From a virus: a stretch of DNA of 45,440 bases. The translations under genes and the position numbers were made by a program. A model generated the notes under the pieces. It was not told where the DNA came from, made no database searches, and saw only the letters and a list, made by a program, of their open reading frames with translations. How positions within the stretch are numbered: the first letter of the stretch is position 1; each line of letters begins with the position of its first letter. This document shows, in pieces, positions 1 through 45,440 of the stretch. The stretch lies in IMG/VR virus record IMGVR_UViG_3300006736_003743, positions 1 through 45,440 of that record, one strand, 5' to 3'.

Positions 1-1074
1 TTAACAAAGGGTCATTTAACAAAAGATGTTGAAAGGGAGTGGGCCAAATACATAGGAACAAAATATGCTGTTTTTAATAATTCTGGCTCATCCGCAAATT
101 TATTAATGATTTATGCTGCACTAAAAGCAGGAAAGCTGAAAAACAATAAGGTGGTTGTTCCGTCAGTTGGATGGGTTACTACAGTCGCTCCCGTCATGCA
201 ATTTGGCTTAGAGCCAATAATGGTCGGTGTCGATAAAAATACTTATGGTATTGATTTGCAACAGCTAGAAGAAACTTGTAAAAGAGAAAATCCAGCCGCT
301 GTAATTTTTGTTCAGGTTTTGGGCGTACCTCACTATAGAGAAGAGCTTTTGGCTCTTAAAGAGAAATATGGTTTTTATCTACTTGAGGATTCTTGTGCAG
401 CTCTTGGCGCCGCATATTCTGATGGGAAAAAGGTTGGAACCGTTGGAGACATGTCTTCTTTTTCGTTTTATTTCGGCCATCAACTATCAACTATTGAAGG
501 CGGAATGGTAAATACAGATGATTACGATGTATATCAGATGTTGTTGATGCTCAGAAGCCATGGTTGGGGAAAAGATTTGGACGAAGAATATTACAATAAG
601 TTAGTTGACAAATATGAGGTTGATGACTTTCATAAGCCGTTTACATTTTTTACAACCGGTTTTAACTTGAGATCGACAGATTTGCAGGCTTTTCTAGGAT
701 TGAGGCAAATTGAAAAAGCTGAATGGGCGGCTAGTGGAAGAAATAGAAATCACTTATTGTACGCGGAAAAATTAAGAGGATATGTAGAATATCAAGATTG
801 GAGAGATCATTTTCCAGTATCAATTTCATTTGGTGCCTTAGCTAACGACAAACAACATAGGAAAGAAATTGTCACAAGATTAGTTGAGGGAGGGGTTGAA
901 ACACGAATATTCAGCGCCGGGAATTTAGGTTTGCATCCATTTTGGGTAGATAAATATGGCAAGTTCGATGACAAAGTTAGTAATGAAATTCATTCTAGAG
1001 GATTTTTCTTGCCCAATTACCCAGAACTAAAAGAAGAAGAGATTGATGTTGTATGTGACATTGTGAGGGGTTAA
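1..1074 (+). CDS. Nucleotide-sugar 3-dehydratase, ColD/E1-like (DegT fold), 5' truncated
   Basis: The reading frame is open from base 1, so the gene starts outside the window; the ATG at 106 lies inside the conserved NSGSSANLL stretch and is not the start. The protein has the DegT/DnrJ/EryC1 (fold-type I PLP) pattern, but where aminotransferases carry the Schiff-base lysine (SFxPxKxxxxGEGG) it has histidine: SFYFGHQLSTIEGG, His codon at 478-480. That swap, with FNLRSTDLQAF and TRIFSAGNLGLHPFW, is typical of GDP-4-keto-6-deoxymannose 3-dehydratase (ColD) and the CDP-sugar dehydrase E1, which use PMP/PLP to remove the C3 hydroxyl of a 4-keto-6-deoxy sugar. I infer a cytosolic dehydratase making a 3-deoxy sugar nucleotide. 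The stop overlaps the next start (TAATG), so the two are probably translationally coupled. The exact nucleotide and sugar cannot be read from the sequence. Confidence 0.85.
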   Translation, partial: LTKGHLTKDVEREWAKYIGTKYAVFNNSGSSANLLMIYAALKAGKLKNNKVVVPSVGWVTTVAPVMQFGLEPIMVGVDKNTYGIDLQQLEETCKRENPAAVIFVQVLGVPHYREELLALKEKYGFYLLEDSCAALGAAYSDGKKVGTVGDMSSFSFYFGHQLSTIEGGMVNTDDYDVYQMLLMLRSHGWGKDLDEEYYNKLVDKYEVDDFHKPFTFFTTGFNLRSTDLQAFLGLRQIEKAEWAASGRNRNHLLYAEKLRGYVEYQDWRDHFPVSISFGALANDKQHRKEIVTRLVEGGVETRIFSAGNLGLHPFWVDKYGKFDDKVSNEIHSRGFFLPNYPELKEEEIDVVCDIVRG

Positions 1075-1805
1075 TGAAGATTTTAGTTATTGGAGAAAGC
1101 TGTAAAGATATTTTCTGTTACGGCGCTTGCGAAAGAATATGTCCTGAAGCACCAGTCCCAGTTTTAAACTTTAAAGAGTCTCATAACTGTGTTGGGATGG
1201 CTATGAATGTACAAAAAAATATTCATGCGCTGGGTGCAAACGCGGATCTTTACACGAATGAATCGTGGGAAAAGATTAGAAAAACACGATTTATAGATTA
1301 TAGAACAAATTATATGTTTATGAGACTTGATGAAAATGAACATTTATACGGCAAAGCGAATGTTAAAAATATTAAATTTGCGGATTACGATGCGATAATT
1401 ATTTCAGATTATAATAAAGGATTTTTAACCAAGGAAGATATTAAATATGTTGCCTCAAATCATGATTGTGTTTTTTTAGATAGTAAAAAGACGATTGGTG
1501 ATTGGAGCGAGGTGGTAAGGTTTGTTAAGATCAACAAGTCAGAATTTGAGAATAGCAAAGAAAGTTTAACTTTGAACATGTATGAAAAACTGATTGTTAC
1601 CTTGGGTTCTGAGGGTTGCATGTATCAAGAAAAAATCTATTCAGTTCCCAAAGTTGAAATTAAGGACTTATCAGGAGCCGGCGACACATTCATGGCTGGT
1701 CTTGCGGTTAATTTTATTCAAACTCGTGATATAATAAAAGCAATAAAGTTTGCAAACGAGTGCGCAACAAGGGTCGTACAAAAGAAAGGTGTGAGCACAA
1801 TATGA
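1074..1805 (+). CDS. PfkB-family sugar kinase, similar to the HldE (RfaE) kinase domain
   Basis: A 243-residue ribokinase-like protein. The N-terminus (MKILVIGESCKDIFCYG) and the following ERICPEAPVPVL resemble the heptose-7-phosphate kinase domain of HldE. The PfkB signature DLSGAGDTFMAGLA lies near residues 198-211 and contains the catalytic Asp of GAGD; IIISDYNKGFL matches the HldE 'DYgKG' segment. HldE kinase domains are about 310-320 residues, so this one is short: between the HALGANADLYT strand and KTRFIDYRTN about 30-40 residues of the usual lid/insert are missing. The likely role is phosphorylation of a heptose phosphate or related sugar at C1 before nucleotidyl transfer by the product at 2521-2922. 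It is coupled on both sides (TAATG upstream, ATGA downstream). Substrate is inferred from family similarity only. Confidence 0.82.
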   Translation: MKILVIGESCKDIFCYGACERICPEAPVPVLNFKESHNCVGMAMNVQKNIHALGANADLYTNESWEKIRKTRFIDYRTNYMFMRLDENEHLYGKANVKNIKFADYDAIIISDYNKGFLTKEDIKYVASNHDCVFLDSKKTIGDWSEVVRFVKINKSEFENSKESLTLNMYEKLIVTLGSEGCMYQEKIYSVPKVEIKDLSGAGDTFMAGLAVNFIQTRDIIKAIKFANECATRVVQKKGVSTI

Positions 1806-2524
1806 AAAATACGGTAAAAGATTTTTGTACTTTGATGAGAATTTTATTGTCCACAGACAAGGAGGAGGAAGAGAGTTCCGGGAAGTTCCCCCTGGACAGT
1901 CATTTGCGAGGAAGCGTTCATCAGCGTAAACGTATAAAAGCATGCGCAGAGTTTTGTGCGCAAAATTATGAAGGAGACCTTGTTGAAATTGGGGCTCTTT
2001 ATGGAGAAACAACAGTTCAATTATGCGAAGTAGCAAAAAAATATAATCGCAAAGTGATTGTAGTCGACCCATGGGATAAATATAATAGAGCTTCTCAGTA
2101 TATTGACGGAACTGAATATAAAATATTTTTAGAAACTGTAGAAGATTATCATGATACGCTCGAGGTCATAAAAGATTCTTCTTTGAATCCAGACGTGTTC
2201 TCAAAAATAAGGGAACGTCAATTATCATTCGCGTTTGTTGATGGAGACCACACTCCAAATGGACTAACGAATGATTTATTAATGGTCGATCATTGTAACG
2301 GCGCCGTTGCTGTTGATGATTTAAGTTATTATCAAAATTGTCCATGTTGCGATAACATGTATTCTTTATCAACTGTTTTTTCTAAATTTTCTGAAAAAAA
2401 CAAATTTTCAAATTTCATCAATACTTTTTGGCGAGAAGGATATATTATAAAAGATCTAGAATTAAGGAATATCCTTAAAACATATCGAACAGCTAAAAAG
2501 GAAGGGCTAAAAGTTTTTTCATGA
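1802..2524 (+). CDS. Class I SAM-dependent methyltransferase (Methyltransf_24-like)
   Basis: A 240-residue protein. I chose the ATG at 1802 because it forms an ATGA overlap with the kinase stop; an in-frame ATG at 1760 would overlap the kinase by 46 bases. Motif I is GDLVEIGALYGETTVQL (about residues 58-74), followed by the acidic motif II in KVIVVDPWDKYN, which should bind the ribose of SAM. FAFVDGDHTPNGLTNDL (around 145) is the post-motif typical of the Methyltransf_24/cephalosporin-hydroxylase/macrocin O-methyltransferase group, where Asp and His residues bind a metal. It lies inside a sugar-nucleotide operon, so O-methylation of a sugar or glycan is plausible, but this is inferred from context. 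Cysteines cluster in YYQNCPCCDN (about residue 180), perhaps a metal or disulfide site. Confidence 0.75.
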   Translation: MKNTVKDFCTLMRILLSTDKEEEESSGKFPLDSHLRGSVHQRKRIKACAEFCAQNYEGDLVEIGALYGETTVQLCEVAKKYNRKVIVVDPWDKYNRASQYIDGTEYKIFLETVEDYHDTLEVIKDSSLNPDVFSKIRERQLSFAFVDGDHTPNGLTNDLLMVDHCNGAVAVDDLSYYQNCPCCDNMYSLSTVFSKFSEKNKFSNFINTFWREGYIIKDLELRNILKTYRTAKKEGLKVFS

Positions 2525-2922
2525 CAATAGTTTGGACGAATGGGTGTTTTGACATATTACACAGAGGCCACATTGAGTTATTTAAATATGCTAAATCTCT
2601 TGGAGATAAGTTGGTTGTAGGGATCGACTCTGATGATAAAGTTAAAAAAGATAAAGGTCAAGACAGACCAATAAACAACCAAAATGATCGTAAATGTTTT
2701 TTAGAGTCGATTAAGTGGGTTGATGAAGTTATTATATTTAACACTCAACAAGAACTAGAAAGTGTGTTACAATATATGAAACCAAACATTATGGTCGTCG
2801 GTTCAGACTGGGAAGGAAAAGGTATAGTTGGCGGCCAACATGCAGAAGAAATTAAATTTTTTAAGAGAATGAAAAAATATTCAACATCGAATATCATAGA
2901 TAAGATAAGGAGAAAACTATGA
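2521..2922 (+). CDS. Nucleotidyltransferase, similar to the HldE C-terminal (ADP-heptose synthase) domain
   Basis: A 133-residue stand-alone cytidylyltransferase-fold protein. WTNGCFDILHRGHIELF contains the HxGH nucleotide-binding motif (HRGH); VGIDSDDKVKKDKG and RPINNQNDRKCFLESI follow the HldE C-domain pattern closely; the C-terminal YSTSNIIDKI matches the ISSTxxI signature. The reaction would join a nucleoside triphosphate (ATP in HldE, CTP in the related TagD/GCT enzymes) to a sugar 1-phosphate. In most bacteria this domain is fused to the PfkB kinase domain as HldE; here the two are separate genes with a methyltransferase between them. Start and stop both form ATGA overlaps with the neighbours. 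An alternative is a glycerol-3-phosphate-type cytidylyltransferase, but the RPIN and DR segments favour HldE. Confidence 0.85.
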   Translation: MTIVWTNGCFDILHRGHIELFKYAKSLGDKLVVGIDSDDKVKKDKGQDRPINNQNDRKCFLESIKWVDEVIIFNTQQELESVLQYMKPNIMVVGSDWEGKGIVGGQHAEEIKFFKRMKKYSTSNIIDKIRRKL

Positions 2923-3410
2923 AAAAGTTACTATTAATTTGCTATTTTTTAATTGCAGCGATGACACTTCCGTCTTTAGCTACAGCCAATGAACATGCAG
3001 TCGGAGGAGCTATTGGTCTTACCAAAGGTGCTGGGTTCACGTATAGAAATATTAATTTTGAAACGGGTATAGGATACCAGTTGACCGGCCTTCCAATTAT
3101 TCGCCCCAATGAAGGCTTTGTGACATTTGGTGCATCGGCACTCTACGTGCTCAATCGTGGAGAACACGGTATTGCATATCTTTCACTAGGTGGCGCCGCA
3201 GTCCGTGCCTGGAATAATTGCAAAGATGATGAGTATTGCGAAGAGGAGAACATGTCTGGTTTTGCTTTTGGCCCGGGCATAGGCTTTGAATTGCGATTTT
3301 GGAAGAATTTTGGTATCTCATGGGAATTGCCTTTAGCAGTCGTATTTGAGAACAATACGTTTGAAGGTGTATATCCAGTTCCAAATTCCAGTTTAGTATA
3401 TTTTTGGTAA
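2919..3410 (+). CDS. Small outer-membrane beta-barrel-like protein with signal peptide
   Basis: A 163-residue protein starting with a textbook Sec signal peptide: MKK, a hydrophobic core LLLICYFLIAAMTLP and a probable cleavage after ATA before NEH (about residue 24). The mature part is rich in alternating hydrophobic/polar strands with Gly and aromatic residues, and it ends in a terminal aromatic (SLVYFW), the usual recognition signal for outer-membrane barrel insertion. A pair of cysteines (NCKDDEYC, about residues 107-113) may close a loop. The size would fit an eight-stranded barrel. Known phage examples of such proteins include the Lom protein of lambda. Here I infer a host-surface change during infection, such as superinfection exclusion or altered adhesion. 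The ATG has a good AAGGAG site and overlaps the upstream stop (ATGA), tying it to the sugar cassette. The exact family is not recognised. Confidence 0.72.
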   Translation: MKKLLLICYFLIAAMTLPSLATANEHAVGGAIGLTKGAGFTYRNINFETGIGYQLTGLPIIRPNEGFVTFGASALYVLNRGEHGIAYLSLGGAAVRAWNNCKDDEYCEEENMSGFAFGPGIGFELRFWKNFGISWELPLAVVFENNTFEGVYPVPNSSLVYFW

Positions 3411-3432
3411 GAAGTTACAAAAGGAGAAAATT

Positions 3433-3639
3433 ATGAAACTTTCAGATCAAGCTTTAGGTGCCTTAATGATGGCTCTTCAGAAGAGCCTTTTAGAACAAAG
3501 TGATATTACTTTCATGTTAAAAGAATTTGAATTTGATTCACAAAATGAAGAATTGTTTGTTTTGAACCCACCCGTTGTTAGATTGGCAAACGTAGAAGAG
3601 GAAGAAGAAATAATCATGCCAAAGGAAGAGGATTGGTGA
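3433..3639 (+). CDS. Small acidic conserved phage protein, function unknown
   Basis: A 68-residue protein with a strong ribosome site (AAAGGAGAAAATT then ATG). The N-terminal part, MKLSDQALGALMMALQKSL, looks like an amphipathic helix; the middle (ELFVLNPP) is probably a beta hairpin; and the C-terminus is very acidic with a run of five glutamates (EEEEE). I recall similar short proteins (alike in 'LGALMMALQKSLxEQ' and 'LxVxNPP') near late genes in marine T4-like phages, but none with a known function. It sits upstream of the late sigma factor, and a regulatory role is possible but unsupported. A tandem stop (TGA TAA) separates it from the next gene. Confidence 0.65.
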   Translation: MKLSDQALGALMMALQKSLLEQSDITFMLKEFEFDSQNEELFVLNPPVVRLANVEEEEEIIMPKEEDW

Positions 3640-3642
3640 TAA

Positions 3643-3894
3643 ATGCCTCGCTACTTTTATAGGTGCGATAATTGCAAGCACCAATTTGAGACTGTACATT
3701 CTATAAAAGAAAATTTAGATCACTGTGAAGAATGCGACACAAAAGACGCATTGAAAAGAGTGCCGTTTCCAATTAGAATTAACAAAAAGGGCACGCAAAA
3801 AGCTGGCAACATTGTAAAAGATTTTATCAAAGAAACAACAGAAGAAATCAAAGAAGAAAAAAAGAATCTTAAGAAAAAAGAATTTAAAACATGA
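3643..3894 (+). CDS. FmdB-like zinc-ribbon protein
   Basis: An 83-residue protein. Two CxxC pairs, CDNC (residues 8-11) and CEEC (30-33), give a four-cysteine zinc ribbon of the FmdB/CxxC_CxxC_SSSS type; the start MPRYFYRCDNC is the usual form for that family. The second half is a charged, lysine- and glutamate-rich helix (from about residue 50) likely to be extended or coiled. Similar zinc ribbons are common in T4-like and other large phages, where they are unassigned. Possible roles are nucleic-acid or RNA-polymerase binding, suggested only by the fold and by the nearby sigma gene. Its stop overlaps the next ATG by four bases. Confidence 0.72.
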   Translation: MPRYFYRCDNCKHQFETVHSIKENLDHCEECDTKDALKRVPFPIRINKKGTQKAGNIVKDFIKETTEEIKEEKKNLKKKEFKT

Positions 3895-4187
3895 TATTAT
3901 ATACGATATTGGCGTTATCGCTGCTAATAAATGCTGTTTTGCTATGGTATGCGATATACGCCATACGAAAACTTTTATTTATATCTGACAACGCCAATCT
4001 ATTATTAGAAGCGATTGAAAACTTTTCAAGCCATTTAGAGAATCTTTATGAATTAGAAACATACTACGGTGATGAAACTCTGAAAGGCCTTTTGCGACAT
4101 TCAAAATCTGTTGTCGATGATATAAAACATCACAATGATGTTTATTCTCTATTCGAGGAGGAAGAGATTGAAGAAGAGAAAGACTAG
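3891..4187 (+). CDS. Membrane-anchored small protein, conserved near gp55, function unknown
   Basis: A 98-residue protein with one N-terminal transmembrane helix (residues 2-24, ILYTILALSLLINAVLLWYA) followed by a helical, probably cytoplasmic domain. The stretch HLENLYELETYYGDETL and LLRHSKSVVDDI recalls an uncharacterised protein of marine T4-like phages that I associate with the gp55 region, but I cannot verify that here. The C-terminus is acidic (EEEEIEEEKD). Because the end of this gene holds the ribosome-binding site and TTG start of the sigma factor (20-base overlap), the two are translationally linked. A membrane role during infection is an inference from the anchor alone. Confidence 0.68.
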   Translation: MILYTILALSLLINAVLLWYAIYAIRKLLFISDNANLLLEAIENFSSHLENLYELETYYGDETLKGLLRHSKSVVDDIKHHNDVYSLFEEEEIEEEKD

Positions 4188-4857
4188 AACAAAAAGATAT
4201 TATTTTACAAAAATACATGAAGAAGCTATTGTTGAATATGCTAAAACAAACGATAACAAAATAAGAACAGAGTTATATGTGGGGTTGATACAGCCGGCGT
4301 TTAGTGAGATGGTCGATAAGATTGTTTTTACTTACAAGTTTTCCACTCTTCCCAATATTGATCTTTTGCGAGATGAATGTAAGATATGGTTAACAACAAT
4401 TCTTGATAAATATGATCCGGACCGTGGCTCTAAAGCTTTTTCTTATTTTAGCGTTATAACAAAAAATTGGTTTATTCACAAAGTAAAAAGGACAAATTTT
4501 CAATATAAAAGAGAGATACAGTTTGACGATTTATCAAAAGACACCGAATATGCATATATGTCCACAAACAACAAATATAGCGAGGCCCGAGAAGAGGTGG
4601 AATTTTGGCAACACCTTTGGCATCAAATTGATTATTGGACCGAAGAAAAATTAAGACCAAACGAGAGAAAGGTGTTGGAGGCGGTAAAAATTCTTTTACA
4701 AAATTCTCAAGATATTGAGATCTTTAATAAGAAAGCGGTGTATTTATATATGCGAGAACTTACAGGACTTAACACGAAACAAGTTGTCAACAATCTTAAT
4801 AAATTAAGAGTGCGATATAGAAAATTTAAAAAAGAATGGGATAAAGGAAAAATATAG
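4168..4857 (+). CDS. 55: Late-transcription sigma factor, T4 gp55-like
   Basis: I place the start at TTG 4168: a perfect AGGAGG (4156-4161) lies six bases upstream, while the in-frame ATGs at 4135 and 4138 have no ribosome site and would run far into the upstream gene. The product is 229 residues. The central part, LDKYDPDRGSKAFSYFSVITKNWFIHKVKR in outline (about residues 75-105), is the sigma-70 region 2-like core of gp55: an aromatic-rich helix that recognises the -10 element of late promoters and binds the RNA polymerase clamp. There is no region 4. In T4, gp55 directs host RNA polymerase to TATAAATA promoters of head and tail genes and is stimulated by the sliding clamp through its C-terminus; here the C-terminus (RKFKKEWDKGKI) is basic with no obvious clamp-binding motif. 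Confidence 0.82.
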   Translation: MKKRKTRTKRYYFTKIHEEAIVEYAKTNDNKIRTELYVGLIQPAFSEMVDKIVFTYKFSTLPNIDLLRDECKIWLTTILDKYDPDRGSKAFSYFSVITKNWFIHKVKRTNFQYKREIQFDDLSKDTEYAYMSTNNKYSEAREEVEFWQHLWHQIDYWTEEKLRPNERKVLEAVKILLQNSQDIEIFNKKAVYLYMRELTGLNTKQVVNNLNKLRVRYRKFKKEWDKGKI

Positions 4858-4864
4858 ATAATTC

Positions 4865-4882
4865 CTAATTACAATATAGGAG
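4865..4882 (+). promoter_or_regulatory. CTAATTA-type intergenic element plus ribosome site before the tubulin-like gene
   Basis: The 33-base gap after gp55 contains CTAATTA (4865-4871), a TACAAT/ATATA stretch and AGGAG (4878-4882), nine bases from the ATG at 4891. The same CTAATTA word followed at 13-21 bases by a Shine-Dalgarno sequence occurs in three other gaps (18042, 18471, 36793). It may be a promoter core for phage-modified polymerase or just AT-rich spacer; no -35 match is seen. Confidence 0.35.
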
Positions 4883-4890
4883 AGTTTACC

Positions 4891-5970
4891 ATGACTGAAG
4901 AAAATAATGAACTTGAAGAGGTTTACGAAGATGATGATTTTGATTTTGTAGATCACTACGGAGATACAGTTGAAGTTAGCAACGAAGAACAATTAGATGA
5001 GAACTCTGCAGTTTCTGCTTTAAATTGTGCTTTTGTTGGAGTCGGAGGCGGCGGAGGAAAAATGGCAAAATCATTTTTAGATTTAGGTTTTAATAAAACA
5101 TTGCTCATTAATACAACTGAAAAGGATCAGCCAAGCAATATAGATCCAAAACATCTAGTTTTGATCCCTGATGCGGACGGAGTTGCTAAAGATATATCAT
5201 TTGGGAAAACAGTGTTTGAAAATAATGGTGCTGTCGTCGAAGATGCTTTAAGAACAAAATTAGGAAAAGTTGATTGGTTGTTCGTTTTAGCCGGCGGTGG
5301 TGGCGGGACCGGAAGTGCATGTTCATCTTTACATAATGTTTTTGATAGATATATGAAATCAGTTCAGGCAGAAGGAAAAGTGTTTTATATTGTTTCATGG
5401 CCCTCTGCGCAGGAATTATTGAATCCAACAATTGCGAAAAATGCTTTGTCACTATTAAATGATGTTGCGGATTACCCGCACGTTGTGATAGATAATGAAA
5501 GACAAGTTAAACTTTTGCGTGGAAAAGTAGGGATATTAAACATGTTCCCAGTCGCCAATAAAACATTTGCAAAATTATTTTCTCAGATTCTTAAACTGGC
5601 TTCTGAGAAGTCTCCTATACAAACTTTCGATTCCAAAGATCTGGAAAGGACTTTAAAACAAGATGGCAGAACGTTCATAGGTACAACTGTTATTTCCAAT
5701 CCTAAAGATCCAAATCTTGGCGCCTCAATATTTCAAAATTGTTTGCAGAGATCACCTTGTGCTCCCCCAAGGGGAAAACCAAAAACAGGAACAATGTTGC
5801 TTGTTATCACAGAAGAAATGGCGTCCGATCCGATGGTTAGTAAACATTTAGACGCAGCTGTTTCTTATGTTGGAGGAAGAACAGAGACTTTATTTTCAGG
5901 AATCTATGTAAGAAAGAAGCTTCCTGGATTAATTGCCATATTGTCTATGAGTGGATTAGAGGAGATATAA
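4891..5970 (+). CDS. FtsZ/tubulin-superfamily GTPase (phage tubulin)
   Basis: A 359-residue protein. After an acidic N-terminal arm (residues 1-44) the GTPase domain shows loop T1, FVGVGGGGGKMA (48-59); the strand LLINTTEK (71-78), equivalent to the FtsZ 'vNTD' strand; the tubulin signature AGGGGGTGS (134-142); a ribose/base-contact segment VVIDNERQ (198-205); and a T7 loop region TFDSKDLERTL (245-255), in which Asp247 and Asp250 match the two catalytic aspartates of FtsZ (D209/D212 in E. coli numbering). The second domain (about 270-357) follows the FtsZ C-domain order (GTMLLVITEE, then GRTETLFSGIYV, then GLIAILSMSG). There is no conserved C-terminal ZipA/FtsA-binding peptide. I infer a GTP-dependent filament protein of the phage tubulin kind. 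It could centre or move phage DNA or capsids, or interfere with host FtsZ. Confidence 0.85.
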   Translation: MTEENNELEEVYEDDDFDFVDHYGDTVEVSNEEQLDENSAVSALNCAFVGVGGGGGKMAKSFLDLGFNKTLLINTTEKDQPSNIDPKHLVLIPDADGVAKDISFGKTVFENNGAVVEDALRTKLGKVDWLFVLAGGGGGTGSACSSLHNVFDRYMKSVQAEGKVFYIVSWPSAQELLNPTIAKNALSLLNDVADYPHVVIDNERQVKLLRGKVGILNMFPVANKTFAKLFSQILKLASEKSPIQTFDSKDLERTLKQDGRTFIGTTVISNPKDPNLGASIFQNCLQRSPCAPPRGKPKTGTMLLVITEEMASDPMVSKHLDAAVSYVGGRTETLFSGIYVRKKLPGLIAILSMSGLEEI

Positions 5971-5974
5971 ATGA

Positions 5975-6259
5975 ATGAAAGAAATCGACAAATATATGCA
6001 AGAGACTATAGACAACATAAAAGAGGATCGAGACGTAACAAAATCTCTTTTGAAAGATGTTATGATGTATCTTTCAGGCGACGAAACTAGACATGAAAAA
6101 GTTGGGCAAGTTGCTGCCAAATATGTAGAAACTTTACAGCGCTCAAACGAACAACTCGTTAAACTTGTAGCATTAATGCAAAAAAGAGTTGATAAATCGA
6201 TTGACTTCTCCGAAGAAGACAAGGCTCAGTTATTTGAAATGTTAGAGGATGCCGGGTAA
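5975..6259 (+). CDS. Small helical protein, function unknown
   Basis: A 94-residue, almost wholly helical, charged protein. The start is ATG 5975, four bases after the stop of the tubulin-like gene and preceded by GAGGAGAT; an ATG at 5971 is in another frame. The pattern of hydrophobic residues in YVETLQRSNEQLVKLVALMQKRVDK (shown here in outline, about residues 50-75) suggests a coiled coil or four-helix unit. I do not recognise a family. Tight spacing on both sides (ATG directly after TAA at 6259) puts it in one operon with the tubulin-like protein and the amidase. Candidates on context only are a tubulin partner, a small terminase-like oligomer or a tail chaperone; none is supported by a motif. 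Confidence 0.65.
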   Translation: MKEIDKYMQETIDNIKEDRDVTKSLLKDVMMYLSGDETRHEKVGQVAAKYVETLQRSNEQLVKLVALMQKRVDKSIDFSEEDKAQLFEMLEDAG

Positions 6260-7726
6260 ATGGCCGAACCAGAACCACCCGTCTCTACACCCAAGCTTGG
6301 AATAGGCGATTTAAAGCCTGTTAATAAGGCCCTCATCACCCGCGAGGTCGAGTGGGACACAAGCGCAAAAACATTAAATCGCGACGCTGCGGTGGAGACT
6401 TTTAGTTCTAATGTATACAATAACTCAAGTGAATTTCCCGCGATTTGTTTGAAGGCTTGGATTGAAGAAGAAATACAGCATGGGCCACAGAATCTTTGGG
6501 GTCTTCTTTCTTTATTTGATGGAAAAAGTAAATCAGTTATGAGAGTCATAGCTTATTCTCCAGAACTTGATCCCGCATGCCCTATGCCAACCAGCAAGCA
6601 CGACATTGCAGCAATTGCCTTGTGTGTGCGATCAGGCCGCGAATACGTGTCGGAATTTGAGGCTGGGTCAGCTGCCGCTCCAGATCTTCCTGGCGAGTTG
6701 ACACCGATTAAGGTTGGATTTATGGATCCTTCTACAAAGCGCGGCCCGATTTATTTAGGAAAACTTGGCGAAGCCCCGCTTGCTGCAGCCGCAGCAGGAG
6801 TTAATGCCGCCGTCGCCTCGACTATGGAAAAGTTCAAAAATGGTGGTGCATTTGCCGCCGGCCTCATTCCTTCTTCTTTTTATCCAGCAGGGACACTTGG
6901 AGCCAAGGTTATGCCGGGTAAAATATTTATAAGAAGAAATCCAGATAAAGAAAGAATAGGGGAACAAAGCGGTTCTAAACGTGGAAAATCGCCAACTGTA
7001 ATTCTCATTCATGAATCAGCAGCAGGTTGGAAAGCTTTCGACAAGGGTAAAATACCTGACGGCGGCAGGAAAATAACACATGGGGCGCTAGAGAAGAAAA
7101 ATCTTGGCGTCCACTTTACCGTTGATCGTCAAGGGGGGATAGAACAACACGGAGATCCTCTTAAGTGGAGATATGATCACGCAGGAGGATATAATGCAGT
7201 TTCTGTAGCTATCGAAGTGTTAAATCCGTCTAGATCAAAGTTGCCGATCAGCGAGAAAGACGGAGGTAATTTTAAAGCAGTTAAACTAGGGGGATGGTAC
7301 AGGGGCTACACACTTATATTAGCAACCCGAGTGCAAATGGAAGCAGTTTGGAAAGTCTGTAATCAACTTGCATCAAATATTAGTACACTTAAAATTGGCT
7401 TTATGTCTGTTCAAGGCAAAACATTTACTTATGGGAATATTCCAAATAATGCAGAAAACGCTTCTGGCATCATAGCACATAGACATGTGAGCACTCACTC
7501 TGATGCATCTCATGTGGAACTTTATTGTTATCTCCGCGCTACTGGTAATGGATCTAGGCAAGCATATGCTTTTGTTATGAATGCATTAGTCGAATCAGGC
7601 AAAAACGATAAGGCATTAAGAAAGATTAAGGTTCCGGTTGCGGGAGAACCGCTGAACGTGCCACCCGTCCCCGATGGAACTGAAAAAATCGTCAGCGAGA
7701 TGGGCCTAGATTACCTAGGGGTATGA
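6260..7726 (+). CDS. Tail-hub protein: OB-like region plus zinc N-acetylmuramoyl-L-alanine amidase (Amidase_2)
   Basis: A 488-residue protein. Residues about 90-172 (from VMRVIAYSPELDPACPMP to VGFMDPSTKRGPIYLGKL) look like the OB-fold of T4 gp5-type hub proteins, which begins with a 'V.v..p....P.P' strand and closes with 'V.F.D......YLG'. An Ala-rich linker follows. The amidase_2/PGRP domain spans about 245-430: the first zinc histidine in VILIHESA (near 250), the HAGGYNAVSVAIEV strand (near 307) and the second cluster AHRHVSTHSDASHVEL (near 408-420). It should cut the bond between MurNAc and L-Ala in peptidoglycan. Its position directly before a spike-like protein and the baseplate module suggests a tail lysin acting on entry, an amidase in place of the gp5 lysozyme, although a role as endolysin is not excluded. 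Confidence 0.75.
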   Translation: MAEPEPPVSTPKLGIGDLKPVNKALITREVEWDTSAKTLNRDAAVETFSSNVYNNSSEFPAICLKAWIEEEIQHGPQNLWGLLSLFDGKSKSVMRVIAYSPELDPACPMPTSKHDIAAIALCVRSGREYVSEFEAGSAAAPDLPGELTPIKVGFMDPSTKRGPIYLGKLGEAPLAAAAAGVNAAVASTMEKFKNGGAFAAGLIPSSFYPAGTLGAKVMPGKIFIRRNPDKERIGEQSGSKRGKSPTVILIHESAAGWKAFDKGKIPDGGRKITHGALEKKNLGVHFTVDRQGGIEQHGDPLKWRYDHAGGYNAVSVAIEVLNPSRSKLPISEKDGGNFKAVKLGGWYRGYTLILATRVQMEAVWKVCNQLASNISTLKIGFMSVQGKTFTYGNIPNNAENASGIIAHRHVSTHSDASHVELYCYLRATGNGSRQAYAFVMNALVESGKNDKALRKIKVPVAGEPLNVPPVPDGTEKIVSEMGLDYLGV

Positions 7727-7787
7727 TAGTCTTTGCTTGTAAATTATTAATTTTTTAGCTATTTAAATAAAGGAATGAAAACATTTA
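7727..7787 (+). promoter_or_regulatory. 61-base gap with a possible T4-type late promoter
   Basis: This is one of only three gaps above 50 bases. It is AT-rich, and TTTAAATA at 7762-7769 matches the T4 late promoter TATAAATA at seven of eight positions. AAAGGA overlaps its end (7769-7774), 13 bases from the ATG at 7788, longer than usual. A six-codon frame (ATG at 7775) overlaps the start of the next gene. No hairpin is seen. A late promoter for the baseplate module is plausible, but the overlap of box and ribosome site is awkward. Confidence 0.35.
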
Positions 7788-8876
7788 ATGAGTAAGAGAC
7801 GAAGGAAAAAAATTACCAGGAGCGGAGTCGCCCCCGGCCGAGCGCAAGCGGTCACCGAGGGCGCGCCACCAGGAGGTAAAAGTTCGGGTGGTCCAATACC
7901 GGGCGCCGCAGGCGGGCATCCCCAAATAGAATCTCGACCAGGTACTCCAACCGCGCCGAATGAAGATATGTCTGTTCATGCTGGCATTAGAATAATAAAG
8001 GGCCCAGATCGACATCGCGGCATCGGAAGCCAGAGATCAGATACCCACGCCTCTGCTATAAGAATTACTGCCGGGCCGCTGTCATGCTACGAAGGTGCCA
8101 CCGGAAAGCCAGCTCCCGAGGTGGATAATAATGGTGAAGCTATGATGGCAAATCCTTCTAATAAGTTGGATGGTGCCACTTTTTATCTTAGTGAAAAATG
8201 TGATGTTGACGATGAATTTTATTGCAGTGATGGTAGCTTTGGCAAAATTAAGGATCGTTCGGCCGCCGTTTTAAAAGCAGATAGTTTAAGGTTTCAAAGT
8301 CGTGCAGGGGGTATAAAGTTTATGTCTTCTGTAGATGAATATGATACTAAAAGTTCGAATGATGGAATCGCTAACATTGATTTTATAGCGGACAATAATA
8401 ATGATGGTCTACAGCCATTGGTGTTGGGAGACAGTCTGAAAAAATTTCTTTGCGGCACTTTGGAAGATACTGAAGGCATGTATTCCGAGGGCCTTCTGAG
8501 ACTTATAGATGATATTGTGACACAAATATCGAACCTCACTTTAGCATGCCAGCTGATGAATCAGGCGATGGCTGGCCACGTGCATATTGTTCCCCCCTCA
8601 CCCGTCACGACCCCGGGCATGCCGGGAATCTATTCAGCTCCTCTACCAACGCCTTTTGGAGCCACAATGTCAGTATCAGCATTTACAGCTCCAGGAATGA
8701 CTGATCCTTGTGTACAGTGTGTAGCGGCCGGCCTCGCAGCATCAATCTCGCTTGGCAAAATTGGTGCAAACATGTCAGGGATAAAAAATCTGAATATCCC
8801 CGGTCTAAAATTTAATTATTTAATAGATCCGGGACAGCCTAAATATCTTTTTAGCGCAAACGTTAGGTCGACTTAA
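7788..8876 (+). CDS. Putative baseplate central-spike/hub structural protein
   Basis: A 362-residue protein. The first 60 residues are basic then Gly/Pro-rich and probably disordered (SKRRRKK, then repeated PGG/GGP). Residues about 155-185 (AAVLKADSLRFQSRAGGIKF) follow the short strand-turn rhythm of the beta-helical needle of gp5- and gpV-like spikes, where 'aval.ad.vri.g...i.i' repeats occur. A later segment HVHIVPPSPVTTPGMPG (around 264) recalls the His-rich ends of tail spikes. Place and order (hub amidase, this gene, giant baseplate protein, gp25, gp6) support a spike or hub role. The stop is followed directly by the next ATG. The function is inferred; the family is not firmly recognised. 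Confidence 0.5.
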   Translation: MSKRRRKKITRSGVAPGRAQAVTEGAPPGGKSSGGPIPGAAGGHPQIESRPGTPTAPNEDMSVHAGIRIIKGPDRHRGIGSQRSDTHASAIRITAGPLSCYEGATGKPAPEVDNNGEAMMANPSNKLDGATFYLSEKCDVDDEFYCSDGSFGKIKDRSAAVLKADSLRFQSRAGGIKFMSSVDEYDTKSSNDGIANIDFIADNNNDGLQPLVLGDSLKKFLCGTLEDTEGMYSEGLLRLIDDIVTQISNLTLACQLMNQAMAGHVHIVPPSPVTTPGMPGIYSAPLPTPFGATMSVSAFTAPGMTDPCVQCVAAGLAASISLGKIGANMSGIKNLNIPGLKFNYLIDPGQPKYLFSANVRST

Positions 8877-11800
8877 ATGGCAAGAGATTGGACAAAAATG
8901 AAACCTTTTGTTCCCTTTGTAGATAGGGACTTAAGGGAAATCTCTCAAGAGGAGCATAGACGCTATATAACTAACGGCCATGGCGGCACCATTCCGGATC
9001 CAATCCCGGAGCCAGGTGAGGATCCTCCGCAGGCCTCAGAGGAAGCAGGCGCTCTTGTTGCCAACCGACGTCCAGAAGAGAAAGTAAAACCTAATTTAAA
9101 CGTTGATAAACGAGGCCGTTTCAAGAAAAAGTATCCACCACCGCCTGGCCTTGTATTTAAGGATTTTTATAAAGAGTTAAGTAATGAAGGCCTCACTCAT
9201 CTTTTAGGTCCGAAAGGAGAAGATAGAATATTTGGACCACATCATCAGGCTGCTTATGAGAAATTACAACATCTTGGAAAAATGAAGGGTGGAAAATTCG
9301 GCGCTCATGGCTTAAATTATTCTATTGTTGTTAGTGTGGAAAAGAACTCCGATGGTAAAATTCAATCATTTTATGGAGACTATATCTCGGACATTACTAA
9401 TTCTGAAGATTGGCATATCGATGCCAACAACCTTGCAAGACATGTAGGTTCAGACATATTAGTTCAATGGGCAGGGAAAACAGATATACTATTGACTCCA
9501 TGGCGAACAGCCGCCCCGGGCTCAGATCCAATTGTAACGACAGCCGATGCAGCCACGTGGAAACCTGGTGACGATCCGCCACAAAACAATGCTTTGACTT
9601 TAGACCAACATTATGACGATATGACAGTTAGCGCTGGTGGGACGACACTTAAAATGGTGGTCCCAAATTCTATCGTCGAAACGCCTGATTTTCGAATTGC
9701 AGAGAGAGCGTGTGTTTTGGGCTCACCTTATATACCTCCTGATAATGCAGAATCGGAAGTTCGGTTTCTTGTATCTATGCGATACGAGGACGTACATGGC
9801 AGTTGGGACGATTCCACTGACGGGCCCCCAAACTTATTACAAAATTGGACTCCGGAGGCCTCCACATTAACGACAGTAACATATAAAAAAGAAGATAAGA
9901 CTCAAGGAACTCTTGATCTTACGGGCATCAACCCAGATCAACCAGGCGGAGGACAATACTGGAAGCCAGTTTTTGAAGGAGAGTCTGTCACCTTCACTAG
10001 CTATATTGCATTTTCTAGAAGGATAGACTTGCTAAAGCAAGCTCTGACTGAATATCACGAAGAACTAGAAGTAAGTGATTTTTATTATATTGGGCCAAAT
10101 GTGTACATAATAAAAAGCGAAAACCGTTGGGGCACCGCGACTTTAGCGACTTATCGTGGAGTTATTCTTGATCTTGAAGAAGAAATAGAAGCATTAACTG
10201 AATTTTCTGAACAAATTGGTGATGTTTTTGCCCTGAACGATTCTTCTACCTCCGTGCCATTTCAAATAAGATTTAATGCAGGTCCAAAGCTAGCCTTTTT
10301 GGCGATGCCGCAAGATAGCCGAACACCAGAAGGTGAGCAAGAAGTACCACTTATTGACTATATTGCCATGGCTCAAGGTAATCTAGACAGATCACAAAAA
10401 GCATGGGCAGACCGCGATCTGATTCCTTTAACAAAGGGGATATATGGTCCCGGAGGTATCCTTGGTCGAAAAATAGGCCCTAGAACTTATAATCCGAACA
10501 CGGAGTACGATAATGGTCCCATGTCTTTATCCGGAATGGACGGATGGGGCGCCTCTCAATTACAGGGGTATTATGCCCCTAGTTATCCATTTGATAGACC
10601 GCGAACGCTTCATTTTGTTAGAGCACTAAAACAAATAACTGATATACTCATATCAAGTTATGGCCTTAGTTCAGATTTCCTTTCCGCTCCAGGCGGCCCC
10701 GGGGCCATGGCAGGCCTTAATTGTAATCTCTCACCTTTGGCAAAAAATGAAGATGCGCCAACTCTAGATGAATTTGTAAAAAAGCACGTCCGCCCCCTTC
10801 CTGTTAAAGAAGCCAATACACTAAGAAAAGAAGGCGAAGAGCCAAATGTGGCGGAGATATTGTTGGGTGCGAAAAAGTGGAAAAAAGATTGGGTAGCATT
10901 AAAAACAAAATTTGATTCTTTATCCGAAGAAGAGTTCTTTTCAGACGCATCCGTTCAGTATATTCTTGATCGAAAAAACATGAAGGCAAGTGATTATGTG
11001 GGCGATTTGGTTTTTCAAAGTCTTCCTAAAAATCCAGATAGAATTAGAAATTTACATGACTTATACGCTTTTGTGTTAAATAGTATCGATCTGCCAACTC
11101 TTATTGCGGAGATGATGGTATGTATGGGTTTAGGTTATTCACTAGATGATTTGATTAATATGATGTGTAAGAAACTTCTCAAACAAATTAATGACAGTAC
11201 AGATGGCGGCCTAAACAAGTTGGTTGAATTTTTGGATGATGGAAGTTTTGGCCCTGTAGGAGAGTTTGTTGGAGTTAGTCCAAGATTAGTTACTGCTGAA
11301 CTAAGAAGAGCGATTGCAGATAACGTTGGTCCGGGTGGAGCCACCACTGGCTCTGCAGCAATTGATCAGTTTATGAGCAGAACCGATACTGACACAAAAA
11401 GATGGCTTTGTGAAATTATAGCTTTTGGACCGTTTGCTGGTATCGCAGCACTTTGGAATCTTATAAAAAGGATGAAAAAGAAGGACAAAGAAGACATCTT
11501 CAAAAATCCAAAAGTTCCAAAAAAAGATCCTTGTAGACAATCGATAAAAGTTCCGGAACGACAATCTCTTCTTGAGGGAATTCTTGATTATCTGTTGAAA
11601 ATTGCACAAAGAAGGGCAGAACAATGGTTAATGGAACAAATTTTCAAATACGTAGCCCTGCCTGTTAAAGAAGCCATTTGGGCAATCCTAGAATATTGTG
11701 CCGAAGATGATGCATCTTTCAACTTAGAACTCGGCACTGAAGATGATTTTCCATCTGAAAAAAGAGAAGCGCTTAGTAATTTGACAGGAGGGGAGGGTGA

Positions 11801-14800
11801 TTTTCTTACACAACTATATGCGTCTCTAACGAGAGATGAGATTTGTATATTGTTGACGGAGGCATTAAAAGATAAAACCGAAACAACAAAGAATGTAATT
11901 GATAAAGTAATCAAGTTTTCCGAGAAGAAAGAATCAGAATTCCCTTACATGGCTAAAAAATTATCAGAGAGAAGCAGGGTTATAGACTTTTTCGATAAAA
12001 CTAGTAAATTAGTAGATACCTCTATATGTGATGAGCCGGTCTTCGATATTCCAAGTTATGATGATTTGTGTGAGCTTGGAGAATTAACTTCAAGAGATAT
12101 CGCCCTCATTAAAAAATATAGGGCTTCAGGTATGTCGACCAAAAAAATAGCGCAGCAACTTGTTTTGCGTAAAAAAGAGCAAGGAAGAGTTATTAGTGAT
12201 ATGCTTGATGTCATGATCGAGGGAGGCAGCGCAAGAATCTCTGATCCCTCTTCCAATGCGGGCGTAATGGAAGCTAAAATTATGAGCCTTGAACCTGGCG
12301 CTCGAGCAGCGATTGACGGGGCATACGCCGCCGCCGAGGCGATGTTTAAAGCAGAGGTTCAAAATTATTCTAGTATAGCGTTGAGTGAAGACTTTCTAGA
12401 AAAGATGAGGCAAGAAAACGCAGCCCTCGGTGAGCAAAAGTTGTTTGGCGCTTATGAACCAGAAAAATTGAACAGAAACCATAATTATATACTAAAGGTT
12501 GAAGCCAACGTTAATTCTCCATATGGTTCAAATGCGTCTATTTGTGCATCAATTAAAAGACAGACAAGTTTAATGAGAAAATTGATAAATGCCCTGAAGC
12601 AAGATTTTGTACATAATGTTTTAGTAGATAAAACAACTTTTGGTGATGGCACGGATGAAAGTCAACAAGACCTTGCAACGCACGGACCCCACTCCCCAGA
12701 GCGCTATACTTATTTTGCTGACAACTATAAAGGAAAATCCGGCGCCCCCGTTTCTGTAAGAAAAAGAGAATGGGAATGGTATAATGGCCTTGAAGAATTT
12801 ATGGTATCCGGCCGGTATCTTACCGACACAAAAGAACGGGCCGGTAAAAATCTGTTTGCAAGCAGGTGGGCAAACTATAGGTATAGTTGGGACTCAAAGT
12901 CGGACCATTGGGGGCGAAATAATATTACAAGATATGACAATTATGTCGCGGCATTGGAAAACTTAACTTCCGATGAGCAGGATGATTTGGCTAGAATTGC
13001 ATTTAGATATTACACAAGATATAATGATTACACAGGGAAAACTACTGAACTAGCAGATGAGACAAAATTAAGGTTGAAAGCCGACCGCCCGGACCATTTT
13101 TCATCATTTGCTAAAGACCCATTAGAATTAAGTGAACAAGATTGGAATTTAGCACTTGGTGAAAACACAGCTGTATTCCGGGGCGCAGACGTCGCTCGTG
13201 GAAACTCTGATGCTAAACTTCCACGTCATTCTTATGGGTCGCGAACAGCTGGTACCCTCACTGCGCCAGGCAAATCCATCTATGACAAAATCAATACGTG
13301 GACAAAAGTTGTTGAAAAGCTAGCTAGTAGAACTCAAGATAAAAAATGGCCTGGAGTAATAGGCCCTGATGATAGATGGAGAGACCGCCCACCAGCGGAA
13401 TGGGCTACGGGAAAGCCAATAAAAGCGGCTGTACAACTCTTAACTTGGAATTGGGATATTGGTGAGGATAAGAAAATTTTGGGACTCCATGAACCGCCAC
13501 TTTTAGGTTTCCATTTAATAGAGGCATTCAAATATTATAAAAGAGGAATAAAAAAACTAGGAGGATACCATCACAATGGTACGGATTATGGCGAGTTTGT
13601 CTATTTGGAATCAGTTAACACTGATCCTCCGGGAAAGATAAAAGTTGTTTACGAGCGTGCATACGTAGAGAAAAAACAAAAACACGGCCCCACAGGCATG
13701 TGGTGGTGGGAAGAAGACGCGTATTATACTGGTGATAATGTGTTGGAAGATCTAGGCAATAGATTTGGCGGCGATATACTTGATATTCCATCGACAGTTG
13801 ATCCGGACACTGGCAAGGCTGTATCTTTTCGAAGATCTGATCGTCCAACACCATGGAGTACCTACCATTGTGATGAAGCCCTTAAAGAATTGTCGAAGCC
13901 TTCTATACTAGAGGTTGTGTATACTATGTTACCACCACATGCTGATGACATTGGTGGTGAGTTTGGCCCGGGCTCCCCCGGCTCAGGATGCTTGAATGAT
14001 CGATACCAAGTGCGGATGGCTGGCGTATCATCAAATGGACCAGATCAAATTGTAGAATACGAAAATAACAATCATATAAAAATTTCTGAACCATCGCCAT
14101 TCCCGGCCGAAGATACAGGAGAAAAGGAAAGAAAACGTCATATTGCAAAGGCCAGAAAAATTTTGATGGATCCAGATGGGATATATAAAATGTCTCCGGT
14201 AGATCTAGCAGGCTATAATAAAAATCGTCCGTTGGCACCTCAAGTATATAGAAAAATTCTTGCGAATGTTATACAATCTTCTAACCTTGCTTATCCTGAT
14301 GCCTCTGATGGCGGCCCAATTTATGCGATGATTAAACAGCAAGTTGATAAATATGGTGCATACAGATTGTATGGCGATGCATTTCGAGTAACACTTAGAC
14401 ACATGCTTAAGGTTATTGAAACTAGTTTTGAAACTTTTGAAATTAGTTTAGTGGGTACGAATATGTATGATTTGGCAAAAGTTAAAAAAGGCGCGCTAGA
14501 ACAATGGAAGAAGTTCGCTTCTGAATCTGAAAAAGGTATACCGGACGTTGTTAAGACTTTTGTTCAATGGCCGCCGGCCCGCAAAGGCGTAGATAAATGG
14601 GAAAAAGATTCAAATTATGGCCCTGCTGCAATTAAGGCGATGATTAAGTTGTATATTATTGATCAAGCACTTAAAATGGTTTTGGTTACAGGCACCTTCA
14701 AAATTAGTGATATTATTTCTGAAGATATTATGCAATCGTTTCTTGCCAACGTGATTAGTTCGAACGAATACATGTTTGACACCATTGTGAAAGAATATGG

Positions 14801-17800
14801 AAACAGCACAATTACTATAAATGAAATGGTCTCGGAATTAGCTTTTGAATTGAATGGTGTTTTGTCTGGGGTTTTTGACACTTCTCAAGCTTCTGATGCG
14901 ACAAACGATTTGACAATTATGATTGCTGGTCCTAAAGTTTACAGTGTACCAAGAACATCTCAGTTTTGCAAGAAGAGGAATGTCGATCATCATCCAATTA
15001 TGGGCGACGATCCCACGGCTCCACTTTGGCCAGGAGAAGGTATTTTGGTCCATCACGCCGGCGAGGACATAGTGCACAAATATTATCAACATCTTTATAC
15101 TGAGCCTAGACTATATGATCGTGCTAATGAATTAGGTTCAATGAAACAAAATAGATCTGGCTTTATTTTGGAAAAATATATTCGAATAAAATTTAATGAA
15201 TATGAAAAACTCACAGAAAAATTAACGGATATATTGAAGGTGGAGGGAAACGAGCAAAAACAAAAAAATATAGAGAGTTTTATTGCTAAGCTAAAAAAAT
15301 TCCCATTAGAGTATAAAGGAAGACCCGGCCAAACAGACGCCTATCTCAGCCCGGGCGAATTTACAGAGGTATATGAAGATCTTTTTGAAGTCAACCAAGA
15401 TACTAAACGCCCTTTGTTTGAAGACCCTTCTGTTTTTGATTGGCAACAATCACTTAATCCGGTAAAATTTAAAAAAGCTTTAGTAGAAAAAGCTCGCGAA
15501 GGCGTCGCGCTAGGCGGCGCCGAAGGTGCCAAAATTTTAAGAGCGGTAGAAGTCCAAAGACAGATAGCACTTATGGAAACAATGAATTGCTTAAAAAAAT
15601 CCCATGGCAATGAAGATGCGCGAGGCTATTCTAGCCGCTGGGACCACTCTAGGGGCAACGCTGGAATAATGTGGCATACAGTTTATGATGTGTATGAAGT
15701 CCATAAAACTGAAGATGCAAGAGCTTATATAGACAAAAGCCTAAACAGAAGAATTAACAAAGATTATATTGTACCACCATGGAAATCGGATAGGCCAAAA
15801 GGTAGAAAAGTTGATGACGCCTTACCGGAGTTTGTAACTAGATGGTATGGTAGAAATAATGTAGCCAACTACGCCGGCACCGGTTACCGCCCGGCGAGGC
15901 ACCCGTTGAAGGATTGGTCCGGGACAATCATCGGGCAAGGCGCATTCTCGCTGAAGGCACCCGACCCGCTTTATGAAGAATTTGCTGAAGATTGGATTCC
16001 GGAAAAAGACTTGATTAGAATTGCATTTAGATATTATACGAGATATACATATAATAATATGATGACCCGAATGGTACCTACCACAGCACAAATGAATACA
16101 GAGGGGGGCATGAAAGCCTATAAACTTCATATCATGAAAATGATAACGCAATTTCCCAATATTGATTATAGTTCGTTTTATATAGATCCTTATGAGCTAT
16201 CTACCAACGACTGGAATGCGCATATGATGCACCGAAAACCGGGAACCGACGAATCTGGCTATGCAATAGTGATAGATTGGTCCACCGACACGCCGAAAAC
16301 TTTATGGCATGATGAAAAAGATACCGCATTCGGCGCAGATGCATGGCCTCGAATCACTTATTATGGAGGCCTGATCTCCGAAGGGGGTCAAACATTATTC
16401 ACAGAACAAGAATTAAGAGATATGGTTCCTGAAGGACAAGTGTATGGCCTCTTTCATACAAAAGCTGATATTATTGGCCCAAGGGGCGGGTATGTGTCTC
16501 GCGAAATAGAGAGTGAGCCTAAAGTTCCCGGGAAAAAACACGATAACGAATCCGATCTTTATTTCTATGAAAGCGAAGCCGACCACGACTCGTGGCAATG
16601 GGGCGGTTTCGATGCAACTGGGCTTCCTGTTAATAATATCGCGTCAGGGGAACGCCCCACTGGAAGATTCAATAATAGATTTTTAGGTACACTTTTGGGA
16701 AGTTTTGATTATGTAGCAGGCCCATATTGGAAGGAGATCAAACATATAGTTGGCGGTGTGCTGGGCGGCTGGGGATCAGTCGGGGGAGAGACGGTCTTTC
16801 AAGAGGTGGACGCGTCACAAGGCGAAGGTGATCACCATAATGATATTCATGGTCTATTTTTTGGCACCGATCTTTTTCATGCCCTGAATTATTACAAAAA
16901 TGGCTCCCCTGTCATTAAACAAATACCAGCGGATCAAGAAGGTGTCTTCGATCCGAATACATTAGGGGGGTTGAGCCCCTTGGAGCTTCTTGTCCCACCG
17001 GAGCATAAAGTGAGCGCCCCTGCGGTTTTAGAGGAGTGGGCTCAAGATCTTGTGGAGGTTCCAATACAAGAATATGCAGAAGAACTCAAATATGGACTCC
17101 GACTCTCATATGTCTTTTCAAACCATTCAGAGAATCATCGTCTAGACAAGATAAAAAAAGAGATTAAATTCTATGCCCAACCGGCCTTGGCTTCCGCGCG
17201 CCACGAAGATCAAGGTACCCTCCTTGAATATGATAAAACAAGTGGGGATGTTGTTGAAGATTCGGAAGTAATAATAAACCTTCCAGCTCACACCTCTCAG
17301 CTTAAAAGAATAAAAGAGATGAAAGCATTTTACATGAAAGAAGTTCCGGTAGATTTTGGACTTGAGGTTTTCGCGCCAGAGGGTACAAGTATGGCCCTAT
17401 CCGAAGAAATTTCAGAACAATATGAAATATTTTCTATTCCTGTATTTGAGATCGAGCAACCAGCAGAGGGAACAGTATCAGATATTAATTACACAACAAT
17501 ACCAGGCGCCGGCGGAACTGTTCAAAAACAGCTTTGGGCACAGATGAAACAAAACGACAATTTTAAAGTATTGTTTGAATACGTCTTCCCACTGAAGCGA
17601 ATGTTGGGAATGATTGGAATTTATAATATTTTTAACTATAGCAAAAATATTCCAGACTTTGAGAATCCATTTCATAAAACTTCTTCTATTCTTTCGCAAC
17701 TTATGAGTGTAGCAGATAAGGGGCATCTAGATATGGAGGAACTCCTCGCCCAAAACAAAACGCGCGCTATCATCATGAATATGTTGTCCGAAAATGACCT

Positions 17801-17957
17801 CGCTGACGAAAAACTGGCCGCCACCATGGCCGCCCTCAAAGCGGCGCAGGAGGAAAAAGCTGAGCAGGCAAAAGACGCCATTGCTGGCGTCATGGAGACA
17901 GTAGAAAATTCGATGGCGATATTTGGGATTAGTGACGACGACTCCGATGATTCCTGA
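8877..17957 (+). CDS. Giant baseplate/tail structural protein (3026 residues)
   Basis: One uninterrupted 3026-codon frame whose start directly follows the spike gene stop. No enzyme motif is visible. The N-terminal 60 residues are Pro/Gly-rich and flexible. The body is rich in Tyr and Trp, unlike a coiled-coil tape measure. Two segments contain strongly amphipathic or hydrophobic helices (about residues 740-780 and 845-970, such as WLCEIIAFGPFAGIAALWNL). A module is duplicated: IAFRYYTRY plus SSFxxDPxELSxxDWN occurs near residues 1373-1425 and 2381-2435, each followed after 150-250 residues by a 'GxxLxxAxxYYKxG' stretch. The C-terminal 70 residues are Ala/Glu-rich helix ending in DDDSDDS. The gene lies between spike and gp25, so a baseplate protein is most likely; a gp29-like ruler is possible but less so. 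The UGA stop is followed by an in-frame Gly/Ser tail. Confidence 0.75.
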   Translation: MARDWTKMKPFVPFVDRDLREISQEEHRRYITNGHGGTIPDPIPEPGEDPPQASEEAGALVANRRPEEKVKPNLNVDKRGRFKKKYPPPPGLVFKDFYKELSNEGLTHLLGPKGEDRIFGPHHQAAYEKLQHLGKMKGGKFGAHGLNYSIVVSVEKNSDGKIQSFYGDYISDITNSEDWHIDANNLARHVGSDILVQWAGKTDILLTPWRTAAPGSDPIVTTADAATWKPGDDPPQNNALTLDQHYDDMTVSAGGTTLKMVVPNSIVETPDFRIAERACVLGSPYIPPDNAESEVRFLVSMRYEDVHGSWDDSTDGPPNLLQNWTPEASTLTTVTYKKEDKTQGTLDLTGINPDQPGGGQYWKPVFEGESVTFTSYIAFSRRIDLLKQALTEYHEELEVSDFYYIGPNVYIIKSENRWGTATLATYRGVILDLEEEIEALTEFSEQIGDVFALNDSSTSVPFQIRFNAGPKLAFLAMPQDSRTPEGEQEVPLIDYIAMAQGNLDRSQKAWADRDLIPLTKGIYGPGGILGRKIGPRTYNPNTEYDNGPMSLSGMDGWGASQLQGYYAPSYPFDRPRTLHFVRALKQITDILISSYGLSSDFLSAPGGPGAMAGLNCNLSPLAKNEDAPTLDEFVKKHVRPLPVKEANTLRKEGEEPNVAEILLGAKKWKKDWVALKTKFDSLSEEEFFSDASVQYILDRKNMKASDYVGDLVFQSLPKNPDRIRNLHDLYAFVLNSIDLPTLIAEMMVCMGLGYSLDDLINMMCKKLLKQINDSTDGGLNKLVEFLDDGSFGPVGEFVGVSPRLVTAELRRAIADNVGPGGATTGSAAIDQFMSRTDTDTKRWLCEIIAFGPFAGIAALWNLIKRMKKKDKEDIFKNPKVPKKDPCRQSIKVPERQSLLEGILDYLLKIAQRRAEQWLMEQIFKYVALPVKEAIWAILEYCAEDDASFNLELGTEDDFPSEKREALSNLTGGEGDFLTQLYASLTRDEICILLTEALKDKTETTKNVIDKVIKFSEKKESEFPYMAKKLSERSRVIDFFDKTSKLVDTSICDEPVFDIPSYDDLCELGELTSRDIALIKKYRASGMSTKKIAQQLVLRKKEQGRVISDMLDVMIEGGSARISDPSSNAGVMEAKIMSLEPGARAAIDGAYAAAEAMFKAEVQNYSSIALSEDFLEKMRQENAALGEQKLFGAYEPEKLNRNHNYILKVEANVNSPYGSNASICASIKRQTSLMRKLINALKQDFVHNVLVDKTTFGDGTDESQQDLATHGPHSPERYTYFADNYKGKSGAPVSVRKREWEWYNGLEEFMVSGRYLTDTKERAGKNLFASRWANYRYSWDSKSDHWGRNNITRYDNYVAALENLTSDEQDDLARIAFRYYTRYNDYTGKTTELADETKLRLKADRPDHFSSFAKDPLELSEQDWNLALGENTAVFRGADVARGNSDAKLPRHSYGSRTAGTLTAPGKSIYDKINTWTKVVEKLASRTQDKKWPGVIGPDDRWRDRPPAEWATGKPIKAAVQLLTWNWDIGEDKKILGLHEPPLLGFHLIEAFKYYKRGIKKLGGYHHNGTDYGEFVYLESVNTDPPGKIKVVYERAYVEKKQKHGPTGMWWWEEDAYYTGDNVLEDLGNRFGGDILDIPSTVDPDTGKAVSFRRSDRPTPWSTYHCDEALKELSKPSILEVVYTMLPPHADDIGGEFGPGSPGSGCLNDRYQVRMAGVSSNGPDQIVEYENNNHIKISEPSPFPAEDTGEKERKRHIAKARKILMDPDGIYKMSPVDLAGYNKNRPLAPQVYRKILANVIQSSNLAYPDASDGGPIYAMIKQQVDKYGAYRLYGDAFRVTLRHMLKVIETSFETFEISLVGTNMYDLAKVKKGALEQWKKFASESEKGIPDVVKTFVQWPPARKGVDKWEKDSNYGPAAIKAMIKLYIIDQALKMVLVTGTFKISDIISEDIMQSFLANVISSNEYMFDTIVKEYGNSTITINEMVSELAFELNGVLSGVFDTSQASDATNDLTIMIAGPKVYSVPRTSQFCKKRNVDHHPIMGDDPTAPLWPGEGILVHHAGEDIVHKYYQHLYTEPRLYDRANELGSMKQNRSGFILEKYIRIKFNEYEKLTEKLTDILKVEGNEQKQKNIESFIAKLKKFPLEYKGRPGQTDAYLSPGEFTEVYEDLFEVNQDTKRPLFEDPSVFDWQQSLNPVKFKKALVEKAREGVALGGAEGAKILRAVEVQRQIALMETMNCLKKSHGNEDARGYSSRWDHSRGNAGIMWHTVYDVYEVHKTEDARAYIDKSLNRRINKDYIVPPWKSDRPKGRKVDDALPEFVTRWYGRNNVANYAGTGYRPARHPLKDWSGTIIGQGAFSLKAPDPLYEEFAEDWIPEKDLIRIAFRYYTRYTYNNMMTRMVPTTAQMNTEGGMKAYKLHIMKMITQFPNIDYSSFYIDPYELSTNDWNAHMMHRKPGTDESGYAIVIDWSTDTPKTLWHDEKDTAFGADAWPRITYYGGLISEGGQTLFTEQELRDMVPEGQVYGLFHTKADIIGPRGGYVSREIESEPKVPGKKHDNESDLYFYESEADHDSWQWGGFDATGLPVNNIASGERPTGRFNNRFLGTLLGSFDYVAGPYWKEIKHIVGGVLGGWGSVGGETVFQEVDASQGEGDHHNDIHGLFFGTDLFHALNYYKNGSPVIKQIPADQEGVFDPNTLGGLSPLELLVPPEHKVSAPAVLEEWAQDLVEVPIQEYAEELKYGLRLSYVFSNHSENHRLDKIKKEIKFYAQPALASARHEDQGTLLEYDKTSGDVVEDSEVIINLPAHTSQLKRIKEMKAFYMKEVPVDFGLEVFAPEGTSMALSEEISEQYEIFSIPVFEIEQPAEGTVSDINYTTIPGAGGTVQKQLWAQMKQNDNFKVLFEYVFPLKRMLGMIGIYNIFNYSKNIPDFENPFHKTSSILSQLMSVADKGHLDMEELLAQNKTRAIIMNMLSENDLADEKLAATMAALKAAQEEKAEQAKDAIAGVMETVENSMAIFGISDDDSDDS
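12993..13023 (+). repeat. Copy 1 of a duplicated segment in the 3026-residue protein
   Basis: These 31 bases, encoding RIAFRYYTRY, match 16017-16047 at 29 of 31 positions by direct reading; both differences are synonymous. The surrounding protein (SSFAKDPLELSEQDWN just downstream) also aligns with the second copy, but the DNA there has diverged. This marks an internal tandem-module duplication within one gene. Confidence 0.75.
16017..16047 (+). repeat. Copy 2 of a duplicated segment in the 3026-residue protein
   Basis: Partner of 12993-13023, about 3.0 kb apart. The protein downstream (SSFYIDPYELSTNDWN) aligns with SSFAKDPLELSEQDWN of copy 1. The near identity is limited to this short stretch, so either the motif is under strong constraint or short gene conversion has kept it alike. 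Confidence 0.75.
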
Positions 17958-18038
17958 GCCGGATCAGGAGATTCTGGCGGAGGATCTGGTGGATCTGGAG
18001 GAAAGTCTGGAGGCAGCGGCGGCGATTATCCGGCCTGA
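17958..18038 (+). other. In-frame Gly/Ser-rich extension after the UGA stop of the giant protein
   Basis: Directly after the TGA at 17955-17957, in the same frame, 26 sense codons encode a Gly/Ser tail beginning AGSGDSGGGSGG and ending GGSGGDYPA, then TGA at 18036-18038. The composition is that of a flexible protein linker, not of the AT-rich spacers elsewhere in this genome. It is either a read-through extension, a tail lost by a recent nonsense change, or a sequence error at one base. The other giant protein (21909-32060) also ends in a run of glycines. Confidence 0.6.
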
Positions 18039-18041
18039 CCT

Positions 18042-18066
18042 CTAATTAGTATATTATAATTTGGAG
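18042..18066 (+). promoter_or_regulatory. Promoter-like element and ribosome site before gp25
   Basis: The spacer carries CTAATTA (18042-18048), a perfect TATAAT (18055-18060) and GGAG (18063-18066), nine bases before the ATG at 18076. No -35 match lies 17 bases upstream of TATAAT. Because it directly follows the Gly/Ser extension, a new transcript could start here at the head of the gp25-gp6 wedge genes. Confidence 0.4.
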
Positions 18067-18075
18067 AATTAAAAA

Positions 18076-18474
18076 ATGGCTGAATTCGCGGGAATATCAC
18101 CGTATATACCACTAACCATAGGGACGTTTGGGTATAAACTTAATAAAACCTATGCAGACGCAGTAAAACAAAATTTTAGAAACTTGATATTGACAGTCCG
18201 TGGAGAAAGAATGATGGATCCAGATTTTGGTGTCGGTTTGTATAGTTTTTTGTTTGAACAAGATGACGACGCTCTGCGTTCCTCGGTAGAGTCGGAAATC
18301 TTGAAACAAACAGAGCGCTATATGCCTTTTTTAGAAATTCATGACATTTATTTTTCACCACCAGGCCTTAATCAATATGAAGTCGACGGAAATAGTTTTT
18401 ACATGTCCATAACATATTCCGTTTTGCCTCTAAATTTACAAGATCAACTAGATATATCTTTAGAAGAGGACTAA
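18076..18474 (+). CDS. 25: Baseplate wedge protein gp25-like
   Basis: A 132-residue protein of the gp25/W family. The typical core is present: DAVKQNFRNLILTVRGERMMDPDFG (in outline, residues 28-52), that is 'NL..T..GER.m.P.fG', then LYSFLFEQDDDALRSSVESEI (about 55-75), and a beta-rich end, NSFYMSITYSVLPL. In T4, gp25 joins gp6 and gp53 in the inner baseplate core and resembles the sheath-initiator proteins of other contractile machines (TssE, Afp16). The length (T4 gp25 is 132 residues) matches exactly. It is preceded by a good ribosome site and followed after 24 bases by gp6, the conserved pair seen in contractile systems. Confidence 0.93.
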   Translation: MAEFAGISPYIPLTIGTFGYKLNKTYADAVKQNFRNLILTVRGERMMDPDFGVGLYSFLFEQDDDALRSSVESEILKQTERYMPFLEIHDIYFSPPGLNQYEVDGNSFYMSITYSVLPLNLQDQLDISLEED

Positions 18475-18489
18475 TTATTCAAAAGAGGA
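18471..18489 (+). promoter_or_regulatory. CTAATTA element and ribosome site before gp6
   Basis: CTAATTA (18471-18477) includes the stop codon of gp25, and AGAGGA (18484-18489) lies nine bases before the ATG at 18499, which fixes that ATG rather than the in-frame TTG at 18493 as the gp6 start. The word is shared with three other gaps. Confidence 0.35.
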
Positions 18490-18498
18490 TAGTTGGTT

Positions 18499-20301
18499 AT
18501 GTCAAAAAAACTTACGTCGATAAAATACACCAGTAGGGATTATCAATCAATTAAAGATGATTTAGTTGAATATGCAAAAAGATATTATCCGGAAACTTTT
18601 AAAGATTTTAATGATGCATCCTTCGGAGCATTAATGCTTGACACTGTAGCTTATATTGGCGACATTCTATCATTTTACTTGGACTATCAAGCAAACGAAA
18701 CATTTATTGACACAGCTTATGAGTTTGATAATGTTGTGCGACTGGGAAAGATGATGGGTTATAAATTCCGTTCAGGGTACGCTTCACAAGGTATAGTTGA
18801 TCTATATGTGCTGGTACCCTCGAACACCAACGGCACTGGCCCTGATTCAGATTACATGCCTATTTTGAAAAAAGGAACGGAATTTGTTGGAAGCAACGGT
18901 TCAATATTTACTTTGACCAAAAATGTTGATTTTTCTCTTTCGGAACATCAAGTTGTGGTTGCGAAAGCGAATTCTGAAACGGGTGCCCCAACAGAATTTG
19001 CAATAAGAGCATCCGGCCAGGTGATTTCTGGCAAAGCATATCAAGAACTTATCACTGTTAATGATTTTCAAAAGTTTCTCAGACTGGAACTTAGTTCGCC
19101 AAGTATAACAGACGTAATTTCTGTATATGATGCAGAAGGACATGCGTATTATGAAGTCGAGTATCTTTCTCAAAATGTATTATACAGCCCGGTACCAAAT
19201 AGAGGCACAGATAATAATATAGCTTCCGCAATAATGAAACCTGTTTTTGTACCCAGAAGATTTGTGGTAGAACATGAACAGAATAGAACATTCTTACAAT
19301 TTGGTTATGGTTCAGATTCTGAATTGTATTCAGAGTCAGTTGCAGACCCTAGCAAAGTTATTTTACAGTTGCACGGAAAAGATTACATATCAGACAAGTC
19401 TTTTGATCCAGCGAACCTGATTGCAACTGATAAATTTGGAATAGCTCCTTCAAACACAACTTTGACTGTGGTGTATAGAAAAAATACTGCCGCTGATGCA
19501 TTCGCCGGCGCCGGGTCGGTCACTCAGGTAATCAAGGCCTTGTTTGATTTTGAAGACGCCCTGGACTTAGATATAGCAAAACAACGAGCGGTTATAGAGA
19601 GTCTTGATGTTAATAATGAGGAACAAATTATCGGAAGCCCTCCCGACTTATCGTTGCCCGAACTCAAACAAAGAATTAAAGATAATTATGCATCACAAAA
19701 TAGAGCCGTCACAAAACAAGATTATAAAAGTTTAATTTATAATATGCCTTCTGAGTTTGGAGCCATAAAAAGATGCAACGTTATGCAAGATCATGATTCG
19801 TTTAAGCGAAATTTGAATATATATGTGGTTTCACAAGATGCAGATGGCAACTTTCTAAAATCCGGCGAAAAAAATGGAGTTTTGAAACAAAATTTAAAAA
19901 TGTGGCTTAATAGGTATAAAATGATTAATGATACGATTGATATCTTAGACGCCAAGATTGTTAATATTGGGCTTGAATTTAAATTATTGGTTGCAGCTGC
20001 AGCAAACAAATTTGATGTTTTGGAAAGAGCATCGGCTAGGTTACGATCTTTCTATGGAGAAAAACTTGATATTGGAGAACCCATGTATGTAACAGACGCA
20101 TATAAAGTATTAAATGGCACAAGGGGTGCCGTAGATGCTCTGGATGTAAGATTCGTCAATTTTACAGGAGGGGATTACTCTGATGTTTCTATAAATATTA
20201 AGAGACATTTATCTGCAGATGGGACAACTTTGCAAGTCCCCGAAGATCATATTTTAGAAATTAAGTATCCTCTGAAAGACATTAGAGGGGCAATTAAATA
20301 A
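18499..20301 (+). CDS. 6: Baseplate wedge protein gp6-like (baseplate J family)
   Basis: A 600-residue protein from ATG 18499. The N-terminus, SIKYTSRDYQSIKDDLVEYAKRYYPE in outline, and DASFGALMLDTVAYIGDILSFYLDYQANETFI (residues about 40-75) are the hallmark of gp6/J-type wedge proteins. The middle has the VPSN...I.KGTEF section, and the later part (about 385-470, including LPELKQRIKDNYASQNRAVTKQDY) is the conserved baseplate-J core that forms the iris ring around the hub. T4 gp6 is 660 residues, so the length fits. It acts with gp25 upstream. The downstream gene starts directly after the TAA. Confidence 0.92.
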   Translation: MSKKLTSIKYTSRDYQSIKDDLVEYAKRYYPETFKDFNDASFGALMLDTVAYIGDILSFYLDYQANETFIDTAYEFDNVVRLGKMMGYKFRSGYASQGIVDLYVLVPSNTNGTGPDSDYMPILKKGTEFVGSNGSIFTLTKNVDFSLSEHQVVVAKANSETGAPTEFAIRASGQVISGKAYQELITVNDFQKFLRLELSSPSITDVISVYDAEGHAYYEVEYLSQNVLYSPVPNRGTDNNIASAIMKPVFVPRRFVVEHEQNRTFLQFGYGSDSELYSESVADPSKVILQLHGKDYISDKSFDPANLIATDKFGIAPSNTTLTVVYRKNTAADAFAGAGSVTQVIKALFDFEDALDLDIAKQRAVIESLDVNNEEQIIGSPPDLSLPELKQRIKDNYASQNRAVTKQDYKSLIYNMPSEFGAIKRCNVMQDHDSFKRNLNIYVVSQDADGNFLKSGEKNGVLKQNLKMWLNRYKMINDTIDILDAKIVNIGLEFKLLVAAAANKFDVLERASARLRSFYGEKLDIGEPMYVTDAYKVLNGTRGAVDALDVRFVNFTGGDYSDVSINIKRHLSADGTTLQVPEDHILEIKYPLKDIRGAIK

Positions 20302-21906
20302 ATGGCTATAAAAAGATTTTTTGCGGATCAAGATACAACTATTACAAATGCATACAAGCCAGGCTTATCTGAGAACAGTAGAGCAACTGGCTCCAATATG
20401 GGAAAAGCGGATGCCTTAGAGACGTTTTCAATTTATGGCCAGGGCGCGCCCGGACAATATACCGATGCATCGTCAGGTTCGGCAGAGCTTTCTAGAATAT
20501 TAATAAAGTTTCCTGTATCTGAAATTTCTGCCTCGAGAAATTCAGGTTCTCTTCCTGTAAGTGGTTCGGTTAATTTTTATATGAGAATGTTCAACGCCCG
20601 CCACCCTTTTACATTGCCTGAAGATTTCAAATTGGTAGTGGCCCCTATTTCACAATCATGGGAAGAGGGTATAGGCCTTGATATGGATGAATATTCTGAT
20701 GAGACAAGGGGCGGCACTGGAGCCAATTGGGTTAACGCGTCCGCCAGCTATTCCTGGGCGACGAAGGGTGGAAAATTTCACGCGAGTCCAATTAATACTG
20801 TTTCCTTTGCTGAAGGCGCCGAAGATTTAGAAACAGATATAACCACCTTGGTGGAACAATGGTTGCAAGGCGGTCCGCAACATGCAGTCGGCGGAAAGGA
20901 AAATTTTGGAGTCGGTGTATACTTCACTAGTAGTCAAGAATCTTATTTTTCTAGTTCGACAGGGGCAACAACCGGCTCCATTCTTCACAATACCGATGGC
21001 GCGCAAAGATCTTATTATACTAAAAAATTCTTTGCTAGTGGTTCAGAGTTTTTCTTTAAGAGGCCGCATATTGAAGCTCGTTGGGATTCGTCGACAAAAG
21101 ATGACAGGGGCAATTTTTATTCAAGCAGCTCATTAATGGGCGTTTTAGATAATTTAAATACAATATATTTATACAATTATATCAGAGGTCAACTTAAAGA
21201 TCTTCCAGATATCGGAAAATATGATCCAGTCTATGTTGGTTTGTATACCTCTGCTTCCGGAGGGGATCAATTTACAACGGCTTCCGTATATAACTTGGTT
21301 GGAAGCGGAAGTGGTCTTCAAAGAAATCTCGGAAATGAAAATCTTATAACAGGCGGCTGGATCGCTTCCGGAACATACTCAGCTTCTTTTGCCCTCAAAA
21401 CTACAGCGAGCGTAGTTTATGATCGGTGGTATAGTGGCTCTGCGGGTACAGCTTTGGGTAGTTTGACTGTCTATCACACAGGGGCGTTCGATCCAATACA
21501 AACTAGTGCGTCAATTATAAATCCAACGCCAGAATATGTTACTAAAATAACAAACTTGAAACCGTCTTACAATCGCAAAGAAGAGCCAAAGCTTAGGCTT
21601 TTCATTCGCGAAAAGAATTGGAATCCAAACCTATATGTTAAGGCAACAACTCAGGTAGACACAAAGATTATCGAAGATGCTTATTATAAGATTTTTAGAG
21701 AAGTAGATAATTTAGATGTTGTACAATATGGTACGGGTTCCGACAATTTAAACTATACTAGATTATCATTTGATGTTTCTGGGAATTATTTTGATTTTGA
21801 CATGTCTATGTTAGAGAATGGATATTCGTATGGTTTTAGATTTTCATACTATGTGAATGGTCAGTATCACGAACAGCCGAATATATTTAAATTTAGAGTT
21901 GAATAA
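20302..21906 (+). CDS. DNRLRE-like beta-sandwich structural protein
   Basis: A 534-residue protein. The N-terminal half follows the DNRLRE-domain pattern: ELSRILIKFPVSEI (about residues 63-76, 'R.LI.Fd.s.i'), SVNFYMRMFNA, SQSWEEGIGLD (about 118-128), GANWVNASASYSWATKGGKF ('W...GGdf'), LETDITTLVEQWLQGG ('iDvT.lV..W..G') and FGVGVYFTSS. Such domains form beta-sandwiches in secreted and virion surface proteins. The C-terminal half is beta-rich and ends with a YGFRFSYYVNGQYHEQ strand set. In this position (after gp6) T4 has gp7 and gp8, so a wedge or outer-baseplate role is likely. The start directly follows the gp6 stop. No enzyme motif is seen. Confidence 0.6.
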   Translation: MAIKRFFADQDTTITNAYKPGLSENSRATGSNMGKADALETFSIYGQGAPGQYTDASSGSAELSRILIKFPVSEISASRNSGSLPVSGSVNFYMRMFNARHPFTLPEDFKLVVAPISQSWEEGIGLDMDEYSDETRGGTGANWVNASASYSWATKGGKFHASPINTVSFAEGAEDLETDITTLVEQWLQGGPQHAVGGKENFGVGVYFTSSQESYFSSSTGATTGSILHNTDGAQRSYYTKKFFASGSEFFFKRPHIEARWDSSTKDDRGNFYSSSSLMGVLDNLNTIYLYNYIRGQLKDLPDIGKYDPVYVGLYTSASGGDQFTTASVYNLVGSGSGLQRNLGNENLITGGWIASGTYSASFALKTTASVVYDRWYSGSAGTALGSLTVYHTGAFDPIQTSASIINPTPEYVTKITNLKPSYNRKEEPKLRLFIREKNWNPNLYVKATTQVDTKIIEDAYYKIFREVDNLDVVQYGTGSDNLNYTRLSFDVSGNYFDFDMSMLENGYSYGFRFSYYVNGQYHEQPNIFKFRVE

Positions 21907-21908
21907 AC

Positions 21909-24900
21909 ATGAGTACTAAAGATTATTTTAAAAATAATTCCTATCTATCGATGAGTTCGATGGATAAAATTGGGAAAAAAGTAGAGTCTGGCGACTTTAT
22001 GGAAGCTCAACATGTAAAAAGACAAAGATTTTTACCAAATGTCGATTTTTCAACAGCTAGTAATTTTGTAAGATTCGGTTCGGCTGAAGAATATTATGAA
22101 CAATCTATAAAGAGAGTGTGGAAGACTTACCCATACGATGGCTCTCGTTATGAGAAGACAGCATGGGTGAATAGTTCATCTTATTTGGACTTGTTTCTTT
22201 TTGAAAACGAATACCCACGTACAACTGGGTACATAAATTTAGGCACAGTCGCGGAAGGCGGCGGATCCACAGGTTGGGGCACCAAAGTTACGATGTCGAA
22301 CACTTATGGCCATGCCGACGACACCAGCGCCGGCTCGGCAGCTCGTGCCGTTATGCACAATTATGGCTATGGTGCTCCCGCATCTGCTTCATATGAATAT
22401 ATTTTTATTAAAGGTGGTCCAAACCCTGATGTAAGTGGTAATTTTAAAACTGGAGAGCCAAATGTCTACAAATTATCAAAAAATCGCGAATCTAATCTTA
22501 AAATAGGCGGAAGTGACGGCAATACGGTGGAATTTTGGATGAAAAAGGCAGATTTCGATGCCGCCAAAACTGAAAAAGAAGTTATTTTAGATGTATACAC
22601 GACAGCATCGATTTCTTCAAGCGCCGATTATGGAAGACTGACAATTGAAATGTCTGGCCATGGCGGAGCAACAACCAGTGATTCTCCTTTTTATGTTACC
22701 TATATGTCAGGAACAACTGGTATTGCATCGGCGTCAATTGGTTCTGGAGTAACAACATCAACTGTTGCTGATAACGCATGGCATCATTATGCTTTTGTGT
22801 TTGAGAATAGAGGAACTAAAATTCAAGCCACCTTATATGTCGACGGAGAGCAAAATCATCAAATTCAGAGCGGCAGTACTGTTGGATATGTCAGTGGCAA
22901 TTTGATAGCGAACTTAGGCGCCCTTGCAGCTGCTCCGTCAGCGTCACAGGGGGCCCTTCTTAAAGAAGTTGGAATTTTAAATACAAAAGCTAATTCTCAT
23001 ATGTTTGGCTGGGGAAAACTTTCGGCCTCACTCGATGAATTTAGATATTGGAAAGAGGCAAGAGATGCGGAACAAATAGGTAAAAATTATTTTACGCAAG
23101 TTTACGGAGGTGCTAACACCGATGATGCCAATACGCAACTGGGAGTTTATTACAAATTTAACGAAGGGGTAACAACAACATCCAGTATCGATAATAGGGC
23201 TCTAGATTACTCTGGAAGGGTTTCTAATGGTGCATGGACAGGATATTCAGGAAGTACTGCCCCATCGCGAAACACTGGTTCTGCAATTGTATCTGCAAGT
23301 GTAGCGTCAAGCGAATTTAGAGATCCGATTATTTATTCTCACCATCCAGACGTTAGTGATCTTTGGCATTCTAAAAGCCGTGACGGAAGATGGTTTGATG
23401 GGCAAAATCCTTCTTCTATGTACCACACTATGCCGGAGTGGATTAGATCAAGTGATTTTGATTACGCGCAACACTTATTAAAGTTAACTCAAATTATGTC
23501 GAGCTATTTTGACACTCTCGCGTTACAGATAAAATCTCTCCCTGAAATTGGACATCCGGTTTATCAAAATATCACAAGTAGCCTCAAAGCTCCCCCATGG
23601 GCAGCTAATATGTTATCTTCAGTCGGGTTTGTAGCGCCAGAAATATTTGCAGACGCATCGGTTGTTGAACAATTTTCTTTACAAAATGATGAAAGACTAT
23701 TCTCCGAAGACATAAATGATGTTAAAAACCTTATTTATCAAAATATATATAATAATTTAAACTACATTTACAAATCAAAAGGTACAGAAAAAGCATTCAG
23801 AAACTTAATTAGATGTTTTGGCGTTGATGATGATTTGATTAAATTAAATATTTATGCGAACAATGTAACATATGAAATAAAAGACAACTATAGAAACTCA
23901 TCCAAAGCAAAGAAGTATGCCAATTTCTTTAATGCTAGTCACGCCGGCGCCACAGTTTATCAAATGAGTTCTAGCACAGTTGGGAATTCTGTTTCCTTTA
24001 TATCTGGAGCCGGCCAAAATCAAATATTGAGCGGTACTGCGCATACGTTTCAAGCGGAAATTATTTTCCCGAAATTTTTAGACAATAACCCTCACTTTAA
24101 TGTTTTACCTTTGACATCATGTTCTTTGTTCGGTGTACACGAGGCCATATCTTCTGGAGCTGCAGCGCAGACCACTCAGAATGACACAACTTGGGGTTCT
24201 CCAGATAGCGCCTCAATACAAGTGTACGCTGTAAAAAAAGATAACCTCACACCACATGTTTATTTCAGAGCGACGTCAAGTTATTTTGGCATAGACCTTA
24301 CTTCACCTTTGTTTTCTGATGTTTACGACAATCAAAAATGGAATTTAGCAGTGAGAGTAAAGCCCGGAGCGTACCCATGGGCTAGTGGAGTAAGTGGAAG
24401 TGGCGACCATGGTCAAACTAGGAGCGTGGCCACATCTGGTTCGATTGAATTTTATGGAGTCCACGCTGATCATACTCATATTTATAATGAATTTGAAGTA
24501 AGTTCTTCATATATTCTTAGTAAATATCATGATTGGGTAGATGCGCCAAAAAGATTTTATATTGGAGCCCATAGAACAAATTTCACGGGTGCCGTAGACG
24601 TCAAGTCTAATGTGAAAATTGGCTCATTTAGATATTGGTTGCACAATCTTTCAAACGATGCTATCAAAGCTCACGCTAAAGATCCGGACAATTACGGTAC
24701 GGAACACCCACTTAGAAGTGCTTACTTATTTCAGAATGCAAATAATCAGATGTTTGGGAAAAATATCCCAGAAACAAGAACTCTTGCGATCCATTGGGAT
24801 TTTTCAAAATTAACCGGATCGGATTCAAGTGGAGAATTTATTGTTGAAGATCGATCATCGGGCTCTGCAACCGTTGCAGAATTAGGCGTAGCAGGATCAT

Positions 24901-27900
24901 TCGGATTTCTTTCCAATTATATAGAAAGACATCACCCTGGAAAAGGCGAATTCTTCTTAGCCAGTACAACTGCGTCGCTTGACACGCATTATGTCGCTTC
25001 CGCAAAACAATTACCTATAGAAACCATTGCTAGTTCTGATATGGTAGAAATCCGGGATCAAGACGATGTTAACTTTACATATGAGTCGCGACCAATAAAC
25101 TATTATATGTCAATAGAGAAGAGTCCTTATGCTACAGTTTCGGAAGAAATGTTAAATATTTTTGCTTCAATTAAAGACTTTCACAATCTTATTGGCGAAC
25201 CAGTTCACAAATACCGCCAATCATACAAAGCAATAGATAAGTTAAGAGGAATATTCTTCGAGAAAGTTAGCAATACGCCAGACTTAGAGAAATATGTAGA
25301 TTATTACAAGTGGATTGACGGCGCGCTTACGGACATGATCCAACAAATCTTCCCACTTTCAGCGGACGTTTCACCTTCTATAAGGACAGTTATTGAAAGT
25401 CACGTCTTGGAAAGAAATAAATATGTGCATAAGTTTCCAACATTAGATAACCATGGCGATATTTCTGCTCAAGGAATTAAGGGATATGGTGAACAAAAAT
25501 ATTCTTGGTCGAACGGTCATCCTCCGCTTGGCCTCAGTCAAGACGAAAATCCATTTTGGTGGAAAGAGAGAGCCCAAGCCGGCGAGCCCGGGCTCGGGGC
25601 ACATAGTTCTTCCACAGAACACCAAAACACGCAAAGAGATACGTTTAAACGAATTTATACGACAAGAGTCTCTGGCAATGACTATGAAAAAAGAAATTTC
25701 ACCAAGCTTTACGCTTTAGAATATAAACAGTCCGATAGGGGATACGACTATACTGCAAAATATAATTGTTATTCTAAAACAGCCTTAGAGCCATTTCAGT
25801 CAAATCTTCTTGAAATCTCAGCAAGCAATTTTGTATCGGGTAACTATTTCGATAGAAAGCAGAAAACCATCAATGATGCGCCTTTTGAGCAACGCCGCCC
25901 GCAAGACGCCGGATACGAAGGGTTACAAACTGGAAAAAGAAAGACAAGGTTTGCTGTAAGAAACAAAAATGACACTTCAGATTACGGACATATAATTGAT
26001 GGCGATATAGCAGTTCCGTTCAACTTACATTCTAGTAGTCGTGGTTTAGAAATTACAGATCTCCATAATGATATTCCTTTAAAAACAACGTATGGCGCTA
26101 CCCTACAGGGGCCATTCACAGAAAAATATGTTGGCGGAGTACAATATAGACATGTCGACTTGAATATAGTTGGCGGAGCTAATGCGAGAATTTTAGATGG
26201 AGATGATTCGAAATCTACCTCCGCTAGACTCGCCCGTCCAGAAGGCTTCCGGCTTCGAATCCTTGATGAAGCCGAGAAAATAACTGGTTCTTTTATTGGC
26301 ACATCAGACACTCCGTTCACTGGAACAGTCGAAGTTATACCTGCGGATCATAATTATACGAATGCTCTTACTCCAATCTTGCCGCGAGGAACTAGGTGGA
26401 GAGGAGCGAAACGTCCAGTAAATATTGCTAATGTTTTGTATGCTACAAGCTCTTGGAAAAACTCCGCGAGCTATAATGCTGAAGTTACAAAAATTGGAAA
26501 TTATCAAAGAAATTACCAAGTTCTACAAACATCTGGTAGACATGTAAATAATTTATGGTGGCGGACTGTAACCTCCGGAGCTGGTCCGGAACCCGAATTA
26601 CCATGTGATCCTGGCTTCCCCGGAGCCGTTTTAGGCATGGTTGGAGGGATTAAAGAACGCAATCTTAGAGACAGATCATCATACGCTTTCAATCGTGGAG
26701 ACGCCGGCCTCGCAGCAGACGGCACGACCCTATCCGAATACGCTCATATCAAAGAAGATACGAGAACTAAATCAGTTATAGCCGAACATTTTTCTGCTCC
26801 CGGAGGAGCCGAAGTTATGTCGAGAGGCGCTTTAGATCATTCAGCTGAAGAGTTTGCAGTCTACAATGCTTTGCCATGGAGAAACATGTCTGTAAGAGCA
26901 CCTCTCGATGAATTTTATAGACAACATAGTGAGAAATTTGGTCTTCGAAGCGCTTCTTTAGACAACGCCACGCTTGAACCATGGTTTTCTGTATTAGCGG
27001 ACGGAACACAAGGGAAAGCTCTTCCTACAAGTTCGCTTGCAATAAGTTATGATCTTATCACGGGCTCTTATCATAAAGTTAATAGAAACCCCCGCCGTAT
27101 GATTAGATATCATGAAGAAGCCTCTGGTTCGACAGCGACACTTGCAGTATCTTATCCAATTGATTCTTCATCGGTTCTTTACGATAACTGGTTTTTGCAA
27201 CACCCAATTCCGCAAAGTGATTTACAGTACGCTTGGATCACGGCTTCTGCCGTTGCAGTTACGATATCTGGAAACAACGGAGAAACTACATTTAGGATGG
27301 CGCATGTGTTAGGCAATCAGCCTACACAATCTTGCTTGGGAGGAACTTTTGTGCCATATGGTTATCAACAGCCAAACTGGTCAAATGCAGGCGGGGCTTC
27401 AACTGAAATTATATTTACAAGCGCCAGTCATCAGCGAGCTTACAAATCAGGTGATGTGCCAGGAAATGCGTCGCAGCATATAATTTTTGGCATAGATTAT
27501 GATTTCAAACATTATTTTCCAATAGATTTTGTTGGAATGAACACAATTGTTGCCGAACACATTACTTCGTCAACGAATCAACTTGGTTTCCCAATTCTTA
27601 ATACCCCGGGAAATTTATATTCTGCTTCATCGGGTTATATTAGAGCGGAACATACAGTTGGCGCCGCCGGCGCACCCAAGGCTCTAAATGCCATCCTTCT
27701 GAACAGGGGAGGGGTATTCGGATATCCGACATGGAAACAAATTAGAACTGGCGATCATCCAGTTGCGCGATATCATAAAAAACAAAATATCCTATCCATT
27801 ACCTGGGGAAGACAGGACGAACTAAGAGAGCGCACAAAGAGAGGATTTAAAACTCATCACGCCGGCGAGAAAACCGCCATCCCAAACGTCTTAAATGCTT

Positions 27901-30900
27901 CACCAGGAGCGGAAGACGCAACGAGAGATCAAGTTATGAGATATGCAGAGCGTAATCAAAATCCCTCTCATTATCAAATGTCTCCCGTAACGAGTAAATA
28001 TAAGCCACTTACGCATGTTGTCTCGCCCACATCCGCCGAAGCCTCCGAAGGTGGAGGACTTGGTGTAACTGGCCCATTTGGAAGAAGGGTGATTTTAAGA
28101 CATACGTTTGGAAACCAATCTTCTTATTTCCCTATCAGCGGTGGATTATTGGATGCAAAGTTGGGTCTTGCAGCGAACAAAGATCAACAAATGTATGACG
28201 AAATTACAGAAGAAATTGAATTTGGAGCTTTAAAATTTCGTAATTTGAGTTATAGAGAGATAGTCTATCCGCGAGAGGAAAACACTTTCATGGGTATTAC
28301 TCGAGGTAGAACAAACTATTCAGAATCTGCAGGGACGGGCCCTGAAGGAATGGATAGAAGAGCAGATCTGATTAGATCATTCTGGAGAGATAGAGTTCCA
28401 AACAGACTTAGGTCTGATGGACAAGCACTTAATTCTATGGGTTATGTAATTTCTACTGGACTAACTCACCACACGCAGTCTTTGCCTTTCAATGGGGCTC
28501 TGGCCACCGTAAAAATAATAGTTGCTGACGGCGATGCGGACAGCGGTATGTCTGAGAAAGAACATATTACAATTACTGACGCACTTGGTACAACAAAGAG
28601 ATATGTTATCACTGACGCGGAGGAAGATGGAGCAACAGCTACTGGCACTGTTTTGAGTGATTCTGCCAATACAGATACCGGTGTAGGTACCGCCGGCGCC
28701 AACGAGGACGGCGGTGTAGCAGTGAGTGTTGACTTAACTGGTACTGAAATCAAGCAACGCGCATATTTGGTAGCACTTAAAGCCGCAATAGAACACGCAA
28801 ATGGCCATAATGGAACGATAACAGTATCCTCAGTCCCCGTGGAAGCTGATGGGGCTCAGTTTATCACCTTAACGCAGGGGTTTGCGGGAACTGCAGGCAA
28901 TACTGCTATTACTAATGATATTTCTCAGGTCACTGTTGCCGGCGTCTCTCCGACGACCGCTAATCAATTTACCGCCGGAACAGATCATGTTGCAACATAT
29001 CGTAACCTTAAGCATGCTGCCTTAAGTATGTGGCCCTTGGACGGCGGACTTGATGGATTCTCCCGGACCCATGGAGAACACGACGGACGAAATCAAATAA
29101 ATCTTGTTGGCGAACTTTGGGGCAGCACAAAAATTCAAATGACTGCTTCTAGTGCAACCAATTACGGTACCAACGACCATTTGACTGCATCTCAACAATA
29201 TATGTATCATCAATCTTATGGGGCAAAATATATCACACATGCGAATACATACGTTGGTTCAGATGGTGCTATAGCCATTCTCCCGGGCGCACAATATGCC
29301 AATGGTTTGCCCACCACTAATGCCCGAGGCTTTTATCATTTCTTGCCACAATACAGCGCAAGTGCCCAGATGGGCAAAGGGCCATGGTATGATTCATATG
29401 AAGAGTATTCTGATGACATCAGGCCCATGGGTAAAGATTATTCTATTGTTCCAGAATTTAGAATCTCTGATCATATGGAATATTATTTAGACAATGGATT
29501 TTTGGCAAAAAATAACAAATTCTTATCTTTGGATGGCGCGATACATTCTCAAAGTGCAACTGGAGAAACCGATATTCCAAATAAGGGTTTTTATAAAATT
29601 TATTCGCATTCTGATTTTCTTAAAAATGTAGATATCATAAAAGAAGATTATTTGCAAGAGGGTGGAATTGGAGGTACGCTGACAAGAACCTCTAAAATTA
29701 CACTTAGATGTAAAGGCATCAAAAAACTTCTTCCATATAACGGTTTTTACCCTGTAAATAGATGCTTACAACTCGGTTCCATCTTTTCAGAATCATTTGG
29801 ACCTCACTTAACATCAGCTCTTGGCGGATGGACACACGGCATGCCTCAAGCTGTACAAACTCAAACATTAATCGAGCCATTTTTCGCTCCTGGAATTATG
29901 TATAACACAATTAAATCAGGAATTGCTGTTGATTGGCCAATGTTTACCGGTTCAGTTCATGTTTCATCTTCCGCTGATACAAAATTCTCTGGATCTGGAT
30001 TTCTTTCAACCGCTTCTTATGGTGTCCGAATTGGAATCTCAGACTCCGACGATGATAATTACGCCGAGTGCTTTCATGGGATCCCTGCAGATGATGTTCA
30101 CCCCTCCACTGGCTCATTTCATAATTATCGCCTACCTTTTGAAGCTTTGTTACAACCAGAAATTTATCTTCCGGGACACAAACATCCGGAAACTCTTGGT
30201 GGGTCACAAGACACAACTAATCAAGGAATATTAAGCGCTTCAAAGATTGTAATGCCGACTGATCACTGGATGGGTCAACAGGCTTCTTATCAAAATCCAC
30301 ACTTTCATACAATTTGGAAAAAAGAACATGATATAAAATATAATTTGGCGATGCACAATTTCTTGGCTGAAGTTCCAAAATTCTTCCTCAAAGACGAGAG
30401 ACTTACAACTTTTGCTTCTAAGAAGGGTCCATTTTTGATGACATCTGGTACAACATATGTTATGGATGTCGTATTGAACAAGACGCCAGATATGATTATG
30501 TTTGAAGGTCCTTATGCTAAATTTCATCAAAATACCAACGCCGACTATCCTACTGTATGGTCAGGTAGCGCTAGAGGAATACATTATGGACAGGCATGCC
30601 AATGGACTGCAGCAGGCGCCCACCACGAGACTCATAACACGTGGGATAATATGCAAGATCCCGCATATGCCCCCTACACTCCTCCTTATTTTTACGGAGA
30701 ATCAGTGGCCCGTGTCACATTTACGCCGCATAAAAATAGAGATATGATACCAGATCAGCTAGGTCCAGAGATGTTTTCTATTAAAGAAATTGTTCGCGGC
30801 GCCACAATTGAAACAATTTATGAACCAAATCGCAGCGCCAGTTATGCTAATGCTACGGTTTTGAATGATAATGTTGCAAGAGTTCCTGGAGAATTTGAGT

Positions 30901-32060
30901 TAGCGGGCGTAAGTAAAATGCAGGTTAACTCATCAATTAATTTATTTGGAAGAACCAGAACTAAAGAGATAACCTATTCTGATACTCAGCAACCAACCTC
31001 GTTTGCAGATTCATCTGATGAGTCGAATGATATTTGGGTTATTAGTCCAAAGTTTGAAACACCACATTTGAATTTTTCGTCAGCTGCTCCGCCATACTAC
31101 ACACGTGGAATGTGGATGCAATCTGGTACACTCCCTGCTAGAAATTCTGGTATATATTTGTCTTTAAGAGATGTCGATCCTCCGCCAACTATCGCCTCAG
31201 TGGGTGGTTTGTTAGAAAGAAGCAAGATAATTTCGCCCATGGCAGGCCGAAATTATCGATTTGGTAGAGTGATCACATCCCGCACTCAATTGGAAGTGGC
31301 TAAAGATGTACATCAGGTACCCCCACAACCACTAACGCAGTCATTACTAGAAGTTTGCGGTTTTGCATCGCAAAAAACAACATCTAAGAAAAAACTTGGA
31401 AAACTTGCTGATTCGAAAGTTATTTCGGAAGCCATTGTTGCAATCCCATTTGCACCCAGTAATGTAGGCCCCGGGATCCCATGGAGCAAAATGTCTAGTC
31501 AGTTTTTCAAAATCCCACGAAGATTTTTCCACCCGAGCAACAGCGGTATAACCAACAACGACACCGGCCCGTCAATAAATGATATGGTTGATAAAATGAA
31601 AAAGTATGTTATTCCTCCACATATGGATTTTGTGACAAACTACGATATTCATCCGTTTGTGATGTACATATTTGAATTTGAACATACTCTCGATAAAGAA
31701 GATCTTAAGGACATATGGCAAAATATTATGCCAAAGATTGCAATGACACCGGAAAAAGATGAATCAGTAATTTCGCATAGGACTGGGTGGAATGAATTTT
31801 TTGGTACTCAAGAATTTCCAGAAGACATGAAGTGGATGGTTTTTAAGGTTAAGAGAAGAGCAGAGAAGAATTATTTTGCAGTAACTGCAGACTCTACAGA
31901 TGACTCCAGATTTAAATTTGAATTTGATATAGATTCAGAAAAAACTACCCCAGATTATAGTTATAATTGGCCATATGATTTCTTTTCATTAATAGAGTTG
32001 GTTAAGATGGAAGCTCAGGTTGATATCCGAGAAGCACCGGAACCAGGAGGCGGAGGTTAA
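21909..32060 (+). CDS. Giant baseplate/adhesin-like structural protein with LamG-like domains (3383 residues)
   Basis: A 10.15-kb frame. Residues about 200-415 form a LamG/concanavalin-type jelly roll: NTVEFWMKK, DNAWHHYAFVFENRG, ATLYVDGEQN, LDEFRYWKEARDAEQIG. A second LamG-like region lies at about 690-950 (AHTFQAEIIFPKF, QKWNLAVRVKPG, KIGSFRYWLHNLSNDAIKAH). Between them is a helical part (about 490-690; PEWIRSSDFDYAQHLLKL, YKSKGTEKAFRNLIRCFG) like phage tail/wedge proteins. An inserted domain occupies about 2199-2360. The C-terminus is mixed and ends in EPGGGG. The LamG folds suggest carbohydrate or receptor contact. Its place after gp6 suggests it takes the place of the gp7-gp10 outer wedge parts. 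There is only a weak ribosome site; the start lies two bases after the previous stop, so coupling is likely. Confidence 0.75.
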   Translation: MSTKDYFKNNSYLSMSSMDKIGKKVESGDFMEAQHVKRQRFLPNVDFSTASNFVRFGSAEEYYEQSIKRVWKTYPYDGSRYEKTAWVNSSSYLDLFLFENEYPRTTGYINLGTVAEGGGSTGWGTKVTMSNTYGHADDTSAGSAARAVMHNYGYGAPASASYEYIFIKGGPNPDVSGNFKTGEPNVYKLSKNRESNLKIGGSDGNTVEFWMKKADFDAAKTEKEVILDVYTTASISSSADYGRLTIEMSGHGGATTSDSPFYVTYMSGTTGIASASIGSGVTTSTVADNAWHHYAFVFENRGTKIQATLYVDGEQNHQIQSGSTVGYVSGNLIANLGALAAAPSASQGALLKEVGILNTKANSHMFGWGKLSASLDEFRYWKEARDAEQIGKNYFTQVYGGANTDDANTQLGVYYKFNEGVTTTSSIDNRALDYSGRVSNGAWTGYSGSTAPSRNTGSAIVSASVASSEFRDPIIYSHHPDVSDLWHSKSRDGRWFDGQNPSSMYHTMPEWIRSSDFDYAQHLLKLTQIMSSYFDTLALQIKSLPEIGHPVYQNITSSLKAPPWAANMLSSVGFVAPEIFADASVVEQFSLQNDERLFSEDINDVKNLIYQNIYNNLNYIYKSKGTEKAFRNLIRCFGVDDDLIKLNIYANNVTYEIKDNYRNSSKAKKYANFFNASHAGATVYQMSSSTVGNSVSFISGAGQNQILSGTAHTFQAEIIFPKFLDNNPHFNVLPLTSCSLFGVHEAISSGAAAQTTQNDTTWGSPDSASIQVYAVKKDNLTPHVYFRATSSYFGIDLTSPLFSDVYDNQKWNLAVRVKPGAYPWASGVSGSGDHGQTRSVATSGSIEFYGVHADHTHIYNEFEVSSSYILSKYHDWVDAPKRFYIGAHRTNFTGAVDVKSNVKIGSFRYWLHNLSNDAIKAHAKDPDNYGTEHPLRSAYLFQNANNQMFGKNIPETRTLAIHWDFSKLTGSDSSGEFIVEDRSSGSATVAELGVAGSFGFLSNYIERHHPGKGEFFLASTTASLDTHYVASAKQLPIETIASSDMVEIRDQDDVNFTYESRPINYYMSIEKSPYATVSEEMLNIFASIKDFHNLIGEPVHKYRQSYKAIDKLRGIFFEKVSNTPDLEKYVDYYKWIDGALTDMIQQIFPLSADVSPSIRTVIESHVLERNKYVHKFPTLDNHGDISAQGIKGYGEQKYSWSNGHPPLGLSQDENPFWWKERAQAGEPGLGAHSSSTEHQNTQRDTFKRIYTTRVSGNDYEKRNFTKLYALEYKQSDRGYDYTAKYNCYSKTALEPFQSNLLEISASNFVSGNYFDRKQKTINDAPFEQRRPQDAGYEGLQTGKRKTRFAVRNKNDTSDYGHIIDGDIAVPFNLHSSSRGLEITDLHNDIPLKTTYGATLQGPFTEKYVGGVQYRHVDLNIVGGANARILDGDDSKSTSARLARPEGFRLRILDEAEKITGSFIGTSDTPFTGTVEVIPADHNYTNALTPILPRGTRWRGAKRPVNIANVLYATSSWKNSASYNAEVTKIGNYQRNYQVLQTSGRHVNNLWWRTVTSGAGPEPELPCDPGFPGAVLGMVGGIKERNLRDRSSYAFNRGDAGLAADGTTLSEYAHIKEDTRTKSVIAEHFSAPGGAEVMSRGALDHSAEEFAVYNALPWRNMSVRAPLDEFYRQHSEKFGLRSASLDNATLEPWFSVLADGTQGKALPTSSLAISYDLITGSYHKVNRNPRRMIRYHEEASGSTATLAVSYPIDSSSVLYDNWFLQHPIPQSDLQYAWITASAVAVTISGNNGETTFRMAHVLGNQPTQSCLGGTFVPYGYQQPNWSNAGGASTEIIFTSASHQRAYKSGDVPGNASQHIIFGIDYDFKHYFPIDFVGMNTIVAEHITSSTNQLGFPILNTPGNLYSASSGYIRAEHTVGAAGAPKALNAILLNRGGVFGYPTWKQIRTGDHPVARYHKKQNILSITWGRQDELRERTKRGFKTHHAGEKTAIPNVLNASPGAEDATRDQVMRYAERNQNPSHYQMSPVTSKYKPLTHVVSPTSAEASEGGGLGVTGPFGRRVILRHTFGNQSSYFPISGGLLDAKLGLAANKDQQMYDEITEEIEFGALKFRNLSYREIVYPREENTFMGITRGRTNYSESAGTGPEGMDRRADLIRSFWRDRVPNRLRSDGQALNSMGYVISTGLTHHTQSLPFNGALATVKIIVADGDADSGMSEKEHITITDALGTTKRYVITDAEEDGATATGTVLSDSANTDTGVGTAGANEDGGVAVSVDLTGTEIKQRAYLVALKAAIEHANGHNGTITVSSVPVEADGAQFITLTQGFAGTAGNTAITNDISQVTVAGVSPTTANQFTAGTDHVATYRNLKHAALSMWPLDGGLDGFSRTHGEHDGRNQINLVGELWGSTKIQMTASSATNYGTNDHLTASQQYMYHQSYGAKYITHANTYVGSDGAIAILPGAQYANGLPTTNARGFYHFLPQYSASAQMGKGPWYDSYEEYSDDIRPMGKDYSIVPEFRISDHMEYYLDNGFLAKNNKFLSLDGAIHSQSATGETDIPNKGFYKIYSHSDFLKNVDIIKEDYLQEGGIGGTLTRTSKITLRCKGIKKLLPYNGFYPVNRCLQLGSIFSESFGPHLTSALGGWTHGMPQAVQTQTLIEPFFAPGIMYNTIKSGIAVDWPMFTGSVHVSSSADTKFSGSGFLSTASYGVRIGISDSDDDNYAECFHGIPADDVHPSTGSFHNYRLPFEALLQPEIYLPGHKHPETLGGSQDTTNQGILSASKIVMPTDHWMGQQASYQNPHFHTIWKKEHDIKYNLAMHNFLAEVPKFFLKDERLTTFASKKGPFLMTSGTTYVMDVVLNKTPDMIMFEGPYAKFHQNTNADYPTVWSGSARGIHYGQACQWTAAGAHHETHNTWDNMQDPAYAPYTPPYFYGESVARVTFTPHKNRDMIPDQLGPEMFSIKEIVRGATIETIYEPNRSASYANATVLNDNVARVPGEFELAGVSKMQVNSSINLFGRTRTKEITYSDTQQPTSFADSSDESNDIWVISPKFETPHLNFSSAAPPYYTRGMWMQSGTLPARNSGIYLSLRDVDPPPTIASVGGLLERSKIISPMAGRNYRFGRVITSRTQLEVAKDVHQVPPQPLTQSLLEVCGFASQKTTSKKKLGKLADSKVISEAIVAIPFAPSNVGPGIPWSKMSSQFFKIPRRFFHPSNSGITNNDTGPSINDMVDKMKKYVIPPHMDFVTNYDIHPFVMYIFEFEHTLDKEDLKDIWQNIMPKIAMTPEKDESVISHRTGWNEFFGTQEFPEDMKWMVFKVKRRAEKNYFAVTADSTDDSRFKFEFDIDSEKTTPDYSYNWPYDFFSLIELVKMEAQVDIREAPEPGGGG
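28503..28988 (+). other. Inserted modular domain in the 3383-residue protein
   Basis: Residues about 2199-2360 form a self-contained unit unlike its flanks: ATVKIIVADGD, HITITDALGTTKRYVITD, ALKAAIEHANGHNGTITV, QFITLTQGFAGTAGNTAIT. This 'TDxxGTTKxY ... AANGHNGxITV ... LTQxxAGxAGNTxIT' order recurs in many phage virion proteins as a movable domain. The region before (MGYVISTGLTHH) and after (YRNLKHAALSMWPLDG) reads as one continuous scaffold, so the unit looks inserted. Confidence 0.6.
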
Positions 32061-32066
32061 TAACTT

Positions 32067-33074
32067 ATGGAATTTTTTGATAGAAAAGAAGAAGTGATGG
32101 ACATAAAGTTGACTCAGTATGGGAAACACTTGTTATCAAAAGGAAAGTTTAAACCAGAATTTTATGCTTTTTTCGATGATGATATTTTATATGATCTACG
32201 TTGGTCATTTCTTGATACCGAAACCACTAGAGCGGAAGAGCCCCAAAACAATATTGAATTGCGAATAAAGGATTCCCCTCGTTTTAAGACTCAATATGTT
32301 TTCAGCGGTATTGAAACACAAATAACAGGGAATATTTTAGAGGGGGATGTATGTGGAGATTTGGGAGATAAATGCATAATCCAACCTGGTCCGGAAAAAA
32401 ACTACAGTCTTTTCTTGCCTATAGGAACCTCTGACATATCAAACATTTTTGCACCCGCATGGAATGTCAGATATTTAAATGGAAATTTAACTGGATCAGA
32501 AAGTTTTATAACAGCATCTCACATGTCGGCAGTAAGGATACCGCAATTATCATCATCAATACGTTTTGAAACATATGTTAGTTTCGTTGATGGCGAAGGC
32601 ATGGCAATAAAAAAGAATGTTGATGATGATTATGATTTTTTTGGTGTGGGGGAGCACGCTTTGGATGAAGATGTCGCTCCTGGGACATATATTGATGGAT
32701 CGTTTATAGAAATTAAACCAGATTATATATTTTTAGAAGTGGACGAAAAAAATACAGAATTTGCGAAAGAAAATTTCGAGGTTGAAGTTTATAAAGTCGA
32801 TCCGGAAGGTAAAGAAGAGAGGTTATATTTTTTCAATCCAGACTTACAACAAAATGGTGAGAACGAGATTAAGCCTCACCACGTTGAATACTATTTAGAT
32901 ATATCTATTGATGATGAAATAGACCCTGTTTATTATTGCAAAAGCACAAATGTGAGACAAAGGCAAAATATCCTTTCAGATCAAGATGTACCATTTAAAT
33001 GTGACGAGGTGGCCCAACCACTCGCAGGGAATATCTATGATATTGAAGATGAAGACCTAGAGGATCGTTGCTAA
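32067..33074 (+). CDS. Virion structural protein with an N-terminal domain shared with the 40228 gene
   Basis: A 335-residue acidic protein, with a strong ribosome site (GGAGG inside the end of the upstream gene). The first 45 residues, MEFFDRKEEVMDIKLTQYG then HLLSKGKFKPEFYAFFDDDILY, align with the start of the protein at 40228-41256 (DIILDAVLTDTGRMRLAKG, FKITKFAFGDDEINY): 'D..LT..G...L.KG.F....FAF.DD.I.Y'. The rest is beta-rich (SIRFETYVSFVDG, YIFLEVDEKN) with no known family. The C-terminal part carries several cysteines (YYCKSTNV, FKCDEV, EDRC). Structural by context. Its stop overlaps the next ATG (TAATG). Confidence 0.6.
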   Translation: MEFFDRKEEVMDIKLTQYGKHLLSKGKFKPEFYAFFDDDILYDLRWSFLDTETTRAEEPQNNIELRIKDSPRFKTQYVFSGIETQITGNILEGDVCGDLGDKCIIQPGPEKNYSLFLPIGTSDISNIFAPAWNVRYLNGNLTGSESFITASHMSAVRIPQLSSSIRFETYVSFVDGEGMAIKKNVDDDYDFFGVGEHALDEDVAPGTYIDGSFIEIKPDYIFLEVDEKNTEFAKENFEVEVYKVDPEGKEERLYFFNPDLQQNGENEIKPHHVEYYLDISIDDEIDPVYYCKSTNVRQRQNILSDQDVPFKCDEVAQPLAGNIYDIEDEDLEDRC

Positions 33075-36000
33075 TGGCTATTACAAACGAAACAACCAAC
33101 CTTAAAAGCTTCTTCGCGGATTCTATACCCGGGGTCTTTTTAGATAAAATATCTATCGGTCCAGGAGGTCCGCCAAAAATAGTGAAACACACTAACCCCC
33201 ACCTTGATCAAGATCGACTTGGAAGGGTGGGTGAAATTGGTTCACCAACTCCTCAAACAGAAAAAGATTCTCTTAAATCTCAAGTTTATTTCAATGTAAA
33301 AACAGTTGTGCCAAAAGATAAAAATATCGTGAATAGTTGGTTTTTTAAAAAAGGATTTTTAGATCACTACAAAATTTTAATAATGCAGGTTACAGATGTT
33401 AGTATTTATCAAGAGATAATGAACACCCCAATGGCAGACAGATCCTCAAAAATATTAGATCTTGCAGACAAAAATAATCCTCGCATGGACGTGGATATTC
33501 TTTCGGTTTATGAAACCGGACTAATAAATCTAACAAACACATCAGATATTAATAAATTTATTAAAAAATTCAACAAACAAACGAGCCCAGATGGTCATGT
33601 TATATATGATATTCCGTTTGCTAAAAATTATACTGTTGATAAATTGTATCCATCTCATCTGTCTTATTTTATTCTCCCATATTTGGATGATGTTAGTGTG
33701 CCTAAATTTTTAGTTAACGTAATAGATCCAACAAAGACGTTTTATGGCACGATGGTACAACAACTAGTCATAAATGATGGTGGAACTGTTACTAGAAAAA
33801 GAGTTCTTTTTGAATATGGAGAATCAGGTGGTAAACTTATGTGGCTTGGACCAGCGCATCAAATGCCTGACGGAAGCTGGATGACTTATTCGTCCCATAG
33901 GCCAGACAGTAAGCGCTTATTCGAAGAAATTGTCGATAATTCAGCAATACAAGATTTTCGCTCAACACAAAAAATTGAAAAGAAAGTTTTTAATTTTAAA
34001 CTTGATGATAATGTGGCACTTGGCTTAGGGCAGTTGAAGATTCTAAATAATGATAATTTAGATAAAAATAGAAAGAATACTTATTTTTCTAATTTTTTCA
34101 ATTCCAGAGATTCTGAAGGGAATTGTAGATTTTTCTTCGGCATAGATTTCTTGACATTGGCTAAGAGAAATTCTGTATTTTCAAAAATATATGAATCCCC
34201 CGATCAGGGTCTCATCCGCGAAGCGCTTGGTTCAACGTTAATTAAATCTTTGAAAATTTATAGAAAACAGATTCATCCCGGATCTTTAAACAACATCAGC
34301 ACTCATTTGGGCGGTTTTGGCATCACAGACTTGGATTCAAATGAAGTTCCAATTCTGGTCGCTGATTTAAACGGTGGTGGAACGAATGGTGCCATAAGGC
34401 GAGTAAATATAAAGACAAATAATGCAAGATATCACAGCCCTCTTATGAAACATTACACAGGAATTGATATTTCCATAGAAAAATCTGGTTTATACAGATA
34501 TTATGCTGAAATTCAAATTCAGGACGGCACTATTGAATTTGTAGAGCGAAGATTAAAAGAATTGAATTCAGTTTATTTGCTTTTCAAGGAATACTATAAT
34601 TTAGCCATCGGCATGAGCAAGTATTCAAAAAAGAAATATTATAATGAAAAATTAAATAATTTTATACCAGATTTTAAAAATGAACTTGGAAATTTGTCAA
34701 ATCAAGTCGGAAGTTTAGTTGGCGATTCAGCGCGCCGCTTTTCGATCTCAAAGGTTATTGATACATTTGCTTTATTTGCTTCCGATCCGGATAATCCTAG
34801 TTTTGGGGTTACAAATGCAGAAAGGGTAGATTTTGTTGATAGTATGATGATGGCAACAGATCCAAAAAATGGTTCACCTGAAGGCATTAGTCTGATGGTG
34901 AGTTTTGTTAGCAATTTAATTAGAAATATTGAATCAATAATGAAAGCGTCTTCAACTGGTCCCACAAAAAAACCCGGAGCCAACCCCGGGGCATCAAATT
35001 CCGGCGGCGGGATGAGCCCAGGAGACCGAACCAAAGTTATAAAAATTGTTAAAGAGTTTTCACAAACCGAAGATATTTTTGATAGAACCGGGCCTATAAC
35101 GTATGGAACACATTATATGTTAAAGGAAACAAGTGGTACCACGTTTGGCTTGGCGACTTTTACAACAGACGATATGGACAAGAGGGCAAATCTTGAAACG
35201 TCAAAATATTTTATAAATACAGATAGTGTCGCAGTTTTAGAAAATATGAGATTAGACCTAAAAAGAGCAAAACATTCTTTTTTTGCTCCTATGTTTATAT
35301 CCATGGGAGGTTATCAAGAAACTGACTTTTTAAAGATAGCTGAGTCTCCATATTTTTATAAAAAAGAATTATATGATAAATTATTAACAAATATTTTTAG
35401 ATATAATGCTGGATTAAATTCCGAAGGGAGAAGCACGCCAATCTTTCGTAATAGAAAATTCAGAGAAATATTATCAGTTCCGCAGCAAAATTTGAGAAGT
35501 TCATTTATTGATTTTTTTGCCGCTAAAGGTTGCACGGTTGATAATATGAAGGATTTTACAGCTTTGATGGATCAGGATACCTCAGGTCCAAGTGATCCAT
35601 CTAATAATCAAAATCCAGATATAGATCATTATTCAGAGCATCAAGCCGTAACGCAAGTCTCGAATCCACTCTCAGGAATCGGAAGTAAATTTGATTCACT
35701 CAATCCAAATCCTGTTTTTTCTAGACTTTTAAAGAATCTGGTTTTGCCAAAAGAACCCTTTTTCAGACCAAGAAAAGCTTTTAATTTAAAATCAGCTACT
35801 AACAATGTTCTTGATCTCGTCAGAAAGCCGGGCATCGCCGCTAACATTCCCAACCATATAAAGGCTTTATTTGGTCTTTATACAACTATAAATTCAACCG
35901 GCACCGGCGCTTCGATGGAAAGCACAATTAATTTTAAGGAACCAATTGGTAAAAATGATTTGAGACTGCAACATGTACACATAAATCATAATCATTATAG

Positions 36001-36796
36001 TTTTTTCTTTTTTAATTTTGCTAATTTGGTCAGAGTTGAGTTGTTTAGCGGATATAGACTGGGGATAAACAATGAGGCTCAAATGAATGCCCCTCTTTTT
36101 ACTGTTTTTAATGGCGTTGATAACAATACGATATCAAGCGCAGGTGAATCAAATCATGGTTTATGTCGAATAAGAAAATATTCAGATACTTCATTTGGAC
36201 TTTCTAACATGGATGAATTGAATCTTCCAATTTATAATGAGTATTTTTTGATAAAAGGCGGCGCGCCAACATCAACTATAAGTTATATTTTTGATAATCA
36301 ATCAACCGTTCTTGACGATGTTCCAACCGCACAAGAACTAGTAGCGGAAGGCACAATTATTCCAGACGCTGTTTTGGTGGAAGGCGAAGTCCCAACTGCA
36401 GCTGACGCTGTAGGCCCCGGCGCCGGCGAAATGGCCCAGCTGCAAGCTCAAATGGAACAACAAAAACAGGAGGCGGCGCAACAACAGGCTGCAAATGCGC
36501 AAATAATACAAAACGCAATTTCAACAATGACCAGCACGACACCTCAAACTCCTTTGATAGACACTAGTCTTGTGCAGGCTCACTGGGATCAGCAATTCGC
36601 AGGGGCGGATCTGGCCAAAAAAGCCCTAGGCGGCTTTTCGAATATATTTGCAACGTTCGACACCAGCACCGACGTCGGACAAAAAAGTACAGGCACACCT
36701 AAGAAAGGTTCCACGGCGTCAGCTGAAGTCAAAGCCGGTCCCCTCGCCGGAGGCGGCTCAAATGCGGTTAAGACCTTTTTCGCGAACCTCTTCTAA
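33074..36796 (+). CDS. Large virion structural protein, unknown family
   Basis: A 1240-residue protein. ATG 33074 overlaps the previous stop (TAATG); the in-frame TTG at 33068 lacks support. The N-terminus has a flexible section (GPGGPPK), and the body is mixed alpha/beta without a recognised motif. Residues about 500-560 (VERRLKELNSVYLLFKEYYNLA) are helical. Pro/Gly-rich linkers lie near 635-655 and 840-860. Toward the C-terminus there is an Ala/Gln-rich helix (MAQLQAQMEQQKQEAAQQQ, about 1120-1140) followed by Thr/Ser-rich and Gly-rich linkers, a layout common in virion proteins that bridge assemblies. Its place among tail genes supports a baseplate or tail role. I do not recognise a family. 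Confidence 0.6.
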   Translation: MAITNETTNLKSFFADSIPGVFLDKISIGPGGPPKIVKHTNPHLDQDRLGRVGEIGSPTPQTEKDSLKSQVYFNVKTVVPKDKNIVNSWFFKKGFLDHYKILIMQVTDVSIYQEIMNTPMADRSSKILDLADKNNPRMDVDILSVYETGLINLTNTSDINKFIKKFNKQTSPDGHVIYDIPFAKNYTVDKLYPSHLSYFILPYLDDVSVPKFLVNVIDPTKTFYGTMVQQLVINDGGTVTRKRVLFEYGESGGKLMWLGPAHQMPDGSWMTYSSHRPDSKRLFEEIVDNSAIQDFRSTQKIEKKVFNFKLDDNVALGLGQLKILNNDNLDKNRKNTYFSNFFNSRDSEGNCRFFFGIDFLTLAKRNSVFSKIYESPDQGLIREALGSTLIKSLKIYRKQIHPGSLNNISTHLGGFGITDLDSNEVPILVADLNGGGTNGAIRRVNIKTNNARYHSPLMKHYTGIDISIEKSGLYRYYAEIQIQDGTIEFVERRLKELNSVYLLFKEYYNLAIGMSKYSKKKYYNEKLNNFIPDFKNELGNLSNQVGSLVGDSARRFSISKVIDTFALFASDPDNPSFGVTNAERVDFVDSMMMATDPKNGSPEGISLMVSFVSNLIRNIESIMKASSTGPTKKPGANPGASNSGGGMSPGDRTKVIKIVKEFSQTEDIFDRTGPITYGTHYMLKETSGTTFGLATFTTDDMDKRANLETSKYFINTDSVAVLENMRLDLKRAKHSFFAPMFISMGGYQETDFLKIAESPYFYKKELYDKLLTNIFRYNAGLNSEGRSTPIFRNRKFREILSVPQQNLRSSFIDFFAAKGCTVDNMKDFTALMDQDTSGPSDPSNNQNPDIDHYSEHQAVTQVSNPLSGIGSKFDSLNPNPVFSRLLKNLVLPKEPFFRPRKAFNLKSATNNVLDLVRKPGIAANIPNHIKALFGLYTTINSTGTGASMESTINFKEPIGKNDLRLQHVHINHNHYSFFFFNFANLVRVELFSGYRLGINNEAQMNAPLFTVFNGVDNNTISSAGESNHGLCRIRKYSDTSFGLSNMDELNLPIYNEYFLIKGGAPTSTISYIFDNQSTVLDDVPTAQELVAEGTIIPDAVLVEGEVPTAADAVGPGAGEMAQLQAQMEQQKQEAAQQQAANAQIIQNAISTMTSTTPQTPLIDTSLVQAHWDQQFAGADLAKKALGGFSNIFATFDTSTDVGQKSTGTPKKGSTASAEVKAGPLAGGGSNAVKTFFANLF

Positions 36797-36809
36797 TTAT
36801 TATAAAGGA
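36793..36809 (+). promoter_or_regulatory. CTAATTA element with TATAAA and ribosome site
   Basis: CTAATTA (36793-36799) overlaps the stop codon, and TATAAA (36801-36806) and AGGA (36806-36809) precede the ATG at 36817. Fourth instance of the shared gap word; the spacing to the ribosome site is 13 bases from the start of the word, as at 4865. Confidence 0.35.
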
Positions 36810-36816
36810 TTAAATT

Positions 36817-39800
36817 ATGCCAGATAATTGGATAATAGATAATAACGCAACCAACCTTGATCCGGATATAGAACAAAATAAGGATCATGATGCGGCCGGC
36901 AAACAGGCTTTGAAAAATGCTAGTAAAGATAAGGTTGTGTCAACCTCTGATATTGGCAATGTAGTGGATATGATGAAGCTTCTTGTAGAACACAACCTAA
37001 CTAAAGAAGATCCGGCTCTAAACCCAGCTCAATATCAAACAGAGGGAAAAATTGCAGGCAAAACTATGCTTTTTAGCACAGAGCATCCGGATTTATTTCT
37101 TAAAGTTTCGACTTTGCCACCCATGGGTACGGTGGGAAGCGGAGCAAAACCGGCAAATATAGCTGCTACAATAAAAGCGTTAGCCAATCCAATTCTAAGT
37201 GAAGGTATTCCCCTTACAAAACTTCCTGTTCTTGACACATATGATAAAGTAAGAAATGTAATCGGCAGAATATGGACAACCTATAACGGAAGGCTGTCCT
37301 TTCTTTTTGACATGGGCGATTATTGGGATGAAAATGAAAAAAGATGGTGGAACGTAAAAGGTGATCTGCCAATGTCAGATCCCGACAAAACAACTATTGT
37401 GACGGCGAAATTTGGTGAAAGTTTACAATATGCACATTGGGTCGATAAACCTCCTGGCGGACTCGAGAATAAAGAGAATGAAGAAGAACCTAATCATGTG
37501 GAAGAAATGTGGATAGAGTGTGATGATGGAAACAATCATGATTTGCTCACCAAAATGGGTAACTTGGGAGTGGAGGTGAAAAAGTGGTTGGAAAATCGGC
37601 CATATTATGATTTTTTTACAACTTACGATACCCCATTTTCAGAGATGGACATGAAAGAAACTAATTATCCAAATCCTTTGTACTTTAAACAGGGCATGAA
37701 TTATAATTTTTATCAACAGACTTATGAGAAATATGCAACAGATAAAGGAAAAGACACAGAGATAAAGCCAGATGAACCATTGTTGCCAGATATTGCTATG
37801 AGCATATTAGAACAGTCGGTCTCGAGTGACTTTTCAAAGTTTGAAGGTAGCGACGACAACGATGCTTATGTTAAACAGTTTTGGACAGAGCCCCACAGAT
37901 TTGTAACCTTATATAATAGAATTAAAAATGTTTTTAAGGATGTTTTAATTAAGCATGGGGAAAAAATCGGAGAAAAAGATAAAGGACAATATTTTCACAA
38001 ATGGGCTGCAGCCCTAGATAAAACGTTGAGCAAATCTTCCAATCAAGGAAAAGATACCGACCTGATAAAATACAGAGAACTGAGAAATAAACATAAAAAT
38101 GTTGTAGTCTCGGTCCCCACATTAAATCAAATATCGGAGAATATGTCAAAAAAGTATCTTTTTCCGATGTCCAACGAAATAGAGTTTGCAACCGACACAA
38201 AGACTGAATTGGCAGACGCACTTAATATTCCTGGTCCGTTTACTTCTAGTGGAATGTATTTGGTTGTTAAAGCGATGCTTGAGGGTTTGCACCATGGCGC
38301 TTCGGGCGGCCCGGTACTTGCGCACAAAGGCCACAGACGTTCAATGCAGTTTAGCGCGGATGACGTTGCGATTTTTTTAACCGCAAAAAGTATAGAGCCT
38401 GAGCCTAAAAAAACTCCCGAAACTGTAGCAAGAACCAGGCTTCCGAATATCAATTCTTTCGTATTTTATGATACAGTATTCCCACTTCAGAATTGGTTTG
38501 AACAGTACGCCATGGCCGGCAGTTCTGTTTATGAACAAACAGTTAATGATATTCATATGCTTCTGGATCAGCCAGATTCAGAAATTAGAGAAGCAACTGA
38601 ATCTCCTGTGTCCGGTGATCCTGTCGATTTAGAATTGCAATTTCCACTTGCCATACTGTTGTGGAAGCTTGGAATGACAGTTGATAAAATGAAAAAGAGA
38701 ATAAAAGATGGCGGGAAGACAAGGACCTATGAGGACATTCTAAAAGGTAAAAAGGCTTACTCTGAAACTCTTTTTTATAGAATAACAAAGCATGAAGTCA
38801 ATACTCAAGGAAAAGCAAATGACGAACCTATTCAGACTTATATTTATCCAAACTCAAGCGAAATTGATATTTTACAGTTTATTGATACTCAGGTTAAATA
38901 TAATAAGAAATACCGCTACAGAGTGAATGCTTGGCAAGCTGTCTTTGGAACTGAATATAGCTATAAGCTCGGCCGAGTTCATGATCTTTCTCAAACTAAG
39001 GAGTGGGCCGCACAATATGGATCCGCCGGCCCCCCTGCAGGCGGCTGGTATAATTCGACTCCAGAGGACGACTCAAATAATCCTGCTGCAGAATCGGTCG
39101 CGAGCGCCATGCAGCTAAAACAGATGGAAGACCACATCATGGAATCGACAAGAGCTTTAAGGAAATTAGTTCTCGAAGTGACCACTAAACCTATAATAAA
39201 AATATTTGAATTGCCTTATATTTCTGATAAATTAAATTATAGCTGTGATCTTATGGTTAACGATAAACATCCTATGCCTCCGGAAGTTAAGGTTATACCT
39301 TATAAGGGCGTTAACAATAGAATTTTGTTTTTCTTGAATAGTGGTGTTGGAGAGATTCGAGAGACCCCAAGGGCGGTTAATGTATTAACTGAAGAAGAAC
39401 TTTTTGCGCTAGTTTCTCAGTACGAAAGTCAATATAATCAAACCAAGATTCAAGCGACTCTTTCACTTATGCAGGGCCTTCCCTTGACTTTTAGAAGCGA
39501 TGATCACGCCGTTGCTTTTAGATCTTTTAGACTTGAAGAAAGGCCAAGATCGTATAATGAATTTGCGTCCGGTGTGATCAAAAATTTTGATTTAACTTCT
39601 GAAAGTGGGAATTTGGACAAGGGAACTTCGTATGCATTCGTAGATAAAATACAACCAAATAAAAAATATTATTATATGTTTACTTGTAAAGATGTACATG
39701 GAGGAGTATCTAATCCGTCTCCAATATATGAAGTTGAAATGGTTGATGAAGATGGAAGAATTTATCCAATTGTAACCATGGTTGATCTTGAAGCTCCTCC

Positions 39801-40146
39801 ACCTGCGGGTGACATATCAAAACCAGGGAAAAAATATATACATATAATGCCAACACTTGAACAATCTATAGTCAACGACGACGCGACATTTCCACCGAGC
39901 GAACTCGCAACTTCAGGTCCAGACATCGGTCTTGCGCTGTCTTGTGTTGGGTACAAACCCAAGCTTGGCATTATGGAAGAGCCCTTATTTAATCAAGATA
40001 AAAAATACAAATTCAAAGTTAGATTAACTTCAAAAAAGACTGGCAAAAAAATTGATATTAATGTTGGCTGCTCAACAGAGCACATTGTAACTTATGAGGA
40101 AAAAAATCCGAGTAAATATAGATTATTCGATCCATATGCAGGTTAA
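36817..40146 (+). CDS. Large virion structural protein with FN3-like segments
   Basis: A 1109-residue protein with a good ribosome site (AAAGGAT). Two stretches have the closing-strand pattern of fibronectin type III or Ig-like folds: KYNKKYRYRVNAWQAVFGTEYSY (in outline, about residues 690-712) and IQPNKKYYYMFTCKDVHGGVSNPSPIYEVEM (about 944-974, 'i.p.k.YyY.....d..g..S.PS....v'). The N-terminal 60 residues are polar. The middle is helical and rich in Lys/Glu, with an MKKRIKDGG stretch. The C-terminal 100 residues are beta-rich (KYKFKVRLTSKKTGKKIDI). No catalytic motif is visible. By context it is a tail or baseplate component, and FN3-like units in phage tails are often surface-exposed. An 81-base gap follows. 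Confidence 0.6.
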   Translation: MPDNWIIDNNATNLDPDIEQNKDHDAAGKQALKNASKDKVVSTSDIGNVVDMMKLLVEHNLTKEDPALNPAQYQTEGKIAGKTMLFSTEHPDLFLKVSTLPPMGTVGSGAKPANIAATIKALANPILSEGIPLTKLPVLDTYDKVRNVIGRIWTTYNGRLSFLFDMGDYWDENEKRWWNVKGDLPMSDPDKTTIVTAKFGESLQYAHWVDKPPGGLENKENEEEPNHVEEMWIECDDGNNHDLLTKMGNLGVEVKKWLENRPYYDFFTTYDTPFSEMDMKETNYPNPLYFKQGMNYNFYQQTYEKYATDKGKDTEIKPDEPLLPDIAMSILEQSVSSDFSKFEGSDDNDAYVKQFWTEPHRFVTLYNRIKNVFKDVLIKHGEKIGEKDKGQYFHKWAAALDKTLSKSSNQGKDTDLIKYRELRNKHKNVVVSVPTLNQISENMSKKYLFPMSNEIEFATDTKTELADALNIPGPFTSSGMYLVVKAMLEGLHHGASGGPVLAHKGHRRSMQFSADDVAIFLTAKSIEPEPKKTPETVARTRLPNINSFVFYDTVFPLQNWFEQYAMAGSSVYEQTVNDIHMLLDQPDSEIREATESPVSGDPVDLELQFPLAILLWKLGMTVDKMKKRIKDGGKTRTYEDILKGKKAYSETLFYRITKHEVNTQGKANDEPIQTYIYPNSSEIDILQFIDTQVKYNKKYRYRVNAWQAVFGTEYSYKLGRVHDLSQTKEWAAQYGSAGPPAGGWYNSTPEDDSNNPAAESVASAMQLKQMEDHIMESTRALRKLVLEVTTKPIIKIFELPYISDKLNYSCDLMVNDKHPMPPEVKVIPYKGVNNRILFFLNSGVGEIRETPRAVNVLTEEELFALVSQYESQYNQTKIQATLSLMQGLPLTFRSDDHAVAFRSFRLEERPRSYNEFASGVIKNFDLTSESGNLDKGTSYAFVDKIQPNKKYYYMFTCKDVHGGVSNPSPIYEVEMVDEDGRIYPIVTMVDLEAPPPAGDISKPGKKYIHIMPTLEQSIVNDDATFPPSELATSGPDIGLALSCVGYKPKLGIMEEPLFNQDKKYKFKVRLTSKKTGKKIDINVGCSTEHIVTYEEKNPSKYRLFDPYAG

Positions 40147-40227
40147 CATATGATTAAAAATGTGATACATTAATAAAAACTGTACTATTTATATTAAAAA
40201 ACTATTTAATTTTAAGGGGAAAAAAAC
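40147..40227 (+). promoter_or_regulatory. 81-base AT-rich gap before the 40228 gene
   Basis: One of the few gaps above 50 bases. It is about 80 % A+T by eye. AAGGGG at 40214-40219 is the ribosome site for the ATG at 40228. TATTTATA (40186-40193) is the exact reverse complement of the T4 late promoter box, but no gene runs leftward. No GC-rich hairpin is present. It probably holds a promoter for the group of three structural genes downstream, although no box on the + strand is convincing. Confidence 0.35.
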
Positions 40228-41256
40228 ATGGCTTTTCTTGATAGCTCTGGCGATATTATTTTAGATGCTGTTTTAACAGATACTGGGCGAATGCGCCTCG
40301 CAAAAGGTGATGGAAGTTTTAAAATCACAAAATTTGCTTTTGGAGATGATGAAATTAATTATGCGAAATATGATAAAGACCACGCCTCTGGTTCCGCATA
40401 CTATGATTTACAAATTCTTCAAACTCCAGTACTGGAGGCGTTTACAAACAACACGTCGATGTTGAAAAACAAACTTCTTTCAATCCCTAGAACAAATCTT
40501 TTGTATCTTCCGATACTGAAACTAAATGAGGCTGGAAGCAAGCATGACAGAAACAAAAGTGCTAACCAGGCTTTAGATAAATTCGTTGTAGCTGTCGATG
40601 AAGATACAGCCACTGATGCTACGGCTACGAACACACCACCGGGCCCAGGTATTATGCAGATTAAGGGTAACGACAGTCCAAAAACTACATTAAATAATGC
40701 AGGTATTATAAATGGTACCGATAGCGACCCCGATGGCGCATTCATTCGCATTGATCAAGGTCTAGACACTGAGGAACTTAGCCCTCAGTTCCCAATTTCT
40801 CCAGATTTGATGGAGACTCAATGGATAATTGAAATGGATAATAGATTGGGAACCATCGCTTCGGCTGGTCGATATAACATGGGAGAACCTGATCAACCCG
40901 CGCCCGTTTCTTTTATTGACGATGACAATATCGCAAGTTATTTCCTCTCTTTAAATACGAACCCAAACTTTATTAAAAATATATCATCATGGTCTAAGAA
41001 GCATACAGATGTATCTCAGCTCAAGGGCCCGCGCGGAACAAGTATAAGGTTTAAAATTCTATCATCAATTGAACTACGAACAAGCACATTCTTGTTTGAT
41101 AGAATTGGCCAAACAAGTCAGACGTGGACCTTCCCTGCCGCTATTGATAGTGGGGGAACATTGACCGTACATTACATCGATTCAATTGTGAGAGTTACAG
41201 GTGCAACCACAGGTTACAGCCTTGACATCCCTGTAAGATTCGTAAAGAAGGCATAA
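40228..41256 (+). CDS. Virion structural protein, 'DAVLTDxGR' family
   Basis: A 342-residue protein. The N-terminus MAFLDSSGDIILDAVLTDTG, then RMRLAKGDGSFKITKFAFGDDEINY, is a motif I recall from structural proteins of marine myoviruses, and it is related to the start of the 32067-33074 product. The middle holds a Thr/Ala/Asp-rich, probably surface-exposed loop (TATDATATNTPPGPG, about 130-145). The last 80 residues are beta-rich (RFKILSSIELRTSTFLFDRIG, VRVTGATTGYSLDIPVRF) and look like a sandwich fold. Good ribosome site. Together with the two genes downstream it forms a run spaced by 10 and 2 bases. Probably a baseplate, tail-fibre or neck component; the exact place in the virion is not known. 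Confidence 0.65.
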   Translation: MAFLDSSGDIILDAVLTDTGRMRLAKGDGSFKITKFAFGDDEINYAKYDKDHASGSAYYDLQILQTPVLEAFTNNTSMLKNKLLSIPRTNLLYLPILKLNEAGSKHDRNKSANQALDKFVVAVDEDTATDATATNTPPGPGIMQIKGNDSPKTTLNNAGIINGTDSDPDGAFIRIDQGLDTEELSPQFPISPDLMETQWIIEMDNRLGTIASAGRYNMGEPDQPAPVSFIDDDNIASYFLSLNTNPNFIKNISSWSKKHTDVSQLKGPRGTSIRFKILSSIELRTSTFLFDRIGQTSQTWTFPAAIDSGGTLTVHYIDSIVRVTGATTGYSLDIPVRFVKKA

Positions 41257-41266
41257 GGAAAATAAA

Positions 41267-42415
41267 ATGGCAACAACTTTTAAAACATTTTCAAGTAACG
41301 ATATTACAACAACAAGAACGTTGTTGCATGAAGCAATCCCAATTTCAGGTACGCTTATTTCTGGCACATACGGCACGTGGCCAACAGGGACACATATTAA
41401 AGATTATTCTCATGGTATGTACCAATCAACATTTGATTATCCGTATTTGAGTTCTTCTGCAAATCATTTGTTTGATATAACTCTAGGGTTTCACACATCT
41501 TCAGGATGCGTTGTTGGAAATTGCCCGGGCGTCGGTGCTGTCGCTAGCACGGCCTGCGTGCAGCGCGACAAAAAAGTTAATGTCTATAATTCATTTGCTC
41601 AAGTTTTGGTAGGTACCGATACAACAGGAAATGTTAAACAGTTCACATATCCTAACGGTAGGCCAATTAAAGAGGCTTACTTTGTTACTTTTTCAAGATT
41701 ACTTGTGAAAGACGAGATCAAAAAAGGATCTTTCACAATGAACTTTGTTACTTCTTCTGTTCTGCGAACAGCTGTTTTCAACTCCTTTATTAGACAATAT
41801 AAAGATAACAACGCACAGAATAACTATTATACAAATTCTCCAGCAGGAGAATATTCAGTTGTAAGCGGATCTGTGCTAGCAGGAGGGCAGACCCCGGCGA
41901 ACGTCGTATCCGATTATATTGAAGGTGCCGGGTTACTATATTATCAAGCCGGCGTTTTGGTATTGTGCGCATCTCAAGGCATGCATCATGGCGACGGCAC
42001 CGTCGCCGCCACGAAGGTGGCGTTGATGTCCGCATCCTTCGCAGCTGACGACGCGTATGCAACGCCGAAGGGTACAATGGGCATGTTTTTAACCGGTGCC
42101 AATATCAGTTCTTCAGTTAATGTATTTAGGCATAGAATTCAGGATATTACTTTCAACAATACAACAGAGCTAAATTCAACGATTTATTTCTGTAGGGCTG
42201 GCCATAATGACTTTAACTATAGTTCGAACCCAACATATTTGAGCGAAAGTAAGATGCGTGTTAAAAACAGTTCTCTTGATCAACCCGTTTCTTACATCAC
42301 GACAGTTGGGCTCTATTCACCAGATAATGAATTGTTAGCTTGTGCTAAACTGTCTGAGCCGATTAAAAAGACGCCCGATACAGAATTAACTTTGAGGGTT
42401 CGTTTGGATTACTAA
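41267..42415 (+). CDS. Virion structural protein, paralogue of the 42418 gene
   Basis: A 382-residue protein with a clear ribosome site (AAGGAAA). FSSNDITTTRTLLHEAIPISG, then a GTYG turn and KDYSHGMYQSTFDYPY, are features I recall from marine T4-like phage structural proteins. Later sections VKDEIKKGSFTMNFV, LLYYQAGVLVLC, IYFCRAGHNDFNYSSNPTYL and TVGLYSPDNELLACAKLSEP (C-terminal) align with the product of the next gene. The protein ends in LRVRLDY. No signal peptide or enzyme motif. I infer a baseplate or fibre-attachment protein made in equal amounts with its paralogue. Cysteines in GCVVGNCPG and STACVQ (about 79-102) are not shared with it. Confidence 0.62.
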   Translation: MATTFKTFSSNDITTTRTLLHEAIPISGTLISGTYGTWPTGTHIKDYSHGMYQSTFDYPYLSSSANHLFDITLGFHTSSGCVVGNCPGVGAVASTACVQRDKKVNVYNSFAQVLVGTDTTGNVKQFTYPNGRPIKEAYFVTFSRLLVKDEIKKGSFTMNFVTSSVLRTAVFNSFIRQYKDNNAQNNYYTNSPAGEYSVVSGSVLAGGQTPANVVSDYIEGAGLLYYQAGVLVLCASQGMHHGDGTVAATKVALMSASFAADDAYATPKGTMGMFLTGANISSSVNVFRHRIQDITFNNTTELNSTIYFCRAGHNDFNYSSNPTYLSESKMRVKNSSLDQPVSYITTVGLYSPDNELLACAKLSEPIKKTPDTELTLRVRLDY

Positions 42416-42417
42416 AA

Positions 42418-43722
42418 ATGCCGTACTATAAGTTTGGTCCAAAGGATATTTTTTACAATAGAATAAAGGCACACCCTCAATCTCACTTCTTTATATACGA
42501 CAGTAATATCTATTATAATAATAGGCCAGCAATCACTGGTATGTCTGCAAGTTTTGTTCCAACAGGCGCCCTGGGCGTTGGACATATAAGCTTGTATGAA
42601 ATGAACGTGGATAGGAACTCAAATCTTCACACATTTGTTCCATCAAATGAAGTGAATGCTCAAACTAGCAATAACGCAGAAGGTGATTTCGGTGTAAAAT
42701 CCTTGATTTTCCCTTTTATAACCAAAAACGGAAGTTTTTCAACATTTAGAACTGTTACCGCAGATAGTTTTAATTCTGATTTCGCTTACGGAGATATACT
42801 AACCATGTCTTTTCCGCTATCAGCTTCGATATCAAGGGAATTCTTTGCTGCAGATTCTGATCGCAAACATATTAGCGGAGGCCTGATTAACACTCTAAAT
42901 CATTATAAGTATCTGAGTCCGCATTATGCATACTCTTCATCTGCGAGAAATGTAAGCGTTGACAAGGCATCTCCCTATGGTCAAGCTGTACCGGGATGTG
43001 ATAAAGAAACTCAAGCGCTATCTTTAATACACATTCCTTCAATATTTTATGGTTCCTCAATTAAAAAGGGCTCTGTATATCTCAACTTCTATGTTAGTGG
43101 CGCGCTCATGGGGCAACTACACGACAGAGATAAGAATGGTGAATTAGTCGAGGTTACAAGTTCCGTCCACGCAACCGGTAACGTTGGTGGAGTTGTTTTA
43201 TATAATGAAGGATTTTTGATATTAACAGGATCATGGGACTTGTCTGCAACTGACTTTTCTGAAAAATATGAGGGCACCAGCGCAGGAGCAAAAGATCCTA
43301 AGTGGCTTTATTTTGGTGTTGGAGCAAACGATAACACCGCTAAGAGCACAATTCCTTCTTCAAGTTTTTCTTTAGAATTCAAAGGAACAAATTATATTCC
43401 AACAATTACAATGTTCGCACATGCGAATAAATCGTTGAACTATTCTAATAATCCTACTTTTCTTGATTGGGCCTCCGGAAGCAGAATGGCCGCCAACTTC
43501 TCAGAAAATACCGGCTATCAAGAATATTCAAAAATGGCGATTAAAAACACAGTTACGAGTTCTTTTATATCTCATAGTGCAGATTTTCAAAAGCAAGTTT
43601 TCATTTCAAAAATTGGTATATATGATAAAGAAAGGAACTTGATAGCAATTGCGAAAATGGCAACTCCAGTTAGAAAAAGAGAAAACGACGAACTTACGTT
43701 TAAACTTAAATTAGATATCTAG
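42418..43722 (+). CDS. Virion structural protein, paralogue of the 41267 gene
   Basis: A 434-residue protein starting two bases after the previous stop, with no clear ribosome site, so translation is probably coupled. It shares with the upstream protein a beta-rich framework: SSIKKGSVYLNFYVSG, GGVVLYNEGFLILTGSW, a Ser/Asn-rich NYSNNPTFL, and the C-terminus KIGIYDKERNLIAIAKMATPV ending in FKLKLDI. The N-terminus (YYKFGPKDIFYNRIKAHP) differs from that of the paralogue. No recognised enzyme domain. Duplication and divergence of one structural gene is the simplest reading. It is the last structural gene before the replication genes. Confidence 0.62.
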   Translation: MPYYKFGPKDIFYNRIKAHPQSHFFIYDSNIYYNNRPAITGMSASFVPTGALGVGHISLYEMNVDRNSNLHTFVPSNEVNAQTSNNAEGDFGVKSLIFPFITKNGSFSTFRTVTADSFNSDFAYGDILTMSFPLSASISREFFAADSDRKHISGGLINTLNHYKYLSPHYAYSSSARNVSVDKASPYGQAVPGCDKETQALSLIHIPSIFYGSSIKKGSVYLNFYVSGALMGQLHDRDKNGELVEVTSSVHATGNVGGVVLYNEGFLILTGSWDLSATDFSEKYEGTSAGAKDPKWLYFGVGANDNTAKSTIPSSSFSLEFKGTNYIPTITMFAHANKSLNYSNNPTFLDWASGSRMAANFSENTGYQEYSKMAIKNTVTSSFISHSADFQKQVFISKIGIYDKERNLIAIAKMATPVRKRENDELTFKLKLDI

Positions 43723-43737
43723 TATAATATAATAGTG
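43700..43737 (+). promoter_or_regulatory. Putative promoter placing the start of RNA at the GTG of the resolvase gene
   Basis: Overlapping TATAAT boxes occur at 43723-43728 and 43728-43733, with a weak -35 (TTAAAC, 43700-43705; three of six to TTGACA, 17-base spacer). The GTG start at 43735 is six bases past the first box and has no Shine-Dalgarno sequence. A transcript starting there would be leaderless. The region also holds the 10-base palindrome TAGATATCTA (43712-43721) containing the previous stop. Confidence 0.45.
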
Positions 43738-44274
43738 TTTCTTGGGCTCGATATATCAACATCAATAACTGGTGCTACTGTTCTAGATGATGTTGGCAGA
43801 CTATTATATTGCGAAGCTTGGGACATGAGAAATAAAAACCATTTTCCGAATTTGTTCAACAAAGCATCCTTTATAAAAGGGCGCCTATTAGATTTAAGCA
43901 TACAGTTTCATATCAAATATATTTTTATCGAACAATCTCTGCAAGCATTTAGACCTGGATTTTCTTCAGCAAAAACTTTGTTGACATTAGCAAGCTTCAA
44001 TGGTATAATATCATATATATGTCAGGACGAATTAGGAATTAAACCGGAATATATTGGGGCCTCCACTGCTAGAAAATCAAATGGAATTAAAATCCCCAGA
44101 GGCGAAAAGGCAAAAAAAGTTGTTTTAGACTTTGTTCTTGACAACGAGCCAGATTTTGTGGTAGAATATACAAAACAAGAAAACCCAAAGCCCGGCTCTT
44201 ATGATCGGGCAGACAGTTTAATTATCGCGAGAGCAGGTTACAATTTATGGAAGGAGAAAAACTCCAACTCCTAA
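43735..44274 (+). CDS. RuvC-like Holliday-junction resolvase
   Basis: A 179-residue RNase H-fold nuclease. FLGLDISTSITG at the very start supplies the first catalytic Asp (residue 6); FIEQSLQAF supplies Glu66; SYDRADSLIIARAG supplies Asp157 and Asp160, the same D-x-x-D spacing as E. coli RuvC (D7, E66, D138, D141). The family cleaves four-way DNA junctions using two metal ions; in phages it trims branched DNA before packaging. T4 itself uses endonuclease VII (gp49), so this is a different solution to the same task. Start: GTG 43735 is forced, since the first strand begins at residue 2 and the frame upstream reaches a stop within five codons. The C-terminus overlaps the primase gene by 28 bases. 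Confidence 0.82.
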   Translation: MFLGLDISTSITGATVLDDVGRLLYCEAWDMRNKNHFPNLFNKASFIKGRLLDLSIQFHIKYIFIEQSLQAFRPGFSSAKTLLTLASFNGIISYICQDELGIKPEYIGASTARKSNGIKIPRGEKAKKVVLDFVLDNEPDFVVEYTKQENPKPGSYDRADSLIIARAGYNLWKEKNSNS

Positions 44275-45188
44275 AAAGTATTTTTGGAAAATTTCATCAC
44301 TCAAATGATGAACACTTATTTTATTGTCCGAAATGTAAACATCACAAACGAAAGCTTTCTGTAAATTTAGAGAAGGATGCTTTTAAATGTTGGATTTGTG
44401 ATTATTACGGACGTTCTCTTCGACGACTTGTAAGAAAATACGGCGACTTCCGCACGTTACAACAATGGGATAAATTATTTGGGCGAGAAGATGTAACAAA
44501 ATTTGATGACATCTTTTCAGAAGATAGTGAAATTGAGGAAATACAGAGAATTGATTTACCAGAAGAATTTATTTCTCTTGCTAATGACGAACTTCCTCTG
44601 GCAATGACGCCTGCTTTAAATTATTTGGATAACAGAGGAGTGACAAAGCAAGACATTCTTCATTGGAAGATTGGCTGTTGCATGGGCGGTGATTATAACA
44701 ATAGAGTTATTATTCCTTCCTTTGACGAAGAAGGTTATGTTAATTATTTTGTCGCAAGAACATTTAATGGAGCTTGGAAGAAATATTTAAACCCTCCTGC
44801 ATCGAAGGATATCGTGTTCAATGAACTCTATTTGGATTTTGATCAGGATTTGGTGATTGTCGAAGGGATCTTTGATGCAATAATTGCTGGCCCAAATGCT
44901 GTTCCAATTCTTGGATCTACTTTGCGCGAGAACTCAAAATTATTTCAGATGATCGTAAAGAATGATACACCAATTTATATTGGTTTAGATATTGATGCCG
45001 AGAATAAATCAAAGAAAATAATAAAGGACTTGTTAAATTATGGAATTGAAGTATACAAAATTAACACATTTGGTTATGATGATATAGGCTCAATGGCAAA
45101 GGAAGAATTTTTAAAGCGTAAAAGTGAAGCGGTATTATACGATTCTAACGACTACTTATTATACGAAGCTTTAGGAGAAATAAAATGA
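44247..45188 (+). CDS. DnaG-type DNA primase (T4 gp61-like)
   Basis: A 313-residue primase. The zinc-binding domain has CPKC (Cys27, Cys30) and CWIC (Cys48, Cys51), in the place of the CHC2 finger. A middle domain (about 115-185; GVTKQDILHWKIGC, RVIIPSFDEEGYVNYFVART) resembles the N-part of the DnaG catalytic core, and the Toprim section has LVIVEGIFDAI (about 202-212) and IYIGLDIDAENKSKK (about 244-258), which carry the acidic metal ligands. Length and order match T4 gp61 (342 residues), which makes RNA primers for the lagging strand with the gp41 helicase. The ATG lies inside the resolvase gene, 28 bases before its end, so expression is coupled. The stop overlaps the next start (ATGA). Confidence 0.88.
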   Translation: MEGEKLQLLKSIFGKFHHSNDEHLFYCPKCKHHKRKLSVNLEKDAFKCWICDYYGRSLRRLVRKYGDFRTLQQWDKLFGREDVTKFDDIFSEDSEIEEIQRIDLPEEFISLANDELPLAMTPALNYLDNRGVTKQDILHWKIGCCMGGDYNNRVIIPSFDEEGYVNYFVARTFNGAWKKYLNPPASKDIVFNELYLDFDQDLVIVEGIFDAIIAGPNAVPILGSTLRENSKLFQMIVKNDTPIYIGLDIDAENKSKKIIKDLLNYGIEVYKINTFGYDDIGSMAKEEFLKRKSEAVLYDSNDYLLYEALGEIK

Positions 45189-45400
45189 AGTTAACTAAGA
45201 CTCAGATTAAACAACTTATTAAAGAGGAACTTAAAAACCTTTTTGAAGATGAAAATCCCCAAGAGCATCCTGCTCTTAAACCAGAAGATGTTGACATGTG
45301 GAAATTGAGGGAAGAAGTTGATGGTATTATCAAACAACTTGAAAAAGTTCGGGAAGTACTGCATTATTCATCTGGCGTTTTTGAAGGAAAAATAAAATGA
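45185..45400 (+). CDS. Small helical protein with an 'MKLTKTQIKQLIKEEL' N-terminus
   Basis: A 71-residue protein. The N-terminal 22 residues (MKLTKTQIKQLIKEELKNLF) form an amphipathic helix of a type I recall at the start of many otherwise unrelated small marine phage proteins. The second half is a Glu/Lys-rich helix (MWKLREEVDGIIKQLEKVREVL) likely to form a coiled coil. ATGA overlaps on both sides tie it to the primase and to the next gene. Function unknown; a link to replication is suggested only by place. Confidence 0.65.
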   Translation: MKLTKTQIKQLIKEELKNLFEDENPQEHPALKPEDVDMWKLREEVDGIIKQLEKVREVLHYSSGVFEGKIK

Positions 45401-45440
45401 AAGGCCTACTTCATAGATTGAAAAATCTTTTAAATTCAAA
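45397..45440 (+). CDS. Start of a further gene, cut by the right edge
   Basis: ATG at 45397 overlaps the previous stop (ATGA), as elsewhere in this operon, and the frame stays open to the end of the window: MKGLLHRLKNLLNS (14 codons, basic amphipathic). Too short to identify. Confidence 0.45.
   Translation, partial: MKGLLHRLKNLLNS

What the first reader, a model, noticed from the sequence alone, without database searches (positions are those of the whole stretch)
4891..5970. Complete FtsZ/tubulin-type GTPase next to a T4-type late sigma factor
The protein has loop T1 (VGGGGGKMA), the tubulin signature (GGGGGTGS) and, in the T7 region, two acidic residues (D247, D250) in the FtsZ catalytic spacing, so both nucleotide binding and polymer-linked hydrolysis look intact. 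Phage tubulins are established for jumbo phages (PhuZ) and some plasmids and prophages (TubZ), but a copy in a gp55/gp25/gp6 T4-superfamily genome is unusual. The FtsZ-like C-domain lacks the usual C-terminal peptide, which argues for an independent filament rather than a host FtsZ mimic. It also carries an acidic 44-residue N-terminal arm.
Basis: partly seen in the sequence, partly recalled or inferred. Interest (0 to 1): 0.75.

Follow-up and report, generated by a model that had tools for sequence, protein, structure and literature searches.

The report
FtsZ-like filament protein of T4-type phages
This gene of an uncultured ocean virus of bacteria encodes a cousin of the proteins that build cell skeletons, complete down to its GTP-splitting site; it belongs to a large, apparently undescribed family carried by many big T4-like phages, suggesting that filament-building is not confined to the nucleus-forming jumbo phages where it is known.

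Summary
Window 4891-5970 (+) encodes a 359-residue tubulin/FtsZ-superfamily protein. Pfam, NCBIfam and PDB profile searches, an AlphaFold model (pLDDT 92, pTM 0.88) and Foldseek all agree. Loops T1, T4 and T7, including both catalytic aspartates (D247, D250), are invariant in 46 relatives.

It belongs to a family ("A") with at least 354 hits in IMG/VR and none in 50,697 deposited phage records. Its carriers are large T4-superfamily phages (gp17/20/21/23/46/47 present) with a family-A DNA polymerase and no detectable nuclear-shell protein. Nearest cultured kin are Flavobacterium phage immuto, Microcystis phage Mel-JY01 and Rhodothermus phage RM378, none with a tubulin. A tree separates A from FtsZ, PhuZ and a second viral family (B).

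The neighbouring gp55-like sigma gene is lineage-specific: A changes position between genomes, often within head genes, yet tracks capsid, portal and terminase divergence, with dN/dS about 0.03. The N-terminal arm carries a conserved, sometimes repeated [DE]F[DG]F peptide. A candidate late-promoter motif precedes the gene in several lineages.

Best reading: a late, GTP-driven filament moving phage DNA or capsids, analogous to PhuZ but without a nucleus. Filament formation, cargo and host are inferred.

The parts
4891..5970 (+). Tubulin/FtsZ-superfamily GTPase, 359 aa ('family A' phage tubulin)
4878..4884 (+). Shine-Dalgarno AGGAGAG, 6 nt before the ATG
   Evidence: sequence
4891..5022 (+). Acidic N-terminal arm, residues 1-44 (17 D/E, no K/R); residues 1-30 low confidence in the model
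4936..4950 (+). Arm peptide DFDFV (residues 16-20); F17 and F19 invariant in 46 relatives; repeated in about a third of the family
5038..5061 (+). T1 loop GVGGGGGK (residues 50-57)
5293..5316 (+). T4 / tubulin signature GGGGGTGS (residues 135-142)
5620..5643 (+). T7 loop QTFDSKDL (residues 244-251) with catalytic-type aspartates D247 and D250
4135..4857 (+). gp55-type late sigma factor; neighbour in this lineage only, not a conserved partner
5975..6259 (+). 94-aa helical protein, normally the direct neighbour of the gp55-type gene; here the tubulin gene lies between the two

Best explanation
A phage-encoded, catalytically intact tubulin/FtsZ-type GTPase forming its own subfamily in large T4-superfamily phages. 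Shown: the family, the fold, intact GTP-binding and T7 catalytic residues, strong purifying selection, descent in step with capsid and terminase genes, and no detectable nuclear shell or second tubulin in the carriers. Inferred: GTP-bound monomers stack head-to-tail so that the T7 loop of one completes the GTPase site of the next, giving a dynamic filament. The flexible arm, with one to three copies of an acidic-aromatic peptide, projects from the filament and tethers a cargo or anchor. Made largely with the late genes, the filament moves or positions phage DNA or new capsids during assembly. It works like PhuZ but without a nucleus and without PhuZ's C-terminal tail.
For: Superfamily: PF00091 in 45/46 members, TIGR00065 in 46/46 (window copy below cut-off), PDB profile hits only to FtsZ, CetZ and TubZ, model pLDDT 92 / pTM 0.88, Foldseek E 5.6e-20 to CetZ, then FtsZ and TubZ. 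Active enzyme: T1, T4, T7 motifs conserved, both T7 aspartates invariant; about 125 of 129 distinct bodies keep the F-D-x-x-D form of T7; dN/dS median 0.03. Core-like descent: distances track capsid, portal and terminase (Mantel r 0.65-0.68, p=0.0005). Assembly link: in many lineages it lies between capsid and neck genes or between portal and protease genes. Late timing: an ACTATTTAT motif found before tail sheath, tube, gp13 and gp25 genes but 0/61 early genes precedes the tubulin gene in 12/95 cases versus 0/95 on the antisense strand. No phiKZ-type shell protein or PhuZ in nine large carriers. Arm peptide in nearly all members, in 2-3 copies in 44, and essentially restricted to this protein in the genomes scanned.
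Against: No experiment shows GTPase activity or filaments. The gene moves about the genome and some lineages place it near PhoH, primase or gp55-like genes, so the head-gene link is not universal. Only 12/95 copies have the candidate promoter motif. Several relatives of 120-320 kb with the same core genes lack it, so it is not essential to this phage type. No dedicated partner gene was found by phyletic pattern. The shell search used one divergent query, so a distant shell protein could be missed.
Confidence: 0.5

Rival explanations
1. A host-division antagonist: the phage FtsZ-like protein co-assembles with or titrates host FtsZ or its regulators to block or redirect septation during a long infection.
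For: Profile similarity is nearer to FtsZ than to PhuZ (hhalign 7e-11 over 291 columns versus 1e-6 over 127). Phage inhibitors of FtsZ are well known (general knowledge).
Against: Only about 19% identity to FtsZ, so shared protofilaments are unlikely; no FtsZ C-terminal peptide to bind FtsA or ZipA; all catalytic residues kept, which a pure poison would not need; descent with virion genes rather than rapid arms-race change (dN/dS 0.03).
Confidence: 0.2
2. A DNA-partition filament like TubZ, segregating phage genomes in a carrier or pseudolysogenic state.
For: Foldseek TM-scores to TubZ are high (TMq up to 0.74), and a phage-encoded TubZ partition system is a known precedent (cited in PMC7824862).
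Against: No TubR-like gene is conserved beside it and no iteron-like tandem array lies nearby; no TubZ-type H11 helix or tail; carriers are T4-type phages.
Confidence: 0.12
3. A local assembly factor or minor virion component: a GTP-switched ring or short oligomer acting in head or neck assembly rather than a long cytoskeletal filament.
For: Repeated placement between capsid and neck genes or portal and protease genes, and co-divergence with capsid and portal.
Against: Closely related phages with the same head genes do without it; the position is not fixed; intact T7 residues imply longitudinal stacking.
Confidence: 0.13
4. A member of the PhuZ family acquired from phiKZ-like phages.
For: Same superfamily, also in large phages; PhuZ models appear in the Foldseek viral list.
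Against: PhuZ forms a separate fully supported clade on a long stem; mean identity 16%; no PDB profile hit to PhuZ chains at E<=0.01; no phiKZ-type shell detected.
Confidence: 0.03

Closest known systems
FtsZ (bacterial cell-division GTPase, TIGR00065)
   Same: GTPase-domain motifs T1, T4, T7 and the two-domain fold; best sequence-profile relatives in the PDB; FtsZ-type C-domain ending at the last strand
   Different: 36 bits against a 295-bit equivalog cut-off; about 19% identity; no linker or C-terminal peptide; N-terminal arm with [DE]F[DG]F peptide; phage-encoded; separate clade
PhuZ (phage tubulin of Chimalliviridae)
   Same: Phage-encoded tubulin-superfamily GTPase in large genomes; proposed intracellular filament in infection
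   Different: Separate clade, 16% identity; no long C-terminal helix or acidic tail; carriers are T4-superfamily phages with no shell detected
TubZ (plasmid and prophage partition tubulin)
   Same: Fold (TMq up to 0.74) and intact T7-type hydrolysis residues
   Different: No TubR partner or iterons found nearby; no H11 or C-terminal tail
CetZ (archaeal tubulin-like family)
   Same: Top Foldseek hit (3zid, E 5.6e-20) and the phmmer match of longest coverage (54-354)
   Different: About 18% identity over the structural alignment; no archaeal context
PHROG 17961 and the BFVD entries A0A6J5RW92 and A0A8S5UFG9 (unstudied phage FtsZ-like proteins)
   Same: Viral FtsZ-like GTPases; PHROG 17961 hits both family A (7e-5) and family B (1.9e-7)
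   Different: Only weakly similar to family A; annotated automatically or as unknown; viral family B seems closer to PHROG 17961

Membership tests
Tubulin/FtsZ superfamily (PF00091) | Profile match to the GTPase domain | tested here: met
   E 1e-7, 32.9 versus 33 bits alone, over the cut-off with context; 45/46 relatives match
Tubulin/FtsZ superfamily (PF00091) | GGGTG(T/S)G-type signature (T4) and T1 glycine loop | tested here: met
   GGGGGTGS and GVGGGGGK, near-invariant in 46 sequences
Tubulin/FtsZ superfamily (PF00091) | Two-domain fold with long central H7 helix | tested here: met
   Model with H215-237 joining GTPase domain and C-domain, pLDDT 92; Foldseek 5.6e-20
Tubulin/FtsZ superfamily (PF00091) | T7 catalytic acidic residues | tested here: met
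   D247 and D250 invariant, aligned with the FtsZ T7 aspartates
Tubulin/FtsZ superfamily (PF00091) | GTP-dependent polymerisation | not testable with these tools
   needs purified protein
FtsZ (TIGR00065 equivalog) | Score above the curated cut-off | tested here: not met
   36.1 versus 295.2 bits
FtsZ (TIGR00065 equivalog) | C-terminal linker and conserved peptide | tested here: not met
   protein ends just after the last core strand
FtsZ (TIGR00065 equivalog) | Groups with cellular FtsZ in a tree | tested here: not met
   FtsZ is a separate clade, 99/100, stem 2.9; sampling limited to Bacteroidota and E. coli
PhuZ | Groups with PhuZ in a tree | tested here: not met
   PhuZ separate at 100/100
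PhuZ | C-terminal helix and acidic tail | tested here: not met
   almost nothing after the last strand
PhuZ | Chimalliviridae context (nuclear shell protein) | tested here: not met
   no match to phiKZ gp54 in nine large carriers; one divergent query, so moderate strength
TubZ | TubR partner gene and iteron centromere beside the gene | tested here: not met
TubZ | Tree position relative to TubZ | not tested
   TubZ sequences were not fetched; profile scores to PDB TubZ chains (6e-7, 3e-5) are weaker than to FtsZ
CetZ | Groups with CetZ in a tree | not tested
   no archaeal CetZ set obtained; PDB profile E 6.5e-8 for 3zid

The most novel reading that the evidence does not exclude
A whole lineage of uncultured T4-superfamily phages, some over 200 kb, builds its own GTP-driven filament to organise virion assembly or genome positioning without a phage nucleus, with cargo held by an N-terminal peptide array instead of PhuZ's C-terminal tail. 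Together with viral family B this would make phage cytoskeletons far more widespread than the nucleus-forming phages.
Probability: 0.4. Interest if true: 0.8.

Novelty: new variant of a known kind. Interest (0 to 1): 0.62.

Why it matters
Phage tubulins have been studied as part of the nucleus-forming way of life (PhuZ) or as partition systems (TubZ). A conserved, catalytically intact tubulin in T4-type phages without a detectable shell separates the two: it asks what a cytoskeleton is for when there is no nucleus to centre. It also supplies two deep viral branches (A and B) of the FtsZ/tubulin tree, a candidate docking peptide, and a pointer (relatives of the cultured Flavobacterium phage immuto) for isolating a phage in which it can be tested.

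Tried and rejected
Gene-neighbour inference from the window alone: rejected, because gp55-like adjacency occurs only in the window and its four nearest relatives. Dedicated partner gene by phyletic pattern (10 carriers versus 4 non-carriers): only the tubulin gene itself is 10/0; the next, 9/1, looks like an HAD-type phosphatase by its DxDxT motif. Host mimicry through an FtsZ-type C-terminal peptide: absent in family A. Contamination check: FtsZ hits in the phage collection are cellular-looking FtsZ, mostly in unannotated records, not this family. T4-type TATAAATA late promoters: not found before late genes; ACTATTTAT emerged instead. Literature on a T4-superfamily FtsZ-like protein: none in the held library; PMC11835377 mentions only 'a handful' of large non-Chimalliviridae phages with tubulin, and PMC9123017 reports tubulin in marine phiKZ-like phages. 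One paper on chimallin- and PhuZ-encoding phages (PMC12625630) is not held. The search for A6 in ten records had no positive control, so the absence claim rests. The second structure-prediction job was not used.

Full report
1. The observation. The ORF 4891-5970 is real and complete: 359 aa, ribosome-binding site AGGAGAG, in a co-directional gene run. Pfam's only hit is PF00091 (1e-7). NCBIfam's only hit for the window protein is FtsZ, TIGR00065, far below cut-off. PDB searches by sequence and by family profile return only FtsZ, CetZ and TubZ chains. The AlphaFold2 model built on 46 relatives has pLDDT 92.1 and pTM 0.88 and shows the six strands of the GTPase domain, a 23-residue central helix (215-237) and a C-domain ending in two strands. 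Foldseek ranks CetZ, FtsZ and TubZ first (5.6e-20 to about 1e-18).

2. The active site. In 46 relatives down to 53% identity the T1 glycines, NTT of T3, the GGGTGS core of T4 and F-D-S-K-D of T7 are invariant. Among 129 distinct bodies about 125 keep the F-D-x-x-D form of T7; four did not match the search pattern and were not examined further. For close pairs dN/dS has a median of 0.03. So nucleotide binding and polymer-linked hydrolysis look intact and selected. Activity itself is untested.

3. Who carries it. Scans of IMG/VR gave 68 loci with the single protein and at least 354 matching stretches with the profile; three more lie in Flavobacteriales bins, probably stray phage contigs. There is none in 50,697 deposited phage records. 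All 16 carrier records above 100 kb that were tested have a T4-type major capsid protein. Nine of them, 123-293 kb, contain gp13, gp17, gp20, gp21, gp23, gp46, gp47 and gp61 homologues, most also gp18, gp19, gp25, gp41, UvsX and RNase H, but no detectable T4 gp43, gp44, gp45, gp62 or gp32, no phiKZ shell protein and no PhuZ. Eight of nine large carriers searched have a family-A DNA polymerase and none a family-B one. The closest cultured phages by terminase and capsid are Flavobacterium phage immuto, Microcystis phage Mel-JY01 and Rhodothermus phage RM378; none has a PF00091 protein. Relatives up to 322 kb that share about 60 core genes lack it, so it is widespread but not universal.

4. Place in the superfamily. 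A tree of 56 sequences separates family A (97/94), a second viral family B found through a terminase relative (99/99, about 26% identical to A), FtsZ (99/100) and PhuZ (100/100). Profile comparison orders the relatives of A as B (1e-38), FtsZ (7e-11) and PhuZ (1e-6, GTPase part only). Long branches make the deep order unsure, and TubZ and CetZ were not in the tree.

5. Genome position. The gp55-like gene and the 94-aa gene flank the tubulin gene only in the window and its four closest relatives; in the other genomes checked these two genes adjoin each other and the tubulin gene lies elsewhere. In many lineages it lies between capsid and neck genes, or portal and protease genes; in others before a terminase block, or next to PhoH. 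Despite this movement its divergence follows capsid, portal and terminase (Mantel r 0.65, 0.68, 0.67; p=0.0005) and it is less diverged than the capsid protein in 84% of pairs. It is thus an old, mostly vertically kept gene that changes place. Gene calls for these maps were simple ORF calls.

6. The arm. Nearly all members carry [acid][DE]F[DG]F, usually 35 residues before T1 (29 in one subgroup); 44 of 129 carry two or three copies. Six genomes were scanned for a stricter pattern: five have it in the tubulin, one of these also in a short unrelated ORF, and the sixth (G010) gave no match because its copy reads SDFDFV. Low model confidence there and repetition suggest a flexible docking peptide. 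Its partner is unknown.

7. Timing. The 8-mer ACTATTTA is 11-fold enriched upstream of genes in 14 genomes, and CTATTTA[TA] is strongly strand-biased in most of them. It lies before tail sheath (6/13), tube (3/13), gp13 (3/14) and gp25 (3/13) genes and before none of 61 early genes (UvsX, gp41, NrdA, RNase H, PolA). CTATTTA precedes the tubulin gene on the same strand in 12 of 95 cases and never on the other strand. This suggests late expression in at least some lineages; the window copy itself has no exact match, and the motif's function is not shown.

8. Mechanism. The evidence best fits a late, GTP-driven phage filament with an N-terminal tether, handling DNA or capsids. The rivals (antagonist of host FtsZ, partition filament, local assembly factor) are less favoured but not excluded. 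Identity is near certain; the mechanism is about even odds.

9. Literature. The held library describes phage tubulins as PhuZ of nucleus-forming phages (PMC13282480; PMC10299810, where PhuZ is present in 66% of chimallin phages), in marine phiKZ-like phages (PMC9123017), and in a handful of other large phages (PMC11835377). No account of this family was found, with the limit that the library is open-access only.

Noticed in passing
window 40185, 40202, 7759, 32891 (+); G003-G062 records: A strand-biased, enriched upstream motif ACTATTTAT, before late structural genes and not before early genes: candidate late promoter of the gp55-like sigma factor in these phages.
   Followed up: partly
records G003-G011 (behind loci L050, L038, L089, L096 etc.): T4-superfamily phages with a family-A DNA polymerase and no detectable gp43, gp44/62, gp45 or gp32, although a gp55-like sigma is kept; how late transcription works without a recognisable gp45 clamp is open.
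   Followed up: partly
window 5975-6259: 94-aa helical protein paired with the gp55-like gene in the related genomes where both are found; a possible gp33-like co-activator.
   Followed up: partly
L431:1471-2610, L436-L463: Second viral FtsZ-like family (B) with its own acidic arm; some arms begin with LDIP or LNIP, reminiscent of the FtsZ C-terminal peptide, but at the N-terminus.
   Followed up: partly
window 1-2922: Sugar-nucleotide cassette: DegT-type aminotransferase, PfkB-type kinase, methyltransferase, and a protein of the heptose kinase/adenylyltransferase PHROG (3.9e-52); possibly phage ADP-heptose or glycan synthesis.
   Followed up: no
window 8877-17957 and 21909-32060: Two very large ORFs (3026 and 3383 aa) around gp25 and gp6 genes with no PHROG match in the parts scanned; probably baseplate or tail proteins.
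   Followed up: no
G003:C1 176245-180096: Two gp23-type capsid genes in tandem in a 293-kb record.
   Followed up: no
L139, L140, L141: Three tubulin-bearing phage contigs binned into Flavobacteriales genomes; with immuto as nearest cultured relative this hints at Bacteroidota hosts.
   Followed up: partly
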